Translations under genes and position numbers: made by a program
Notes under the pieces: model-generated
Seen by the model: the letters and a program-made list of their open reading frames with translations, nothing else
Databases searched by the model: none
Told to the model about the DNA's origin: nothing
Assembly: GCA_028869995.1 (NCBI GenBank)
Contig: JAGWQN010000004.1
Coordinates: 1-64,000, forward strand
DNA length: 64,000 bases
From: Rhodospirillales bacterium
GTDB taxonomy: Bacteria; Pseudomonadota; Alphaproteobacteria; Acetobacterales; Acetobacteraceae
Direction: 5' to 3'
In this document: positions 1 through 64,000 of the stretch, one piece after another
Layout of the letters: each line of letters starts with the position of its first letter
Position numbering within the stretch: position 1 is the first letter of the stretch

Positions 1-315
1 CAGGCGCTGCAGTTCAAGCTCGCGGACATGGCGACCGAGCTCGAGGCGGCGCGATTGATGGTGCACCGCGCGGCGGCGGCACTCGACGCCCGCGCCGCCG
101 ATGCGACCTTGCGTTCGGCGATGGCAAAACGATACGCAACCGACACATGCTGGCGAATCTGCGACGAGGCCCTGCAACTGCATGGCGGCTATGGCTATAT
201 CAAGGACTATCAGGTGGAGCGGTATCTGCGCGATCTGCGCGTGCACCGTATCCTGGAAGGAACCAACGAGATCATGCGCGTGATCATCGCGCGCAAGTTG
301 CTGGAGCGGGCCTGA
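1..315 (+). CDS. Acyl-CoA dehydrogenase, C-terminal part (cut by window edge)
   Basis: The last 104 residues of an FAD-dependent acyl-CoA dehydrogenase; the frame is open from base 1, so the gene starts upstream. The visible part is the C-terminal helical domain with the family signatures QLHGGYGY (about 40-50 residues before the end) and RILEGTNEI near the end. Because the next gene is a 3-hydroxyisobutyrate dehydrogenase, isobutyryl-CoA (valine pathway) is a reasonable substrate, but this is inferred from context; the substrate-defining part is not in the window. The next gene starts 25 bp downstream, so the two are probably co-transcribed. Confidence 0.9.
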
Positions 316-340
316 GACGCAGGCCGGAAGGGAGGACAGG

Positions 341-1246
341 ATGCGGATCCAGTTCATCGGTCTGGGCAACATGGGGCTTCCCATGGCGGGCAATCTGCGC
401 CGAGCCGGCCACGAGGTCACCGGCCACGACACCGCGCCGCGCGCGCGCGACACGTTCATCGCGCAGGGCGGCTATATCGCGGCGAGCCTGGCAGAGGGGG
501 CGGCGGCGGCCGACGCGGTCATCACCATGCTGCCGGCCGGAGAGCATGTGCGCGCGGTCTATCTCGGCAAGGAGGGGCTGCTGCGCTGCGCCGGGCGAGG
601 TTCGCTGCTGATCGATTGCTCGACGATCGATGTCGAGACCGCGCGCGAGGTCGCGGGCGAGGCGGCGAAGGCCGGCATCGAGATGCTCGATGCGCCGGTC
701 TCGGGCGGCACCGTCGGCGCTCAGCGGGCCACACTCACCTTCATGGTCGGCGGCAGTGACGCAGGGTTCGCGCGGGCCAAGCCGATTCTCGCCGCCATGG
801 GCAAGAACATCGTCCATGCGGGCGGACCAGGGGCGGGCCAGGCGGCGAAGATCTGCAACAACATGATTCTCGGCGTCTCGATGCTGGGTGTCTGCGAGGC
901 TTTCGTGCTGGCCGGACGCCTTGGGCTCGAACGGCATAAACTGTTCGAAATCGCATCGACATCATCGGGCTCCTGCTGGTCTCTCCTGAACAACTGCCCG
1001 GTACCCGGCCCGGTTCCGACCGCTGCTTCCGAGCGCGACTACCAGCCTGGCTTTGCAGCGGCGCTGATGCTCAAGGACCTGAAGCTGTCGCAGCAGGCGG
1101 CCCAAGGGACAGGTGCTGCAACGCCGATGGGCGCCCATGCCGCGCGCATCTACGAGGCGCTGGCGGCGGCGGGGCTGGCGGACAAGGATTTTTCGGTGGC
1201 TTTCCGCTTCCTCGACGCGATGCTGCGCGACAGGGCCCCCTCCTGA
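341..1246 (+). CDS. mmsB: 3-hydroxyisobutyrate dehydrogenase
   Basis: 301 residues, the usual family length. Oxidises 3-hydroxyisobutyrate to methylmalonate semialdehyde with NAD+ in valine breakdown. The N-terminus carries the Rossmann motif GLGNMGLPMAGNL (about residues 7-19). DAPVSGGTVGA is the substrate-binding loop, and Lys170 in AAKICNNM matches the catalytic lysine of beta-hydroxyacid dehydrogenases. The start follows GGGAGGAC. A related tartronate-semialdehyde or other beta-hydroxyacid dehydrogenase role cannot be excluded, but the neighbouring acyl-CoA dehydrogenase genes favour valine catabolism. Confidence 0.88.
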   Translation: MRIQFIGLGNMGLPMAGNLRRAGHEVTGHDTAPRARDTFIAQGGYIAASLAEGAAAADAVITMLPAGEHVRAVYLGKEGLLRCAGRGSLLIDCSTIDVETAREVAGEAAKAGIEMLDAPVSGGTVGAQRATLTFMVGGSDAGFARAKPILAAMGKNIVHAGGPGAGQAAKICNNMILGVSMLGVCEAFVLAGRLGLERHKLFEIASTSSGSCWSLLNNCPVPGPVPTAASERDYQPGFAAALMLKDLKLSQQAAQGTGAATPMGAHAARIYEALAAAGLADKDFSVAFRFLDAMLRDRAPS

Positions 1247-1256
1247 GGCGCGTGTC

Positions 1257-2918
1257 ATGAGCGGGACCGAGGCCTTCCTCGCGGCGCGCGATCTGCTGTT
1301 GCGGCACCGCTGCGACTACGCCGCTGCGGTCCACGAATTCCGCTGGCCCGAGCTGGATGATTTCAACTGGGCACGCGACTGGTTCGACGCCTACCTGGCG
1401 TCGGGCGAGCACGGGGATAGACCCGCGCTGGTGATTACCGGAGAGGGGGCGGCGCGGCTGAGCTTTCGCGAGTTGTCGGAACGCTCGAACCGCCTGGCCA
1501 ACGGTCTCGCCTCCCTCGGACTCGGCCAGGGCGACCGCATCATGCTGATGCTCGGCAACGTTGCCCCGCTCTGGGAGACGATGCTGGCGGCGATGAAGCT
1601 TGGCGCGGTCGTGGTGCCGGCGACGACGCTGCTGACGCAGGCGGACCTGCGCGAGCGGGTGGCGCGTGCGCGGGTCCGCGCGGTGGTCTGTGCCGATGCC
1701 GAGCGGCTCGCCGCCGCACCGGACGGGGCGATCCGCATCGGCGTCAACGGTGCCGGCGGCATCGCCTACGAGACGTTGCTCGAGGGACCGGCGACGTTCG
1801 TGCCCCAGCGCAGGACCGTTGCTTCGGATCCGATGCTTCTCTATTTCACATCCGGTACGACGTCACGGCCCAAGCTGGTGCTGCACACGCACCGGTCCTA
1901 TCCTGTGGGCCACCTCAGCACGATGTACTGGCTGGGGCTGCAGCCAGGCGACCTGCACCTCAACGTCTCCTCGCCAGGCTGGGCGAAGCACGCATGGTGC
2001 TGCTTTTTCGCGCCTTGGAACGCAGGCGCTGCGATCTTCATCGCCAACCAGCCCCGGTTCAACGCTCGCGACCTGCTGGAGCGCATGCGCGACGCCGGCG
2101 TGTCCACCTTTGCCGCGCCGCCGACCGTCTGGCGGATGCTCATCCAGGAGGATCTCGCCCCCTACAAGGGATCGTTGCGCGAACTCTGCGGCGCGGGCGA
2201 ACCGCTCAATCCCGAAGTGATCGAACAGGTGGAACGAGCCTGGGGTATCACCATCCGCGATGGTTACGGGCAGACCGAAACGACCTGCCAGATCGGCAAT
2301 TCCCCGGGCCAGAAGCTGAAGCCAGGATCGATGGGGCGGCCGATGCCGGGCTACCGCCTGCGGATCCTCGACACCGAGGATCGCGACGCGGCGGAGGGCG
2401 CCCTGTGCCTCCCGCTCGACCCGCCACCCGCGTCGCTGATGCTCGGCTATCAGGACGATGCGGGCAACATCGAGAAGCTCGAGGGGACGATCTACCGCAC
2501 CGGCGACGTCGTCAGCCGCGATGCGGACGGCTACATCACCTATGTCGGGCGCGCCGACGATGTCTTCAAGGCGTCCGACTACCGCATCTCGCCGTTCGAA
2601 CTCGAGAGCGTGCTGATCGAGCATCCGGCGGTCGCGGAGGCCGCGGTCGTTCCCGCGCCGGACGCGTTGCGTCTCGCGGTTCCGAAGGCCTATGTGGCGC
2701 TGGTGCCGGGCCAGTCCGCCGACGCGGCGACGGCGGCGTCAATCTTCGCCCACTGCCGTGCTCGCCTTGCACCCTACAAACGCATCCGGCGGATCGAGTT
2801 CGTCGAGCTGCCGAAGACGATCTCGGGCAAGATCCGCCGGGTCGAGCTGCGTCAGCGAGAGGCCAGGCTTTTCCAGGAGGGCTCGGCCGCCAACGGTGAA
2901 TTCCGCGAAGAGGCATGA
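1257..2918 (+). CDS. Acyl-CoA synthetase (AMP-forming acid-CoA ligase)
   Basis: 553 residues, a full-length ANL-superfamily ligase that activates a carboxylic acid to its CoA thioester with ATP. The adenylation motif [11 protein letters not shown] lies near residue 200, GYGQTET in the middle, the hinge-region motif [14 protein letters not shown] later, and the C-terminal catalytic lysine motif [10 protein letters not shown] near residue 523. The pattern is closest to the medium-chain or acetate/propionate-type branch. Start chosen at ATG 1257 because it lies 10 bp after the previous stop; an upstream in-frame extension would overlap mmsB. Position between valine and leucine genes suggests a short branched-chain acid such as isovalerate or isobutyrate, by inference only. 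Confidence 0.85.
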
Positions 2919-2925
2919 GAGCGGC

Positions 2926-4098
2926 ATGACAGCCAACACGGATTATGGGCTCGACTTCGCGCTCGGCGAGGACGTGGACATGCTGCGCGAGACGGTTCGC
3001 CGCTTCGCCGCGGCCGAAATCGCGCCGCGCGCCGCAGCGATCGACCAGGACAACGACTTTCCGGCCGATCTGTGGACCAAGATGGGCGAACTCGGCCTGC
3101 TCGGCCTTACCGCCGATGAGGAGTTCGGCGGTGCGGGGATGGGCTATCTCGCCCATTGCGTCGCGATGGAGGAAATCAGCCGTGCCTCGGCGGCCGTGGG
3201 CCTGTCCTACGGCGCGCACTCCAACCTCTGTGTCAACCAGATCCGACGTAACGCCACACCGGCACAGAAGCGCCAGTATCTGCCGAAGCTTATTTCGGGC
3301 GAGCATGTTGGCGCGCTGGCGATGAGCGAGCCTGGTGCTGGTTCTGATGTCGTATCGATGCGCCTGCGTGCCACGCGGCGGGACGACGGCTACGTGCTCG
3401 ATGGCACCAAGATGTGGATTACGAACGGGCCGGATGCTGATGTGCTTGTGGTCTATGCCAAGACCGATCCGGCAGCCGGCAAGCGGGGCATCACCGCCTT
3501 TCTGGTCGAGAAGGGTATGCGCGGGTTTTCCTGCGCCCAGAAGCTCGACAAGCTGGGCATGCGTGGATCCAACACCGGCGAGCTCGTGTTCGAGGATTGC
3601 TGGGTGCCGGAGGCGAATATCCTGGGGGCGGTCGGCGGCGGCGTCGGCGTGCTGATGAGCGGGCTCGACTATGAGCGCGCGGTGCTGGCGGCAGGTCCGC
3701 TCGGCATCATGCAGGCCTGCCTCGATACGGTGCTGCCCTATGTCCATGAGCGCCGGCAATTCGGCCAGCCGATCGGCGAGTTCCAGCTGATGCAGGCCAA
3801 GATCGCCGACATGTACACGACGATGAGTGCCGCTAAGTCCTACGTCTATGCGGTGGCGCAGGCATGCGACCGCGGGCGGACGACGCGAAAGGACGCAGCC
3901 GGCGCGATCCTTTACGCGGCGGAGAAGGCGACGTGGATGGCGCTCGAAGCCATCCAGTGCCTGGGCGGCAACGGCTACATCAACGATTACCCGACCGGGC
4001 GCCTGCTGCGCGATGCCAAGCTCTACGAGATCGGTGCCGGCACGTCGGAGATCCGGCGGATGCTGATCGGGCGCGAGCTGTTCGCCGAGACGGCCTGA
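2926..4098 (+). CDS. ivd: Isovaleryl-CoA dehydrogenase
   Basis: 390 residues, normal family length. Flavoprotein converting isovaleryl-CoA to 3-methylcrotonyl-CoA in leucine catabolism. It contains [14 protein letters not shown] (FAD/substrate binding), and Glu250 in [13 protein letters not shown] sits where isovaleryl-CoA dehydrogenases carry their catalytic base rather than at the C-terminal position used by most acyl-CoA dehydrogenases. [20 protein letters not shown] and [16 protein letters not shown] close the protein. Start at 2926 matches the family N-terminus ([19 protein letters not shown]). Its stop overlaps the carboxylase beta gene by one base (TGATG), so the order ivd-mccB-mccA follows the pathway. 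Confidence 0.93.
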
Positions 4099-5696
4099 TG
4101 GCATTTCTCTCCACCGTCGATCCCCGATCGGGCACGTTCCGCAACAACGCCGCTGTCATGCGCCAGCTGGTGGGGGAGCTGCGAGAAAACGTCGCTCTCG
4201 CAGCTCAGGGCGGTGGCGAGGCGGCGCGATCGCGTCATCTGGCGCGGGGTAAGATGTTGCCGCGGGAGCGGGTGGCCGCGCTGCTCGATCCGGGAACGCC
4301 GTTTGTCGAGCTGTCCCAGCTTGCGGCGCACGGCATGTATGGCGGCGATGTGCCCGCGGCGGGGATCCTCACCGGCATCGGCCGCATCGCGGGGCGCCTG
4401 TGCGTGGTCGTGTGCAACGATGCGACGGTGAAGGGCGGCACGTATTATCCCATCACCGTCAAGAAGCATCTGCGGGCGCAGGAAATAGCGCGGGAGAACC
4501 GGCTTCCCTGCGTCTATCTCGTGGATTCGGGGGGGGCCAACCTGCCGAACCAGGACGAGGTCTTTCCTGATCGGGAACATTTCGGCCGCATCTTCTTCAA
4601 TCAGGCGCGCATGTCGGCCGAGCGCATCGGCCAGGTCGCGGTGGTGATGGGCTCGTGCACGGCGGGCGGGGCCTATGTGCCGGCGATGTCCGACCAGAGC
4701 ATCATCGTGCGCAACCAGGGAACCATCTTTCTTGGCGGTCCGCCGCTCGTCAAAGCGGCGACGGGCGAGATCGTCTCGGCCGAGGAACTCGGCGGGGCCG
4801 AGGTTCATGCCCGCACCTCCGGTGTGGTCGATCATCTCGCCGAGAACGACGCGCATGCCCTGGGCCTCGCCCGGCGCATTGTCGCCACCCTGCCCGCGAA
4901 CCTGACGGCGCCGCCCGTGCCCGCCCGTCCGCCGCGGCTCGATCCCGCCGAGCTCGATGGCATCGTGCCGGCGGACAGGCGGGTCCCCTATGACGTTCGC
5001 GAGGTCATCGCCCGGCTGGTGGATGCGAGCGATTTCGACGAGTTCAAGCGGGACTACGCGACCACGCTCGTTACGTGCTTCGCCGCGATCGGCGGTTACG
5101 GTGTCGGGATCGTTGCCAACAATGGCATCCTGTTCGGCGAGAGTGCGCTCAAGGCCGCGCACTTTATCGAGCTGTGCGACCAGCGGAACATTCCCCTCGT
5201 GTTCCTGCAGAACATCACCGGCTTCATGGTGGGGCGCAAATACGAGCAGGGCGGTATCGCCAGGGATGGGGCGAAGATGGTAACCGCCGTCGCCACAGCG
5301 CGGGTGCCCAAGTTCACCGTCATCATCGGCGGCAGCTTTGGCGCCGGCAATTACGGCATGTGCGGCCGCGCCTATCAGCCCCGATTGCTCTTCATGTGGC
5401 CCAATGCGCGGATCTCCGTCATGGGCGGCGAGCAGGCGGCGAACGTGCTGGCCACGGTGCGCCGCGATGCGATGCAGGCGCGCGGCGAGAGCTGGAGCGG
5501 GGAAGCGGAGGAGGCCTTCAAGGCACCGATCCGCACGCAGTACGAAACCCAGGGCCATCCCTATTACGCGACGGCGCGGATCTGGGACGATGGGGTGATC
5601 GCGCCGCAGGACACGCGCCGTGTCCTGACGCTGGGCCTGGCGATGGCGGCCGCCGCTCCCGAGCCGTCGGGGCGATTTGGCGTCTTCAGGATGTGA
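4098..5696 (+). CDS. mccB: Methylcrotonyl-CoA carboxylase, carboxyltransferase (beta) subunit
   Basis: 532 residues, the usual length for the beta subunit. Transfers carboxybiotin CO2 to 3-methylcrotonyl-CoA, giving 3-methylglutaconyl-CoA. The signature [20 protein letters not shown] is characteristic of MCC rather than propionyl- or geranyl-CoA carboxylase beta chains. It also has [20 protein letters not shown], the oxyanion glycines of [16 protein letters not shown] and the C-terminal [16 protein letters not shown] loop. Start ATG 4098 overlaps the ivd stop by one base; the alpha subunit starts 2 bp after the stop. Translational coupling of the three genes is likely. Confidence 0.94.
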
Positions 5697-5698
5697 CG

Positions 5699-7636
<1,938 letters not shown>

Positions 7637-7764
7637 GCTTGCTGCGCTGCGGCGGACAGAATCTTTCCTCGTCAGGAGCGCAGGACGGCCTGGCCCGCTT
7701 CGCGGCCGGGGTGCGGCGACACCTCCCTGCGAAGTCTCCACGACGATGAAATCAGCCTGGATTG

Positions 7765-7781
7765 GGACAGTGGTCCTGTCC
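7765..7781. promoter_or_regulatory. Inverted repeat upstream of the oxidoreductase gene
   Basis: Perfect GGACAG - 5 nt - CTGTCC repeat, 67 bp before the ATG of the fused 2-oxoacid:ferredoxin oxidoreductase and 128 bp after mccA. It could be an operator or a small hairpin in the leader. There is no T-tract, so it is a poor terminator for mccA. Function unproven. Confidence 0.3.
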
Positions 7782-7847
7782 TAACTTCCGGGCAACGCCG
7801 ACCCAGGTGAACATGGCCGCCGCGGCGGATCGGGGAGGGAACGATCA

Positions 7848-10800
7848 ATGAAGCATGCCCAGGCTTCGCTGGCGGACAAATACCGCGTCGACAGCACGCG
7901 CTTCTATCTCACCGGCACGCAGGCGCTGGTTCGTCTGCCGATGCTGCAGAGAGCGCTCGACCGTGCTGGTGGGCGCAACACCGGCGGCTTCGTCAGCGGC
8001 TACCGCGGCTCGCCGCTCGGGCAGATCGACATCCAGATGTGGGCGGCCAAGGCGGCTCTTGCCGAGTACAACATCCACTTCCAGCCTGGCGTGAACGAGG
8101 AGCTCGCTGCCACCGCCGTCTGGGGTACGCAGCAGACACCCTTGTTCCCGGGCGCCACGGTGGATGGCGTCTTTGCCTATTGGTACGGCAAGGGCCCGGG
8201 TGTGGATCGCTGCGGCGACGTCTTCAAGCACGCGAATTACGCGGGCACGTCGCGCCAGGGCGGCGTGCTGCTGCTGGCCGGCGACGACCATGCCTGCAAG
8301 TCCTCCACCATCCCGCATCAGAGCGAGCCGGCCCTGGCCGCGGCGGGCTGCCCGGTGCTGGTGCCGGCGGATGTGCGCGAGCTGCTCGAGCTCGGGCTGC
8401 ACGGCTGGGCCATGTCGCGCTGGTCCGGCCGCTATGTCGGCTTCAAGACGGTTGCCGATGTCGTCGATTCCTCGGCCAGCGTCGTCTTCGATCTCGACGA
8501 TTTCCGCCTGTGCCTGCCCGACGGGCCGCATCCGGACGCGGGCATCCGGCTGCACGACGTGCCGCTCGAGCAGGAGGCGCGGGCGCTCACCATCGGCCTG
8601 CCTGCGGCGCAGGCCTATGCGCGCGCCAACCGCCTCGACCGCGTGGTGCGCGCCGACCCCGGAGCCCGTCTCGGCATCGTGACGATCGGCAAGTCCTACC
8701 ACGATACGCGCCAGGCCCTGGCCGAGCTCGGCGAGCCGCGCGGCATCCGCATGCTCAAGCTGGCGCTCGCCTGGCCGCTCGACAGCGCGACGATCCGAGA
8801 CTTTGCCGAGGGGCTTGAGGAGATCCTCGTGGTCGAGGAGAAAGCGCCCCTGATCGAGGCGCAGATTCGCGACATCCTCTATCCGCTCATGGTCCGTCCC
8901 CGCGTTGTCGGCAAGACCGACGAGACCGGCGCGAGCCTGCTCAAGCGCGGCGGCGACCTTTCCTCGGCCGATATCGCCCGCGCTGCCGGCGGCCGTATAG
9001 CCCGCTTCGCGCCGACGGAGGCGATCGCCGCCCACCTTGCCTATCTTGAGGCCCAGGTCCACGCGAACGCGACCGTCGAGGTGCTGGCGACGCGCCGGCC
9101 CTTCTATTGCAGCGGCTGCCCGCACAACACCTCGACCAAGGTGCCGGACGGCTCACGCGCGCTCGCCGGCATCGGTTGCCACACGCTTGCGATGTGGATG
9201 AACCGCAACACCGACATGGTCAGCCAGATGGGCGGCGAGGGCATGGCCTGGGTCGGGCAGGCGCCGTTCACCGAGGAGAAGCACGTCTTCGCCAATCTCG
9301 GCGACGGGACCTATTTCCATTCCGGCATGATGGCGATCCGCGCCGCCGTCAGCGCCGGCGTCAACATCACCTACAAGCTGCTGTTCAACGACGCGGTGGC
9401 GATGACGGGAGGGCAGCATGTCGACGGGCCTCTCACCGTGCCGCAGATCACGCGTCAGCTGGCGGCCGAGGACGTGGTCGCCATCGCCGTCGTCACGGAC
9501 GAGCCGGAAAAGCACGCGGGGGTCACGGATTTTGCACCCGGTGTCACGGTCCACCATCGTCGCGAGCTCGAGACCGTCGAGAAGCGCCTGCGCGACACGC
9601 CGGGCTGCACCGTGCTCATCTACGACCAGACCTGTGCCTCGGAGAAGCGCCGGCGGCGCAAGCGCGGCCAGTTCCCCGATCCCGACAAGCGCGTCTTCAT
9701 CAACGCCGAGGTTTGCGAGGGGTGCGGGGACTGCTCGCAGGCTTCGAACTGCATCTCGGTGGTCCCGCTCGAGACATCGCTCGGGACCAAACGCCGCGTC
9801 GATCAGTCCAGTTGCAACAAGGATTTCTCCTGCATCGAGGGTTTCTGCCCGAGCTTCGTGACGGTCCATGGCGCGACGATGCGCCAGCGCAGCGCGGCGG
9901 CGCCGGTCGGGGACACCCTGCCGGACCCGGCGATGCCGTCGCTCGCGCAGCCTTACGACATCCTCGTCACCGGGATCGGCGGCACGGGTATCGTCACGAT
10001 CGGCGCGCTGCTTGGCATGGCGGCGCACCTGGATGGGGTCGGTGTCAGCGTGCTCGACATGATGGGGCTGGCGCAAAAGGGCGGCAGCGTCTGGAGCCAT
10101 GTGCGCCTGGCTGCCGATGCTGCGACGCCACAGGGGCTGCGCGTCGGGCGCGGCCGCGCCGACCTGCTGCTCGCCGCCGACCTCGTCACCGCGGCGGCCA
10201 AGGAGACATTGGCGACGCTGCGCCCGGAGCTGAGCCGCGTGGTGCTCAACACTAATGAGGCACCGACGGCGGATTTCGTCATGGACACGGACACGAAGCT
10301 GCCGTCCGCCCGCCTGCGCGCAGCGGTGGAACGCGCGGCGGCCACGCTCGATGCGATCGACGCCACGGCGCTTTCCGCCGCCCTCCTCGGCGATACGATT
10401 GGCGCCAACCTCATGCTGCTCGGCTATGCGTGGCAGAAGGGGGCGGTCCCGCTCAGCCATGATGCGCTGATGCGCGCGATCGAACTCAACGGCCAGGCCG
10501 TGGATACCAACAAGGCCGCCTTCCGCTGGGGCCGCATCGCGGCCTGCGATCGCGCGCAGCTGGCAAAGGTGGCGAGCCTTCCGGCGCCGCCGGTGCCGCC
10601 GACCCTCGAAGAACTGGTCGCAGACCGGCTTGCACGTCTCGCCGACTATGGCGGCAAGGGGCTCTCGCGACGCTACCGGGCGTTGATCGACGCCGTTCGC
10701 CAGGCCGAATCCCGCGCGGCGCCCGCCTCGACGGCGCTGAGCGAGACCGTCGCGCGCAATTTCTACAAGTTGCTGGCAATCAAGGATGAATGGGAAGTGG

Positions 10801-11258
10801 CTCGGCTTTATGCCTCGCCGAACTTCCGCGCCTCGCTGGAGGCGCAGTTCGGCGGGTGGCGCCACCTTGAGTTTCACCTTGCTCCGCCGCTTCTGGCCAC
10901 GCGCGACAAGGCGAGCGGCCACCTCGTCAAGCGTGCCTATGGGCCGTGGATGCTGCGCGCGTTGCGCCTGCTCGCGGCCTTTCGTTTCCTGCGCGGAACG
11001 CCGCTGGACCCCTTCGCGCATACCGAGGAGCGGCGGGCCGAACGCGCCCTGATCGACCAGTACGAGCAGGACGTCACGACGCTGCTTGCCGGCCTCACCG
11101 AGGCCAATCTGGGAGCCGCTGTTGACATCGCCGCCATCCCGGGCGCCATCCGCGGCTATGGCCATGTCAAGGAGAAGTCCATGCGCGAGGCCGCGGAACG
11201 TCGGGTGCGTGAACTCGAGGCATGGACACGCACCTCGGTCGCGATGGCGGCCGAGTAG
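7848..11258 (+). CDS. Indolepyruvate:ferredoxin oxidoreductase family, fused IorA-IorB type
   Basis: 1136 residues, the length of the single-chain proteobacterial form. Oxidatively decarboxylates aryl or branched 2-oxoacids to acyl-CoA, reducing ferredoxin. The N-terminal half has the pyrimidine/TPP-binding domains (SGYRGSPLG near residue 45; GIGCHTLAMW and the TPP/Mg loop LGDGTYFHSG). A cysteine-rich segment starts about residue 623 (CEGCGDCSQASNC, then further Cys in SSCNKDFSCIEGFC), consistent with Fe-S binding. The C-terminal gamma-type domain begins ILVTGIGGTGIVTIGALL. GGGAGGGA lies 5-12 bp before the ATG. Its position after the leucine/valine operon suggests amino-acid-derived 2-oxoacids as substrates, by inference. 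Confidence 0.92.
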   Translation: MKHAQASLADKYRVDSTRFYLTGTQALVRLPMLQRALDRAGGRNTGGFVSGYRGSPLGQIDIQMWAAKAALAEYNIHFQPGVNEELAATAVWGTQQTPLFPGATVDGVFAYWYGKGPGVDRCGDVFKHANYAGTSRQGGVLLLAGDDHACKSSTIPHQSEPALAAAGCPVLVPADVRELLELGLHGWAMSRWSGRYVGFKTVADVVDSSASVVFDLDDFRLCLPDGPHPDAGIRLHDVPLEQEARALTIGLPAAQAYARANRLDRVVRADPGARLGIVTIGKSYHDTRQALAELGEPRGIRMLKLALAWPLDSATIRDFAEGLEEILVVEEKAPLIEAQIRDILYPLMVRPRVVGKTDETGASLLKRGGDLSSADIARAAGGRIARFAPTEAIAAHLAYLEAQVHANATVEVLATRRPFYCSGCPHNTSTKVPDGSRALAGIGCHTLAMWMNRNTDMVSQMGGEGMAWVGQAPFTEEKHVFANLGDGTYFHSGMMAIRAAVSAGVNITYKLLFNDAVAMTGGQHVDGPLTVPQITRQLAAEDVVAIAVVTDEPEKHAGVTDFAPGVTVHHRRELETVEKRLRDTPGCTVLIYDQTCASEKRRRRKRGQFPDPDKRVFINAEVCEGCGDCSQASNCISVVPLETSLGTKRRVDQSSCNKDFSCIEGFCPSFVTVHGATMRQRSAAAPVGDTLPDPAMPSLAQPYDILVTGIGGTGIVTIGALLGMAAHLDGVGVSVLDMMGLAQKGGSVWSHVRLAADAATPQGLRVGRGRADLLLAADLVTAAAKETLATLRPELSRVVLNTNEAPTADFVMDTDTKLPSARLRAAVERAAATLDAIDATALSAALLGDTIGANLMLLGYAWQKGAVPLSHDALMRAIELNGQAVDTNKAAFRWGRIAACDRAQLAKVASLPAPPVPPTLEELVADRLARLADYGGKGLSRRYRALIDAVRQAESRAAPASTALSETVARNFYKLLAIKDEWEVARLYASPNFRASLEAQFGGWRHLEFHLAPPLLATRDKASGHLVKRAYGPWMLRALRLLAAFRFLRGTPLDPFAHTEERRAERALIDQYEQDVTTLLAGLTEANLGAAVDIAAIPGAIRGYGHVKEKSMREAAERRVRELEAWTRTSVAMAAE

Positions 11259-11463
11259 GCGACCCCGTTGGGACGTGGCGTGCGCGCGCGAAGAGCCGCG
11301 CCGCCGCTGCCGACGCGCCGATCGGCGGACGAGATCAAGGCGCATGGCAGGCCGATCGCCCTGGAGGCTCCGGCCTGCCTCGGATAGGGGGCGCGCCTCG
11401 CGCCGATGAGCGGCGGAGATCGTCAGGCGTGGCCGTGGCCGCGCCCGCAGGCCCGCGCGCCGC

Positions 11464-11511
11464 TTGACGAAACAGAATGCTGCCCCCTTATATCATTCGA
11501 TATCGAAGGAG
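11464..11511 (+). promoter_or_regulatory. Promoter with overlapping palindromic operator and ribosome binding site
   Basis: A sigma70-like TTGACG (11464-11469) is followed after 18-19 bp by TTATAT/TATATC (11488-11494). The -10 region is overlapped by a perfect inverted repeat ATATC-ATTC-GATAT (11490-11503). AAGGAG (11506-11511) then lies 5 bp before the ATG of the FMN reductase gene. The overlap of operator-like repeat and -10 element would suit a repressor. All elements are read directly; function is inferred. Confidence 0.55.
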
Positions 11512-11516
11512 TTAGC

Positions 11517-12071
11517 ATGCAACCGATCTCCGTTCTCGGAATTTCCGGCAGCCTGCGCCAGGGCAGCTTCAACACGGCTTTGCTGCGCGCCGCCCAGGGC
11601 GTCGCTCCGGCGGGCATGAGCATCACCATCGCGGACCTCTCGAAACTTCCTTTCTACGACGGCGATATCGAGGTTCACTCCGGCATCCCGGCCGCGGCGG
11701 AGGACCTGCGAGCGCGGATCCGTGCCGCCGACGCCGTTCTCATTGCTTCGCCGGAATATAACGGCTCCTTCACCGGGGTGCTGAAGAACGCGATCGACTG
11801 GGCGTCGCGTCCGCCGCATCAGGCTTTTGCCGCGAAGCCGGTCGCGATCATGGGCGCGAGCGGCGGCTCGTTGGGGACCGTGCGCTCGCAGCTGCATCTG
11901 CGCGACGTCCTGACGATGCTCGATGCCCGCCTGGTCAACGCGCCTCAGGTTTTCGTCGCCGCGGCGCAGAACAAAATCGAGGACGGAACGCTCAAGGACG
12001 AGCCCAGCCTCGGCTTCATCAGGACGCTGCTGGAGAACCTGGCCGCCTGGGTGACGACTCTGCGCGGCTGA
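11517..12071 (+). CDS. NADPH-dependent FMN reductase (flavodoxin-like quinone/chromate reductase type)
   Basis: 184 residues with the flavodoxin-like FMN reductase fold. GSLRQGSFN (about residues 11-19) binds the FMN phosphate and SPEYNGSFTGVLKNAIDW (about 78-95) is the family signature. Such enzymes reduce FMN, quinones or chromate using NADPH in the cytoplasm; which one cannot be told from sequence. Start supported by AAGGAG 5 bp upstream. Monocistronic: preceded by its own promoter and followed 9 bp later by the convergent dehydratase gene. Confidence 0.88.
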   Translation: MQPISVLGISGSLRQGSFNTALLRAAQGVAPAGMSITIADLSKLPFYDGDIEVHSGIPAAAEDLRARIRAADAVLIASPEYNGSFTGVLKNAIDWASRPPHQAFAAKPVAIMGASGGSLGTVRSQLHLRDVLTMLDARLVNAPQVFVAAAQNKIEDGTLKDEPSLGFIRTLLENLAAWVTTLRG

Positions 12072-12080
12072 TCCGCGCCG

Positions 12081-13796
12081 TCAGGCGGGCGGGGCGGGGA
12101 TGCAGAAGCGGAAGTCGCATCCCTGGTCCGCCTGAGTCACCTGCTCGCGATAGAGCCGCAGATATCCCCGGTCGGCGCCGAGCGGCGGGGCCGGCGGGGT
12201 CCAGCCGGCGCGGCGACGGTCGAGTTCCTCCGGCGTCACGAGCAGGTCCAGGCGCCGTGCCTCGGTATCGAGACGGATGCGATCGCCGTTCTCCACCAGC
12301 GCCAGCGGCCCTCCGGCGGCTGCTTCCGGCGCGCAATGCAGCACGATGGCACCGAAAGCGGTGCCGCTCATGCGAGCATCGGAGATGCGTACCATGTCCG
12401 TCACGCCGGCCCGCGCGAGCTTTTTCGGAATCGGAATATAACCGGCTTCGGGCATCCCTGGCGCGCCGACGGGCCCGGCATGGCGCAGCACCAGGATATC
12501 GTCCGGCCGCACATCCAGCCCCTCATCATCGAGGCGCGCAGCCATGTCCTCCAGCCCGTCGAAGACCACGGCGCGACCCTCATGCTGCAACAGCCCCGGT
12601 GTCGCGGCGGAGCGCTTGATCAGCGCGCCGAGAGGGGCAAGGTTTCCGTGCAGCACCGCGAGCCCGCCGCCCACCGCGATCGGGTTGCCGGCGGAGCGGA
12701 TCACGTTCTGACCCGGCACCTCCTCGGCGCCGGCGATGACGTCGGCGATGGTGCCACCGCCGACGGTGCGCACAGAGGTGTCGAGGAACGGCGCCAGTTC
12801 GCGCAGCAGCCGCGGAACGCCGCCGGCGTGATGGAAATGTTCCATGTAGCCCGCCCCGCTCGGCTTGAGGTCCACCAGCACCGGCACCTCGCGCCCGATC
12901 GCGTCGAAGGCATCGAGATCGAGGCGGATGCCGAGGCGCCCGGCGATCGCGGTGTAGTGGATCAGGGCGTTGGTCGAGCCGCCGATCGCCTGCAGCACCA
13001 CCAGGGCGTTGCGCAGCGCGGCGGGTGTCAGCAGGTCGCGCAGCGTCGTCCCCTCGCGCGCCAGCCGCACCGCTGCCGCTCCCGAGGCCTCGGCGAGCCG
13101 CAGCCGGTCGGCGTGTACCGCGGGGGCGGTGCCCGCGCCTGGCAGCGTGAGGCCCGCCGCTTCCGCCATCGAGGCGACGGTGGAGGCGGTGCCCATCACC
13201 ATGCAGGTCCCGCGGGTCGGCGCCAGCCGCCCCGAGATCGTATCGATCTCCTCGGCGTCGATCCTGCCGGCCCGGTGCTGGGCCCAAAGCCTGCGGCAAT
13301 CGGTGCAGGCGCCGAGGATCTCGCCTTTGTGATGGCCCACCAGCATCGGTCCGGTCGGCAGCACGATCGCCGGCACGCCGGTGCTCGCGGCCCCCATCAT
13401 CAGCGCGGGCAATGTCTTGTCACAGCCGCCGATCAGCACCACCGCATCCATCGGCTGGGCGCGGATCATCTCCTCCGCATCGAGCGCCATCAGGTTGCGC
13501 AGGAACATGCTGGTCGGGTGTGAGAAGCTCTCGTGGATGGAGATCGTCGGAAACGCCATCGGCAACCCGCCGGCCAGCATGATTCCGCGCCGGGCCGCGG
13601 CGATGAGGTCCCCGACATTGCCGTGGCAGGGGTTGAAGTCGCTCATCGTGTTGGTGAGCCCGATGATCGGCCGATCCAGCGCGTCGTCCGTGAAGCCCAT
13701 CGCCTTGATGAAGGCGCGTCGCAGGAACAGCGAGAACCCGGCATCGCCGTAGCTCGCGAGGCCCTTGCGCAGCCCGGTGGGCCTGGTCTGCGTCAT
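12081..13796 (-). CDS. IlvD/Edd-family dehydratase (sugar-acid dehydratase type)
   Basis: 571 residues. Fe-S dependent dehydratase of the dihydroxy-acid / sugar-acid group. Cys57 (NPCHGN), Cys125 (GGCDKT) and Cys198 (GTCMVM) are spaced like the cluster ligands of L-arabinonate-type dehydratases, and [12 protein letters not shown] near the C-terminus holds the probable catalytic serine. This spacing and the short N-terminus fit the arabinonate/xylonate/galactonate branch better than IlvD of branched-chain amino-acid synthesis. The substrate is not determinable here. Start chosen at ATG 13796, giving family length; an open frame continues upstream without similarity. Confidence 0.85.
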
Positions 13797-14201
13797 CGCC
13801 GGCTTCCGCCCGTGCTGGGCCCCGTGCGATCTGCTCGGGGGCGCGCCGGCATCCTTGGCTCGGCATGTCCCATCACGCGACAGCGACCGCGGATCGCGCT
13901 GCGACTTCCGTGGGGCCGCGGCAAGCCGACTCGGACCAGGAAGGCGACATGGAGGGGCTGCTTTGGCTGCGGGTTCATGGAATGCGACGATGGCGCTGCC
14001 GCGCCGCCCTGGCAAGCCGCGGCGCGAGCGGCGCTCCAGGCACGGTTGTCGGTTTGCCGACGCGATGAGCAGCGCAGACCAGGCGCTGGCCGATATCGGT
14101 CCCTCGCGGCCAGCGAATCCTGCGTGACGCGGTATGGCGTCGATGTGGATGGGCGGCGGCCAGGCCATGGCTCGCCCCATCAAGGGCAAGGAGACGGCGA
14201 G
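13797..14201. other. Divergent intergenic region, dehydratase / SDR
   Basis: 405 bp between two divergent start codons. It must hold promoters for both genes. I see no strong sigma70 elements or repeats, only AAGGAG at 14188-14193, the ribosome binding site of the SDR gene. No convincing small gene is present. Confidence 0.5.
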
Positions 14202-14957
14202 ATGAATCTGGACGGATATTCGGCGATCGTGACGGGAGGAGCCTCAGGCCTCGGCGCCGCTACCGCACGGGCCCTGAGCGCGGCCGGAGCCCGGGTCGTT
14301 GTCGCGGACCTGCAGGACGGGTTTTCCCTGGCCGCGGAGTTGGGCGGGACGTCGATCGTGGGCGACGTCGCCGAGCCGGATGTCGCCACCGCGGCCGTTG
14401 CTCAGGCGACGCGGCTCGGTCCGCTCGGGGTTCTGGTCAACTGTGCCGGCATCGGCAATGCCGGGCGCATCCTCGGCCGCGACGGTCCGATCAGCCTCGA
14501 TGCGTATGCCCGCGTCATTCGCGTCAACCTCATCGGCAGCTTCAACATGCTGCGGGTTGCCGCCGCTGCGATGGAGCGCAACGCACCCCAGGGCGATGAC
14601 GGCGAGCGCGGCGTGATCATCAACACGGCCTCCATCGCCGCCTATGACGGGCAGATCGGGCAGGCGGCCTATGCGAGCTCCAAGGCCGGGATCGTCGGCC
14701 TCACGCTGCCGGCGGCGCGCGAGCTCGCCCGGTTCGGCATCCGTGTGGTGACGATCGCGCCGGGCCTGTTCGAGACGCCGATGATGCAGGGGCTGCCGGC
14801 CGAGGTGCAGGCCAGTCTCGGTGCCGCGGTGCCCTACCCGCCGCGGCTCGGCCTGCCGCGCGAATACGCGGCGCTGGCCTTGCACATCGTGGGCAACACC
14901 ATGCTCAACGGCGAAACGATCCGCCTGGACGGCGCGCTGCGCATGGCGCCTCGCTGA
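14202..14957 (+). CDS. SDR-family 3-hydroxyacyl-CoA dehydrogenase type 2-like
   Basis: 251 residues, classical short-chain dehydrogenase. Cofactor motif TGGASGLG at residues 11-18, NAG-equivalent NCAGIG at 80-85, and catalytic Ser144, Tyr157, Lys161 (YASSK). The sequence [18 protein letters not shown] resembles the mitochondrial HSD10 / bacterial 3-hydroxy-2-methylbutyryl-CoA dehydrogenase group, which would fit isoleucine or fatty-acid oxidation. That assignment is by motif resemblance only. Start at 14202 follows AAGGAGACGGCGAG. Confidence 0.85.
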
Positions 14958-15008
14958 GCCTCCACGCCGGGGCGTCGTCAGCGGTGCCGCGTGACCTTCG
15001 AAGGGTGC

Positions 15009-15036
15009 GAAGGCGAGACCCAGTCGTCTCGCCTTC
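15009..15036. terminator. Hairpin between convergent genes
   Basis: Perfect 11-bp stem (GAAGGCGAGAC / GTCTCGCCTTC) with a 6-nt loop, lying between the stop of the SDR gene (14957) and the stop of the diheme cytochrome gene (15045). No T-tract follows on either strand. Position and symmetry suggest a bidirectional terminator or transcript-end stabiliser. Confidence 0.55.
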
Positions 15037-15044
15037 CATCCGCC

Positions 15045-15515
15045 TCAGCCGCCGCTTTCGCCGCCCCCCTCGCCACCTTCGCCTCCGCCATTGACGTTGT
15101 GGCAACGGTTGCAGGCCGCTGCTTTGCGAATGCCGGGGCCGGTCCCGATGCCGGGCTCGAGCAGGCGGGCATGGATCACGCGCCAGAAGGGCATGTCGGT
15201 GATGCGGTGCGGTGTCATCGTCGGCGGCAGGCCGCGCAGGAACTCACTGTTGCCGAGCGGCCCGTCGGCTGCATTCTCCGCCAGGAAGGTTGCGATCGTC
15301 GCCGTGTCGCGGCGCCCGAGTGTCGCGTCCTCGCCGAAATGATGCTGCAACCCGGCGATGACCACCTTCCAGGAACGCGCCGGCAGCAGCGTGGGCGGAT
15401 AGGCCATGTGACAGGCGCCGCACTGCGTCGCATAGACCTGGGCGGGCGTGGCCGCCTGGGCGGAGCCAGCCGCGAGCAGCGCCGCGGCGAGCAGAATATT
15501 CCGAAAACGTATCAT
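15045..15515 (-). CDS. Diheme cytochrome c (DHC type)
   Basis: 156 residues. Signal peptide of about 21 residues (MIRFRNILLAAALLAAGSAQA), then two haem c sites: CGACH (Cys32, Cys35, His36) and CNRCH (Cys135, Cys138, His139). It ends in a Gly/Glu-rich tail. Periplasmic electron carrier resembling the DHC protein found beside sphaeroides haem protein (SHP). Its ATG overlaps the stop of the SHP gene by 4 nt (ATGA). The pattern HHFGEDATLG is shared with the C-terminal domain of the cytochrome b fusion two genes upstream, so the two diheme domains are paralogous. Confidence 0.87.
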   Translation of the reverse strand: MIRFRNILLAAALLAAGSAQAATPAQVYATQCGACHMAYPPTLLPARSWKVVIAGLQHHFGEDATLGRRDTATIATFLAENAADGPLGNSEFLRGLPPTMTPHRITDMPFWRVIHARLLEPGIGTGPGIRKAAACNRCHNVNGGGEGGEGGGESGG

Positions 15516-15952
15516 TGGCTGGCCATGAAGGTGATATAGTTCCCTTTTTCCTGCGCCGTGCAGGCGCGGCGATAGACGCTCTGGCAGTTGCGCCGGAACC
15601 AAAGCTCTACCTTGGACAACTTGGTGAAGCGCGAGGGGGTGCGAGAGACCGCCATCGGCAGGATGATCTTGCCCGCGCGCGTGCGCCCCTGATTGCGCGG
15701 ATCGGTCGTATGGCAATAGGAGCAGGAGGGCGTCGCCGGCCGGGCATTGACGGGGTGGGCGAGGAAGAAGGCGCGCCCGGCGGCGGCCGAGAATCCCTTG
15801 AAGTTCGGATCCGCCTTGCGGGCCTCGGCCGCGTAGTGCGAGAGGATCGCCGCGCGCGCCGCGGCGAAGTCGGGTGTGGCCGCAGCCGCGGCACCCCCGG
15901 CCAGCAAGCCCGCAAGCATCCAGGCTGCGGCGAGACGGATGGGCAGCTTCAT
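15512..15952 (-). CDS. SHP-like monohaem cytochrome c (DUF1924)
   Basis: 146 residues with a signal peptide of about 25 residues. One haem c site CSYCH (Cys77, Cys80, His81). Downstream WFRRNC places Asn122 where SHP has its labile sixth haem ligand, and Cys123 with Cys131 matches the cysteine pair near that ligand. SHP from Rhodobacter is a high-spin, oxygen- and NO-reactive cytochrome; the same kind of activity is inferred here. Middle gene of an operon of cytochrome b-DHC fusion, SHP and DHC, each pair overlapping by 4 nt. Confidence 0.85.
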   Translation of the reverse strand: MKLPIRLAAAWMLAGLLAGGAAAAATPDFAAARAAILSHYAAEARKADPNFKGFSAAAGRAFFLAHPVNARPATPSCSYCHTTDPRNQGRTRAGKIILPMAVSRTPSRFTKLSKVELWFRRNCQSVYRRACTAQEKGNYITFMASQ

Positions 15953-17109
15953 TCGACGGACTCCGGCATCTCGATGTTTTCGGGAAGGAAACGACCGCTT
16001 TGCGCATCGTGGTGGCAGGCGTCGCAATTGCTGCGGCCGCCCACCTGCTTGCTGGCGAAGACACGCCCGGGAATACCGCGGTGCATGAAGCGCCAGAAGC
16101 GGGTTGCCGTGATCCGCATCGGATCGGCGGGATCGCGCCGCATCATCATATGCGAGACCAGCGTGTCCGCGTGCTCGGCGGAATGGGCCAGCAGATAGCT
16201 CAGGATGCGCTGATGCAATTGAGGGTCGCCGAGGCTTGCATCTTCGCCGAAATGGTGGCGCAGATCGCCCATCAGCCGTTGCCATACCGCTGCCGGAGCC
16301 AGAACCGGGCTATAGGGTGTGTGGCAGGAACCGCATTGTTCCGCATAGGTGTGATCGAGGGTCGCAGGCGGCAAACCCGGCGCTGGCGCCGCTGAAGCGC
16401 GCAGCACCAGGAGCGTCAGCACAGCAACGCTGCCGATGCCGCTGGCCGCGGCAAGCCACGGCTTCGCGCGGCCCGGAGGCGGCGGTGGCGCCGGCGGGTC
16501 CGCGGGCTTGCGCCCGTGGATCATGGCGGCGACGAGATTCTCGTGCCCGCGGCGGCTCTCGAACCACACTCCCCAGAGATGCGCCACGACCATCGCGACC
16601 AGCAGCCATGCCAGAGGCTGGTGCAACCCGTAGACGAGCCAGCCGGCATTAAAGCCGATAAAGCTACGAAACGGTCCCTGGCGGAACATGCCGGCCAGGG
16701 CCGCGGTGCCCGTCAGCACGATCAGCAGCAGCACGGCCATGATCGAATAGACCATCAGCGCGCCGGCCGGGTTATGCCCGACATGGCGCTCGTGGGCTCG
16801 GCTGCGGATGTTTCGCAGATGATGCAGGGCGGCCCGCGCGGACGGCGGAAAACTGTCGAAGCGCGCATAGCCCGGCCCGAACAGGCCGACCCCGACGCGC
16901 AGCAGGATCAGCACCGGGATCGCGATGCCGGCGGCGAGATGCAGGCTGAGCGCGCTCATGCCGCCGAAAAATCCGGTCGCGGCCGCGACGGCGACGCTCA
17001 GAACCAGCGCCCAGTGAAAGGCTCGCACGCTCCACGGCCAGGCCCGTACGCTGGGGCCGCGCGGCATCGGCGCGATGCGAGCGAGCAGAATGCGAAGCCG
17101 GGCCGTCAT
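15949..17109 (-). CDS. Cytochrome b561-type membrane protein fused to a diheme cytochrome c domain
   Basis: 386 residues from ATG 17109. Residues about 25-185 form a four-helix b-type cytochrome with candidate haem histidines (FHW at 31-33, LHL, GLHQP, AHLWG). A proline-rich linker (PPAPPPPPG) and one more membrane segment (about 217-238) follow. The C-terminal periplasmic domain has CGSCH (Cys259-His263) and CDACH (Cys362-His366). It would pass electrons from the quinone pool to SHP. In other organisms cytochrome b and DHC are usually separate genes; here a DHC domain is fused and a separate DHC is also kept. A GTG at 17178 preceded by GGAG is an alternative start, adding 23 residues. Confidence 0.82.
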   Translation of the reverse strand: MTARLRILLARIAPMPRGPSVRAWPWSVRAFHWALVLSVAVAAATGFFGGMSALSLHLAAGIAIPVLILLRVGVGLFGPGYARFDSFPPSARAALHHLRNIRSRAHERHVGHNPAGALMVYSIMAVLLLIVLTGTAALAGMFRQGPFRSFIGFNAGWLVYGLHQPLAWLLVAMVVAHLWGVWFESRRGHENLVAAMIHGRKPADPPAPPPPPGRAKPWLAAASGIGSVAVLTLLVLRASAAPAPGLPPATLDHTYAEQCGSCHTPYSPVLAPAAVWQRLMGDLRHHFGEDASLGDPQLHQRILSYLLAHSAEHADTLVSHMMMRRDPADPMRITATRFWRFMHRGIPGRVFASKQVGGRSNCDACHHDAQSGRFLPENIEMPESVE

Positions 17110-17278
17110 GCGGCATGTGCGGGCCGATGTCTCGGGCCCTGACGCTTGTGTTCCCGGCGCTTTACGTTCGTCCGACACGAGGCTCCGTTTGCCGCACCCG
17201 GGCGACGCTATCGGGGGTGCCTGTCCGAGGGCTTACGGTCCCGGCTGCCGTGGCAGCCGGGACCCGGGGAGGCTGGCT

Positions 17279-18022
17279 TCAGCCGTTGAGCTGCCCACCA
17301 TCGACGGTGATGGTCTGGCCTGTGACCCAGCGCGCCATCGGCGAGGCGAGGAACAAGACGACGTCCGCCACATCCTCCGGCCGGCCGAGTTCGCCGGACG
17401 GGATCCGGCTGCGCACGTTTTCGTAGAGCGGGTCCCCGGCGAGCTTGCGTTTTTCCCAGCTTCCGCCGGGAAACTCGATCGATCCGGGGGCGACCGCGTT
17501 CACCCGGATTCCCTGCTTGGCAAGCATCGCCGACTGGGTCGCCGTGTAATGATTGACCGCTGCCTTGATCGCCCCGTAGGGCGGGTTGCGCACGCTCACC
17601 CGATACGCCGATATCGAGGAGACGGACACGACCGCCGCGTCCTTGGCTTTCGCGAGGTAGGGCAGGGCGGCGTGCGTCGCGTGCACGATCGCCATCAGAT
17701 CGACCGCCACGCACGCGGCCCAGCCTGCGGCGTCGTCCGTCGTGCCGAAGCCCGAGGCGTTGTTGACCAGGATGTCGATGCCACCCAGCGCTTCCGCCGC
17801 CGCGGCGATATAGGCGCGGATCGAGGCTTCCTGCGCGAGGTCGCAGGTGGCGGCATGGGCCTTGGGGCCCAGTTCCTGCCGGGTTGCCTCCAACGGCCCC
17901 GTGCCGCGTGCGCAGATCGAGACGGCTGCCCCCGCATGGGCGAAGCCGAGCGCGATCGAGCGTCCGATGCCGCGGCTGCCGCCGCAGACGACGACACGCC
18001 TGCCGGTAAACTCAAGACCCAT
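17279..18022 (-). CDS. Short-chain dehydrogenase/reductase
   Basis: 247 residues. Cofactor site CGGSRGIG (about 13-20), NNASG, and Tyr149/Lys153 (YGAIK) with nearby serines; C-terminal DGGQLNG. The insert FPGGSWEKRK and the ending PMARWVTGQTITVDGG are seen in many uncharacterised SDRs near acyl-CoA genes. Substrate unknown. ATG 18022 chosen; a TTG two codons upstream has the better-spaced GGAAGGA and could be the real start. Confidence 0.85.
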   Translation of the reverse strand: MGLEFTGRRVVVCGGSRGIGRSIALGFAHAGAAVSICARGTGPLEATRQELGPKAHAATCDLAQEASIRAYIAAAAEALGGIDILVNNASGFGTTDDAAGWAACVAVDLMAIVHATHAALPYLAKAKDAAVVSVSSISAYRVSVRNPPYGAIKAAVNHYTATQSAMLAKQGIRVNAVAPGSIEFPGGSWEKRKLAGDPLYENVRSRIPSGELGRPEDVADVVLFLASPMARWVTGQTITVDGGQLNG

Positions 18023-18082
18023 GGCCAACGTTCCTTCCGCTAACAGATCGAAGGGGCCAATCTGGCGCCCCGACGCGGCGCG

Positions 18083-18385
18083 TCAACCCGCCTCGCCGCC
18101 GCGCGATGGCGCCCGGCGCCCGGCCGCCCCCATCAGGCCCATGCCGAACAACGCCGCAGCAACCGTCGCGACGCCGATCAGCAGCCGGATCCGGCTGGCC
18201 GTCGCATGCGCTTCGGCCACCAGCTGGCGGCCCGCGCCGCTGGCCAGCTGCGGGTGCTGCGCCAGCAGGCGTTCATACGGGATCGGGATCGCGTAGGTGG
18301 CGAACACCCCCACCAGGCCGACGACGCCGAAACTGATCGCGAGGAACGCCATGAGCGAAAAATCGGGTTTGCGCTGCGCTTGCAT
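18083..18385 (-). CDS. Small two-helix membrane protein of unknown function
   Basis: 100 residues, not recognised. Two hydrophobic segments, about residues 11-33 and 68-88, separated by a charged loop containing RLLAQHPQLASGAGRQLVAEA; short Arg-rich C-terminus. ATG start. It lies 61 bp upstream of the SDR gene on the same strand and 53 bp downstream of recQ, so it could be co-transcribed with either. Confidence 0.6.
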   Translation of the reverse strand: MQAQRKPDFSLMAFLAISFGVVGLVGVFATYAIPIPYERLLAQHPQLASGAGRQLVAEAHATASRIRLLIGVATVAAALFGMGLMGAAGRRAPSRGGEAG

Positions 18386-18438
18386 CCGCGCTGCTTAGGG
18401 GAGGCGGCCGGCGGGGGGAAGGGGCGGCCGGGCGTCGG

Positions 18439-20214
18439 TCAGCTCAGCGCCGCCAGCAACTCCTCGCCATAGCGCGCCAGCTTGGACTGGCCAACGCCCT
18501 TGATCGTCGCCAGTTCGGCAAGCGTTGCCGGGCGGGTCGCCGCGATCTCCTGCAGCACGGTATCGTGGAAGATGACATAGGGCGGCACGCCCTGGGCGCG
18601 CGCGGTCGCCAGGCGCCAGGCGCGCAGGGTCGCGAAAGCGGGCGTCTCCTCGCGGGTATAGCGCGCCTCGGCGGCCGCCGTGCGCGTGGCGAGCGTTGCG
18701 TGCATCGCCACGCTGCGCTCGCCGCGCAGGATCGGGCGTGCCGTCGCCGCAGCCAGCGAGAGCGTCGGATAGGCGCCGGTCGCCACATCGAGCGCACCGA
18801 GGATGACCAGGTGGCGAACCAGGGCGCGCCAATAGGCGGCCGGCCGGTCGGCGCCGATCCCGAACACGGAGAGGCTGTCGTGCTGGTGGCTCAGGATGGC
18901 GGGAGTCGTCTCGCCGCGCAGGACCGCGGTGACATGTGCCGCGCCGAACCGGCCGCCGGTGCGATGCACCGCCGAGAGCAGCTTGCGGGCCTCCTCCGTC
19001 GCGTCGGTGAGCACCGGTGCCGCGCGGCAATTGTCGCAATGTCCGCATTCTCCCTCCAGCGTCTCGCCGAAGCAGGCAAGCAGGGCGCGGGTCCGGCAGG
19101 CAGGCGATTCGGTAAGCCCGATCATGGCCTCGAGCCGTGTGCGCATCACCTGCTTCTGCGCGGGCGGTGCGGCGGAGGCGGCGTGGAAGGAGCGGGCGCG
19201 CGCGACGTCCTCCGCGCCGTACAGCAACAGCGTCTCCGCGGCGGCGCCGTCGCGCCCGGCCCGGCCGATCTGCTGATAGTAGGCCTCCGGCGAATCCGGC
19301 ATGTCGAGATGGACCACGAAGCGGACATCGGGTCGGTCGATCCCCATGCCGAAGGCGATGGTGGCGACGACGACGATCGGCTCGCCGCCGCGAAAGCGCG
19401 CAGCCGCCGCCCGTTTCACATCGGCATCGAGCCCGGCGTGGAACGCGACGGCATCGAAGCCCTTGGCCGACAGCATCGCGGCCGTCCGCTCGGTGCGCGC
19501 GCGCGTGCCGCAATAGACGATCCCCGCCTCGCCGGCGTGGCGGCGCAGGAAGGCCAGCAGCTGCGCCTGTTCGGCGTCCTTTCCCGCAGCGCCGATCACC
19601 AGGTTCTCGCGGTGGAAGGAGGCGGCGAATACGCGCGCCTGCGCGATGTCGAGGGCGGCAAGGATGTCATCGCGGGTCCGCCCATCGGCAGTCGCGGTCA
19701 GCGCGATGCGCGGTACCCCCGGGAAATCCGGCCACAGCTCGCGCAGCTGGCGGTACTCGGGGCGGAACTCGTGTCCCCACTGGCTGACGCAGTGGGCCTC
19801 ATCGATGGCGATCAGCGAGGGGCCGGCACGGACGATGCGCTCGCGCGTGCCGTCCATCAGCAGCCGTTCGGGCGAGACGTACAGCAGGTCGAGGCTGCCG
19901 TCCTCGAGGGCGCGTGCCGTCGCCCGTGCATCGAGCGGATCGCGCTCGGAATGCCAGGCGCCAGCGGCGACGCCTGCCTGGCGAAGCGCCGCCACCTGGT
20001 CGTCCATCAGCGCGATCAGCGGCGAGACGACGATGCCGGGTCCCGGCCGGCAGATCGCGGGGATCTGGTAGCAGAGGCTCTTGCCTCCGCCGGTCGGCAT
20101 CAGCACCAGGGCATCGCCGCCCGCGGCCACATGGGCGATGGCCTGCTCCTGCAGGCCGCGGAACGCGGGAAAGCCGAAGACCCGGTGCAGGATCTCGTGG
20201 GGGCTGGCGTTCAT
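18439..20214 (-). CDS. recQ: ATP-dependent DNA helicase RecQ
   Basis: 591 residues. 3'-5' DNA helicase of recombination and repair. Visible: Walker A MPTGGGKSLCYQ (about 39-50), DEAH box followed by CVSQWGHEFRPEY, motif VI YYQQIGRAGRDG, a Cys4 zinc site (CRTRALLAC then GECGHCDNC), the winged-helix RQC region, and a C-terminal HRDC domain ending KGVGQSKLARYGEELLAAL. Domain order and length are typical. ATG 20214 chosen over a GTG two codons upstream. Confidence 0.95.
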   Translation of the reverse strand: MNASPHEILHRVFGFPAFRGLQEQAIAHVAAGGDALVLMPTGGGKSLCYQIPAICRPGPGIVVSPLIALMDDQVAALRQAGVAAGAWHSERDPLDARATARALEDGSLDLLYVSPERLLMDGTRERIVRAGPSLIAIDEAHCVSQWGHEFRPEYRQLRELWPDFPGVPRIALTATADGRTRDDILAALDIAQARVFAASFHRENLVIGAAGKDAEQAQLLAFLRRHAGEAGIVYCGTRARTERTAAMLSAKGFDAVAFHAGLDADVKRAAAARFRGGEPIVVVATIAFGMGIDRPDVRFVVHLDMPDSPEAYYQQIGRAGRDGAAAETLLLYGAEDVARARSFHAASAAPPAQKQVMRTRLEAMIGLTESPACRTRALLACFGETLEGECGHCDNCRAAPVLTDATEEARKLLSAVHRTGGRFGAAHVTAVLRGETTPAILSHQHDSLSVFGIGADRPAAYWRALVRHLVILGALDVATGAYPTLSLAAATARPILRGERSVAMHATLATRTAAAEARYTREETPAFATLRAWRLATARAQGVPPYVIFHDTVLQEIAATRPATLAELATIKGVGQSKLARYGEELLAALS

Positions 20215-20301
20215 CGGCACGGCAACATGACACGCGCCGGCTACGCGAGGCGCCAGGAGTCGGTCGAGGCGCAGCGGCGCCGGGCGGTGGCCCGGCCCGG
20301 C

Positions 20302-21912
20302 TCAGCCCGCTGCCGCCATCGCGTGCCCCGCCGAAAGCCGCCAAATGCGGTCGAGCCGCTCGATACCCATCAGGCGGTGGGCGATCAGCACCACCGTCCG
20401 CCCCGCCGCCGCCTCGTTCAGCGTCGTCAGGAAGGCGCGCTCGGTGTCGGCGTCGAGCCCCGCGCAGGGTTCGTCGAGGATCAGGATCGGCGCCGCCGAA
20501 AGCAGCGTGCGCGCCAGCGCGAGGCGGCGCCCCTGGCCGCCGGAGAGCCCCGCTCCGCCTTCGCCCATCCAGGTGTCGAGCCCTTCGGGCAGGGCGCGCA
20601 CGACATCGGCGACGCGGGCCATCTCCAGCGCCTGCCACAGCTCGTCCTCGGTCGCGTCCGGCTGGCCGAGCAGCAGGTTCGCGCGCACGGTGTCGGCGAA
20701 GAGGTGCGTCGTCTGCGACAGGTAGCCGATGGTGGCGCGCAGCTGCGTCGTCGGGATACGCGCGATATCGACGCCGCCCAGCGTGATGCGCCCCGCCTCC
20801 GGCTCGGTCGCGCGCAGCGCCAGGGCCGCCAGGCTCGACTTGCCCGCGCCCGACGGGCCGAGCAGCGCCACCCGGCTGCCCTGGGGGATGTCGAGCGAAA
20901 GCCCCTCGAACACCGGCGGACGATCGGCGGCCCAGCGGAACGTGACACCCTCGAAGCGCAACTCGAAGCCGGCGGGAGAGGCCGGATGGGCGGGCTCCGG
21001 CGGAGCCGTCGGCTCGACCGCTTCGAACAGCCGCGTCGCCGCCCGCGCAGCCTGCCCCAGGGTCGCTCCGGCCCGGGCCAGCCCACCGGTCGCCTCGAAC
21101 GCGGCGAGGGTGAGGAACAGGAGCAGGAGAGCCGCCGGCCCGTGTCCCGCCGCCGCGATGATGATCAGCACCGCGAGCAACGCCACCTGGCCGCAGAGCA
21201 GCGACATGGCGGCGGCACTGGCGGCGACGCGGGCGATGCCATGCTCGGCGCCGTACAGCGCCGCTTCGCGCGCCTGGATCGCCGCCCGCATGCGCCCCTC
21301 GGCGCCAAAGACGCGCACTTCGCGCAGCCCCGAAAGCAGGTCGAGGGCGGCGACGCGCAGCGCCGCCCCGGCCTCGGCACGCCGCCCGCCCAGCCGCATC
21401 GCCCCGCGCGCCGCGATGACAGGCGCCGCGAAGGCTGCGAGCGCGAACAGCACGGCGAGCCCGACCGCGAGGTGCGGATCCACATCCCACCCCCGCCAGA
21501 CCAGCACCGGCCAGATCAGCAGCGCTCCCGCGAGCGGGATCAGGATGCGTAGATAGACGCCGTCCAGCACGTCGATGTCGGCGACCAGCCGCGCCAGCAG
21601 GTCGCCCGAGCGGCGGAACCCGATGCCCCAGGCCGCGCCCCGCGCGATGCCGCGGAACAGCCAGACCCGCAGATCGGCGAGCGCGCGGAACGTCGCATCG
21701 TGGGTCGCGATCCGCTCGGCGTAGCGCAGCGCCACCCGCAGCGGTCCCAGCAGGCGCAGGATCCCCAGCACCGCCGCGCCGCCCAGTGCGGCGCCGGCCA
21801 GCGCCTGCACCGAGATCCCGGCGGCCAGGGAGAGCAGCGCGATCACCGCGCCCAGCAGCAGCACGTCGTCGCGGCCGCGCCACAGCCGGATGATGCGAAA
21901 CAGATCTTTCAT
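20302..21912 (-). CDS. cydC: ABC exporter CydC (cytochrome bd assembly)
   Basis: 536 residues: six-helix transmembrane domain (about 1-290), then an ATPase domain with Walker A GPSGAGKSS, signature LSGGQGRRLALAR and Walker B ILILDEPCAGLD. With CydD it forms a heterodimer exporting cysteine/glutathione needed for haem insertion into cytochrome bd oxidase. The start ATG overlaps the cydD stop by 4 nt. The frame stays open far upstream through cydD, but homology starts at MKDLFRIIRLW. No cydAB lies in the window. Confidence 0.92.
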   Translation of the reverse strand: MKDLFRIIRLWRGRDDVLLLGAVIALLSLAAGISVQALAGAALGGAAVLGILRLLGPLRVALRYAERIATHDATFRALADLRVWLFRGIARGAAWGIGFRRSGDLLARLVADIDVLDGVYLRILIPLAGALLIWPVLVWRGWDVDPHLAVGLAVLFALAAFAAPVIAARGAMRLGGRRAEAGAALRVAALDLLSGLREVRVFGAEGRMRAAIQAREAALYGAEHGIARVAASAAAMSLLCGQVALLAVLIIIAAAGHGPAALLLLFLTLAAFEATGGLARAGATLGQAARAATRLFEAVEPTAPPEPAHPASPAGFELRFEGVTFRWAADRPPVFEGLSLDIPQGSRVALLGPSGAGKSSLAALALRATEPEAGRITLGGVDIARIPTTQLRATIGYLSQTTHLFADTVRANLLLGQPDATEDELWQALEMARVADVVRALPEGLDTWMGEGGAGLSGGQGRRLALARTLLSAAPILILDEPCAGLDADTERAFLTTLNEAAAGRTVVLIAHRLMGIERLDRIWRLSAGHAMAAAG

Positions 21913-23594
21913 GCCACCCCCCGCTCGGCCGCGCCCGGCGTCGCCAGATCGAGCCTGCGTCCGGGAAACGCATGAGCGGCGGAAGCGTGGCTGGCCAGCA
22001 CCACCGTACGTCCCAGCGCCAGGCGGCGCAGGCTGTCGAGCACCTCCGCCTCGGTCACCGGGTCGAGATGCGCGGTCGGCTCGTCGAGCAGCAACAGCGG
22101 CGCACCCTTGAGGAACGCGCGCGCGATGGCGACCCGTTGCGCCTGGCCGCCGGAAAGCCCGAACCCGCCTTCGCCGATCGGGGTCTCGAGGCCCTGCGGC
22201 AGCGCCGCGATCACCGCTTCGAGCCGCGCGAAGCGGATGGCCGCCTGCACCTCCTCGGCGGTGGCCTCCGGCTTCGCAAAGCGGATGTTTTCGGCGATGG
22301 TCGCCGCGAACAGCATCGGGCGCTGGCCGATCCAGGCGATCAGGCGCATCCGCGCCGCCGGCACCAGCGTCGCGGCATCGGCGCCGTTGAAGGTGATGCG
22401 CCCCTGTTGGGGCGTCGCAAAGCCGAGCAGCAGCTCCATGATCGTGGTCTTGCCGCTGCCCGAGGGGCCGGTGAGGATCAGCGTCTCGCCGGCGGGCACG
22501 CGAAAGCTGAGCCCCTCGAGCGCCGGCCCGCGCGCCTCGTCCCAGGCGAAGCGGACATTCTCGAAGGCGACGGTGACGCCATGCGCGGCCACCGTGCGGA
22601 TCGCCGCTGGAGGCGGTGCATGCTCCGCCGGGGTAGGCAACTCGGCCAGCTTCTCCGCCGCCGGGCCGGCTGCCATCTGGTCCTGGTAGGCGGCCGCAAA
22701 GGCGCGGATGGGAGCGAAGAACTCCGGCACCAGCCACAGCGCGAAGAGCGCCCGCGGCTGCCAGGCAAAACCGTCCTGCCACACCACCAGGATGATCGCC
22801 AGCACGACGGCCATGTCGAGCGAGACCGAGGAGAGAAAGGCGACGCGCAGTACCCGCAGCGTCCGCTGGCGCAACTCGTCCGCCGCGCTGGCGAGAGCGG
22901 CGGCCTCGGCCTCGGCGCGATTGGCCAGGACGATGGTGGCAATACCGCGGATGCGATCGACGAAGCGCGTCTGCAGCCGCTGCATCGCGCGGAACTGCCG
23001 GCGAGAGGCGGCTGCAGCGCCGATGCCGGCCAGCGCCATGGCGACTGGAACCAGCAGCCCGCACAAGCCGATGATGATGCCGGCGGCCGGATTCACCACG
23101 ATCACCGCCAGGCCCACCAGCGCCGGGCCGAGCACGGCCATCTGCATCGCCGGCAACCAGCGGGCATGGTAGCCGTCCAGCGCCTCGACCGCGTCCACCG
23201 TGATGCCGGCGAGCTCGGCCGAGTGCCGGCCGCGCAGCTTGGCCAGGCCCAGGTCGAGCGGGCCGGCATCGAGCAGCACGCTCAGCACCGAGTCGCGCAA
23301 ACGCCGGCGCGCGGTGGCCCCGGCGTCGAACGCCAGCCGCTCCGCCAGCATCGCGAGGCCGGCGCGCAGCAGTGCGGCGACACCAAAGCCGAGGGCGGGC
23401 CAGAGCAGCCCTACGCCCGCGAGCAGCAACGCGGCGCACGCGGCCTGGCCGATCGCCAGCAAGGTGCTTAGCGCCTGGACGGCGACGACGCGCCTCGTCG
23501 CAGCGCGGGCCGCCTGGGTGCGCGCGCGCAACCAGGCTCGGGCCGGGGTCAGCTTGCGGGGCATGGATCGGTGCTCGTGGCCATGCCCGGACAT
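21909..23594 (-). CDS. cydD: ABC exporter CydD (cytochrome bd assembly)
   Basis: 561 residues: transmembrane domain in roughly the first 310 residues and an ATPase domain with Walker A GPSGSGKTT, signature LSGGQAQRVAIAR and Walker B LLLLDEPTAHLD. Partner of cydC, which follows with an ATGA overlap. The N-terminus MSGHGHEHRS is His-rich; an alternative start at Met11 (ATG 23564) is equally possible because neither has a strong ribosome binding site. A 14-bp palindrome lies 61 bp upstream of the first start. Confidence 0.91.
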   Translation of the reverse strand: MSGHGHEHRSMPRKLTPARAWLRARTQAARAATRRVVAVQALSTLLAIGQAACAALLLAGVGLLWPALGFGVAALLRAGLAMLAERLAFDAGATARRRLRDSVLSVLLDAGPLDLGLAKLRGRHSAELAGITVDAVEALDGYHARWLPAMQMAVLGPALVGLAVIVVNPAAGIIIGLCGLLVPVAMALAGIGAAAASRRQFRAMQRLQTRFVDRIRGIATIVLANRAEAEAAALASAADELRQRTLRVLRVAFLSSVSLDMAVVLAIILVVWQDGFAWQPRALFALWLVPEFFAPIRAFAAAYQDQMAAGPAAEKLAELPTPAEHAPPPAAIRTVAAHGVTVAFENVRFAWDEARGPALEGLSFRVPAGETLILTGPSGSGKTTIMELLLGFATPQQGRITFNGADAATLVPAARMRLIAWIGQRPMLFAATIAENIRFAKPEATAEEVQAAIRFARLEAVIAALPQGLETPIGEGGFGLSGGQAQRVAIARAFLKGAPLLLLDEPTAHLDPVTEAEVLDSLRRLALGRTVVLASHASAAHAFPGRRLDLATPGAAERGVA

Positions 23595-23654
23595 ATGCCA
23601 GCAAGTCGGCCTCTTCCGGAACCCCCTCGTGGCGACGAGACGATACCAGCCGCC

Positions 23655-23668
23655 GATAGGCGCCTATC
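23655..23668. promoter_or_regulatory. 14-bp perfect palindrome upstream of cydDC
   Basis: GATAGGCGCCTATC reads the same on both strands with no spacer. It sits 61 bp before cydD and downstream of the small membrane gene, where an operator for the cydDC promoter would be expected. No regulator is assigned. Confidence 0.4.
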
Positions 23669-23678
23669 CGCGCGGCCT

Positions 23679-23695
23679 GTCGCCGGTCGGGCGAC
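23679..23695 (-). terminator. Short GC hairpin after the small membrane gene
   Basis: GTCGCC - 5 nt - GGCGAC, starting 5 bp after the stop codon of the small minus-strand gene. The stem is only 6 bp and no T-tract follows, so termination is uncertain. Confidence 0.3.
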
Positions 23696-23700
23696 GGGTG

Positions 23701-23886
23701 TCAGAACGACGCGAAGAAGGCCGGAATGTCGATGATGTGAGCGAAGCTGAGCAGCGCCAGCATTGCGCAGATGGTGACGACGGTATCCACCACGGCGCCA
23801 AGGCCGGTGCCCTTGACGACGATCACGGCGCCGATCAGCGGGATGGCCGCCAGAAGCAACTCCCGGTGGTGATCGAATGCCAACAT
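23701..23886 (-). CDS. Very small putative membrane protein
   Basis: 61 residues from ATG 23886, not recognised. Two hydrophobic stretches (about 10-25 and 30-57) separated by a very short loop; only a few charged residues at the N-terminus (DHHRE). A TTG start at 23997 would add 37 residues with no sequence character. Reality is supported only by composition and a hairpin just after the stop; there is no clear ribosome binding site. It precedes cydDC on the same strand. Confidence 0.4.
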   Translation of the reverse strand: MLAFDHHRELLLAAIPLIGAVIVVKGTGLGAVVDTVVTICAMLALLSFAHIIDIPAFFASF

Positions 23887-24047
23887 CCGGACCTGTTTCC
23901 TAATCCGCCTCGGTGACGCCCCCGACGATCCGGACACCGGCTTGTCTCCGTGCCGAATCGACCGGATGCGGTTCGCACCCCTCCAGCCGCATGACAATGT
24001 TTTACTTATAACTGATCTAGGGATTTGTTACCAGCGCATTATCAGCC

Positions 24048-25967
24048 ATGATCATTCAGGGCGGTGAAGCGGAAGGACGTTTGGTGACAGCCTCTAACGT
24101 GTACGAACAGGGGCTGACGCTGACCGCCGGGGGCAGCGTTTCTCTCTCTTCTTTTGATCTAATAACAAACACTTCAGGTGCGGCGCTCCAGATTTCTGCG
24201 GGCGCGGATACGACCCTCATCAATGCCGGGACCATCGCCGGCGGCGGCGCTTACGGGCAGGGCCTCTACCTGCTCGGCGGTGGTACATTGATTAATTCGG
24301 GGACAATTACCGGCGCCTATGCGGCCTCGGTCCTCGGGCCCGCCACCGTCATCAACAGCGGCGCCATCCTCGGCGGCAGCGGTCCGCGCGACAGTGGCCT
24401 CTACCTCGGCAATGGCGGAGCGGTGCGCAACGCCGCTGACGGGGTGCTGGCGGGGAGCCATGCCGGTGTGGAACTGGTGCGGGGCGGCACGGTCGTCAAC
24501 TTTGGGCAGATCCAGGGATCGGGCTCGGGCGGCTATGGCGTGCTGGGACTGGGCGGGGGCAAGCTCTTCAACGACGGCACCATCGCCGCCACGGCGGCGC
24601 AGGCCGCCGGCGTGCGCTTCGCCGGCACCTATGGCTACGTGACCAATCTCGGGACGATCCTCGGCGACCGCGCGGGCGTCGAACTGGCCGCCGGCGGTGT
24701 CGTCGCGGTCGCGCCAGGGGCGGTCGTCGCCGGGACCGACGCCGGTGTGTCGCTGGCCAATGGCAAGGCCATGCTTTTCAATTTCGGCACGGTTGCGGGA
24801 GCGGAGGCCGTCAGCGTCGCGCCGGGACAGCCGACTCTGGTCGACCTCTACCCGAGCGGCACCTTCGTCGGGACGGTGGATGGCGGCAACAAGCCCGGCG
24901 ATACGATCGTCTCGTATCTCGAGCTCGGGGCGGGCACCCAGGCCGGAACGCTGAGCGGCCTCGGCAGCCAGTTCGTCGACTTCTCCTATATCTACGTCCG
25001 CGCGGGCGGAGACTGGACGCTGGCGGACACCGCGCGGCTGGCCGCCGGCGTCACGTTGCATGACCAGGGCCGGCTGACGCTGGCAACGCCGCTGCATGGG
25101 CCGGGCACGGTTTCGCTGGCCGCAGGCGTGACGCTCTCCATCCTCCCCGGCGATGCACCCAGCGGCGTGGTCGCCGGGCTCGGGTCTGCCGCGATCGATT
25201 TCGTGGGCGCGAAAGAGACGGTTGCCGGCTATGCGGGAGGCGTGCTGTCGCTCACCGGGGATCAGAATATCTCCCTCTATATGATTGGAAGTTCAGGCGA
25301 CACCTTTGTCGCCCGGCCCGACGCGAACGGTGGGACGGTGATCACGGCCTGCTTTGCCGCGGGCAGCGGCGTTCTGGGGCCCGACGGCTGGCGGAAGGTC
25401 GAGGAACTGCATGCGGGGGACCTGGTCGTCACCGCTTCCGGGCGGATCGCCGCCCTGCGCTGGGTCGGGTCGCGCCGGATCGACATGCGTCGCCATGCCC
25501 GTGCCGGCGAGGTCGCACCCATCCGCGTGCGCGCCGGCGCCTTTGGACCGGAGACGCCGATGCGCGACCTGGTCCTTTCGCCCGACCACGCCGTGCTGGT
25601 GGACGGCGTGCTGATCCCCATCCGCCACCTTGCCAATGGCCGCTCCATCGCCACCGAGGCATGGGACGAGGTGACGTATTTCCACCTCGAGCTCGATCGC
25701 CACGATGCCCTGGTCGTCGAAGGGCTGGTCTGCGAATCCTACCTCGACACCGGCAACCGCCATGCTTTCGAGGGCGAGGCGGCGCTGGCGCTGCATCCTG
25801 ATTTCTCGGCGGGGGCCGAGGCCGAGGCGCGCGCCACCTGGAGCGCGCGCGGCTGCGCCGACATCGCGACCGCTCCCTCGGATCCGCGCCTGCGCGCCGC
25901 ACACCTGCGCCTTGCCGCGCGGGCGATGTTGCCCTCGATCAACGAAGGTGCCACCAGAGCCGCATGA
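24048..25967 (+). CDS. Repeat-rich protein with C-terminal Hint domain
   Basis: 639 residues. Residues about 20-290 consist of degenerate repeats of roughly 20 residues built around Asn-x-Gly-Thr-Ile (for example LINAGTIAGGGAYGQ, LINSGTITGAYAA, VVNFGQIQGSGSGG), as in autotransporter-type beta-helices. The C-terminal third is a Hint_2 domain: Cys435 in ITACFAAGSGVL is the candidate splicing nucleophile, followed by EELHAGDLVVTASGR, LSPDHAVLVDG, LIPIRHLANG and FHLELDRHDALVVEGL. No N-terminal signal peptide is obvious. Such proteins are common in Acetobacteraceae and Rhodobacteraceae; self-cleavage or ligation is inferred. The stop overlaps the fluoride channel start by 4 nt. Confidence 0.85.
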   Translation: MIIQGGEAEGRLVTASNVYEQGLTLTAGGSVSLSSFDLITNTSGAALQISAGADTTLINAGTIAGGGAYGQGLYLLGGGTLINSGTITGAYAASVLGPATVINSGAILGGSGPRDSGLYLGNGGAVRNAADGVLAGSHAGVELVRGGTVVNFGQIQGSGSGGYGVLGLGGGKLFNDGTIAATAAQAAGVRFAGTYGYVTNLGTILGDRAGVELAAGGVVAVAPGAVVAGTDAGVSLANGKAMLFNFGTVAGAEAVSVAPGQPTLVDLYPSGTFVGTVDGGNKPGDTIVSYLELGAGTQAGTLSGLGSQFVDFSYIYVRAGGDWTLADTARLAAGVTLHDQGRLTLATPLHGPGTVSLAAGVTLSILPGDAPSGVVAGLGSAAIDFVGAKETVAGYAGGVLSLTGDQNISLYMIGSSGDTFVARPDANGGTVITACFAAGSGVLGPDGWRKVEELHAGDLVVTASGRIAALRWVGSRRIDMRRHARAGEVAPIRVRAGAFGPETPMRDLVLSPDHAVLVDGVLIPIRHLANGRSIATEAWDEVTYFHLELDRHDALVVEGLVCESYLDTGNRHAFEGEAALALHPDFSAGAEAEARATWSARGCADIATAPSDPRLRAAHLRLAARAMLPSINEGATRAA

Positions 25968-26335
25968 TCGCGACTCTTCTCGTTGCCCTCGGCGGTGCCG
26001 CCGGCTCCGCGGGCCGTTATTGGACGGGCGTGCTCTTCGCCGGCGCATTCGGCCTCGAGTTCCCTCTCGGCACGCTGATCATCAACGTCCTCGGCAGCTT
26101 CATCATCGGCCTGGCCGACGTCGCCGCCGGTGCGAATACGACGCGCCTGCTGGTGATTGTCGGCTTCTGCGGCGGCTACACCACCTTTTCGTCGTTCAGC
26201 CTGCAGACCCTCGAGCTGATCCGTGGCGGCCATCCGGTCGATGCTTCGCTCAACGTCGTGCTGTCGGTCGCCCTCTGCCTCGCCGCCACGATCGCCGGCG
26301 CCAGCGTCGGCGCGAGCCTGCGCGCGGCGCTGTAG
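25964..26335 (+). CDS. crcB: Fluoride channel CrcB/FluC
   Basis: 123 residues with four membrane helices, the usual length. It contains the family's conserved Asn41 in LIINVLGSF and the GFCGGYTTFSSFS signature (about 67-79). Dual-topology dimeric channel that expels fluoride from the cytoplasm. It starts inside the stop codon of the Hint-domain gene (ATGA), an unusual partner. I found no fluoride riboswitch-like structure upstream, and the coupling makes one unlikely. It converges on the M20 gene 15 bp away. Confidence 0.93.
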   Translation: MIATLLVALGGAAGSAGRYWTGVLFAGAFGLEFPLGTLIINVLGSFIIGLADVAAGANTTRLLVIVGFCGGYTTFSSFSLQTLELIRGGHPVDASLNVVLSVALCLAATIAGASVGASLRAAL

Positions 26336-26350
26336 GAGCCGCTCCCGGCC

Positions 26351-27493
26351 TCAGCGTAGGGCGTCGCGCGCCACCGTTGCCAGCCAGCTGCTCGCCGCGG
26401 GGAGGATCGCGTCGTTGAAATCGTAGCGCGGCGAGTGGAGCTCGCGCCCGTCGCTGTCCGGCCCGTTGCCGATCCAGGCGAAGGCACCAGGCCTCTCTGC
26501 AAGGTACCAGGCGAAATCCTCGCCCGTCATGGCAGGTGGCACGTCGCGGCGCAGCGCCAGTCCTGCATGCTGTGCCGCCGCGGCGGCCAGTTCGGCTTCC
26601 GGCCGGGTGTTGACCGTCGCACCGACGCCATAATTGAGGCCGACCTCGATCGAGACGTTGCACGTCGCGGCGATGCCGGCGGCAACACGCCGCACCCCGG
26701 CATCGAGCACGTCGCGGATGTGGTCGCGGTAGTAGCGCAGGGTGCCGCGAAGGTTCACCGTGGCCGGGATCTGGTTGGCCGCCGAGCCGCCCTCCAGGAT
26801 GCCGAGGCTGATCACCGCGGCTTCCAGGGGATCGACGTTGCGCGCGACGATGGATTGCAGCGCGACGATCAGGTGCCCCGCCGCGACCACCGGATCGCGC
26901 GTCAGCTGTGGTAGAGCCGCGTGCCCCGCGGCACCTTCGATGGCGAACGAGATCCTGGCGCCTGCGGCCATCACCGGACCGTCGTGCACCGCGATGGTCC
27001 CGGCTTCGAGCCCAGGCCAGTTATGGTAGGCAAAGATGCGCTCCATCGGGAAACGCTGGAAAAGCCCGTCCGCGATCATCGACCGCGCACCGCCGCCGCC
27101 TTCTTCGGCCGGCTGGAACACCAGATGGACGGTGCCTGACCAGGAGGGGTCGGCGAGCAGCAGCGCCGCGGCGCCAAGCAGGCTGGTCGTATGTCCGTCG
27201 TGACCGCAGGCATGCATCACGCCGGGATTGGTGGATGCGTGCGGCAGACCGGTCCGCTCGGTGATCGGCAGCGCGTCCATATCGGCCCGCAGGCCGACGG
27301 CCCGGTTGGAACTGCCGCGCGCGATGGTGGCGACGATGCCGTGGCCGCCGATGCCGCGCTGGTGCGTGATCCCCATCTCGGTGAGGCGCTCGGCAACGAA
27401 GGCGGCGGTCGCTTCCTCGTGCAGGGTGACACCGGGATGGGCGTGCAGATGCCGGCGCCAGGCAGTCAGCCTCGCCAGGAGTTCGTTGTCCAT
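26351..27493 (-). CDS. M20-family amidohydrolase (hippurate hydrolase / N-acyl amino acid deacylase type)
   Basis: 380 residues. Metal site HACGHDGHTT (Cys96, His98, His101) and PAEEGGGGA place it in the M20D amidohydrolase group; the lid-domain motif GAAGHAALP and C-terminal MTGEDFAWYL agree. Cytoplasmic hydrolysis of an N-acyl amino acid such as hippurate or N-acetyl-amino acids is expected, with the exact substrate unknown. Start ATG 27493 gives family length; an ATG 23 codons upstream adds an unrelated extension. Confidence 0.88.
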   Translation of the reverse strand: MDNELLARLTAWRRHLHAHPGVTLHEEATAAFVAERLTEMGITHQRGIGGHGIVATIARGSSNRAVGLRADMDALPITERTGLPHASTNPGVMHACGHDGHTTSLLGAAALLLADPSWSGTVHLVFQPAEEGGGGARSMIADGLFQRFPMERIFAYHNWPGLEAGTIAVHDGPVMAAGARISFAIEGAAGHAALPQLTRDPVVAAGHLIVALQSIVARNVDPLEAAVISLGILEGGSAANQIPATVNLRGTLRYYRDHIRDVLDAGVRRVAAGIAATCNVSIEVGLNYGVGATVNTRPEAELAAAAAQHAGLALRRDVPPAMTGEDFAWYLAERPGAFAWIGNGPDSDGRELHSPRYDFNDAILPAASSWLATVARDALR

Positions 27494-27667
27494 GAAGGTA
27501 TCATCCCACAAAGCCGGACGTTTACCAGGGGGGGCGCCGGCCCCGTGCCAGCACCGTGCCATTCGTGACGGTCATGCAAGCAATGCCCACAAGGCGCCGG
27601 TTTTGCCGCTTTCTTGCCACGAGTCGGCGCGAATGTCCGCCGCTTAGGACAGTCCCGCGGAGGATGG

Positions 27668-29137
27668 ATGACGCGCCTGGTCGTGGTTTCGAACCGCGTG
27701 CCCGTGCCCTCGGCCGGCCAGCAGGCCGGCGGGCTCGCCGTGGCGCTCGACGGGATGATGGAGAAACGTGGCGGGCTCTGGTTCGGCTGGTCCGGCGTCG
27801 TCGGCGAAGCCGGCCGCGCCGCACTCGCGGCGGTCGAGACGCAGGCGGGCGTCGACTACGCCACGATCGACCTCACCCGTGAGGAACACGATCGCTACTA
27901 CAACAACTTCTCCAACGGCGTGCTCTGGCCATTGTTCCACACGCTGCCGGAACTGATGCGCTTCGATCGGCGCGACGCCGCGAGCTACCGTGCGGTCAAC
28001 GAGCGCTTTGCTGCCTCGCTGCTGCCGCTGATCCGGCCCGACGACATCATCTGGGTGCACGACTATCACCTGCTGGCGCTGGCCGCGGCCCTGCGCGCCA
28101 GGGCGGTGACCAACCCGATCGGCTTCTTCCTGCATGTGCCGTTTGCCGCGCCCGATGTACTGGCGCAGGCGCCGGAAGTCGCGGACCTGGTGCGCGACAT
28201 GCTCGCCGCCGACCTGATCGGCTTCCAGACCGATAACGACCTGGCCAACTTCGTCGCCGCCGCGACCCAGCTCGCCGGCGCCATCCGCCTCGCCTCGGGC
28301 AGCCTCTCCTTTGGCGGACGACGCATCCGCCTCGGGGTCTTCCCGGTCGAGATCGCGGCCCAGAACTTCGCCCGCACCGCGGCCGCGATGGCCAACGAGG
28401 CGGCGGGCCAGCGGCTGCGCGAGAGCCTGGCGGGCCAGGACCTCATCCTCGGCATCGACCGGCTCGACCCGACCAAGGGGCTGATGCAGCGACTGAGCGG
28501 CTTCCGCCGGCTCTTCGAGCGCCATCCCGCCATGCTCGAGCGCGTGACGATGCTGCAGATCGCCGCCACCTCGCGCAAGGACGTCGGCAGCTATCGCAGC
28601 CTGCGTGCGGCCATGGAGGCCGAGGCGGGCAGCATCAACGCCGATCTCGGAACGGCCGCGTGGCAGCCGTTGCGCCTCGTCAGCCGCGCGGTGGACCGCA
28701 CGCAGATCGCGGGCTACATGCGTCTGGCGCGCGTCGGCCTGGTGACGCCGCTGCGTGACGGGATGAACCTGGTGGCCAAGGAATATGTCGCGGCGCAGGA
28801 TCCGGCCGACCCCGGCGTGCTGGTGCTGTCGCGCTTCGCAGGCGCGGCGCGCCAGCTCGAGGCCGCTTTGCTGGTCAACCCGCATGACCCGGATGCGATG
28901 GCGGACGCGATGGAAACCGCGCTGACCATGGCGCGCAGCGAACGCCAGGCGCGCTGGCGGGCGCTGTGGGCGACGATCGAGAATCGCTCGCCGGCGCTGT
29001 GGGGCCGCAGCTTCGTCGCCAGCCTGCTGCGGGCCGTCGCCCGCGGCTCGACCAAGCCGGAGCAGCGCGCCGCCCTGGCGCATGAGGCCGAGATCCTGCT
29101 GCCCGCCGCCGGCGCCGAGGATCGCGTGCTGCATTGA
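27668..29137 (+). CDS. otsA: Trehalose-6-phosphate synthase
   Basis: 489 residues, GT20 family. Joins UDP-glucose (or another NDP-glucose) and glucose-6-phosphate to trehalose-6-phosphate. N-terminus MTRLVVVSNRVPVP followed by GGLAVAL (nucleotide-sugar loop), then DDIIWVHDYHLLAL, DRLDPTKGL and RDGMNLVAKEYVAAQ in order. GGAGG lies 4 bp upstream of ATG 27668, fixing the start. No otsB (phosphatase) is in the window; the overlapping downstream gene is unrelated. Confidence 0.94.
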   Translation: MTRLVVVSNRVPVPSAGQQAGGLAVALDGMMEKRGGLWFGWSGVVGEAGRAALAAVETQAGVDYATIDLTREEHDRYYNNFSNGVLWPLFHTLPELMRFDRRDAASYRAVNERFAASLLPLIRPDDIIWVHDYHLLALAAALRARAVTNPIGFFLHVPFAAPDVLAQAPEVADLVRDMLAADLIGFQTDNDLANFVAAATQLAGAIRLASGSLSFGGRRIRLGVFPVEIAAQNFARTAAAMANEAAGQRLRESLAGQDLILGIDRLDPTKGLMQRLSGFRRLFERHPAMLERVTMLQIAATSRKDVGSYRSLRAAMEAEAGSINADLGTAAWQPLRLVSRAVDRTQIAGYMRLARVGLVTPLRDGMNLVAKEYVAAQDPADPGVLVLSRFAGAARQLEAALLVNPHDPDAMADAMETALTMARSERQARWRALWATIENRSPALWGRSFVASLLRAVARGSTKPEQRAALAHEAEILLPAAGAEDRVLH

Positions 29138-29838
29138 GAGGGGCCGCGACCCGGCCTGGCCCATTCGGGCTTGCGCGGCTCGGCCTTGTCCTGTTGCCGG
29201 CGGCCCTGGTGCTGGCCGTCATGATGCTTTGGGCGGGACCCGCGCTTGCGCAGGGAAACCCGTCGCCCACACCTCAGTCGCCCACACCTCAGTCGCTGGG
29301 CAGCACCCTACCCGGCGCACGGGTGCCGGGGAGCGTGGAGCCGGGCACTGGCCTTTCAGGCACGGGCGTCCCCGTGAACGGCGTGCCTGGCGTCGGCCTC
29401 CCCGGGCTCGGTGTGCCTGGTGCCAGTGCTCTGGGTGGCGGTGGTCTGGGTACCGGTGCTCTGGGTGGCGGGCTGCCTGGTCTCGAATCCGGCAGCGCGA
29501 TCACGTCACCGCCGTCGGTCAATCCCGGTGCGCGCATCTATACCGGCACGGGCCTGCCGCCGCTTCCCGGCAGCATTGCGCCGTTGACCTGCCCGACCGT
29601 GCATGGCGGGCGCCTGCTCGTGCGCTCGGACGTCTATAACGGCCCCCCGATGCGAGGCTCGGTGATGCCTTTGCGCAACGGAAAATGGTCGTTGCCGCCG
29701 CACAATTGGCCCGGCGACGCTTATTTCATCAGCTGCGAATATGGCTATGACCGTCCGCCGCTGGGCATCCGGCTGCCGCAGCGTGTGCGCGTCTGCAAGC
29801 GCCCGGCCGACGATCCGACCCAGGTCGCCTGCCGCTGA
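29134..29838 (+). CDS. Secreted Pro/Gly-rich protein of unknown function
   Basis: 234 residues from a TTG that overlaps the otsA stop (TTGA). A strong signal peptide (about 1-39, ending AGPALA) supports this start over internal ATGs at 29221 and 29224, which would truncate it. Residues about 45-125 are low-complexity Pro/Gly/Leu/Val repeats (PTPQS twice from a perfect 15-bp DNA duplication, then GVPGVGLPGLGVPG). The C-terminal about 85 residues are globular-looking with four Cys (LTCPTV, FISCEYG, RVCKRP, VACR), probably two disulfides. Periplasmic or surface location inferred. Not recognised. Confidence 0.72.
   Translation: MRGAATRPGPFGLARLGLVLLPAALVLAVMMLWAGPALAQGNPSPTPQSPTPQSLGSTLPGARVPGSVEPGTGLSGTGVPVNGVPGVGLPGLGVPGASALGGGGLGTGALGGGLPGLESGSAITSPPSVNPGARIYTGTGLPPLPGSIAPLTCPTVHGGRLLVRSDVYNGPPMRGSVMPLRNGKWSLPPHNWPGDAYFISCEYGYDRPPLGIRLPQRVRVCKRPADDPTQVACR
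29263..29292 (+). repeat. Tandem duplication of a 15-bp unit
   Basis: Two perfect copies of TCGCCCACACCTCAG in the secreted-protein gene, encoding the SPTPQ repeat just after the signal peptide. In-frame slippage product. Confidence 0.9.
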
Positions 29839-29848
29839 ATCCGGGCGC

Positions 29849-30946
29849 TCAGCCGAGTGCGGCGTAGGCCGCCGTCTCGAACGCAGTGAGCGTTGCCAGC
29901 GCCACCGGGTCGCCGAACGGGTAGAACTGCATCAGCAGCACGCCGGCGAGGTCGCGCGACCGGTCGGCCCAGAAATAGGTGTTGGCGATCCCGGCCCAGC
30001 TGAGGCTGCCAGCGGCGCGCCCGGTCGGCAGCGGGGCCGGATTGATCGCGCCGGCGAGACTCCAGCCGGCCGGCATGCCGGGGAAGATCTCGGTGGCCAG
30101 CGTGATCTCGGGCTGGACGGGACGCATCGGTCCGGCGACGAGGCCGGGGCGGATTGTGGGCAGCTGGTCGGTGAACAGAAGCTCGACCATCTCAGGTTGC
30201 AGCACGCGCGTCTTTTCGAGTTCGCCGCCGCCCAGCAGCATGCGCAGGAAGCGGGCATAATCGGGCGCGCTGCCGCACAAGCCGGCCCCCCCCTGGAAGA
30301 ACTCCCGGTTCCGGGGCGGTTGGTGGTCCACCGCGGCGAGGCTGCCATCGTCCTGGCGTGCGTGGACGGCGAGCCGGTCGTCTGGGAACGCATAGCCGGT
30401 GCTGCTCATGCCCAGCGGCTCGAGAACCGTCTGGCGCACGACATCCTCGAAGGCCAGGCCCGCCGCCGACGCCACCGCCTTGGCGACCCAATCCGTGTTG
30501 ATGCCGTATTCCCATTGCGTTCCGGCATCGAACAGCGCCACCGGGCGGCGTGGCGGGCGCAGGCGGGAGAAGTGCAGCAGCTTCTCGTTGAAGAACGGAT
30601 AGCCAAAGCCCGCCGTGTGCGTGAGCAGATGCCGCAACGTGATCGGCACGCGCGCCGCGCGCAGCCGGGGCTCGCCCGCCGTGTCGAAGCCTTCGAGCAC
30701 CTGTGGCGCGGCAAGTTCATCGACCCAGCGCCCGACCGGCTCGTCGAGCGCGAGCCGGCCCTGCTGCACCAGCACGAGCGCGGCAACCGAGGTCACGGCC
30801 TTCGACATCGAGGCGAGAAAGGCGCGACTCTGCACGCTCGCCGTGCCCGCCGCGCCCTGCCACAGCACGCCGTCGCGCCGCGCGACCAACCCGCAGATGC
30901 CTGGAACCGGGGCGGCCGCCAGCGCCGCCCCAAGCCCTTCTGTCAC
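29849..30946 (-). CDS. Serine hydrolase, beta-lactamase class C / esterase type
   Basis: 365 residues, GTG start. Ser45 and Lys48 (SMSK) form the SxxK active site and YGIN provides the Tyr-x-Asn element; LRHLLTHTAGFGY is the usual flanking motif. No signal peptide, so probably cytoplasmic esterase or peptidase rather than a periplasmic beta-lactamase. It starts 12 bp after the gamma-glutamyltransferase gene on the same strand, so the pair is likely one operon acting on a peptide, amide or ester substrate. The substrate is unknown. Confidence 0.87.
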   Translation of the reverse strand: MTEGLGAALAAAPVPGICGLVARRDGVLWQGAAGTASVQSRAFLASMSKAVTSVAALVLVQQGRLALDEPVGRWVDELAAPQVLEGFDTAGEPRLRAARVPITLRHLLTHTAGFGYPFFNEKLLHFSRLRPPRRPVALFDAGTQWEYGINTDWVAKAVASAAGLAFEDVVRQTVLEPLGMSSTGYAFPDDRLAVHARQDDGSLAAVDHQPPRNREFFQGGAGLCGSAPDYARFLRMLLGGGELEKTRVLQPEMVELLFTDQLPTIRPGLVAGPMRPVQPEITLATEIFPGMPAGWSLAGAINPAPLPTGRAAGSLSWAGIANTYFWADRSRDLAGVLLMQFYPFGDPVALATLTAFETAAYAALG

Positions 30947-30958
30947 CGCCGGGACCCG

Positions 30959-32734
30959 CTAGCGTCCCACCGCGTAGCCCTGCATGCCGCGTGGATTGGC
31001 ACCGGCGAGGATCTGTCCGTCCGCCTCCAGCCGGGCGGCGGAAAGCCGGCCCTCGCTCCACTCGGCGCCCATCTCCGCGGCGTGCCCGCGCGCCAGCAGC
31101 GCGGCGAGCACCTCCGGCGGATAGCGGCCCTCGATCACCACGCGGCCAGGCTTGGCCAGCCGCGGCCAGAAGCTGTTGTTCCAGTGCTCGGTATGGAACG
31201 AAGGCGCATCGATCGACTCCTGGATGTTCATCCGGTGGTGCAGCATGCGCAGGAAGAAGATCGGCTGCCACTGATCCTGCTGGTCGCCGCCAGGCGTGCC
31301 GAAGCTCATCCAGGCGCGACCGTCGCGCAGGGCCATGCTCGGCGACAGCGTGGTGCGCGGGCGCTTGCGCGGGGCGATCGAGTTCGGCAGGCCGCCCATC
31401 GCCCAGAAGATCTGCCCGCGCGTGGACAGGGGGAAGCCGAGTTCGGGCACAACCGGCGAGGAGTGCAGCCAGCCGCCCGAGGGCGTGGCGCTCACCATGT
31501 TGCCGTCGCGGTCGATGACGTCGATGTGGCAGGTGTCGCCGCCCACCGTGCCCAGGCGCGCGACCGTCGGCTCGCCGGTGCCGGCCACCACGCCTTCGGG
31601 CGCCTTGATACGCGACAGATGCGATAGATCGTTGCTGAAGCCAGCGATGCTGCCCGGTCGCAACACGTGGCTCGCGGCCTCGCCGATGAGCTTGCGCCGT
31701 TCGGAATTGTAGGTTTCGGAGAGCAGCGTGGCGAGCGGCACCTCGACGAAATCGGGATCGCCGTAGAAGGCCTCGCGGTCGGCGAAGGCCAGCTTCATCG
31801 CCTCGACCACGGTATGGATGAAATCGGCGCCGAGCGGGTCCATCGACGCGATGTCGATCCCGCGCAGCAGGGCTAGGAGCTGGAGGAACACCGGTCCCTG
31901 GCTCCACGCGCCGCATTTCAGCAAGGTGTGGCCGGCGTAGTCGAGCGCCAGCGGATCCTCGACGCTCGCCTGCCAGCGCGCCATGTCGTCCGCGGTCAGA
32001 AGCCCGCGATGGCGCCGCCCCGAGCAGTCGAGCAGCTCGTTTTCCGCATAAAAGCGCCCCGAGGCTTCGGCGACGAAGCCCTGGTAGAAACAGCGCCGAG
32101 CCGCCTCGATGCGTGCCTCGCGCGTGGTTCCGTTACATTCCTTCAACAACCGTTCCCAGCAATCCGCGAGTGCCGGGCGCGCGAACAGGCTGCCCGTGGC
32201 CGGGACCTCGCCATGTGGGAGGAACACTGCGGCGGAACTCGGCCAGTACGTCTCGAACAGCGGTCGGACGGATTCGATCGCGGCAGGAATGCGCGCCACG
32301 ATGTGGATGCCTCGCCGTGCATAGGAAATCGCGTAGGACAGCACATCCGCCACCTCCATCGTGCCCCAGTCGCGAAGCAGCAGCATCCAGGCATCGAAGG
32401 CGCCAGGCACCACCGCCGGCAGCAGCCCGGTTCCCGGCACCAGGTCGAGCCCGAGTGCGGCGAAGGCCTCGGGCGTCGCCCGGTCCGGTGCCACGCCCTG
32501 GCCGCAGATCACGTGCTGCCTGCCAGCCCGGGCGTCGTGCAGGATGATCGGGGCATCGCCGCCGGGGCCGTTGAGATGAGGTTCGGCGACGTGCAGCACG
32601 AAGGCCGCGGCCACGGCCGCATCCGCCGCGTTGCCGCCTTTCTCCAGAACGGCCATGCCGGTCTGGCTGGCGATCCAGTGCGTGGTGGCGACGGCGCCAA
32701 AGGTGGCGGCGATTTCGGGGCGGGTGGTGAACAT
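30959..32734 (-). CDS. ggt: Gamma-glutamyltransferase family protein
   Basis: 591 residues, typical Ntn-hydrolase length. GGNAADAAVAAAFVL near residue 33 is the N-terminal family motif. Autocleavage is expected before Thr401 (GGDTCHIDVIDRDGNMVS), producing large and small subunits; PSGGWLHSSP and GTPGGDQQDQ follow in the small subunit. There is no signal peptide, unlike periplasmic GGT, so it may be a cytoplasmic gamma-glutamyl hydrolase or cephalosporin-acylase-like enzyme. It is first of a two-gene operon with the serine hydrolase. Confidence 0.87.
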   Translation of the reverse strand: MFTTRPEIAATFGAVATTHWIASQTGMAVLEKGGNAADAAVAAAFVLHVAEPHLNGPGGDAPIILHDARAGRQHVICGQGVAPDRATPEAFAALGLDLVPGTGLLPAVVPGAFDAWMLLLRDWGTMEVADVLSYAISYARRGIHIVARIPAAIESVRPLFETYWPSSAAVFLPHGEVPATGSLFARPALADCWERLLKECNGTTREARIEAARRCFYQGFVAEASGRFYAENELLDCSGRRHRGLLTADDMARWQASVEDPLALDYAGHTLLKCGAWSQGPVFLQLLALLRGIDIASMDPLGADFIHTVVEAMKLAFADREAFYGDPDFVEVPLATLLSETYNSERRKLIGEAASHVLRPGSIAGFSNDLSHLSRIKAPEGVVAGTGEPTVARLGTVGGDTCHIDVIDRDGNMVSATPSGGWLHSSPVVPELGFPLSTRGQIFWAMGGLPNSIAPRKRPRTTLSPSMALRDGRAWMSFGTPGGDQQDQWQPIFFLRMLHHRMNIQESIDAPSFHTEHWNNSFWPRLAKPGRVVIEGRYPPEVLAALLARGHAAEMGAEWSEGRLSAARLEADGQILAGANPRGMQGYAVGR

Positions 32735-32801
32735 GCGGATCCATTCTCCGGCGTTTGGCGCAGGCTAGGCAAAAGCCGGCGCTTGCGAAAGCCGCCCCAG
32801 G

Positions 32802-32815
32802 TTGACCCAGGTCAA
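32802..32815. promoter_or_regulatory. FNR/FixK-type box upstream of atoD
   Basis: Perfect TTGAC-CCAG-GTCAA repeat, matching the TTGAY-N4-RTCAA pattern bound by FNR/FixK/NnrR regulators. It lies 64 bp before the atoD start and 68 bp before the divergent ggt start. Oxygen- or NO-dependent control is inferred from the motif only. Confidence 0.45.
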
Positions 32816-32878
32816 TGCAGTCCGGGGGGCTGCGTTCCATCGCCGATCCTGCGCCATGGGCCGGGAGGCGGCGGGGCT

Positions 32879-33544
32879 ATGCACAAGATGATCGCGCTCG
32901 AAGCGGCGGCGGCGTTGATCCCCGACGGCGCTTCACTGCTGATCGGCGGCTTCATGGGGATCGGCACGCCGCACCGGCTGGTCGGCGAGCTCGTGCGCCA
33001 GGGACGGCGCAACCTCACCATCATCGCCAACGACACGGCACGCCCGGGCCTGGGCATCGGCCGCCTGATCGACGCCGGCGCCGTCGCCCGCCTGGTCACC
33101 TCGCATATCGGCACCAACCCGCTCACCCAGCAACAGGTCCTCGCCGGGGCCATCGCGCTCGAGCTGTGTCCGCAGGGCACGCTGGCGGAACGGATCCGCG
33201 CGGCCGGCAGCGGCCTTGGCGGGGTGCTGACGCCGACCGGCCTTGGCACCACCGTCGCGCAGGGCAAGCGCACGCTGGAGATCGACGGCACGGCCTGGCT
33301 GCTCGATCTGCCCCTATCGGCCGATTTCGCGCTGGTCGCCGCCCATCGGGCCGATTACCGTTGCAATCTTGACTACGCGATGACGGCGCGCAACTTCAAC
33401 CCGGTCATGGCGATGGCCGGCCGGACGGTGATCGCCGAGGCCGCCGAGATCGTTCCGGTTGGCGTCATTCCCCCCGACGCCGTGATCACCCCGGGCGCGC
33501 TCGTCGATCACCTCGTTCGCAGGGATGCCGGCCATGGAAGCTAA
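32879..33544 (+). CDS. atoD: Acetate CoA-transferase / 3-oxoacid CoA-transferase alpha subunit
   Basis: 221 residues, with strong resemblance to E. coli AtoD: GGFMGIGTPHRLV, IANDTARPGLGIG, SHIGTNPLT, PQGTLAERIRAAG and ARNFNPVMAMA follow in the same order. Moves CoA between acetoacetyl-CoA (or another 3-oxoacyl-CoA) and a short acid. GGGAGG lies about 10 bp upstream of ATG 32879. The end overlaps the beta-subunit gene by 20 bp. Acetoacetate is an end product of leucine catabolism, so this pair may serve the carboxylase operon at the start of the window, by inference. Confidence 0.92.
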   Translation: MHKMIALEAAAALIPDGASLLIGGFMGIGTPHRLVGELVRQGRRNLTIIANDTARPGLGIGRLIDAGAVARLVTSHIGTNPLTQQQVLAGAIALELCPQGTLAERIRAAGSGLGGVLTPTGLGTTVAQGKRTLEIDGTAWLLDLPLSADFALVAAHRADYRCNLDYAMTARNFNPVMAMAGRTVIAEAAEIVPVGVIPPDAVITPGALVDHLVRRDAGHGS

Positions 33545-34190
33545 GGAACTGATTGCCCGGCGCATCGCCCGCGAGCTGCCGGATGGCGCTCTGGTCAATC
33601 TCGGCATTGGCCTGCCGACGCTGGTCAGCCAGTACCTGCCGCCCGGGCTCGATATCTCGTTCCAGACCGAGAATGGTCTGATTGGGGTCGAACCGCTGCC
33701 GGAGGAGGGGGCGGAGGACGAATATCTCTCCGATGCAGGCGGGCGCTTCATCGGCGCGGTGCCCGGAGCGGCGAGCTTCGACAGCTGCTTCTCCTTCGGC
33801 CTGATCCGCGGCGGGCATCTCGATGTCACCGTGCTGGGCGGGCTGCAGGTGGACGAGCGGGGCCAGCTCGCGAACTGGATGGTTCCGGGGCGGATGATTC
33901 CGGGCATGGGTGGGGCGATGGATCTCGCCACCGGCGCCCGGCGGGTCATCGTCGCGATGACGCATGCGGCCAGAGGCGAGGCCAAGATCGTGCGCCGCTG
34001 CACATTGCCGCTGACCTCGTTGCGCCGCGTCGATCTGGTCGTCACCGACATGGCCGTGATCCAGCCCACGGCGCACGGGTTGGAACTGCGCGAGCGCGCC
34101 CCTGGCGTCAGCGTCGAGGCGATCGTGGCGGCGACCGAGGCGCGCCTGATCGTCGGTGCGCAGGTGCCGGAAATGGCGCTGGCTGGCTGA
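33525..34190 (+). CDS. atoA: Acetate CoA-transferase / 3-oxoacid CoA-transferase beta subunit
   Basis: 221 residues. GIGLPTLV and the catalytic glutamate Glu49 in FQTENGLIG define the beta chain, which forms the glutamyl-CoA intermediate; GGHLDVTVLGGLQVDERG and LANWMVPG follow. ATG 33525 was taken; a second ATG at 33534 is possible. It overlaps atoD by 20 bp, ensuring coupled synthesis, and ends 11 bp before the convergent phosphonate gene. Confidence 0.92.
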   Translation: MPAMEAKELIARRIARELPDGALVNLGIGLPTLVSQYLPPGLDISFQTENGLIGVEPLPEEGAEDEYLSDAGGRFIGAVPGAASFDSCFSFGLIRGGHLDVTVLGGLQVDERGQLANWMVPGRMIPGMGGAMDLATGARRVIVAMTHAARGEAKIVRRCTLPLTSLRRVDLVVTDMAVIQPTAHGLELRERAPGVSVEAIVAATEARLIVGAQVPEMALAG

Positions 34191-34201
34191 AGCCGAGACG
34201 G

Positions 34202-34858
34202 TCAGCCGCGGAAGGGCAGGCGTGCGGCCTCGGTGAAGGCAACATCCGGTGCGGGCTGCACGAACAGCGCGATCGCGTCCACCTGGCGCGGGAGTGCGAG
34301 GGCAGGGGCGAAATGCGCCTCGGCCCGCGGGCGCCAATGCGCCTGCTCCGCCGCATCCAGCCGTTGCGAAAGCGTCATGTGAAAGAACCACGTCGCGAAA
34401 CAATAAGGATAGCCCCAACGGTCCAGCATCCGCCGCTCGGCGGTGCCCAGGCGCTCGGGTTGGCGACGCGCGATCTCGGCCGCGGCGGGTGGCGCGCGCA
34501 GATGGTCGAGTTCCGCCACCGCCGCGTCGGCCAGCGCCTGCAGGGGCGGCGAGGGGTTGGTTTCGCGCAGCGCCAGAAAACCGTGCGGGACGGCGACGGC
34601 AAGGGGCGGAAGCGAGAAGGGGCGCACGCCGCACGCCAGGTTCCCGGCCGCCGCGAGCACGTCGCTCCAGCCGCATCCATCGCGCAGCCGGAATGGAGCC
34701 TTCAGTGTCGCGTGAAAGCCATAGTGGCGCGCAGGCGTGGTGATGGCCTGGCGCGGGCCCGGCGCGAACCAGGAGGCGGCCGCGAGCGCGAGCGGATCGT
34801 CGGCAGCCGGCGCGTAGTAGACCGCCACCCGGTGGATTGCAGCGGCGCTGGCCGTCAC
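34202..34858 (-). CDS. DUF1045 phosphonate-operon protein (2H phosphoesterase-like)
   Basis: 218 residues from a GTG that overlaps the phnM stop (GTGA). Two His-x-Thr motifs, HAT (49-51) and HMT (160-162), about 110 residues apart, mark the 2H phosphoesterase superfamily. Proteins of this family recur at the ends of C-P lyase operons; by analogy it may open the cyclic ribose phosphate made by PhnJ, a job otherwise done by PhnP, which is absent here. That role is inference. Confidence 0.85.
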   Translation of the reverse strand: MTASAAAIHRVAVYYAPAADDPLALAAASWFAPGPRQAITTPARHYGFHATLKAPFRLRDGCGWSDVLAAAGNLACGVRPFSLPPLAVAVPHGFLALRETNPSPPLQALADAAVAELDHLRAPPAAAEIARRQPERLGTAERRMLDRWGYPYCFATWFFHMTLSQRLDAAEQAHWRPRAEAHFAPALALPRQVDAIALFVQPAPDVAFTEAARLPFRG

Positions 34859-35985
34859 GCGATCCGTGTCCCGGCGCGCCAGGTTCCGCGCAGGACCGGC
34901 AGCCCACGATGTTCGTGCACGCGGACGAGGTCGCCGCGCAACCCGGGCCTGAGCGCACCGCGGTCGTCGAACCCCGCCATCGCGGCGGGCATCGCCGTGA
35001 TCATCGCGACCGCGCGCGCCAGTCCGGTCTGCGCGGCGGCGATGAAGGCTGCCTCCACCAGGCTTGCCGGCACATAGTCCGAGGCCAGCGCATCGACGGT
35101 CGCTGCCGCGATCAGCTCGGCCGCGGCGACGTTGCCGGAATGGCTGCCGCCGCGAACCACATTGGGCGCGCCGGCGATGACCTGCATGCCATGTGCCTGC
35201 GCTGCTTCCGCCGCAGCCAGGGTCACGGGAAACTCGCTGACGCGGATGCCGAGCGCGGCGTGTTCGGCGACCTCCTCCTCGGTGCGGTCGTCGTGGCTCG
35301 CCAGCGTGACACCGGTCTGCGCCACCGCGGCGAGGACGAAGTCGCGGTTGGGCTCGCGCATGCGCGCGCGCTGCCCGAGGCGTTCGGCGAGTGCGCGCTC
35401 GACCTCCTCGCTGGCGATGCCCTCGCTGCGGCGCATCGCCCGGTAGCGGTCCAGGTCCGCGTACTGCCCGCTGCCCGGGGTGTGGTCCATCAGGCTGACC
35501 ATGCGCAGCGCGGGATGGCGGCAGACCGGCTCGAACAGATCGCGCATGTCCTCGGCCGGCAGTTCGCAGCGCAGGTGCAGGAAATGCTCGCTCCTGAACA
35601 GGCCGCTCGCCGCCAGCTCCTCGATGTCGGCAACGGCGTCGCGAAACGTCTGGGTGCGCTCGTACTCGAAGCCGACGATGCCGACGCACAGGGCGTCCAG
35701 CACCGTGGTGATGCCGGCCACCGCGCACTGCGCGTCGTGCGCGAGCATGGCCGAGCGCGATGGCCAGCGCGCTTGTTGGCGCGGCTGGACCTGGCGCTCG
35801 AGGTTGTCGGTATGAACGTCGACGACGCCGGGAATGAGCAGATCTCCCTCGAGGTCGATCGCCCCCGGTGCGGCGCTGCGGCCGGGCGCGACGTCGGCGA
35901 TGCGCTCGCCGCGCAACACCAGCGTGCCCGCAAAAGCCTCGTCGGGGGTAACGATGGTGGCGTTGGTCAGGATCGTTTCGTTCAT
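34855..35985 (-). CDS. phnM: Alpha-D-ribose 1-methylphosphonate 5-triphosphate diphosphatase PhnM (copy 1)
   Basis: 376 residues, amidohydrolase superfamily. Metal motif VDVHTDNLERQ (His58, Asp60), then LMDHTPGSGQY, ASHDDRTEEEV and GAPNVVRGGSHSGN in the standard PhnM order. Removes pyrophosphate from the ribose-triphosphonate intermediate. ATG overlaps the phnL stop by 4 nt. A second PhnM-like gene with a different metal motif lies divergently at 41354. Confidence 0.93.
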   Translation of the reverse strand: MNETILTNATIVTPDEAFAGTLVLRGERIADVAPGRSAAPGAIDLEGDLLIPGVVDVHTDNLERQVQPRQQARWPSRSAMLAHDAQCAVAGITTVLDALCVGIVGFEYERTQTFRDAVADIEELAASGLFRSEHFLHLRCELPAEDMRDLFEPVCRHPALRMVSLMDHTPGSGQYADLDRYRAMRRSEGIASEEVERALAERLGQRARMREPNRDFVLAAVAQTGVTLASHDDRTEEEVAEHAALGIRVSEFPVTLAAAEAAQAHGMQVIAGAPNVVRGGSHSGNVAAAELIAAATVDALASDYVPASLVEAAFIAAAQTGLARAVAMITAMPAAMAGFDDRGALRPGLRGDLVRVHEHRGLPVLRGTWRAGTRIA

Positions 35986-36665
35986 GCGGCCTCGCGGAGC
36001 GGGAGCATCTCATGCACGCGATCGGCCACCGCGTCACGTACCGAATCGTCATGGAAGATGCCGACGATCGCCCGTCCCGCCGCCTTGGCCTCGCGGATCA
36101 TCGCCACGACCGTCGCCCGGTTGGCGGCATCGAGGGCGGCGGTGGGCTCGTCCAGCAGCAGGATCGGGTGGGCGCCGGCGAACCCGCGCGCGAGGTTCAA
36201 GCGCTGCTGCTCGCCGCCGGAAAAGGTCGCCGGCGCCAGCCCATGCAGCCGGGGCGGAATGGCCAGCCGCAGCAGCAGGTCGCGCGCCCGCGCCTCGGCG
36301 TCGTTTCCCGCTCCCGCCGCTTCGGTGACGATCGCCAGCGCCGGCACCCGCGGAACGACACGCAGAAACTGGGTGACATAGCCAAGCGTATGCGCCCGTA
36401 CCTCGAGGGTGGTGCGGGCGTCCGCAACCGCGAGGTCGACCATCCCACCCCCATGGCGAACGAGGATGGCGCCGGCGTCGGCGCGGTAGGTGCCGTAGAG
36501 GGCGCGCAGCAGCGTGGTCTTGCCTGCGCCCGACGGGCCGGACAGCGCGACGCACTCGCCCGCCGCGACGTCGAGCGACACGCCGGCGAGCACCGCCAGG
36601 CGCGTTCCCCCCTGCAGGTGCAGCGTGAAGCCCTTGGCCAGCCCGCGAACCGATAGCGCGTTCAT
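35982..36665 (-). CDS. phnL: C-P lyase ABC-type subunit PhnL
   Basis: 227 residues, ABC ATPase: Walker A GPSGAGKTT, Q-loop VTQFLRVVPRV typical of PhnL, signature FSGGEQQRLNLAR and Walker B ILLLDEPTAALD. It has no membrane partner in this operon; PhnL works with the C-P lyase core complex rather than as a transporter. Four-nt overlaps with phnK and phnM. Confidence 0.93.
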   Translation of the reverse strand: MNALSVRGLAKGFTLHLQGGTRLAVLAGVSLDVAAGECVALSGPSGAGKTTLLRALYGTYRADAGAILVRHGGGMVDLAVADARTTLEVRAHTLGYVTQFLRVVPRVPALAIVTEAAGAGNDAEARARDLLLRLAIPPRLHGLAPATFSGGEQQRLNLARGFAGAHPILLLDEPTAALDAANRATVVAMIREAKAAGRAIVGIFHDDSVRDAVADRVHEMLPLREAA

Positions 36666-37435
36666 GCGGCCAGCACCGAGCTGACCAGGAGCTGGGTATA
36701 GGGATGGCGCGGGTCGTCCAGCACCTGGTCGGTGAGGCCGTCCTCCACCACCTGCCCACGCTGCATGACCATGATCCGCGCCGCGAGCAGCCGCGCCACC
36801 GCCAGATCGTGCGTGACTAGCACCACGGCGATGCCGAGCCGGCGCACCAGCGTGCGGATCAGGTCGAGCAGGCGTGCCTGGACGGAGACGTCGAGGCCGC
36901 CGGTGGGCTCGTCCATGAAGACCAGCCGCGGCTGCGTCACCAGCGTCCGCGCGATCTGCAGCCGCTGCAACATGCCGCCCGAGAACGTGGCAGGCTTGTC
37001 GTCGATGCGTGCGACGTCGATCTCGACCTCGGCGAGCCAGCGCGCCGCCTCGTCGCGGATGTGTCCGTAGTGGCGCGCGCCCGCCGCCATCAGGCGCTCG
37101 CCAACATTGCCGCCGGCCGAGACATCCATGCGCAGCGCCTGGCGCGGATCCTGCTCGACGAACCCCCAGTCGGAGCGATGCAGGCGGCGCAACATCGGCA
37201 GCGGCATCGCATGCACATCCGTCCGCTCGCCGTCCGGCGCGCGATACCAGACATGCCCCGCCTCGGGCCGCACCCGGCCGGAGAGCACTTTCAGCAGCGT
37301 GGTCTTGCCCGACCCCGATTCGCCGACGACCGCCAGCACCTCGCCGGGCCAGAGAGCGGCACCGACGCTATCGAGGGCCGTGATCGAACCGAAACGAACC
37401 GCCAGCCCGCATGCCGACAGAAGCGGCTCGCTCAT
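36662..37435 (-). CDS. phnK: C-P lyase ABC-type subunit PhnK
   Basis: 257 residues, ABC ATPase of the oligopeptide-transporter type: GESGSGKTT Walker A, SDWGFVEQDPRQALRM Q-loop region characteristic of PhnK, FSGGMLQRLQIAR signature, LVFMDEPTGGLDVSVQ Walker B. In E. coli PhnK docks on PhnJ in the core complex. ATGA overlaps on both sides. Confidence 0.94.
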   Translation of the reverse strand: MSEPLLSACGLAVRFGSITALDSVGAALWPGEVLAVVGESGSGKTTLLKVLSGRVRPEAGHVWYRAPDGERTDVHAMPLPMLRRLHRSDWGFVEQDPRQALRMDVSAGGNVGERLMAAGARHYGHIRDEAARWLAEVEIDVARIDDKPATFSGGMLQRLQIARTLVTQPRLVFMDEPTGGLDVSVQARLLDLIRTLVRRLGIAVVLVTHDLAVARLLAARIMVMQRGQVVEDGLTDQVLDDPRHPYTQLLVSSVLAA

Positions 37436-38265
37436 GGCGCCTGCTCCCGCCGCGAGGCGCAATAATCGGTGTCCGAGCACACGAACATGCGTCCGCCGCG
37501 GTCGTCCGTCACCACCTCGTCGAGATAGCTCGCCTGTGCGCCGCACAGCGCGCACGCGTGCGGTGCACGTCCGGCGCGGAACGGATAATCCTCGAAGTCG
37601 AGGCTCGCCACGTCCGTATAAGGCGGAACTGCATAGATCCGCTTCTCCCGCCCGGCGCCGAAGAGCTGCAGGGCCGGCATGCGGTGCATCTTCGGGTTGT
37701 CGAAGGCGGGGATCGGCGAGGGGGCCATCAGGTGGCGGCCGTTCACCATCACCGGATAGTCGTAGCTGATGGCGATCTGGCCGTAGCGCGCCACCTGTTC
37801 GTACAGGCGCACATGCATGGCCCCGTATTCCGAGAGCGCGTGCATGCGGCGCGTCTCGGTTCGTGACGGCTCGAGCCGGTAGAGCGGCTCGGGCTGCGGC
37901 ACCTGGTAGACGATGATCTGCGCTTCGGTCAGGGCTGTCTCGGGGATGCGATGGCGCGTCTGGATGATGGTCGCGTGCGCGGTGCGCGTCGTCGTCGCGA
38001 CCCCGGCGGTGCGGGCGAAGAAGCGGCGGATGGAGACCGCGTTGGTCGTATCGTCCGCCCCCTGGTCGATCACCTTGAGGGTGTCGCAGCGCCCGAGCAC
38101 GGCGGCCGTCACCTGGATGCCGCCCGTGCCCCATCCATAGGGCAGCGGCATCTCGCGCGCGGCGAAGGGTATCTGGTGGCCCGGGATCGCCACGGCCTTG
38201 AGCAGGGCCCGGCGCAGCATGCGCTTGGTCTGCTCGTCGAGGTAGGCGAAATTGTAGCCCTTCAT
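37432..38265 (-). CDS. phnJ: Alpha-D-ribose 1-methylphosphonate 5-phosphate C-P lyase PhnJ
   Basis: 277 residues. Radical-SAM enzyme that cleaves the carbon-phosphorus bond. Cys238, Cys241, Cys263 and Cys269 keep the C-x2-C-x21-C-x5-C spacing of E. coli PhnJ (first three for the 4Fe-4S cluster, the last as the thiyl residue). The N-terminus MKGYNFAYLDEQTKRM is diagnostic. Overlaps phnI and phnK by 4 nt. All catalytic residues are present, so the pathway is probably active. Confidence 0.96.
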   Translation of the reverse strand: MKGYNFAYLDEQTKRMLRRALLKAVAIPGHQIPFAAREMPLPYGWGTGGIQVTAAVLGRCDTLKVIDQGADDTTNAVSIRRFFARTAGVATTTRTAHATIIQTRHRIPETALTEAQIIVYQVPQPEPLYRLEPSRTETRRMHALSEYGAMHVRLYEQVARYGQIAISYDYPVMVNGRHLMAPSPIPAFDNPKMHRMPALQLFGAGREKRIYAVPPYTDVASLDFEDYPFRAGRAPHACALCGAQASYLDEVVTDDRGGRMFVCSDTDYCASRREQAP

Positions 38266-39377
38266 GGCGGCTCGTCCGGCGGAACGGCTCCGGGTGGCGG
38301 GCCGGCTCCGGGCGCGGACCCTGCCGTCGCGCGCAGCCGCCGAACTGTTTCGAGCTCGGACTGAAAATCGACGTAATGGGGCAGCTTCAGATGCTCGACG
38401 AAGCCGGTGGCCTCGATGTTGTCGCAGGTGGCAAGCACGAATTGCGGGTCCTGGGCCGGCGCGGTGAGCGCCTCGCCAAGCTCCTCCGCCCGCAGCGCCC
38501 GATCGACCAGCGCCATCGCCATCGCCCGCCGCTCCGCGTGGCCGAAGGCGAGGCCATAGCCGCGGGTGAACTGCGCCGGCTCCGTCTTCGAGCCGGCGAA
38601 CTGGTTGACCATCTGGCATTCGGTCAGGGTCACGGTGCCGATGCAGACGGCAAAGCCCAGTTCGGCGGGCACGATCTCGACGTCGACCTCGCCCACGCGC
38701 AGCTCGCCGACGAACGGGTGGTTGTTGCCGTAGCCGCGCTGCGTGGAATAGCCGAGGCCGAGCAGGAACCCCTCGTCGCCGCGCGCCAGTCCCTGCAGGC
38801 GCGCATCGCGACCGGCGGGAAAGGCGAGGGGCGCGCGGGTGATGTCGAAGGGCTCGGCGTCGCTGCGGATGTCGGCTTCCAGCAGCCCTTCCTGGCCGAG
38901 GATGTCGGGGATCCGCGGCGCCGGACCGGGGTGCGCCCCGGCCTCGGGCGCGTCCGCGGCGGGACGGTCCTCGAGCAGCGAGAAATCCAGCAGCCGGTGC
39001 GTGTAGTCATAGGTGGGGCCCAGGACCTGACCCCCCGGAAGATCCTTGAAGATGGCGGAGATCCGGCGCGCCAGGCGCATCGCCGCGGTGTCGACGGGCA
39101 GCGCCGCGGCGAAACGCGGCAGCGTGGTGCGGAAGGCGCGCAGCAGAAATCCGGCTTCGATCAGGTCACCCTGCGCCTGCTTGATGGCCAGGGCCGCCAG
39201 GTCAGGATCGTAGAGCGAGCCCTCGGCCATCACCCGGTCGACCGCGCGGCCGAGCTGCTCGCGGATCTGCGCTGTCTGCATCGACGGGACCGTGCCATCG
39301 CCGCGGCGGGCGGCGGCCAGCCACGCATGCGCGGCATCGATCGCGCGCTCGCCGCCCTTGACGGCGACATAGGCCAT
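38262..39377 (-). CDS. phnI: C-P lyase core subunit PhnI
   Basis: 371 residues, starting MAYVAVKGGERAIDAAH as PhnI does. Conserved LPHYVDFQSEL near the C-terminus and ELGFAVCIGTVTLTECQMV. Forms the core complex with PhnG, PhnH and PhnJ and acts in ribosylation of the phosphonate. Pro-rich C-terminal tail. Start overlaps the phnH stop by one base (TAATG). Confidence 0.95.
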   Translation of the reverse strand: MAYVAVKGGERAIDAAHAWLAAARRGDGTVPSMQTAQIREQLGRAVDRVMAEGSLYDPDLAALAIKQAQGDLIEAGFLLRAFRTTLPRFAAALPVDTAAMRLARRISAIFKDLPGGQVLGPTYDYTHRLLDFSLLEDRPAADAPEAGAHPGPAPRIPDILGQEGLLEADIRSDAEPFDITRAPLAFPAGRDARLQGLARGDEGFLLGLGYSTQRGYGNNHPFVGELRVGEVDVEIVPAELGFAVCIGTVTLTECQMVNQFAGSKTEPAQFTRGYGLAFGHAERRAMAMALVDRALRAEELGEALTAPAQDPQFVLATCDNIEATGFVEHLKLPHYVDFQSELETVRRLRATAGSAPGAGPPPGAVPPDEPP

Positions 39378-39967
39378 TATGCCGCCTCCAAAACGGTGAC
39401 CGAGCGCGGCAGGCCGGCGACGGCGCTGCCCGCACACAGCAGGACGTCGATGCCACGCGGATAAAGACGCCGGTTGGCGGCCCAGCGTGCCGCGAAATCG
39501 GCAGGCAACCCGAGCGGTGCGAATGTCTGCGTGGCCTCGATCCCGGGGCCGCGCAGGATGAGCCGTGGACCGCCCTCGAGGGCCGGCACCTGCAGGATCA
39601 GCGTCGTCGATGCCTCGGGAACCTCGTCGGTGCCGGCGGCCAGGAGGGCCAGATCCGGCCATTCGTCGGCGAGCACGAAGGCAGCGTCGCCGATGTCGGC
39701 ACCGGTGCTGCCGGTGTGGAAGGCGACCCACGGTCCCAAGCCCGCGAAGGGGGGCGGAAGATGGACCGGCGCGTCGGCGTCAACGAGCGTCAGCAACACC
39801 GCGGCGGACGCGGGGGCGAGAGGCGGCGGCGGCGCCGGTGGCGTCGCCACCGTGCAGAGCGCGCCCGGCCTGGCCAGCGCGCGCAGCACGGCCCGGAAGC
39901 TCGCCTGCGCATCGTGCACCGGGTCGGCGAAGCCGGGATAGGCCAGCCCATCGTCCGGCACCGTCAT
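39377..39967 (-). CDS. phnH: C-P lyase core subunit PhnH
   Basis: 196 residues. Starts with GFADPVHDAQASFRAVLRAL and contains GPGIEATQTFAPLGLP and YPRGIDVLLCAGSAVAGLPR, both typical of PhnH, a PLP-transferase-like fold without catalytic residues. Core complex subunit. It overlaps phnG and phnI by one base each. Confidence 0.93.
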   Translation of the reverse strand: MTVPDDGLAYPGFADPVHDAQASFRAVLRALARPGALCTVATPPAPPPPLAPASAAVLLTLVDADAPVHLPPPFAGLGPWVAFHTGSTGADIGDAAFVLADEWPDLALLAAGTDEVPEASTTLILQVPALEGGPRLILRGPGIEATQTFAPLGLPADFAARWAANRRLYPRGIDVLLCAGSAVAGLPRSVTVLEAA

Positions 39968-40440
39968 CACCGCTGCGTCGCGAGGGTGAAGAAATCGACG
40001 CGCGTGGCTGCGGCACGGCGGGCGAGGGTGCTGCGGCGCTGCGCTTCGGATGCAGCGAGCGGGTCGAGCACCGCCGTCCTGAGGGCCGCGTGCCGGCCGG
40101 GGTCCTGCAAGGCCGCGTCGAGCCGGGCGGCCGCGAGCGCGTGCGCGGCGTCGCGGCCCCTCACCGTCGCGTGGCCGATCCGCCCCGCCGCGTCGCGCAC
40201 GCTCGCCCGGGTCACCGTCATCTCGCCAAGGTTGAACGGCGCGCCGCCACCGCCGGCCCGGCCGCGCAGCATGACCAGCCCGGTCTGCGGCCCGCGCAGG
40301 AGCGCGAAGTCCGGCAGGGGCGGAGCGGTGTCGAGGCACGCCGCGAGTTCGGCCGGCGCGGCGCGGGCCAGGAGGCCGATCCATGCGGCGCGCGCGTGGT
40401 GGGCGGGATCGGCGGGCGGGGATGCGGGATCGGCGACCAT
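39967..40440 (-). CDS. phnG: C-P lyase core subunit PhnG
   Basis: 157 residues. LLRGPQTGLVMLRGRAGG, PFNLGEMTVTRASVR and the C-terminal VDFFTLATQR match PhnG. First gene of the minus-strand operon. Its 47-bp upstream gap holds a perfect palindrome and is shared with phnF. I see no strong ribosome binding site in front of the ATG. Confidence 0.93.
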   Translation of the reverse strand: MVADPASPPADPAHHARAAWIGLLARAAPAELAACLDTAPPLPDFALLRGPQTGLVMLRGRAGGGGAPFNLGEMTVTRASVRDAAGRIGHATVRGRDAAHALAAARLDAALQDPGRHAALRTAVLDPLAASEAQRRSTLARRAAATRVDFFTLATQR

Positions 40441-40445
40441 GGAGA

Positions 40446-40464
40446 TGTCTAGACAACTAGATCT
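40446..40464. promoter_or_regulatory. Palindromic operator between phnG and phnF
   Basis: Perfect 10-bp palindrome TGTCTAGACA (40446-40455), directly followed by a related ACTAGA and AGATCT. The GTCTAGAC core is like operators of GntR/HutC-family regulators such as DasR. Since the adjacent regulator is a HutC-type GntR protein and both divergent starts lie within 33 bp, PhnF probably binds here and represses both directions. Confidence 0.55.
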
Positions 40465-40487
40465 TTAAATCCTAAACCGCAAGCCGT

Positions 40488-41348
40488 ATGGCACGCCCGC
40501 AGCCCACGCAGGATGATGTCTTCGTGGCGGCGCACGCACGGCGACGATCTCGCGCGACATCGGCAGATCCGCAGCCGCTTGAGCCGGGGACGCTCGTTCC
40601 CGGCGATGCCACCCGCGCCGCGGCTCCGGTCAGGGGCAGCGGGGTGGCGCTGTGGCGGCAGATTGCCGGCGACATCGAAAGCGCGATCGCGGACGGCAGG
40701 CTCCCCCCGGGCGCGCGCCTGCCGACGGAGGGGCAGCTCGCGCAGCGCTACGCCGTCAACCGCCATACGGTCCGCCGCGCCTTGGAGGAACTGGCGCGCG
40801 GCGGCCAGGTCCGGGTCGAGCAGGGGCGCGGCAGCTTCGTGGCCGAGGACGTCCTCGACTACGCCATTTCCGCCCGCACCCGTTTCTCGGAGTGGATACG
40901 CCGCCACCACCGCGAACCCGCCGGGCGCGTGCTGTCGCTCGTCACCATGCCGGCTCCGCGCGCCATCGCCGAGGCGCTGGGCATTCCACCGGGCGAGGCG
41001 ATCGCGCGGCTGGAGCGGCTTGGCCTCGCGGATGGACGCCCGGTGTGCCTCGCCTGGCATCATTTCGCGCTGGCCCGGCTTCCGGACATCGCCGCGGCCC
41101 TTGCGGCGCACGCCACGATCAGCGCCGCGCTCGCCGCGGTCGGCGTCGCCGACTATGTCCGGCGCGTCACCCGGGTCACGGCGCGCCTGCCGCGACCGGA
41201 GGAGGCGGCGCTGCTCGCAACGCCACGCAGCCGCCCGCTGCTGGTCACCGAGAGCATCAATGTCGATCGGCGCGGCCAGGTCGTCGAGTTCGGCCTGGCA
41301 TGCTATCCCACGCCACGGGTGCAGATCGTCTTCGAGCCGGGAAGCTGA
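40488..41348 (+). CDS. phnF: GntR/HutC-family transcriptional regulator PhnF
   Basis: 286 residues. Winged helix-turn-helix at about 55-120 (LWRQIAGDIESAIADG, LPTEGQLAQRYAVNRHTVRR, GRGSFVAED), then a UTRA effector domain (SARTRFSEWI to VVEFGLACYPTPRVQIVFEPG). About 45 residues longer at the N-terminus than E. coli PhnF; a GTG at 40642 preceded by AGGGG would give the usual length and remains an alternative. Represses the C-P lyase operon in known systems. Confidence 0.87.
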   Translation: MARPQPTQDDVFVAAHARRRSRATSADPQPLEPGTLVPGDATRAAAPVRGSGVALWRQIAGDIESAIADGRLPPGARLPTEGQLAQRYAVNRHTVRRALEELARGGQVRVEQGRGSFVAEDVLDYAISARTRFSEWIRRHHREPAGRVLSLVTMPAPRAIAEALGIPPGEAIARLERLGLADGRPVCLAWHHFALARLPDIAAALAAHATISAALAAVGVADYVRRVTRVTARLPRPEEAALLATPRSRPLLVTESINVDRRGQVVEFGLACYPTPRVQIVFEPGS

Positions 41349-41353
41349 GCCGC

Positions 41354-42487
41354 ATGATCCTCGCCAACGCGCGTGTGCTGACGCCCTCGGGCCTCGTCGA
41401 GCGCAACCTCGTGGTGGAGCAGGGCCGCATCGCCGGATTCACCGATGCGCCTGGGTGGGACCTGCGTGGCGCGCTGGTGCTGCCGGCGATCGTGGACATT
41501 CATGGCGATGCGTTCGAGCGTCAGTTGCAGCCGCGGCCCGGGGTCGAATTTCCCGTCGGTCTGGCTCTCGCCGAGACCGAACGGCAATTGCTGGCCAACG
41601 GCATCGCGACCGCTTTCCATGGCGTCACGCTGTCCTGGGAGCCGGGGCTGCGCGGGCTCGAGATGTGGCGCACGCTGCTGGCCGCGCTGGCCGGGAATCG
41701 TTTCACCTGCGACATGCGCGTGCATCTGCGCTGGGAAGCCCACAACGTCGCGGCCCTCGCCGATGCGCTGGACGCGATCCGTGCCGGGCAGGTGCACCTG
41801 CTGGCCTACAACGACCACACGCCGTCGATCGTGCGCAAGCTCGACAACCCGGCCGTCAGTGCCAAATACGCCGAGCGCGCCGGGATCGATGCCGATGCCT
41901 TCCGCGCGATCGCGCTGGCCGCCGCGGCGCGCGGCCCGGAGGTCGTCGGGGCCTGGCAGGCGCTGGCCGCCGCCGCGCGGGAGGCGGGCCTGCCGATCGC
42001 CAGCCACGACGATGCAACCGTCGAGGAACGCGCCCGCTTCCGTGCGGCCGGCGCTGCCATCTGCGAGTTCCCGATGGCGGAGGCGGTGGCCGTCGATGCG
42101 CGCGCGGCGGACGAGGCCGTGGTGATGGGCGCCCCCAACGTGGTCCGCGGGCGTTCGCATCTCGGCTGGGCCTCCGCCGCGGCGATGGCGCAGCGCGGTC
42201 TCTGCACCGTGCTGGCCAGCGACTACTACTATCCGTGCCTGCTCGAAGCGCCGTTCCGGCTTGCCGCTCGCGGCATGCCGCTCGCCGAGGCCTGGGCGCT
42301 GGTGGCCGCCAACCCGGCGCGGGCCTCTCGGCTCGAGGACCGCGGCCGTCTTGTGCCTGGTCTGCGTGCGGATCTTGCCGTCGTAGCGCTCGAGCAGGGC
42401 GAGCCGCATCTGCTGGCGACCTTTGTGGGCGGCGTGCTCGGCTGGGCTGCGCCCGAGTTGGGGGCCGAGCTGAAGCCCGGGGCGTGA
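41354..42487 (+). CDS. phnM: Second PhnM-like amidohydrolase
   Basis: 377 residues, PhnM family but clearly diverged from copy 1: metal motif VDIHGDAFERQ (His50, Asp52) instead of HTDNLE, a segment FHGVTLSWEPGLRGLEMWR not found in copy 1, and shared LAYNDHTPS, ASHDDATVEE and GAPNVVRGRSHLG. It starts 5 bp after phnF, so the pair is one transcript. It could be an isoenzyme for a different phosphonate or nucleotide-type substrate. Function beyond the family is inference. Confidence 0.86.
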   Translation: MILANARVLTPSGLVERNLVVEQGRIAGFTDAPGWDLRGALVLPAIVDIHGDAFERQLQPRPGVEFPVGLALAETERQLLANGIATAFHGVTLSWEPGLRGLEMWRTLLAALAGNRFTCDMRVHLRWEAHNVAALADALDAIRAGQVHLLAYNDHTPSIVRKLDNPAVSAKYAERAGIDADAFRAIALAAAARGPEVVGAWQALAAAAREAGLPIASHDDATVEERARFRAAGAAICEFPMAEAVAVDARAADEAVVMGAPNVVRGRSHLGWASAAAMAQRGLCTVLASDYYYPCLLEAPFRLAARGMPLAEAWALVAANPARASRLEDRGRLVPGLRADLAVVALEQGEPHLLATFVGGVLGWAAPELGAELKPGA

Positions 42488-42676
42488 GAGCTCACCTCTG
42501 CAGACCGTCGAGCGGCTCCGTCATGGAAGTTGCGAACTCGCATCGATGAATGGGGACATCGGGGCGGATCGGTCCGCGATCGGCCCGGGACCGTTGCCGG
42601 AGAAACAATCGGGAAGGCGGTCCTGCCCCGGCCGTCGAGGGTGACGCCGCCGCCTCGTCCGGTTTGGCGCGGTCGT

Positions 42677-42700
42677 GGGCCGGGGCCGGGGCCGGGGCCG
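42677..42700 (+). repeat. Tandem GGGCCG hexamer, four copies
   Basis: Four perfect copies of GGGCCG, giving G-runs of 3, 4, 4 and 4 separated by CC. This meets the usual pattern for an intramolecular G-quadruplex on the plus strand. Confidence 0.85.
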
Positions 42701-42784
42701 CGGACGCGGGTCTGCGTGCCTGGCGGCACGGCGCAAGGTCTGGGCTCGTCCCGGCGGGCGCGCCGTTCTCCGGCGCATCGGATC

Positions 42785-42823
42785 AAAAAAACCGGAGCCG
42801 GTGCGGGTTGCACCGGCTCCGGT
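42785..42823 (-). terminator. Strong intrinsic terminator
   Basis: Perfect 14-bp stem (ACCGGAGCCGGTGC / GCACCGGCTCCGGT, 42791-42804 and 42810-42823) with a 5-nt loop, followed on the minus strand by a run of T (42785-42790). Classic rho-independent terminator for the minus-strand Ser/Ala-rich gene; the last of four hairpins after its stop codon. Confidence 0.85.
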
Positions 42824-42830
42824 CAGGCTT

Positions 42831-42859
42831 GCGTCGCCGCGCCGAGAGCTCGGCGACGC
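42831..42859 (-). repeat. Inverted repeat 3 of the hairpin array
   Basis: Perfect GCGTCGCCG / CGGCGACGC arms (42831-42839, 42851-42859) around 11 nt. An overlapping alternative palindrome GCCGAG-AG-CTCGGC occupies 42841-42854, so two mutually exclusive stems are possible. Confidence 0.65.
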
Positions 42860-42864
42860 ATCAG

Positions 42865-42914
42865 GCGGACCCTGGCCCGGGGGAGGAGCCAGCAAGGGCA
42901 ATGCCAGGGTCCGC
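42865..42914 (-). repeat. Inverted repeat 2 of the hairpin array
   Basis: Perfect 12-bp arms GCGGACCCTGGC (42865-42876) and GCCAGGGTCCGC (42903-42914) around a 26-nt loop. Confidence 0.7.
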
Positions 42915-42916
42915 TG

Positions 42917-42940
42917 CCCCCGAGGCTTCAGCCTCGGGGG
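42917..42940 (-). repeat. Inverted repeat 1 of the hairpin array, just after the stop codon
   Basis: Perfect 10-bp arms CCCCCGAGGC / GCCTCGGGGG with a 4-nt loop, starting 5 bp after the TAA of the Ser/Ala-rich gene on the minus strand. No T-tract; possibly a transcript-end stabiliser. Confidence 0.7.
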
Positions 42941-42945
42941 AGGCG

Positions 42946-44643
42946 TTACGGCGTCGGCGTGACCGAGGCCGTCGCGTTGCTCGAGCCCATCGACGTCGCG
43001 GCCAGGCCGGCGGGTTGTGTCGTTGGCGTGGCTTGTGCGCTCTGCTGGACGTTGTCGCTCGCCAGCGCGGTGCCGCTGGCGATGTTGGCCGTCGCGCCAG
43101 CGGTCCCGGATCCGGCGGCATCGACAGGATCCTGGCCCGTGCCCGGCAGCTTTCCGGTCGCGGTGCTGGTCACGTGGGCTTCGGCAACAGGGTTGCCTAG
43201 GCTGGAGAGCACGCCGGAAGCGGTCCCGGTGCCGTTATACGCGGCCTGGCCGCTGCCCGTCGCCGCGAGCTTGCCCGTCGATGTCGAGGCGGTGTTGACG
43301 CTGGTGGTGCCCGACGCCGTGGCCACGCCCGCCGTCGAATGGTCCGATGCCTGCGAGGAGGCCGTGCCGGTGCCATTCACGCTGCCCAGGACGCTCGCTC
43401 CCGCCCCGGTGGCCAAGGGGCCGGACCCGACCGCGGTGCTGGCCGGGCCACTCGCCGCCGCCTGAGCCTGGCCGCTGTAGTCACCCGCAGCATTGCCGCT
43501 GGCGCTGATGCCGCCGCTGGCCTTGGCCATGCTGTCAGGTGCGGCGCCGCCCGCCGCCGTCGATGCCGCGTCGGCGTTGGCGTTCACCGAGCCGTTGCCA
43601 TCGCCGGTGAGAGCCCCGTTCGTCGCGGAACTGGCGCTCGATGTCGGCGAAGCGCCGATCGCCGCGCTCGCGCTCCCGGACGAGCCGAAGGAACCCGCCG
43701 CGACGCTCCCGCCCGTCGCGGACCCGGTGATGCCGCCGGTGCTTTGCGAGTTGCTGCCGACGCTCCCCGCGGGGTTGCCGGCCGTGGCACTCGAGACGTC
43801 ACTGGCGTGACCCGAGACGCTGCCGCCGCCGGGGCCCGAAATCGAGCCATTTACGCCGGCTGAGGCGTTGGCGGACAACCCGGACGAGCCTGACACGGCT
43901 GCGTTGCCAGAGCCGCCGAAGGAAGCGGTGCCGCCGCCGGTGGTCTGGCCCGAGCCGCTGGCCGCCGTCTGCGCCGACGGGCCGGAGGCGCCGTTGGCGG
44001 TGTTGGACGTATCGCTGGCCTGGGCCTGCGCCGTGCCTGGCCCGGAGGCCGAGACATTGCTGCCGGCATTGGCCGAGCTGACGCCGCCACCGGATGGCGC
44101 GCTGGAAGCGGAGCCGCTGCCGGCGCCGGAGGCGGAGGCGTTGCCACTGGCCTGCGCGTCCGATGCCGACTGCGCCGAGGCGGTGCCGGATTGCGCCGCT
44201 CCGGCCTGGGAACCGGCATTGGCGGAGGTGCTGGCCTTCCCGCCACCGACGCTGGCCGCGGCCGCGCCACTGCCCGCCGCCGCCGCGGCGGCATTGTTAT
44301 CCGCCGCCGACACGCCTCCCGCCGTGCCGGTGGCGTCGCCCATGCTGGCGCCACCGCCGGTGGAGGACGCATTGGCCGCCGACTTCGATCCGGCCTGGGC
44401 GCTGCCGCTGCCGGCGGAGGCCGTGTCGGATGCGGACGCGCCACTGCTGGCAGTGCCGGCGCCATTCACGTCTGCGCTGCCGCTCGTGTTCGCGCCGGCG
44501 GAGGCATTGTTGCTCTCAGCCCTGGCCGTGGCGACCGTGAACGACAGCGGCTCGAGCCGGATTGAGACCGGCAACGATGCCGCCAGCAACGACAGGCTGC
44601 TGATGCTCGCAAGTAGAACGAGGCGTGATCGTGTGTTCGTCAT
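42946..44643 (-). CDS. Exported Ser/Ala/Gly/Thr-rich repetitive protein of unknown function
   Basis: 565 residues. A long signal peptide (about 1-42, ending ATARA) is followed by an almost pure Ser/Ala/Gly/Thr/Asn chain with no Cys or Trp, scarcely any Lys or Arg and few aromatics. Degenerate motifs of the type G-x-G-T-A-S...A-S-D recur (ASD at residues 71, 160, 209, 280, 432, 528), and near the C-terminus a segment at about 423-469 is repeated from 470 (NGTGTAS twice, T-x-T-GKL twice, 40-47 residues apart). AGGAAAGGG lies about 8 bp upstream of the ATG. Its own intrinsic terminator follows. Not recognised; a surface, matrix or fibre-forming protein would fit the composition, by inference. 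Confidence 0.75.
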   Translation of the reverse strand: MTNTRSRLVLLASISSLSLLAASLPVSIRLEPLSFTVATARAESNNASAGANTSGSADVNGAGTASSGASASDTASAGSGSAQAGSKSAANASSTGGGASMGDATGTAGGVSAADNNAAAAAAGSGAAAASVGGGKASTSANAGSQAGAAQSGTASAQSASDAQASGNASASGAGSGSASSAPSGGGVSSANAGSNVSASGPGTAQAQASDTSNTANGASGPSAQTAASGSGQTTGGGTASFGGSGNAAVSGSSGLSANASAGVNGSISGPGGGSVSGHASDVSSATAGNPAGSVGSNSQSTGGITGSATGGSVAAGSFGSSGSASAAIGASPTSSASSATNGALTGDGNGSVNANADAASTAAGGAAPDSMAKASGGISASGNAAGDYSGQAQAAASGPASTAVGSGPLATGAGASVLGSVNGTGTASSQASDHSTAGVATASGTTSVNTASTSTGKLAATGSGQAAYNGTGTASGVLSSLGNPVAEAHVTSTATGKLPGTGQDPVDAAGSGTAGATANIASGTALASDNVQQSAQATPTTQPAGLAATSMGSSNATASVTPTP

Positions 44644-45213
44644 GGGATGAACCCTTTCCTCTTGACAGGATGGTCAGGTCGTCCGCGCGGACGTGCTGCA
44701 CGAGACGTCGGCGGCGCTGGGTGCTCGCCAGCGCGCCGATATGGATCACCCCATCCGGCAGGAAATCCAAGAACAAAAGACATCGTTACAATATTCTGCC
44801 ACAATATATTCTAAACAGATTCGGATCTTCTTGCCTCGGGAACGCCCTTGCGGACCACCGTGCGGCGGATCCGCCTCGCCTTGTGGCGCGGCGTTCGCCA
44901 CAACGCCCGGTCTTCCGCGCCCCGGCGCCGACATGCGGTGTGACGTGGCCGGCCCAAGCGCGACGTTTCGGTCACTTTTTTGTCCCGCCGTGACAAAGCG
45001 GACCGTCCACGACAACGCCGTGCCATCACCACATTGGTGTCACGATTGGCCCCAACGTTCCGGTGCCGCGGCGGTACGCCCAAGGCCGGGAGGCAGTGTC
45101 GCCGGCAGGAATCGAAACCAAAGCGCTGCTCCCCGGTGATGTCTGCCAGCGCATCTTCGTAACTCGGAACGATCTGGTATCGATATGTTATAGTCATTGG
45201 TAACGAGGTGGTC
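44644..45213. other. Divergent intergenic region between two exported low-complexity genes
   Basis: 570 bp. Contains a 12-bp perfect palindrome GTCCGCGCGGAC (44681-44692), 38 bp upstream of the minus-strand start, and an unusually AT-rich island at about 44770-44830. The island includes ACAATAT twice (44788-44794 and 44801-44807), a likely site of the minus-strand promoter. Near the plus-strand gene, TATAGT (45189-45194) could be a -10 element, but no -35 is evident. No convincing gene is present. Confidence 0.55.
44681..44692. promoter_or_regulatory. 12-bp palindrome in leader of the Ser/Ala-rich gene
   Basis: GTCCGCGCGGAC is self-complementary and lies 38-49 bp upstream of the minus-strand ATG. 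Candidate operator or leader hairpin; no regulator assigned. Confidence 0.35.
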
Positions 45214-45819
45214 ATGAGAACGGCAATCGGCGTTTCTTCGTTCGCTTTCAAAGGCTGGCGCGGACTCTGTGCCGCGCTGCTGCTGAGCTCGACCTCCATT
45301 CCTTCCGCGCGAGCGGCGAGCGCGACCATCACCGCGGCAGCGACGTCGGCCTCGGTCAGCGGAAGCGCGACCTCGCCGATCGGCGCGACGACCAGGACGC
45401 GCTCGATGACGCGCTCGATCTCGACCCCGCACATGGCGCTCTCGATCAGCCACGCGCAGGTCATGTCGAAGACCGCAGGCGCGCCGGGCGGTGTTCTCGT
45501 CGGCCATGCCATCACACGCGCGCGCTCGATGGCCCTCGACACGCCGGGCAGGACTGCGACAACGGCCACCTCCGCCTCGTCGGCGCGCACCCACGGCACT
45601 CCCGGGGCTGTGGGCAGCGTCTCCGTCGCAGCCGGCTCGACCGCGCAGGCGTCGGCGCCAGGCAACACCGCGACCGCGCAAACAGCCGTCGCGGCGGGCA
45701 CCTCGGGCGTTTCCCCAGGGGCAGCGGCTCCCGGCCGGGGGCATGCGGCTGCGCCGTCGGGCGGGCGCGCGGGCGTGGATGGTGGTGCGGCGGGTCATGC
45801 CGCGGGCGGACGGCGATGA
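45214..45819 (+). CDS. Exported Ala/Ser/Thr-rich protein of unknown function
   Basis: 201 residues from ATG 45214, with GAGG 5 bp upstream. Signal peptide of about 36 residues (ending SARA). The mature part is Ala/Ser/Thr/Gly-rich but more basic than the large neighbour, with TRTRSMTRSIS and ITRARSMALDTPG as the least repetitive segments and a Gly/Ala/His/Arg tail. Third codon positions are strongly GC as in neighbours, supporting real coding on this strand over the long antisense frame. Not recognised. Confidence 0.6.
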   Translation: MRTAIGVSSFAFKGWRGLCAALLLSSTSIPSARAASATITAAATSASVSGSATSPIGATTRTRSMTRSISTPHMALSISHAQVMSKTAGAPGGVLVGHAITRARSMALDTPGRTATTATSASSARTHGTPGAVGSVSVAAGSTAQASAPGNTATAQTAVAAGTSGVSPGAAAPGRGHAAAPSGGRAGVDGGAAGHAAGGRR

Positions 45820-45891
45820 GCGGGCGACGTGTGCGCGCTGACCGCGCAGCTGGGCAAGGAGCGTGAAGCCGTGCCGGTGGGAGCGACAGCC

Positions 45892-46212
45892 ATGAGGATC
45901 GCCGCCCTGTTGGCACTGCTGAGCGCCGGCACGACCGCAGCCGACAGGCTGCCCGCGAGGCAACGCGTCGCCGCCGCCGGCCAGGCGGGCGCCTCGGCCG
46001 CGGCAACGGCGACGGCGAGCATGACGGCGGGCGGCGCCGGCGTTTGCGTGGCGCATGCGACGTCGCAGGTGGTGCGTCGTGTGGGCGGGCGGACGATCGT
46101 ACGCCGGGCTACGAAGACGGTCCGTGGCGAAGCCGGCTCCTGCCGCGCCGATGCCTCTGCGAGCGCGAGCCAGCCCGCATCGTCCAAGGTCCTTCCCGCG
46201 AAGCCCCGCTGA
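45892..46212 (+). CDS. Small exported protein of unknown function
   Basis: 106 residues from ATG 45892 with GGGAG about 8 bp upstream. Signal peptide of about 17-20 residues (MRIAALLALLSAGTTAA). The mature chain is Ala-rich with two Cys (GVCVAHATSQ and GSCRADAS) flanking a basic core VVRRVGGRTIVRRATKTVRG, so one disulfide is possible. It lies 72 bp after the previous exported gene, likely in the same transcript. Not recognised. Confidence 0.5.
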   Translation: MRIAALLALLSAGTTAADRLPARQRVAAAGQAGASAAATATASMTAGGAGVCVAHATSQVVRRVGGRTIVRRATKTVRGEAGSCRADASASASQPASSKVLPAKPR

Positions 46213-46230
46213 GCGGCTCCTCGCGCCGAC

Positions 46231-46260
46231 CCCCGTCATCACGATGCTGTGATGACGGGG
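46231..46260. terminator. Hairpin between convergent genes
   Basis: Perfect 12-bp stem CCCCGTCATCAC / GTGATGACGGGG with a 6-nt loop, midway between the plus-strand stop at 46212 and the minus-strand stop at 46278. No T-tract; probable bidirectional transcript end. Confidence 0.6.
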
Positions 46261-46277
46261 AAGAGGCGGAGGGATGT

Positions 46278-47204
46278 CTATGCGGCCGGCGTGACGCGAA
46301 CCTGAGTCGCACCCGTCGCCGCGTTGGTCACGACGATGCGGAAGCGATAGCTCCGGCCGGGCATCATTGCGGGCATGTTGACATTGACATCGTGCAACGA
46401 CTGCAAGACCTGATGACGCGCGCCCAGCAGCGAGACGTTGAAGGGTGGCACGCTCACCTCGGATGTCGACGTGTTGACGATGTCGCCGACGATCACGACC
46501 CGAGGCGGTCCGTTTCCGTCCATCCGCGACGAGGTCAGGTGACGGATGGACAGGTTCCCTGTGTTGGCGGCGATCGTCACGGGACCCTGGCAGGGAACGA
46601 ACCCCTGCGGCAGTTTGTCCACGCAATATCGTGACTTATATTGCGAGATGGCAACGTGTGTCCAACCGACGCCAAAGCGCGACGACCAGCTCTCCGGGGC
46701 GCGGAAGCTGAGCGAATAGAGGCCTGGCTGCAGTCTCGCGGTGGGGGCTGCGATCAACATATCCGTATGACCCGGGACCGGTGCGAAGCGGAGGGGAATG
46801 CGATACTGAGCCAGATTGGGGGCTGCCCATTGTTGCGGACGGACGACGACCCTCCCATCGTTCATTCTGCTCGAGCGTACATGGGCGACGCGTTGCAGGA
46901 CGATGGCCTTGTCCTCGGCGGTCGCGTCCATGCTGAGCCACCGGCTGTAGACGAGAAAGCGCGTGTTGCCGGCGAGATCGTTGCGATCGGACCAGGTTTT
47001 CCGCTCCCATGAGCTGTCGCCATTCAGGCGGACCAGTCCATCGCCGGTCATGGCGTAGAGACCGTAATAGGTGGGTGCTGCGACGGAACCTCCGTCTGGG
47101 AGCGTCGAGAGCTGCCGGTGCGTCGGTCCGGGTCCGCCACAGGATGCCACCAGAAGAGCCGCAGGCAGCACGACGAGCCTGCCGATTGAATTCCACATTG
47201 CCAT
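46278..47204 (-). CDS. Lipoprotein of unknown function
   Basis: 308 residues. Lipobox LLVASC with Cys at about residue 23, so membrane anchored. The middle region has TYYGLYAMTGDGLVRLNGD and AQYRIPLRFAPVPG. The C-terminal about 75 residues (PPRVVIVGDIVNTSTSEVSV to YRFRIVVTNAATGATQVRV) look like the Ig-like fold seen in FxLYD/DUF3426-type domains. GAGG 6 bp upstream supports ATG 47204. It converges with the exported genes. Not recognised beyond this. Confidence 0.72.
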   Translation of the reverse strand: MAMWNSIGRLVVLPAALLVASCGGPGPTHRQLSTLPDGGSVAAPTYYGLYAMTGDGLVRLNGDSSWERKTWSDRNDLAGNTRFLVYSRWLSMDATAEDKAIVLQRVAHVRSSRMNDGRVVVRPQQWAAPNLAQYRIPLRFAPVPGHTDMLIAAPTARLQPGLYSLSFRAPESWSSRFGVGWTHVAISQYKSRYCVDKLPQGFVPCQGPVTIAANTGNLSIRHLTSSRMDGNGPPRVVIVGDIVNTSTSEVSVPPFNVSLLGARHQVLQSLHDVNVNMPAMMPGRSYRFRIVVTNAATGATQVRVTPAA

Positions 47205-47558
47205 TTGCGCCTCGCAAGATGTTATGGGGACGTATCGTCATGCCGTGCGCGATCTTCCACTGCGAATTATGGCGAAATGCCGCATGAGCATCACATGGTC
47301 GTGGACGCCACAAAAAAGTCACATGCGTGGTCATGGTGATCTGCGAACGAGCCAGGATGCGAACGCACCACCGGCTATTTTTTGGCGTGCGCCCGCGACG
47401 ACGCTGCGATGCCTTAGACGGCGTTTGCCGGAGTGTATCGGGAGCTTGGAAATGCTCGCCTGTCACGAACGGTACGAAAACAAAATGATATCCTCAGACT
47501 GCCGTCTGAAGCAAGATGGCTCGCGTAGCACCGGAAGAGCCGTCGTGGCGGCGGCGCC
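47205..47558. other. Divergent intergenic region, lipoprotein / regulator
   Basis: 354 bp. Contains two TCACATG copies (47291 and 47319) around an A6 run and, 50 bp before the regulator start, an inverted repeat TCAGAC-TGCC-GTCTGA (47494-47509). Base composition is lower in GC than the flanking genes, consistent with promoters for both directions. No gene is seen. Confidence 0.5.
47494..47509. promoter_or_regulatory. Inverted repeat before the orphan regulator
   Basis: TCAGAC-TGCC-GTCTGA, perfect 6-bp arms, 49 bp upstream of the ATG. A plausible autoregulatory site for the winged-helix protein; inference only. Confidence 0.35.
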
Positions 47559-48395
47559 ATGATCGAGCCGGCTGCCGACTCTCCCGCAGGCGGCGACGAT
47601 GCTGGGGCCGTGGTGGCGTCGCGCGAACGCACCTTCAGGGTGCTGACCACAGGCGAGGTCCGGGATCGTCATGCCGCACTGCTGCGTCGCCTGTCGGCGC
47701 GCGTCGCGGTCGAGGAGGTGGCGGATATCCCGGCGGTCCTGCGGCGTCTGGGTGAGGCGCCGCCGCCGCATCTCCTGGTGCTCGGCTGGAACGGTGACGC
47801 GGTTGGCGATCTTGAGACCGTGCGAAGCCTGCACGCGCATCCCAGCCGGGTGCCGCTGTTTATCGTGCAGCACCAGCCGGAAGTGCTGGCCGGGCAGGCT
47901 TGGGGCACGGCCGATGACAGCGAGGAGGTGGATGTCGTCCGCGACGCCGTGTTGCGGCTCGTGGCGTCGATCGGCAGCCTGGTGAGCGGCACGCCCGATC
48001 CGGACAGGCGGTCCGCCTCCGTCGCCGACGTGCCGTCGGAGAGCCCGCTCGAGCTACGCCGCGACGAGTGCCGCGCCCTGTGGCGCGGCCGGGTCGTCAA
48101 TCTGAGCCTCACGGAGTTCCGCATCGTCGCGCGGCTGGTTGCCGAGGCGGGCGCGGAGATCAGTCATCGCGATCTCTACGACACGATCAAAGGCGAGGGT
48201 TTTGTCGCCGGCGCCGGCGAGGCCGGCTACCGCAGCAACGTGCGTGCAACGATCAAACGAATCCGCCAGAAGTTTCGCCAGGCGGATCCCGGATTTGAGG
48301 CGATCCGCAACTATCCGGGCTTTGGCTATCGTTGGGTTGTCGACGTTGCGGCGCCGGCCGGCCCGGTGACCGGCGCCCGCAGCGCCGGCCTCTAA
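47559..48395 (+). CDS. Orphan OmpR-type winged-helix regulator with degenerate receiver-like domain
   Basis: 278 residues. The C-terminal DNA-binding domain (about 165-270) matches Trans_reg_C: LSLTEFRIVARLVAEAG, ISHRDLYDTI, NVRATIKRIRQKFRQ and the terminal NYPGFGYRW. Residues about 25-140 could be a receiver-like fold (HLLVLGWNGD, VPLFIVQHQP), but the usual phospho-acceptor Asp position is replaced and no conserved Lys is seen. No histidine kinase is nearby. The last 4 bases overlap the end of convergent tamB. A ChvI-like regulator is the nearest resemblance; target genes are unknown. Confidence 0.72.
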   Translation: MIEPAADSPAGGDDAGAVVASRERTFRVLTTGEVRDRHAALLRRLSARVAVEEVADIPAVLRRLGEAPPPHLLVLGWNGDAVGDLETVRSLHAHPSRVPLFIVQHQPEVLAGQAWGTADDSEEVDVVRDAVLRLVASIGSLVSGTPDPDRRSASVADVPSESPLELRRDECRALWRGRVVNLSLTEFRIVARLVAEAGAEISHRDLYDTIKGEGFVAGAGEAGYRSNVRATIKRIRQKFRQADPGFEAIRNYPGFGYRWVVDVAAPAGPVTGARSAGL

Positions 48396-51300
48396 TAGTC
48401 GAGCTGGTAGCTCAGGCCGATGGAACCGCCGGTGCTGTCCTGCGGTGCCGCCCCGCTCACGCTGCCGCCGGTGCTTGCCTGGGTGTTCAGCTTGAGCCGT
48501 TTCGTGAGGTTGATCTGCACCTGCGCGTGCGTTGAGCCGCTCATGCTTCGCGACGCTCCGACATAGACGCCTGGGGCCACATATTTGCCGGCCTGCAGGG
48601 TCGCGGCACCGATGTGTCCGCTGCTGCTGCCGACGGCAAGGCGGTCGAGCCCGAGCGCGCTCTGAATCCCGCTCAGCGGGCCGCCGCCGCCGCCATGCGT
48701 CAGCGAGTAGAGCGCCTGCGCGATCGCCGCGAGCTGCAGCGGGGATAGCTGGGAGAGGCTGACGCCATAGAGCAGATGCGCCAGCACTTCGTCCTGCGGC
48801 AGCGTGGGTGTGCTGGAGAGCGCGATGGTCGGGTGGGAGGCGGTGCCGGCGACGGTAAGCCGCGCGGTGATGCCGCTGGCTTGGCTCTGGGCGACGAAAT
48901 GCAGCACCGGGTTGAGCCGACCGGTGATGCTTTGTCCGGTGAACGTGACGTTGCCCTCGGTCAGGGTGAGATTGGCACCGGCGAGGGCGAAGCTGCCATT
49001 CGCGAGCTGGAACCCATCGGAAACCTGTGGCGCAGCGCTGGTGCCGCGCAACCGCAGATCGCCGCCGAGCCGCGCAAAGAGACCGCGCCCGCGCACGAAG
49101 ATCGCCGGCGGCGCATGCACGTTCAGGTCCAGGCCCAGCAGGGGAGCGGGCGAGGGAGGTGCCGGCGCTCGCTGCCCCGGGCGCACGACGTCGAGCGTCG
49201 CAACGGAAGGCGGAAAGCGGTCGGGGATGTTGATCGTCGCGTGCCGCACCGAGATCGTTCCGGAGAGGTCGAGACGACGCTGCGCCCTTCCGCGGAGGGT
49301 CAGGTTGGCGTCGAGATCGGCGGTCAGCAGGTCGGATGCGAGCGGCTGGGCGTTGTTCATGCGCAGCGCGAGATCGAGCGGAATGCCCGGTTGCAGGGCA
49401 CCGATGCTGCCGGTCAGGCCAATCGTTCCGGGGCCGGCATGGGCCAGTCCGTTCTCGATCCGCAGACTTCGCCCCTGGCCGATGATCCGCCCGCTGATGT
49501 CGGTGAGATGCACGCCCCGCGCAACGTCCTGCAGTTCGCCGCCGGAAAGATCGAGGGTGCCGGAGAGTGCGGGCTGCTGCACGCTGCCGCGCAACGCCGT
49601 GTCGATGGCCAGACGGCCGGCGACGTGCTGGCCATTCGCCTCGAGGATCGGGTTGGCAAGGGCGAGGTCGATGTCGCCGCGGGCGGCGAGCGCGAGCGGC
49701 CCGGCGGCGCCCAGCGGAGCCGTCCCGGTGAGCGTGAGGGCGAGGCCCTTGCCCGCGCGCAGACGAGCGTCGACCGTGGTGCGGCCCCGGGCGAGGCCGA
49801 GGGTCGCGGTCAATGCTGCCGGCGGCAGGGCGCGCGCGTGGCCCGCGAGCAGGCGCATGTCGCGCGCGGCGATCCGCACCGTGCCGCCTGGCGCCGCGAG
49901 GGAGCCGGTGAGGTGCGCGCCGATATCGGCCATGCCGCTGGCCTGCAGGGCCGGAAAGAACGGCCGGGCCAGTGCCGGCGTCGCATGGGCGAGAGCGGCG
50001 GTGAGGTCGAGGGTCGGCAGCACCTGCCCGGCGATCTCCAGCGTCGCGGTGCCGAGGGCGAGGCGCAGCTGGCCGATCGTAAGCCGCGGCCCATAGGCGA
50101 TGCGGGCCGGGGCGAGCAGGTGCAGATCCTCGCCCTTCCAGGCCGCGGTCAGCGTGCCCAGCACGACCTGCCGGGCGGGAAGATCGGCCTTCGCGCGCGC
50201 GGACAGCCGCAGCGGGGCGCTCTCCAGACCGGTGAGGCTGGCATCGGCGCCGATCGCGAGGTCCGACAGCGTTCCGCTCGCCGTTGCGGTCGCGTCTGCG
50301 GCAAGCTGGCCGGCCCGGATGCCGTGCGCCACGAGGCGCATCGCGATCGCGGCGCGGCCGGCGGGGTTCGTGATCGTTGCGTTCAGCGTGGCCGCGCTGA
50401 TCCTGGCAGCGGCGGTGCCGGCATCCTTCGCCTGCACGGTGAGGGTGACGCGCGGCGTGGCGCCGGCCACCGCGGTCGCGACCTGCGCGCTGGCGCTGCC
50501 GGATAGCGGCAGCCCCAGCAGCGGCGTGAGATCGGCCAGGCGTTGCATGCTGATGTCGAGCGTGCCGAGCGGGAAGGCGGCGCCTGGCGGCAGGCTGAGA
50601 TCGGCGGTCCCGTGCAGTGTCTTCCAGTCGAGCGTTCGCAGGTGGATCTGGCTCGTCTGCCGGTTGCGCCGGGCGTCCGCGGCGAGGGCGAGCGGGGCGC
50701 CGTCGAGCGTGGCGTGCAGGACGATTTCGGCGCGGGGGCGCCGCGGCAGGCCGGTGAGGTCGGCGCTGAAGGCGAGCGGGCCCGGAGGTATCTGGCGGGT
50801 CCCCAGCGAGCCCGTGGCGAGCAGATGGGCGGCCAGATTGTCCATGGTCCCGCTGGCCGTGCCGCGCAGCCTCAACTGGCCGCGCAGGGCGGGGCTCGCG
50901 GCCGCGAGGTCGGGGAGGTCGATCGTGCAGGCGGCCTCGAGCGCGCTTCCCGCAGCGCTGCCATGAGCCGCGAGCCGCAGCGCGGCGCCTGTCAGCGTGG
51001 CGGACCGCACGGCGAGATGCAGGCCGGAAGGCGCCGCGTGCAGTGCGGCGTGGAGTGCCAGATGCCCGGTGCCGCCGATGAGGGCGACCACCGGGCGCAG
51101 CCCCCCCGTGATCGCGAGCGGACCCGAGAGCGAAATGGCGGTGTTGGCACCGTGCTGCGCGAAGGTGGCCGCAAGTGTGGTGCTGCCGGTGAGGGGGACG
51201 CCGGCCATGGCGGCGAAGGGCGTGAGGTCGGGCAGCACGAGGCGCAGCGTGCCGTGCGGTGATGCGCCGAGCGCCACGGTGCCCCGGGCGGTGGCGAGCG

Positions 51301-52480
51301 GGTGGCGCAGCCGGAAGCGGACCTGCGGAGGCGCCGTGCCGAGCCGCGCGGTTGCGGTGAGTTGGAAGGGAGCGGCAGAAAACAGGGTTGGTTGCGGTCC
51401 AGGAATGAGAACGCCATCGGCCGTGGCTGCCAGCGTGACGGTTCCCTGCCGCCCCTGAAGCGTCGCATCGAGCGAACCGATGGTAGCACCTGCGGCGCTG
51501 AGGCCGGCGATGCGGATCCGGCCCGTCGCGTGAGGCCGGCTCAATGTCCCGGAGAGGTGCGTCTCGATCGCGACGGACCGCCAGGCGAGGCCGGCGGCGG
51601 GGGCCATCGCGGGGGCACTGGCCTGTACATCCAGCGTCGCGGCCCTTGCGGGCAGGTCGATCGTGCCGGCGGCGCTTGCCGTGAGAGGCCCGGCGGCCAG
51701 GGCCAGGTGCAGCGCCGCGGCATCGCGCGGCCCGGCGAGGGACAGTCGCAGATGCAGCTTGCCCCCGAGGTGCGGCAGGCGCGCGATGCCGGCGAGCAGG
51801 CCACGATCGGGTTCCTTGGCATCGATGCGCAGGGCGATCGTCTGCGCCATCAGCCGTGCCGAGGCGACATAGGAGCCGGGAGCATCGAGGCGGTGCACGA
51901 CCAGCTTCGCGGTGCCGCGGCCGGGGCTCGCGAGGTCGGCGCGCCCGCTGACCGCCAGCGTTGCCGGCGTGCCGGCGATGGGCGCCCCGAGGGTGAGCCG
52001 TCGGACCGCGAGCTGGTCGATGGCGAGGTGCGCGACCGGGAGGCCAGATGGCGCGCCCAGCGAGGCCGGCGCGGCTTTGTTTGCGCCACCTTGTGCCTGC
52101 GGCAGCCGCGTGAGCTCGATCACATTCGCTGTGAGCGAGCGGATGTGCATGCTGCTCGAGAGCAAGGCGAGCGGAGACCAGCGCAGCTCGACGCCTTCGA
52201 GGATCGCGTAGACCCCGTTGCGATCACGCACCGAGATACGTGCGATGCGCAGGTTCCAGGGTGGCGTGCCGCCGAGGCCCGCGATCTGCACCGCCCCGCC
52301 ACTGAGCGCGGTGACTTCGGCCGCGGCCAGGCGCTGGCCGAAGCCGGTTTCCAGCAGGGCGAGCACGCTCCCGGCGGCGAGCAGCGGCACGACGACGACG
52401 AGGCAGGTGAACCAGACGAAAAATCGTCCGGCGCGTCGTTTCCGGCGCGGTCCTGGTGTTGCTGTCGTGGTGTCGCCCAT
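48392..52480 (-). CDS. tamB: Translocation and assembly module protein TamB
   Basis: 1362 residues. N-terminal inner-membrane anchor (about 20-42), then a very long beta-strand-rich AsmA/TamB-like groove and the C-terminal DUF490 domain, which ends LTKRLKLNTQASTGG to LSYQLDY. It spans the periplasm and moves phospholipids or outer-membrane proteins together with TamA. It starts with a one-base overlap on the tamA stop (TGATG). The stop codon overlaps that of the convergent regulator. Confidence 0.92.
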   Translation of the reverse strand: MGDTTTATPGPRRKRRAGRFFVWFTCLVVVVPLLAAGSVLALLETGFGQRLAAAEVTALSGGAVQIAGLGGTPPWNLRIARISVRDRNGVYAILEGVELRWSPLALLSSSMHIRSLTANVIELTRLPQAQGGANKAAPASLGAPSGLPVAHLAIDQLAVRRLTLGAPIAGTPATLAVSGRADLASPGRGTAKLVVHRLDAPGSYVASARLMAQTIALRIDAKEPDRGLLAGIARLPHLGGKLHLRLSLAGPRDAAALHLALAAGPLTASAAGTIDLPARAATLDVQASAPAMAPAAGLAWRSVAIETHLSGTLSRPHATGRIRIAGLSAAGATIGSLDATLQGRQGTVTLAATADGVLIPGPQPTLFSAAPFQLTATARLGTAPPQVRFRLRHPLATARGTVALGASPHGTLRLVLPDLTPFAAMAGVPLTGSTTLAATFAQHGANTAISLSGPLAITGGLRPVVALIGGTGHLALHAALHAAPSGLHLAVRSATLTGAALRLAAHGSAAGSALEAACTIDLPDLAAASPALRGQLRLRGTASGTMDNLAAHLLATGSLGTRQIPPGPLAFSADLTGLPRRPRAEIVLHATLDGAPLALAADARRNRQTSQIHLRTLDWKTLHGTADLSLPPGAAFPLGTLDISMQRLADLTPLLGLPLSGSASAQVATAVAGATPRVTLTVQAKDAGTAAARISAATLNATITNPAGRAAIAMRLVAHGIRAGQLAADATATASGTLSDLAIGADASLTGLESAPLRLSARAKADLPARQVVLGTLTAAWKGEDLHLLAPARIAYGPRLTIGQLRLALGTATLEIAGQVLPTLDLTAALAHATPALARPFFPALQASGMADIGAHLTGSLAAPGGTVRIAARDMRLLAGHARALPPAALTATLGLARGRTTVDARLRAGKGLALTLTGTAPLGAAGPLALAARGDIDLALANPILEANGQHVAGRLAIDTALRGSVQQPALSGTLDLSGGELQDVARGVHLTDISGRIIGQGRSLRIENGLAHAGPGTIGLTGSIGALQPGIPLDLALRMNNAQPLASDLLTADLDANLTLRGRAQRRLDLSGTISVRHATINIPDRFPPSVATLDVVRPGQRAPAPPSPAPLLGLDLNVHAPPAIFVRGRGLFARLGGDLRLRGTSAAPQVSDGFQLANGSFALAGANLTLTEGNVTFTGQSITGRLNPVLHFVAQSQASGITARLTVAGTASHPTIALSSTPTLPQDEVLAHLLYGVSLSQLSPLQLAAIAQALYSLTHGGGGGPLSGIQSALGLDRLAVGSSSGHIGAATLQAGKYVAPGVYVGASRSMSGSTHAQVQINLTKRLKLNTQASTGGSVSGAAPQDSTGGSIGLSYQLDY

Positions 52481-54378
52481 CAGAACGCCTGTCCGATGCC
52501 GACGTAGAACTCGTAGGCATCGCCGCCCGGCTCGCGGGTGAGGGGGAAGGCGACGTCGAACCGGATCGGGCCGACGGAGGTGTCGTAGAGGAGGCCCACG
52601 CCCGCGCCGATATGCAACCCGCCCTCGAAGGGCGCGGCGCGAGGTGCGACCTGCCCCATGTCGGTGAACACGCTGGCGGCGAAGTTGCCCCAGAGCTTCT
52701 GCCGGAACTCGATTTGGGCGAGATCGACCGCGAGCCCGCCGATGGCGGTCCCGTCCGCAAATTGGGGGCCGATCGACTGGTATTTGAAGCCGCGCACGCT
52801 GCCCCCGCCGCCGGCGTAGAAGCGCTGGTCCGGCGGCAGGGCGAAGGCGGACCCCGCGCCCTGGATGGAGCCGATCAGGGCGTGCAGCGCGAGCACCGAG
52901 CGGCCATGCCGGCCAAGCCCGAAATCCGCCAAGTCGACATAGGTGGAGGCCGATGCCAGCAACACCAGGAAGCTCGATGTCCGGCCGCCGAAGGATTGGG
53001 TCGGGGTGGCCGAAAGGTTGAGGCGAACCCCCCGCGTCGGGTCGAGCAGGGAGTTCGTGCTGTCGTAGCTTGCCTGGAGGGGCAGGCCCAGCAGCGTGTA
53101 GTCGCGGGTGACGCCCTGCTGGTTGATCGACTCCTCGGCGGCGTTCAGGCCCGTGCTCACGGTCCAGTGCGTCGCGAGGTGCCGGAGCAGACTGGCGCGG
53201 CCGAGCAGGGCGGTCTGGTCGTAGGTGTCGAGCGAGCGGCGCAGCGCCGCGACATCGAGGCTCAGGGTCTGGCCGCGGGCGCGCCAATCCGGTTTCACAA
53301 ACCGCGCCGAGATGTCATAGCCCGGGTTGCGGGTGGCGCGGCCGGCGAAGCCGTCGATCTGGGCGCCGAGATGCAGCTGTTCGGCATGGCCGAAGACGTT
53401 GCGGTCCGACCAGCCGATACCCAAGCTGGTGCCGAGATCGGTCGCGTAGTCGGCGTTCAGCGAGACGGTGTGAGCCGGGCGCTCCTGCATCACGAAGGTC
53501 AGCGGCAGCCGACCCTGCGCATCCAGTTGCCTCGCCGGGTGCACCGCGACCGAGGAGAAGACGCCGAGCGATTGCAGGTCGGCCTGCGCGCGGTCGATCG
53601 CCTGCGGTGAGAAGCGCTGGCCCGGATGCACCAGGAGGCGATGGCGGATGAACCCTTGGGCGACCGCGTGAAGCCCTTCGAGGCGGATGGCCCCGAGATC
53701 CACGCGCGGGCCCGCCGTGACGTCGAAGACGATGTCGAGCGTGTGGCGTCCTGGGTTTTCGTAGGCACGCGGTGTGGGGACGCTCGCCAGCGCATAGCCC
53801 TCGGCGAGCAGCGCCGTCTGCAGTCGCGCCTGCGCCGCCAGCACGTCGGCGGCGACCGCCGGCTGGCCGGCGTGCAGGCCGATTGCCGCGCGTGCCTGCG
53901 GCGGCAGCGTGCCGTGCACGCTGATCCGGCCGAGGGTGAAGAGCGGCCCGGGCGTTGGCGTGACGGTGACGGCGACCGCGTGGCCCTGCGCCACCTGGGC
54001 CAGCCGGTCGGGCAGCGCCGGGTCGCCGGCGGCAAGCCGGTCCACCGTGACGGCCACGGTGCCGTCGTAGTAGCCGAAGCTCTGCAGGGCCGTTTGCAGA
54101 CGGCCGATGTCCTGTTGCGCGCGCAACGCCAGGGCAAACGGGGCGGCGGGCGCGGTGCGGCGCAGTTGCACCAGCTGGGAACTGGCCTCGATCGCGGCAT
54201 CGAGCGCGGTGTTGCCGGTCCGGGTGATCGCGACGGTGTAGGGCTGCGGATTCGCCGCGCCGGCTGGCCGCAGGTGCAGCGCACCGAGGCCGAGGCAGGC
54301 CGCGAGAAAGCCGGGGTGGCCGACGAACCGGCCGAGCATGGCGCGGGCGCGTCGAAGCCTGCGTGAGGTGCGGCGCAT
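52480..54378 (-). CDS. tamA: Outer-membrane translocation protein TamA (Omp85 family)
   Basis: 632 residues. Arg-rich signal peptide ending LRPAGA, POTRA domains (about 50-300), then a 16-strand barrel with the Omp85 signature GGGGSVRGFKYQSIGP and a C-terminal FYVGIGQAF ending in Phe, as needed for BAM recognition. Partner of tamB, which follows by a one-base overlap. ATG 54378 gives a proper signal peptide; ATG 54432 would add 18 residues. Confidence 0.92.
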   Translation of the reverse strand: MRRTSRRLRRARAMLGRFVGHPGFLAACLGLGALHLRPAGAANPQPYTVAITRTGNTALDAAIEASSQLVQLRRTAPAAPFALALRAQQDIGRLQTALQSFGYYDGTVAVTVDRLAAGDPALPDRLAQVAQGHAVAVTVTPTPGPLFTLGRISVHGTLPPQARAAIGLHAGQPAVAADVLAAQARLQTALLAEGYALASVPTPRAYENPGRHTLDIVFDVTAGPRVDLGAIRLEGLHAVAQGFIRHRLLVHPGQRFSPQAIDRAQADLQSLGVFSSVAVHPARQLDAQGRLPLTFVMQERPAHTVSLNADYATDLGTSLGIGWSDRNVFGHAEQLHLGAQIDGFAGRATRNPGYDISARFVKPDWRARGQTLSLDVAALRRSLDTYDQTALLGRASLLRHLATHWTVSTGLNAAEESINQQGVTRDYTLLGLPLQASYDSTNSLLDPTRGVRLNLSATPTQSFGGRTSSFLVLLASASTYVDLADFGLGRHGRSVLALHALIGSIQGAGSAFALPPDQRFYAGGGGSVRGFKYQSIGPQFADGTAIGGLAVDLAQIEFRQKLWGNFAASVFTDMGQVAPRAAPFEGGLHIGAGVGLLYDTSVGPIRFDVAFPLTREPGGDAYEFYVGIGQAF

Positions 54379-54429
54379 CACGTTGGGTCTAACGCAAGAT
54401 GGCGTCGGATGAAACCACCGGGCTTGCGG

Positions 54430-54482
54430 CATGTCTTAGAAAAAGATTTATATTGAGCATGTTATATCTATTTTTGCGACGC
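54430..54482. promoter_or_regulatory. AT-rich promoter region upstream of tamA
   Basis: About 50 bp of strongly AT-rich sequence containing TTATATTG, GTTATATC and a T5 run in otherwise GC-rich DNA, between tamA and the divergent permease. The likely location of one or both promoters; exact elements cannot be fixed. Confidence 0.4.
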
Positions 54483-54590
54483 CGCGCTTAGCTGGGGACC
54501 GCGCTCGGGCTGATGCCGCCGTGGCCCCGGAGCCGCACTGCAGGCGGTGCCAGGCGGTGTCATCGCCGGGCCGACGCGGTAAGTGACCGC

Positions 54591-55805
54591 ATGCAGAAGC
54601 CGCCCACCCCCAAGGACGTTCCTCCCGGGCCCGCGCCGCCGGGGCTGCGACGGGTCCTGACGTTCTGGCCCCTGGTGCTCTACGGGCTCGGGGTCATCGT
54701 CGGCGCCGGCATCTACGTGGCGACCGGCGCGGTGATCGCGCGGGCCGGCGACCTGGCGCCGCTCTCGTTCCTGCTCGCTGGCCTGGCCGCCGGGCTCACC
54801 GGGCTTTGCTACGCCGAACTCGCCAGCCGCCTGCCCGAGGCATCCGGCAGCGTCGGCTTCGTGCGCGAAGCGTTCCAGTCGCGTCGGCTGGCGCAGCTCA
54901 GCGGCGCGGTGCTGGCGGTGACGGTGGCGATCTCCGCGGGCTCGATCGTGCATGGCAGTGTGCTGTACATGCAGCAGATCGTGGCGTTGCCGGCGGGGTT
55001 TCTCGCGGCGGGACTCGTCGTCCTGTTCACGGCGGTCGCCCTGCTCGGCGTGCGCGAGAGCGTCGGGCTGGCGGCGCTGATGAGCGTGGTAGAGATCGCC
55101 GGCCTGCTGGCGGCGATCGCGGCGGGCATGGCGCGCCTGCGCCTCGATCAGGTGGCGCGGCTGGTGGCTGTGACCCCAGGTGGCATGTCGGCGGCCCTCA
55201 GCGGGGCCTTCATCGCGTTTTTCGCCTTTCTTGGCTTCGAGACGCTGGCGAACCTCGCCGAGGAGGTGCGGCAGCCGCAGCGCACGCTGCCGCGCGGCAT
55301 CCTCGGCGCGATCGGCGCGAGCCTCGTGCTGTATGTGGCGGTGGCGAGCGCCGCGGTGCTGGGTGGAGGCGAGGGGCGCCATCCTTTGATCGGCCTGTTC
55401 GCGGGCCGCAACGCCATCGCCTTCGCCTTGCTCGGCACCGTCGCCGTGGCCAATGGCGTGCTGGTGCAGATCGTGATGCTGTCGCGCCTGTTCTATGGCA
55501 TGGCGCGCCAGGGCCAGCTGCCGGCGCTGCTCGGGCGGGTCAGCCGGCGCACCGATACGCCTGGTCCGGCAACCCTGCTGGCGGGTGCGATCGTGCTGGC
55601 GGTGGTGCTCGCCGTCCCGTTCGAGCCCTTGCTTGTGTGGACCAATCTTTTGACCCTCGGGCTCTTCGTGCTGGTGGATCTCGCGCTGTGGCGGCTGCAC
55701 CGGCGCGGCCCGACGCCGGCCGGCGCGTTTGCCGCCCCGCGCTGGGTGCCGCCGCTCGCGGCCGCTGCGGCGCTGCTGCTGATCGGCGCGCAGATCCTCG
55801 CCTGA
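54591..55805 (+). CDS. Amino-acid permease, APC superfamily
   Basis: 404 residues with about 12 hydrophobic segments. N-terminal GLGVIVGAGIYVATG is the first-helix substrate/ion motif of APC transporters, and AFFAFLGFETLANLAEEVRQPQRTLPRGI is the helix 6 motif followed by the conserved loop. Inner-membrane amino acid or amine transporter; the substrate is not predictable. ATG 54591 chosen. Divergent from tamA. Confidence 0.85.
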   Translation: MQKPPTPKDVPPGPAPPGLRRVLTFWPLVLYGLGVIVGAGIYVATGAVIARAGDLAPLSFLLAGLAAGLTGLCYAELASRLPEASGSVGFVREAFQSRRLAQLSGAVLAVTVAISAGSIVHGSVLYMQQIVALPAGFLAAGLVVLFTAVALLGVRESVGLAALMSVVEIAGLLAAIAAGMARLRLDQVARLVAVTPGGMSAALSGAFIAFFAFLGFETLANLAEEVRQPQRTLPRGILGAIGASLVLYVAVASAAVLGGGEGRHPLIGLFAGRNAIAFALLGTVAVANGVLVQIVMLSRLFYGMARQGQLPALLGRVSRRTDTPGPATLLAGAIVLAVVLAVPFEPLLVWTNLLTLGLFVLVDLALWRLHRRGPTPAGAFAAPRWVPPLAAAAALLLIGAQILA

Positions 55806-55811
55806 GTGCTG

Positions 55812-55870
55812 GAGCAACCGACGGCCTGGTTGAGCCGGGCAGGCTCAGCCAAGCCGGAGATAAGTTGCTC
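55812..55870. terminator. Nested hairpin between convergent genes
   Basis: Three nested perfect arms: GAGCAAC/GTTGCTC (55812-55818, 55864-55870), CGGC/GCCG, and TGAGCC/GGCTCA (55831-55836, 55842-55847). Lies between the permease stop and the DedA stop; CTTTT follows 11 nt downstream on the plus strand. Probable transcript end. Confidence 0.5.
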
Positions 55871-55884
55871 TAGACTATAGCTTT

Positions 55885-56400
55885 TCAGAGCAGCCAGCGG
55901 ACGCCGAAGACGCCCGGGGCGAGCATCAGCGTGGCCCAGGCCAGGGCGGAGGCCAGGTTGGCCAGCTGGAAGGGGAGCTGCGGCATCCCGCAGAGCCCCG
56001 CGACCAGCGGGACCGCTGAGCGCAGCGGACCGAAGAAGCGGCCGAGGAAGACGCTGCCGACGCCCCACCGGCGGAAGAAGACATGCCCGCGCGCCAGCAG
56101 ATCAGGATGGCGCGAGAGCGGCCATGCCCGGCCCACCGCGTCCTGGAAATACACCGCCAGCCAATAGGACACGGCGTCGCCGAGCACGGCGCCGGCGACG
56201 GCCGCCACCCAGACCGGCCAGAACGCCAGCCCGGCGGCGCCGATCAGGCCGCTCGCGCCGAGCAGGATGAAGGTCGCGGGAAGCAGCAGGGAGATGAGGG
56301 CCAGGGACTCGCCGAAAGCGAGGGCGAACACGACCGCCGGCGCCCAGGCTTCGTGCTGCTGCAGCCAGGCGAGCACGACGCGGCTGGCCTCGGCCATCAT
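55885..56400 (-). CDS. DedA-family membrane protein
   Basis: 171 residues with 4-5 membrane helices. FALAFGESLALISLLLPA and the motif GRFFGPLRSAVPLVAGLCGM are the DedA (SNARE-associated) signature, including the conserved arginines. Members of the family act as undecaprenyl-phosphate or phospholipid transporters/flippases and affect membrane homeostasis. ATG 56400 (start MMAEASRVV) chosen; the open frame extends upstream without character. 61 bp after the membrane-fusion gene on the same strand. Confidence 0.86.
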   Translation of the reverse strand: MMAEASRVVLAWLQQHEAWAPAVVFALAFGESLALISLLLPATFILLGASGLIGAAGLAFWPVWVAAVAGAVLGDAVSYWLAVYFQDAVGRAWPLSRHPDLLARGHVFFRRWGVGSVFLGRFFGPLRSAVPLVAGLCGMPQLPFQLANLASALAWATLMLAPGVFGVRWLL

Positions 56401-56461
56401 CGGCGGCCGTCGCGCGGGAGGCGGGCGCGTGCCGGGTGGGTGGGGCGCGGCGGTGCTGCGC

Positions 56462-57661
56462 TCACAGGCCGCGCACGCGCGTGCCATCGGCGATGGCATC
56501 CCCGGGGAACAGGATCACGCGTTCGCCCGGTTTCAGGCCGGCACCGATCGCCGCCAGGTCGGCGCCGCGCAGGGTCACCTGCACGCTGCGCTTGCGCGCA
56601 ACCCCTTGGGCGTCGACGAAGACGGCCCAGCCTTCGCCGTCGCGGAACAGCGCGCTCGTCGGCACAGCCACCGCATCGGCCGCGCTGCGCAGCAGGATGC
56701 GCGCATCGACCCTGAAACCGTCACCCAGGCCGGCCCGTTCGGCCGCGGGCGCGGTGATGTCGATGACCACGTTGACCCGCTGTTCCTCGACGCCGAGCGC
56801 CGAGATCTTGGTGAACGCCGCCGGCTCGACGCGCCGCACCCGTGCCGCGAGCGCGCCGGCGCCGCCCCAGTGCTCGATCTGCACCGGTGTGCCGGGATGG
56901 ATGCCGACCGCGTCCGATGACAACACGTCCACCACGACTTCCAGGTCGGCGAGATCGCCGATCTCCAGCAGCGGGGCACCGATCGCAACCGGCGCCTCGC
57001 TCTTCTGCAGGATGCGCAGCACCACGCCGGCGACCGGGGCCCGGACGTCGAACAACTCGCTTCGTGAAGGCTCGGTGACCGCCCGGCTGGCCGCGAGCGC
57101 GGCGCGCGCCTGCTGCACCTCGTAGGCTGCGGCGCGCTGCTCGAAGCGGGCCACCTCCAGCAGCCGCGCATTCACGGTCACCGCCAGCTGCTCGTGCTCG
57201 AGCTGGCTGCGCGAGACGATATTGCCGGCCGCGAGCTTCTGCGAGCGTTCCAGGTCGGCCTGCGCCTGCTGCGCCTGCGCCTCGGCACGCGCGACCATGG
57301 CGGTCATGCGCAACTGCGTCGCCTGTGCCGCGGCCAGGCGCTGTTCCAGTTCGCTGCGCGTGCGGGGATCGAGCAGCATTGCCGGATTGGCGGCGAGCAC
57401 GGTCAGCACCTGGCCCGCCGCGACGCGGTCGCCCTCCTGCAGCGCCACGCGCTGCAGCGTCCCGGCCAGCGGTGCTGCGACGACATAGCGCTCGCGCACC
57501 CGTGTGCGACCGTCCTCGTCGACGGTCTGCTGCACCGTGGCCCGCCCAATGGTGGCCAGTTCCACGGGAATCGGCGCCCGGCGCAGCGACAGCAGCACCA
57601 GCGCCGCAACCGCGCCCAGGGCCAGCGCCCACAGCAGCCATCGGAACGAGCGCGTCCTCAT
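56462..57661 (-). CDS. HlyD-family membrane fusion protein
   Basis: 399 residues. One N-terminal membrane helix (about 7-25), a lipoyl/barrel-sandwich start (RERYVVAAPLAGTLQRVALQ), an alpha-hairpin of heptads (about 100-195) and the second half of the lipoyl domain (FDVRAPVAGVVLRILQ). Periplasmic adaptor. Its start overlaps the permease stop by 4 nt, so ATPase, permease and adaptor form one operon. No outer-membrane TolC gene follows. Confidence 0.88.
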   Translation of the reverse strand: MRTRSFRWLLWALALGAVAALVLLSLRRAPIPVELATIGRATVQQTVDEDGRTRVRERYVVAAPLAGTLQRVALQEGDRVAAGQVLTVLAANPAMLLDPRTRSELEQRLAAAQATQLRMTAMVARAEAQAQQAQADLERSQKLAAGNIVSRSQLEHEQLAVTVNARLLEVARFEQRAAAYEVQQARAALAASRAVTEPSRSELFDVRAPVAGVVLRILQKSEAPVAIGAPLLEIGDLADLEVVVDVLSSDAVGIHPGTPVQIEHWGGAGALAARVRRVEPAAFTKISALGVEEQRVNVVIDITAPAAERAGLGDGFRVDARILLRSAADAVAVPTSALFRDGEGWAVFVDAQGVARKRSVQVTLRGADLAAIGAGLKPGERVILFPGDAIADGTRVRGL

Positions 57662-60024
57662 TCCCGAGTCTTCAGCACGCCGATCAGGTCGAGCCCGTCG
57701 ATGCGCCGGCGTACCAGCAGCGCGCTGGCCAGCCCGGCCACGAACACGATCGCCGCGGCCAGCACATAGGAGCGGGTTTCGATGATCGCAGGAATGCTAA
57801 ACATCTCCGTCTCGTTGAGCACCACCATTCCACGCACCAGCCAGACGCCAAGCCACAGCCCGAGCGGAATGCCGGCGACGATCTCGAGGGCGATCTCCGC
57901 CAGCAGCACCCCCGCCACCTCGGCCCGCGTGAAGCCGAGCACGCGCAGCGTGGCCAGCTCCCAGCCGCGTTCCTGCAGGGCGATGCGGGCGTTGTTGTAG
58001 ACGACGCCGATGGCGATCACGGTTGAGAACAGGGTGAAGATGCCCGCCATCACCAGCACCAGGAACACGGTCGTGGCGCGAAACAGCTGCAGGGCGAGAG
58101 CCTTGACGGTCACGCTCTCGACCTTGGGCATGCCCTTCAGCGCCCGGTAGAGCGCATCCGCCGGGCGGCCATCGGTGCGCAGGTCGACGGCGCTGATGGT
58201 ATCGCCCTCGCGCATCAGGCGGTTCAGCGCGTCGAGGCGCATGTACGCGTTCAGGCCGATCATGTCGTCGGCCAGCCCGGCGACGGTCACGCTGCGTTGC
58301 GGCCGCTCGCCCTCCAGCAGCTCGAGGCGGATCAGCGCGCCTGGGCGGACATGCAGCCGCTCCGCCAGGCGTTGCGAGAGCAGCACGCCCGCCGCCGGCA
58401 GCGCGATCGGGCGCAGGTGGCGGTCCAGCGGCCGGCGCAGGGCCGCGTCGGCGGGCAGGCCGAGGATGGCGGTACGGTACGAACGGTGCGCGACGACCAG
58501 CCGCACCGGAACGGCACGGAACCCCTCCGTGAGCAGCACGCCCGGCAGGCGAGCAATCTCCCGGCCCGCCGAGGCGGCAACCGGTCCGGTGAAGGTGACG
58601 GTGACGTCGCCGCGGTCCATCGCGGCGAACTGCACGTCCATCATGTAGTCGAGCGCATCGTTCCAGAAGCGGCTGACCATGATGACGGGAACCGCCAGCG
58701 CCACGCCGAGCACCGTGAGCACGGCGCGCAGCTTGCGCCCGGTGATGCCGCGCAGGGTGATGCGCCACCGCGCGGAGAGCAGGCGCCGCCCCAGCGCGCG
58801 GTCGAGCCAGCCGGCGCGGTATTGCTGAGGCGCCGGCGGGCGCATCGCCTCGGCCGGGGCCAGCCGGACCACCGCGCGCACCGCCGACAGCACACCCGTC
58901 ATGCCGGCCAGCAGCGCCACGCCGACCGCGAGCGGCGGCGCCCAGAGCTGGACGTGGAAGGCAAGCAGCGGAAAGCGGAAGAAGCTCGTGTAGCTGCGCG
59001 TGAGCAGCCAGCCGAGGCCGAGACCCAGCGCGATCCCGGGCAGCGCCCCGGCGAGGATCACCGCGCCCGCCAGCTTCAGGTAGTGCCAGGCGATCGGGAC
59101 GGTGGCGTAGCCGATCGCCTTGAGGCTCGCGATCTGCTCGCGCTGGCTGGCCACGAGGCGACCGAGCACGACATGCAGCAGGAAGGCCGACACCGCCAGG
59201 AACACCACCGGGATCGTCGTCGCCATCGTCCGCTGCTGGGCGATCTCGTCGGAGAGGAAGCGGTTGGATGGCTGGTCGCGGCGGGCATAGGCGACGAGGC
59301 CGCCATAGGGCGTCAGCAGCCGGTCCAGCCCACGCATCACCTCGGCGGCGCGCGCCCCGGGCGCGAGCGAGACCACCAGATCGTTGAACGCACCGGTCAT
59401 GTCGAAGGCGGCCGCGGCGGCGTCGTGGTCCATCCACAGCACGCCGAAGCGCTTGTCGTCGGGGATGGCGTCGCCGGCGCGGGTGGCGAAGACATATTCC
59501 GGCGAGAGCGCGACGCCGACGATGCGCATCGCCTGCAGCTTGCCGTTCAGGATGGCGGCCAGCTGATCGCCGGGGCGCAGGTGGTTGGCGGCGGCGAAGG
59601 CTTCGTTCACGAGCACCTCGCCGGCCGCGCGCGGCGCGGGCAGCCGGCCGCGGCGCAGGTAGAGCCGGTCCAGGCGCGGCGCCGCCGCGTCGGCGGGCAG
59701 CGAAATCAGCCGGCCGGCCAGCGGCAGCGCCTGGCCCGGCAGGTCGATGGTGATGTCGCGCACGATGCGCGGCTCGATCTGGCCGATGCCCGGCAACGCG
59801 CGCAGCCGCTCGAGCAGGGCGTCGGGGGCGCGCTTGAGCGAGACGAACACGTCGGCAAACCGGGCTGCGCGGTAATAGGCGGCCTGGTTCTGCTGCAGCG
59901 AGGCAAAGGTCGCCAGCGACGAGACGAAGATGGCGATGCCGCAGGCAATCACCGCGGCGATGGTGACCACCTGCCCGCGCAGGCGCAGCAGATCGCGCGC
60001 GAGCTTGCGGTCGAGCGCGCTCAC
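57658..60024 (-). CDS. ABC transporter permease, duplicated FtsX-type
   Basis: 788 residues from a GTG that overlaps the ATPase stop (GTGA). Two FtsX-like permease units: an N-terminal helix (about 17-37) with a large periplasmic domain and three helices (about 268-415), then a second helix (about 455-475), a second periplasmic domain and three C-terminal helices ending [15 protein letters not shown]. MacB/LolCE-like mechanotransmission class. The substrate is unknown. Confidence 0.88.
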
Positions 60025-60794
60025 CAGGCGATCTCCTCCGGCTCGCGCCGCTGCGCGTTGCGTTCGATCCGCGCGACCAGGCCATCGGCCAGATAGAGCA
60101 CCCGATCCGCCATGGCCGCGATCGCCGCGTTGTGGGTGATGATGATCGCGGTGGCGCCGAGCTGGCGGTTGCTGTCGAGGATCGCGCGCAGCACGGTGAT
60201 GCCGGTCTTGCAGTCCAGCGCCCCGGTCGGCTCGTCGCACAACAGCACGTCGGGCCGCTTGGCGATGGCGCGCGCGATGGCGACGCGCTGCTGCTCGCCA
60301 CCCGAGAGCTGAGCGGGGAAATGGTCCATCCGGTCGGCCAGCCCGACCCGGGCCAGCGCCTCCTCGGGGCGCATCGGATCAGCGGCGATCTCGGTCACGA
60401 GGGCGACGTTCTCGCGCGCGGTCAGGCTCGGGATCAGGTTGTAGGCCTGGAACACGAAGCCGACATGCTCGCGCCGGTAGCGGGTGAGCTCGGCCTCGGT
60501 CGCGCCCGACAGCACATGGTCGCGGAACAGGGCCTCGCCGCTGCTCGGGGTATCCAGGCCGCCCAGGATGTTGAGCAGGGTGGACTTGCCGCTGCCGGAT
60601 GGCCCGAGGATGACGATGAACTCGCCGGCGCCGATCTCGAGGTCCACCTGCCGCAGGGCGGGTACCTCCAGCTCGCCGACGCGATAGGTCTTCGTGAGCC
60701 CGCGGGCGACGAAAACCGCTCCCGCCGCTCCGGCGCCCGCCTCGCGCGGCACCTCCGGCGGTATCGGTTCGGCCGCCGTTGCCGACGCATCCAT
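60021..60794 (-). CDS. ABC transporter ATPase, MacB/LolD type
   Basis: 257 residues. Walker [11 protein letters not shown]-loop [14 protein letters not shown], signature [13 protein letters not shown], Walker [13 protein letters not shown] and H-loop ITHNAAIA. The N-terminal 25 residues are a Pro/Ala-rich extension. First gene of the ATPase-permease-adaptor export operon. Bacteriocin, antibiotic or lipid export are all possible. Confidence 0.9.
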
Positions 60795-60922
60795 GGTCAG
60801 CGCGGGTGGTTTGACGATGGCGTGTGGTCCCCCGAAGGATCGTCTGTGGCCTTGTCCGCCGCCCCAGGGCGTGCGGCCATGATTTGCATCAACCGCGCGT
60901 CCGGGCCCGCCGGCGTGGCGGG

Positions 60923-61858
60923 TCAGATGACGTCGGCCGGCGCCAGCGAGCAGGTCCGCGCCAGCTCCGGCGTCTCGACCTGGAAGGTGGCGTGGCCGAT
61001 GCGAAAGCGGGTGCGGACCTCGTGCTCCGCCGCGCGGATCAGCGCCGTGCCGTCGCCGCTGGCCTGCACGAGATGCACGGTCAGTGCGGTCGTCGTGGTG
61101 GAGAGGCCCCAGACATGCAGGTCGTGCACCGCGGCGACGCCGGGCAGGGCGCGCAACGCTGCTTCGACCTCCGCCAGGTCGATGCCGAGGGGTACCGCGT
61201 CCATCGCCAGGTTGGCCGCATCGCGCAGCAGCCCCCAGGTGCCGATCACGATCACCGCGACAATGGCGAGGCTCGAGGCGGGGTCGAGCCAGTTCCAGCG
61301 GGTGAGCGTGATGAGCAGGCCGGTGATCACGACGCCGGCGGAGACGGCGGTATCGGCGACCATGTGGAGGAAGGCGCCCCTGACATTCAGGTCGTCATGC
61401 CGGCCGCGCATGAACATCAGCGCCGTCGCCCCGTTGATCGCGATGCCGAGCGCGGCAACCCACATCACCGTCGCGCCGGCGACCCGCTCCGGCGCGCCGA
61501 CGCGGCGGATCGCCTCGAGTGCGATCGCACCGCAACTGACGAGCATGAGGACGGCGTTGGCGAGCGCGGCGAGGATCGTCGTCCGCCCCCAGCCATAGGT
61601 CCGCGCGGTGGTGGGGCCGCGCATCGCGAGCGTCGCCGCGCCCCAGGCGGCGAGCAGGCCGAGCACATCACCGGCGTTGTGGACGGCGTCGGCGAGGAGG
61701 GCCATCGAGTGCGCGACGACGCCAAAGAAGATCTGCGCTGCGACGAAGGCGGCGTTGAGGGTGGTGCCGACCGCGAAGGCGGCGCCGAAGGAGGCGGGCG
61801 CGTGATGGTGCCCATGGTCATGATCGTGGCCATGGCCGTGATGATCGTGTGCCATCAT
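60923..61858 (-). CDS. Cation diffusion facilitator (CzcD/ZitB type)
   Basis: 311 residues. The His/Asp-rich N-terminus [16 protein letters not shown] probably binds metal. Six helices with the zinc sites [13 protein letters not shown] and [13 protein letters not shown] (His-x3-Asp), then a C-terminal cytoplasmic domain ([20 protein letters not shown]). Exports Zn2+ or a similar divalent metal in exchange for protons. GAGG just upstream supports a start at 61858 or the adjacent ATG at 61855. Confidence 0.92.
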
Positions 61859-62172
61859 TCCCTCGCTGTTGCCCGAGGCTGTTGCCCGGGGCGACTCCGC
61901 AGGCGGTTCGCCGGGCGCCTCGTCCACGCTGCGGGCACGTGCCCGCGAGACCACCCGTGACCGGCGCGAACCCCGCGCCACGACGATGCTCGCGATCGAG
62001 GCCGCGGACGAGCAAAAGCGCCGGTACGATGAATAAGCATCTTCGCACAGAGGGCGCCGAAGCTGAAGGGCCGGGGAGGGATGGGTGCGGATCTCCCGGC
62101 TGCGGACGCCAAGCTGGCGCGAAATTCCGCACGGTGGTTCGATCCCGGCGGGTCTTGGTCTAGGGTCGGGCC
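61859..62172. other. Divergent intergenic region between two cation-efflux genes
   Basis: 314 bp with promoters for both directions expected. I see no clear repeat, metal-regulator box or small gene in it; the sequence GGTTCGATCC at about 62137 looks like a tRNA T-loop but does not pair. Confidence 0.45.
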
Positions 62173-62775
62173 ATGGATTCTTCCGCCCCTCCCGACCGGA
62201 CCGGGCTGCACCGCGTGGTGCGCCTCGTGGCGCTGCTGAACCTCGCGTATTTCGGCATCGAGTTCGCGGTGGCCCTGGCGATCGGCTCGGTCGCGTTGTT
62301 CGCCGACAGCGTCGATTTCCTGGAGGATGCCTCGGTCAACCTGCTGATCGCCGTCGCGCTGGGGTGGAGCGCGCGGGGGCGGGCGCGACTGGGGATGGCG
62401 CTCGCGCTGATCCTGCTGGTGCCCGGGGCGGCGACGCTGTGGACGGCCTGGCAAAAGCTCCACCTGCCGCTCGCGCCCTCGCCGCTGCCGCTCTCGCTGA
62501 CCGGGCTGGGGGCGCTGGTCATCAACCTCTCCTGCGCCGTCATGCTGGCGCGCTACCGCCACCACGCCGGCAGCCTGACGCGTGCGGCCTTCCTGTCCGC
62601 CCGCAACGACGTGTTCGCCAACATCGCCATCATCGCCGCCGCCGCCGTGACCGGCTTGTGGTGGCACACGGCCTGGCCCGATCTCATCGTCGGGCTGGGG
62701 ATCGGCGCGCTCAATGCCGACGCGGCGCGCGAGATATGGCAGGCGGCGCGCGCCGAGCACCGCGACGCGGGCTGA
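62173..62775 (+). CDS. Short cation transporter-like protein (CDF membrane domain only)
   Basis: 200 residues with six hydrophobic segments. GSVALFADSVDFLEDASVN matches the first CDF metal site, but the second site reads FLSARNDVFANIA, with Arg where CDF zinc exporters have His. The C-terminal metal-binding domain is missing. Either a divergent transporter of the CDF/cobalt-zinc group or one with altered specificity. It is head-to-head with the full-length CDF gene. Confidence 0.75.
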   Translation: MDSSAPPDRTGLHRVVRLVALLNLAYFGIEFAVALAIGSVALFADSVDFLEDASVNLLIAVALGWSARGRARLGMALALILLVPGAATLWTAWQKLHLPLAPSPLPLSLTGLGALVINLSCAVMLARYRHHAGSLTRAAFLSARNDVFANIAIIAAAAVTGLWWHTAWPDLIVGLGIGALNADAAREIWQAARAEHRDAG

Positions 62776-62794
62776 CCGCAGGCACCGAGGGCCG

Positions 62795-62808
62795 TTGCGC
62801 CAGATCAA
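62795..62808. promoter_or_regulatory. FNR/FixK-like site upstream of the lipoprotein gene
   Basis: TTGCG-CCAG-ATCAA fits the loose TTG-N8-CAA pattern of FixK/FNR/NnrR regulators and lies 88 bp before the lipoprotein ATG. Weaker than the perfect site at 32802; same CCAG spacer. Confidence 0.25.
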
Positions 62809-62895
62809 GGCGGCCGGGTGGCAAAGCGCCGACAAGGCATCGTCTGGCGCATGGCCCCTTGCCGGACCCGCGAACGGGGGCCGACGGAGGTGAGC

Positions 62896-63525
62896 ATGAC
62901 GACGGCGCGTGTTCTCGGACCGACGGCGATCGGCCTCGGTGTTCTGCTGGGGCTGGCCGGGTGCACCAACCCGTACGACCCGGGACAGCGAGCGATCGGC
63001 GGCGGGCTGATCGGCGCCGGCGCCGGAGCGGCGATCGGTAGCGTCGCCGGCGGCGGCCGCGGCGCGGTCACGGGCGCCCTGGTGGGCGGTGCCGTGGGCG
63101 CCGTCGCCGGTGCGGCGACGACGCCGCCTCCGCCGACCTATGCGCCGGCCCCGACCTATGCGCCGGCCCCGACCTATGCGCCGACCCCGACCTATGCGCC
63201 GACCCCGGGCTACGCGCCGCCACCGGTCTATGCGCCGCCCGCCGCGCCGGCGGGCTGGTATCCGGAGATGGTCTGGCTGCCGCAGCCTGGCGCCTACATC
63301 GCGCTCGACTACACCTACCCGCTGTTCTTCATCTCGGGGACCTACTACTCGCTCTACGGCGGCCACTGGTACGCCGGGACCAGCTACCGCGGTCCGTGGC
63401 GTCCCTATCCGGCGCCGCCTCCGGCACTCGCCGGCTTCCACCCCGGGGTCTGGAACAGCTATCAGGAGCGGGCGCGGGCGCATTACCGCGCCGATCCGAA
63501 CTGGCAGCATTTCCGCCCGCGCTGA
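62896..63525 (+). CDS. Lipoprotein with glycine zipper and YAP repeats
   Basis: 209 residues from ATG 62896, GGAGG 5 bp upstream. Lipobox LLGLAGC. A glycine-zipper segment (GGGLIGAGAGAAIGSVAGGG and GALVGGAVGAVAG) inserts in or spans membrane. Then a repeat region of six copies of PTYAPAP-like hexapeptides from an 18-bp tandem repeat, and a Tyr/Trp-rich C-terminal domain (FISGTYYSLYGGHWYAG). Probably an outer-membrane lipoprotein; function unknown. Confidence 0.75.
   Translation: MTTARVLGPTAIGLGVLLGLAGCTNPYDPGQRAIGGGLIGAGAGAAIGSVAGGGRGAVTGALVGGAVGAVAGAATTPPPPTYAPAPTYAPAPTYAPTPTYAPTPGYAPPPVYAPPAAPAGWYPEMVWLPQPGAYIALDYTYPLFFISGTYYSLYGGHWYAGTSYRGPWRPYPAPPPALAGFHPGVWNSYQERARAHYRADPNWQHFRPR
63133..63240 (+). 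repeat. Tandem 18-bp repeat, six units
   Basis: Units of CCGACCTATGCGCCGGCC: four near-perfect copies (63133-63204) and two degenerate ones, in frame in the lipoprotein gene. Copy number is likely variable between strains. Confidence 0.85.
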
Positions 63526-63680
63526 GAATCCCGCCCCGGAAAGGATCGCCTGCCGAGACGCCGGGGTGGCCTCGACGGCGCAGTGACGGACGGGCAGACT
63601 GGCGTGATGCAACGACGAGTCCGGACGCGCCGCGCCATGGCGCCAAGCCCATGGTCTGTTCCCGCGGCGGCCTCGGGCCC

Positions 63681-64000
63681 ATGCCGCGGCTGACGAGGCC
63701 GCTGCGCTGCGCTGCGGCGGGCGCGCTGCTGGGTCTTCTCGCCGGTTGCGCCGGTGCGCCCGCGCCGTCCGCGCCGCTGGCGCAGCCCAGGCTCGCCTCG
63801 CCCGGACCGCCGGCGCCCGGCAGCGGCACGGTGGTGCTGCTGACCCATGGCTGGCACACGGACATCGCCGTGCCCGTGACCAAGATCTCGGAGCCGCTGC
63901 GCGGTTTCGTTGCGCGCTTCGGCCACGCCCGGACGATCGTGTTCGGCTATGGCAAGCGCAGCTTCATGACCTCGCGCGAGCACACCGTCGGCGACTGGCT
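63681..64000 (+). CDS. DUF2459-like lipoprotein (cut by window end)
   Basis: The frame is open to the last base: 106 complete codons visible. Lipobox LLAGC (Cys about residue 23), a Pro/Ala linker, then VVLLTHGWHTDIAVPV, which resembles the start of the DUF2459 family, and RTIVFGYGKRSFMT. An in-frame ATG at 63651 would add 10 residues. Function of the family is unknown; members are found near polyhydroxyalkanoate and stress genes in some species. The 155-bp gap before it shows nothing distinctive. Confidence 0.65.
   Translation, partial: MPRLTRPLRCAAAGALLGLLAGCAGAPAPSAPLAQPRLASPGPPAPGSGTVVLLTHGWHTDIAVPVTKISEPLRGFVARFGHARTIVFGYGKRSFMTSREHTVGDW

Follow-up and report, generated by a model that had tools for sequence, protein, structure and literature searches.

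The stretch of DNA analysed here (the window) comprises 64,000 nucleotides of an Acetobacteraceae genome and carries a three-gene operon that is a new example of the SHP operon type already published for Rhodobacter sphaeroides. SHP (sphaeroides heme protein), a small cytochrome that binds oxygen and nitric oxide, was discovered in that organism, where the operon encodes a CytB/mDHC chimera, SHP, and a soluble DHC, in that order and without adjacent regulatory genes (Meyer, Kyndt & Cusanovich 2010, PMC2909971). Judged from sequence, the operon in the window fits the Rb. sphaeroides type on every point that can be examined in this way. An operon type published for Rhodobacteraceae now includes a group of Acetobacteraceae as well, and the comparison shows that the fusion of cytochrome b to a diheme domain is the normal form in alphaproteobacteria.

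Operon layout and genomic context

The three genes are located on the minus strand and are read from position 17109 to 15045 in the order CytB/mDHC, SHP, and sDHC (Table 1). All three genes had been predicted to overlap by 4 nt; the 4-nt ATGA overlaps are present but there are two such junctions, not three. The 5' start of the CytB/mDHC gene is uncertain: the ATG at 17109 is used here, but translation could also begin at 17178, where a GTG lies in frame. The source genome, a 2.88-Mb assembly that is 77% complete, contains one SHP and two DHC domains, and both DHC domains are encoded in the operon.

The neighbouring genes encode an ILVD/EDD-type dehydratase, two SDRs, a small ORF without a Pfam match, RecQ, and an ABC ATPase, and no sensor kinase or response regulator was found among them. 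The ABC transporter ATPase (PF00005; 20305-22050, minus strand) lies upstream of the operon beyond RecQ and may be one half of a CydC/CydD-type exporter. A perfect inverted repeat that occurs once in the window directly follows the upstream SDR gene and precedes the operon. It is possible that this repeat is a transcription terminator or boundary, in which case the operon would have its own promoter in the region ~17110-17236. No sigma-70-like promoter was found at the operon, and the two terminator-like matches are near chance level (mean 1.1). A scan with an FNR-type consensus, allowing up to two mismatches, gave no match in 17110-17281 and nine matches window-wide where 5.0 were expected.

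Table 1. Features of the SHP operon and its upstream boundary (positions in the window).
Feature	Positions	Strand	Details
CytB/mDHC chimera	15952..17109	-	386 aa/codons; stop codon 15949-15951; ORF read and Pfam
SHP (PF09086/DUF1924)	15512..15952	-	146 aa; signal-like N-terminus; ORF read and Pfam
sDHC, secreted diheme cytochrome c	15045..15515	-	156 aa; ORF read and Pfam
ATGA stop/start overlap, CytB/mDHC-SHP, 4 nt	15949..15952	-	sequence
ATGA stop/start overlap, SHP-sDHC, 4 nt	15512..15515	-	sequence
Inverted repeat, perfect, 13-base, folds as 12-bp stem	17237..17264	-	very stable fold, z -3.5; no T run

The encoded proteins

The first gene encodes a protein in which a Ni_hydr_CYTB/b561 domain (PF01292, residues 24-199, 3.3e-19) is followed by a DHC domain (PF09626, residues 255-374, 2.7e-31) that contains the haem motifs CGSCH259 and CDACH362, in line with the original prediction of a b-type protein that carries a diheme domain at its C-terminus. 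Five His residues (32, 57, 112, 163, and 177) in the cytochrome b portion are shared by 28/28 fused homologues, and these candidate ligands are enough for two b haems. A hydrophobic segment at ~217-246 precedes the diheme domain, which we infer to be periplasmic. The fused domain matches solved DHCs, and the closest solved protein is the diheme cytochrome 3u99.

SHP matches the DUF1924 profile over its full length (PF09086, 9.9e-32, residues 50-143) and has a single CXXCH motif (CSYCH77). Its best solved relative is 1dw0 (4.4e-23), which we take to be the Rb. sphaeroides SHP, and it is also related by sequence to cytochrome c'' of Methylophilus methylotrophus (1e8e, 7.8e-13). The predicted signature of Asn122, Cys123, and Cys131 is found with all three residues in place, the cysteines forming a Cys-x7-Cys arrangement directly after the Asn, and Trp118 lies four residues before Asn122. 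By homology, Asn122 is the predicted sixth haem ligand of SHP. Trp118 and Asn122 correspond to W84 and N88, two residues for which a correlation is reported in PMC2909971.

The last gene of the operon encodes the separate secreted DHC that had been predicted, with a DHC domain (PF09626, 1.5e-27) and two CXXCH motifs, CGACH32 and CNRCH135. Its best solved relatives are 2fw5 and 2fwt (2e-24), presumably the Rb. sphaeroides DHC. The tail of sDHC (15045-15110, minus strand), which is rich in glycine and glutamate, follows the second haem motif and extends beyond the part that aligns to the solved DHCs. The E-values obtained with Pfam and solved structures exclude chance similarity for all three proteins, and NCBIfam gave no match above its cut-off for CytB/mDHC, SHP, or sDHC.

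Distribution of the fusion

SHP was found in 17/200 genomes of the family and 12/385 of the class, both samples having been drawn evenly from larger groups, and in 86/398 genomes of the phylum, from which 60 regions, mostly the better-scoring ones, were taken for comparison. The fusion is present in 4/4 genomes of the genus, each of which carries the same three-gene block and two DHC domains. Among alphaproteobacterial clusters with a clear SHP, 20/25 have the fusion; this count leaves out the weak matches G187, G068, G314, and G452 (E ~3e-4 to 5e-4), in which no SHP operon was seen, and takes as unfused both L034, whose CytB cannot be judged because the locus stops at the contig edge, and L031, where ~2.8 kb separate SHP from the cytochrome b that was counted, which may lie outside the operon. 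Elsewhere in the phylum the fusion is present in 8/59 clusters.

The fusion was also found in 71 of the best 80 SHP loci nearest to the window in a collection of named genomes, which overlap partly with the samples of 200 and 385 genomes. The search patterns favour Asn (one of the two contains RNC), so that this set describes near relatives and not the frequency of the ligand. The named relatives include Acetobacteraceae, Rhodospirillales, Rhodobacteraceae, and Hyphomicrobiales. An 'Acetobacteraceae bacterium' MAG and proteobacterial MAGs come nearest, which suggests Acetobacteraceae as the family of the window. In a plasmid collection, distant homologues of SHP turned up in 13 records, with 41.8% to 51.3% identity among the first seven rows, and there was no close relative.

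The original prediction had regarded separate cytochrome b and DHC genes as the usual form of SHP operons. This describes the clusters outside Alphaproteobacteria well, in agreement with PMC2909971, but not those within the class. It had further called the wiring in the window unusual, a view that does not survive the comparison, as the same wiring is that of the published Rb. sphaeroides operon (PMC2909971) and prevails in the genus, in the class, and among the nearest loci. In related genomes the fusion is essentially the standard form, with a few clusters of the Asp type as exceptions, and this is an outcome that the original prediction had named as refuting it.

Origin of the two DHC domains

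The two DHC domains in the window are 34% identical to each other. A tree was built from 111 DHC domains; it has few columns for its rows, leaves out the Campylobacterota chimeras, and does not place Rb. sphaeroides by name. In this tree the fused domains (28/28) fall into a single clade (99/90) that contains none of the sDHCs, and the sDHC in the window groups with the sDHCs of the family. Forcing the fused and soluble domains of the genus together was rejected in an AU test (p-AU 0.0013), and the rejection was weaker when the 24 domains of the family were forced together (p-AU 0.027). In the CytB tree the fusion needs two changes: it may have been gained twice, or gained once and lost once. 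Several members of one family (f197) have a very divergent cytochrome b in this tree (branch length 3.6), and in two genomes of the same family (loci L131 and L135) two cytochrome-b-like ORFs lie side by side upstream of SHP.

It is most likely that the duplication of DHC and the fusion are old and predate the diversification of the class. Whether the two domains are a recent duplication had been posed as a check on the original prediction, and the low identity, the single fused clade, and the AU test for the genus all point to an old split. A recent tandem event, in which this lineage copied its sDHC onto the cytochrome b gene, would agree with the adjacency of the two domains and their shared PF09626 assignment, but the same evidence, together with the weaker rejection for the family, makes it very improbable, and at the level of the genus it is rejected. 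The survey likewise refutes the proposal that the fusion with a retained DHC is an unusual, lineage-specific rewiring. The fusion is indeed a minority form outside Alphaproteobacteria; against this, the arrangement had already been described for Rb. sphaeroides (PMC2909971), it predominates in the class and among the nearest loci, and it is old by phylogeny.

Haem ligand and operon architecture

The type of ligand follows the architecture of the cluster. Asn is present in 19 of the 20 fused alphaproteobacterial clusters and Thr in one, while the five clusters not counted as fused (L031, L033, L034, L048, and L055, with L034 truncated where its contig stops) all have Asp. PMC2909971 describes Asp and the lack of mDHC in two Rhodospirillaceae, from which a different function was inferred, and the present cluster survey is an extension of that pattern. 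The association of fusion with Asn (and one Thr), and of its absence with Asp, may point to two separate enzyme systems in alphaproteobacteria with different chemistry.

The Thr variant belongs to a sibling in the same genus, G198, whose SHP (L044, 5992-6426, minus strand; also L156 from the collection of named genomes) has Thr (ACT) where the window has Asn (AAC), although as G198 is a draft assembly the codon may be an error. This SHP, the only one with Thr among the clear SHPs surveyed, retains the Trp, both Cys residues, and the full fused operon. Thr at this position would be surprising if SHP could not do without Asn. Together with the link between ligand and fusion, this natural variant provides concrete material for asking what purpose is served by an Asn ligand and by a DHC fused to cytochrome b.

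With regard to history, we suggest tentatively, and at slightly less than an even chance, that within Pseudomonadota the chimera has a single origin, earlier than the radiation of the alphaproteobacteria, and has been coupled ever since to SHPs with an Asn ligand. This reading departs from the suggestion in PMC2909971 that the chimera had more than one origin, which leans on Campylobacterota, a group absent from the present sample.

Proposed function

We consider it very probable that this is an SHP operon of the Rb. sphaeroides type that supplies electrons from quinol to an O2/NO-binding SHP. The membrane cytochrome b, with two predicted b haems, would be reduced by quinol, and electrons would then pass to the tethered periplasmic diheme domain and the soluble DHC and from there to SHP. 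Once reduced, SHP would let go of its Asn122 ligand and bind O2 or NO, and the protein is probably a periplasmic NO dioxygenase or other small-molecule oxygenase. The direction of electron flow, the ligand switching, and the substrate are carried over from work on Rb. sphaeroides, in which DHC is reported to reduce SHP (PMC2909971). The electron route set out in the original prediction, from quinol through cytochrome b and the fused DHC to SHP, is plausible.

A literature search, which left subscription papers mostly outside its reach, returned only one directly useful paper on the operon beyond PMC2909971. That study reports strong induction on pyrite for the SHP-cluster genes of A. vinosum (Alvin_0020-0025, one of which is a DUF1924 gene; PMC11267869), an observation that fits a metal/redox role at least as well as one in NO or O2 chemistry. 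It is conceivable, if rather unlikely, that the same electron module serves in a response to metal, sulphide, or redox conditions and not in NO/O2 chemistry; the electrons of SHP or sDHC may then have another destination, possibly the quinone pool. The genes beside the operon, which have no NO-related function, also favour such a role. It is opposed by the conservation of the Asn ligand, the Trp, and the disulfide cysteines that accompany O2 binding, and by the NO dioxygenase activity of Rb. sphaeroides SHP that is cited in PMC2909971. The sequence of the window is compatible with both roles, and supply of electrons to an O2/NO-binding SHP is the reading that we prefer.

Comparison with known systems

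The statements on published systems in this section follow PMC2909971. The closest known system is the Rb. sphaeroides operon, which is like the operon in the window in its genes, their order, the chimera, the Asn ligand, the adjacent disulfide cysteines, and the absence of a regulator. The two differ in that the operon in the window comes from Acetobacteraceae and not Rhodobacteraceae, has diverged sequences, and encodes an sDHC with a glycine-rich tail. The clusters of Rhodospirillum rubrum and R. centenum also provide CytB, SHP, and DHC functions, but unlike the operon in the window they have no mDHC, use an Asp ligand, and are adjacent to sensor kinase genes; in R. rubrum, CytB is moreover fused to SHP. 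M. methylotrophus cytochrome c'' is further removed from the SHP in the window, as it has His as its sixth ligand and a DHC is not reported for it.

What the first reader, a model, noticed from the sequence alone, without database searches (positions are those of the whole stretch)
42946..47204. Cluster of unrecognised exported low-complexity proteins
Four exported products lie together: a 565-residue Ser/Ala/Gly/Thr chain without Cys or Trp, two small Ala-rich secreted proteins, and a lipoprotein with an Ig-like end. Next to them is an orphan regulator. None matches a family I know. The composition of the large one suits a fibrous, matrix or surface-coat material. This is the best candidate for an undescribed system in the window. 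Exported nature is read from signal peptides; joint function is inference.
Basis: partly seen in the sequence, partly recalled or inferred. Interest (0 to 1): 0.72.

Follow-up and report, generated by a model that had tools for sequence, protein, structure and literature searches.

The report
Conserved exported β-alternating coat-protein gene cluster
Some acetic-acid-bacteria relatives carry a small gene set, found together in several different genomic places, that encodes a long exported Ser/Ala/Gly/Thr protein with a silk-like two-residue rhythm, a small companion, a lipoprotein anchor candidate and a regulator; it is probably an undescribed surface or envelope material, but its function has not been shown.

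Summary
The 565-aa Ser/Ala/Gly/Thr protein (BIG), the small exported S2, the lipoprotein (LIPO) and the regulator (REG) form a module conserved as a unit. LIPO is in all five held genomes of another genus of the family (Acetobacteraceae), and the whole module, intact, in four of them (the fifth is broken by contig ends), at 30-45% protein identity to the window. Gene order and orientation are the same in every intact copy; neighbouring genes differ in four settings. LIPO and BIG searches over 397 family genomes hit the same six genomes, apart from one marginal BIG hit. The second small protein (S1) has no relative in the other copies and is doubtful.

BIG is not mere composition. It aligns 20-34 SD above composition-matched shuffles, is under purifying selection, and alternates polar and small residues; the six BIG-family proteins rank 1-6 of 146 for this trait. 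That is a β-strand signature, as in silk or amyloid fibres. LIPO ends in an Ig-like DUF3426 domain. REG has a degenerate phosphorylation site. Curli is excluded: no CsgG, no curlin repeats.

Best guess: a regulated β-sheet fibre or coat with an outer-membrane lipoprotein assistant. Module conservation is well supported; function is inference.

The parts
42946..44643 (-). BIG: 565-aa exported Ser/Ala/Gly/Thr protein (no Cys, no Trp), long-range two-residue polar/small alternation; proposed beta-sheet fibre or coat subunit
   Evidence: ORF; 42-44% identical relatives in L038, L039, L066, L067; shuffle test; dN/dS 0.36; alternation z = 15.3, first of 146; no Pfam/NCBIfam match; AlphaFold uninformative, pLDDT 30
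44644..45213 (.). Intergenic region between BIG and S1/S2 (divergent promoters); holds CACTTTTTTGT at 44973-44983
   Evidence: the word shared with 47310-47320 was noticed before it was tested and is not seen in relatives
45214..45819 (+). S1: 201-aa Ala/Ser-rich ORF with signal-peptide-like start; not part of the conserved core, gene status uncertain
   Evidence: no counterpart seen in the corresponding gap of L038, L039, L066, L067
45892..46212 (+). S2: 106-aa small exported protein with an alternating Ala/Ser stretch and two conserved Cys around a Lys/Arg-bearing segment; proposed minor subunit or companion of BIG
   Evidence: relatives in the same place and orientation in L038, L039, L066, L067; shuffle z = 7.5-9.1
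46278..47204 (-). LIPO: 308-aa lipoprotein, lipobox C22, unnamed N-terminal domain with two invariant Cys (194, 205), C-terminal Ig-like DUF3426 domain
   Evidence: DUF3426 in 6 of 7 members, best E = 3.8e-8; C-terminal domain pLDDT 74-85; weak Ig-like matches, e.g. ApaG, E about 0.06, TM-score about 0.48 of the target
47205..47558 (.). Divergent intergenic region LIPO/REG, holds GACTTTTTTGT at 47310-47320 (-)
47559..48395 (+). REG: OmpR-family DNA-binding regulator with a degenerate receiver-like part (Gly at the phosphoacceptor position; Gly, Glu or Asp in relatives), no kinase beside it
   Evidence: (Trans_reg_C E = 4.3e-8)

Best explanation
A four-gene module (REG, LIPO, S2, BIG) makes and controls an exported beta-sheet structural material of the cell envelope. 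Shown by sequence: the four genes are kept together in the same order and orientation, in different genomic settings; BIG, S2 and LIPO carry export-signal-like starts; BIG has in-phase two-residue alternation of polar and small residues and is under purifying selection. Inferred: REG turns on the two divergent promoter regions. BIG leaves the cytoplasm through Sec and packs by its small alternating side chains into flat beta-sheets (silk- or amyloid-like) to make a fibre, coat or matrix. S2, with its Cys-flanked charged segment and shorter alternating stretch, is a minor or capping subunit. LIPO sits in the outer membrane and holds or helps assemble the material through its Ig-like domain. How BIG would cross the outer membrane is not known, since no channel gene is in the module.
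For: Same core order and orientation in the window, L038, L039, L066 and L067, with different flanking genes; L068/L083 fit a contig break. Independent LIPO and BIG searches of 397 family genomes hit the same six genomes, plus one marginal BIG hit at E = 9e-4; 5 of 5 held genomes of the second genus have LIPO. The window neighbour TamB lies on another contig in two relatives. BIG homology is not a composition effect, dN/dS is 0.36, and alternation ranks 1-6 of 146 proteins (positive even lags). S2 is conserved with two Cys. The LIPO lipobox and DUF3426 domain are conserved.
Against: No experiment. AlphaFold gave no usable model of BIG (pLDDT 30). There is no exporter in the module and no CsgG in the genomes, so BIG may stay in the periplasm. 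A second BIG copy in one genome stands without LIPO. A full-length LIPO relative outside the family (L069) lies beside a low-complexity ORF that is not detectably BIG. Only two genera of the family have the module in these data. A shared regulator site is weak: a post hoc match in the window only.
Confidence: 0.42

Rival explanations
1. BIG is a disordered, soluble or O-glycosylated mucin-like exported chain (a hydrated layer or periplasmic filler). The alternation does not reflect beta structure, and LIPO is an independent envelope factor.
For: About 30% Ser+Thr, few hydrophobic residues, pLDDT near 30 over the whole length; no internal repeat.
Against: Alternation exceeds composition-preserving shuffles by up to 15 SD and is kept in every family member. 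Low pLDDT from a three-sequence alignment says little about order. Close linkage with LIPO and S2 in differing settings.
Confidence: 0.25
2. BIG is a secreted adhesin or binding surface (beta-solenoid type, including ice-binding) rather than a polymerising material; LIPO presents it on the cell surface.
For: Beta-type alternation plus Thr/Ser/Ala/Asn/Gly composition as in some solenoids; lipoprotein partner.
Against: No repeat period that a regular solenoid would give; TxT not clearly enriched (9 versus 5.5 expected in the window, 8 versus 8.5 in G085); no autotransporter or anchor domain.
Confidence: 0.15
3. A curli- or Fap-type functional amyloid system that sequence searches fail to name.
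For: Layout resembles major subunit, minor subunit, accessory lipoprotein and regulator (inference).
Against: No CsgG (PF03783) in any of six carrier genomes while the control rings in four of 14 known genomes; no Q-x-G-x-x-N curlin repeats in any BIG (motif as given in PMC3521004); no Pfam curlin match.
Confidence: 0.04
4. The genes are neighbours by chance or by inherited synteny, without a common function.
For: Few genomes (six), two genera; one solo BIG copy.
Against: Flanking genes differ in four settings while order and orientation of the core are kept; matching phyletic patterns over 397 genomes.
Confidence: 0.08

Closest known systems
Curli system (CsgA/CsgB/CsgG/CsgD)
   Same: Exported low-charge major protein, small companion, lipoprotein and a transcription regulator in a divergent gene cluster (resemblance in layout only)
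   Different: No curlin repeat, no CsgG channel, regulator is OmpR-type, LIPO matches no Csg family
Fap system of Pseudomonas (FapA-F)
   Same: Low-complexity exported fibre protein in a small gene set (own knowledge; PMC5557850 abstract, describes the dedicated channel)
   Different: No family match and no channel gene in the module; FapF was not searched genome-wide
Silk fibroin and other small-residue beta-sheet fibres
   Same: Two-residue alternation of small and polar residues, Gly/Ala/Ser/Thr dominance, almost no charge (fibroin from own knowledge)
   Different: No repeated (GA)n blocks, no homology claimed; fibre formation untested
DUF3426 (PF11906) proteins
   Same: C-terminal about 90 residues of LIPO
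   Different: LIPO adds a lipobox and an unnamed N-terminal domain of about 190 residues
OmpR/PhoB-type response regulators (TIGR03787 is the best NCBIfam hit)
   Same: C-terminal winged-helix DNA-binding domain
   Different: Phosphoacceptor Asp replaced by Gly or Glu in most members, no kinase beside it; far below the TIGR03787 cut-off

Membership tests
Curli system | CsgG outer-membrane channel | tested here: not met
   PF03783 absent from all six carrier genomes; controls positive. Three of the six are below 90% complete.
Curli system | Curlin repeats X6-Q-X-G-X2-N-X10 in the major subunit | tested here: not met
   0 matches in all five BIG proteins; motif from PMC3521004
Fap system | FapC sequence family | tested here: inconclusive
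   No Pfam or NCBIfam match for any BIG member; whether those libraries hold a FapC model was not checked
Fap system | FapF channel | not tested
   No channel gene in the module; genome-wide search not run
Type V autotransporter or trimeric adhesin | C-terminal beta-barrel or YadA anchor in the passenger protein | tested here: not met
   No such domain in BIG; C-terminus ends in Ser/Thr/Pro
DUF3426 domain proteins (LIPO) | Match to PF11906 | tested here: met
   6 of 7 family members match, best E = 3.8e-8; the window protein alone does not reach E = 1, so its membership rests on its homologues and on the profile hits
Bacterial lipoproteins (LIPO) | Signal peptide with lipobox Cys | tested here: met
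   VASC22 read by eye, Cys invariant in seven relatives; acylation itself not testable here
Phosphorylated OmpR-type response regulator (REG) | Trans_reg_C DNA-binding domain | tested here: met
   E = 4.3e-8, above cut-off
Phosphorylated OmpR-type response regulator (REG) | Receiver domain with phosphoacceptor Asp | tested here: not met
   Gly in the window, G245 and G276; Glu in G085 and G160; Asp only in G208; no Response_reg match
Beta-sheet fibre protein (functional kind) | Assembly into fibres with cross-beta or silk beta-sheet structure | not testable with these tools
   Only the alternation pattern is shown

The most novel reading that the evidence does not exclude
A previously undescribed, silk-like proteinaceous coat or matrix system of Acetobacteraceae. 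A non-repetitive small-residue beta protein of about 570 aa is built outside or at the outer membrane with a Cys-bearing companion, an Ig-like lipoprotein and a phosphorylation-independent regulator, without any known amyloid exporter.
Probability: 0.3. Interest if true: 0.75.

Novelty: new variant of a known kind. Interest (0 to 1): 0.52.

Why it matters
If true, it adds a β-fibre or coat system that sequence libraries do not recognise, with a non-repetitive small-residue subunit. That would be useful both for understanding biofilm or envelope materials in this family and as a new silk-like protein. It also shows that a low-complexity protein usually dismissed as composition noise can be a conserved, selected member of a gene module.

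Tried and rejected
Curli membership: rejected. Internal 77-residue repeat suggested by single-property autocorrelation: not confirmed by profile self-comparison. Ice-binding TxT faces: not clearly enriched. S1 as a relative of BIG or S2: not supported. BIG structure: AlphaFold at pLDDT 30, so no fold search was made. LIPO N-terminal domain: no fold found, low-confidence model. L069 low-complexity ORF as BIG: no match. Sequence search against solved structures: nothing for LIPO, only insignificant hits for BIG. Shared regulator motif between the two promoter regions: only a post hoc word in the window, none in relatives, and 14-mer sharing was no higher than shuffled controls in most genomes. 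Mis-binned contig as explanation: a gene elsewhere in the window is 78-89% identical to same-genus genomes, so this contig belongs to the genus. Absence of the cluster in the other genomes of the window's genus is weak evidence, because they are fragmented and two are 67-75% complete; a TamB search found nothing in them either, so the empty site could not be examined. Plasmid carriage: no LIPO match in PLSDB. Literature on the carrier genomes: nothing found.

Full report
Observation. BIG (42946-44643, minus strand, 565 aa) has a mature part of 74% Gly+Ala+Ser+Thr, with no Cys, Trp or Arg and little charge. LIPO (46278-47204, minus) has a lipobox with Cys22. S2 (45892-46212, plus) and S1 (45214-45819, plus) have signal-peptide-like starts (read by eye). 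REG (47559-48395, plus) has an OmpR-type DNA-binding domain. Pfam and NCBIfam name none of BIG, S1 or S2. The host genome is a 2.9-Mb draft, 77% complete. Relatives recovered by name are Acetobacteraceae metagenome-assembled genomes.

Conserved module. REG led to neighbourhoods in another genus of the same family. There the order REG, LIPO, S2, BIG is the same as in the window, with the same relative orientations: REG and LIPO diverge, S2 and BIG diverge. Two further genomes gave the same arrangement (L066, L067); a fifth is compatible with a contig break (L068, L083). Identities to the window are 37-45% over BIG, LIPO and REG and 30-37% over S2. The genes around the module differ. In the window they are phnM and tamB; in G085/G160 a hydantoinase-like gene (after a small acetyltransferase-like one) and an edd-like gene; in G208 a helicase-like and a dehydrogenase-like gene; in G245 yet others (gene names by eye from the translations except in the window). 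TamB is on another contig in G085 and G208. LIPO and BIG searched separately over 397 family genomes hit the same six genomes, apart from a marginal BIG hit at E = 9e-4. All five held genomes of the second genus have LIPO. S1 has no counterpart in the other copies, no alternation and no similarity to the rest, so it is left out of the core.

BIG is a real, selected protein with a β-type rhythm. The window BIG aligned against relatives scores 20-34 SD above composition-preserving shuffles. Between two close relatives dN/dS is 0.36, weaker constraint than a flanking enzyme (0.12) but well under 1. Polar and small residues alternate with period two: autocorrelation of the polar profile is positive at even lags up to 20 and negative at lags 1 and 3. 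Among 146 proteins of the window and relatives' loci, the six BIG-family proteins rank 1-6 for this trait (z 5.2-15.3), above TamB at 4.2. Strand-like alternation without a repeat period points to flat β-sheets of small side chains, as in silk or amyloid fibres, rather than a regular solenoid. A three-sequence AlphaFold run gave no usable model, so the fold is inferred from the pattern alone.

LIPO, S2 and REG. LIPO's last 90 residues belong to DUF3426: six of seven members match it, though the window protein alone does not. The model of this part is the only confident region; its best local matches are Ig-like sandwiches such as ApaG, none with a significant E-value. The preceding domain, with two invariant Cys, is unnamed. 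One full-length relative exists outside the family (L069), next to a low-complexity ORF cut by the contig edge that is not detectably BIG. S2 has two conserved Cys around a Lys/Arg-bearing segment and a modest alternating stretch. REG's phosphoacceptor position is Gly, Glu or Asp in different members, so phosphorylation is probably not how it is switched in most of them. In the window the word [CG]ACTTTTTTGT occurs only twice, in the two intergenic regions of the module, with 0.10 expected; this was noticed before it was tested and does not recur in relatives.

Mechanism. The proposal is that REG drives the divergent promoters, BIG is exported and assembles into a β-sheet fibre, coat or matrix, S2 is a minor or capping subunit, and LIPO anchors or assists at the outer membrane. 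Shown: linkage, export-signal-like starts, selection and alternation. Inferred: assembly, place, partner contacts and regulation. The main gap is the route across the outer membrane. No channel is in the module, curli's CsgG is absent from all carriers and BIG has no curlin repeat, so it is not curli. A soluble or mucin-like chain and a surface adhesin remain open.

Verdict. A conserved module of mostly unnamed exported proteins, restricted in these data to two genera of one family, likely making an envelope or extracellular β material. The gene-cluster claim is strong, the functional claim moderate.

Noticed in passing
window 48392-54339: TamB (48392-52480, named from its translation and position) and a TamA/Omp85 protein with POTRA domains (52480-54339) lie directly beside REG in the window; in relatives TamB is elsewhere, so it is not part of the module.
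   Followed up: partly
window 34202-42487: A phosphonate (C-P lyase type) gene set, with a PhnF regulator and PhnM identified by profiles, flanks the module on the BIG side.
   Followed up: partly
window 24048-25967: A 639-aa protein with a beta-repeat-like N-terminal part and a C-terminal Hint domain (PF13403, E = 2.7e-44); eighth of 146 for two-residue alternation.
   Followed up: no
L082 7672-9462: A second, solo BIG paralogue (596 aa, Gly/His-rich N-terminal part) in G085, without LIPO beside it, next to a TPR-repeat protein.
   Followed up: partly
L069 1-556: Beside the only full-length LIPO relative found outside the family lies a Ser/Ala/Gly-rich ORF cut by the contig edge; not detectably related to BIG.
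   Followed up: partly
window 44973-44983 and 47310-47320: The word [CG]ACTTTTTTGT occurs only at these two places in the window, both in intergenic regions of the module; possible shared regulatory site, noticed post hoc.
   Followed up: partly
L040 7255-9482, L041 7086-9306, L042 4218-6457: REG-like regulators in other genomes of the family are followed by what looks like a histidine kinase gene, unlike REG; REG may be a kinase-less descendant of such a pair.
   Followed up: no
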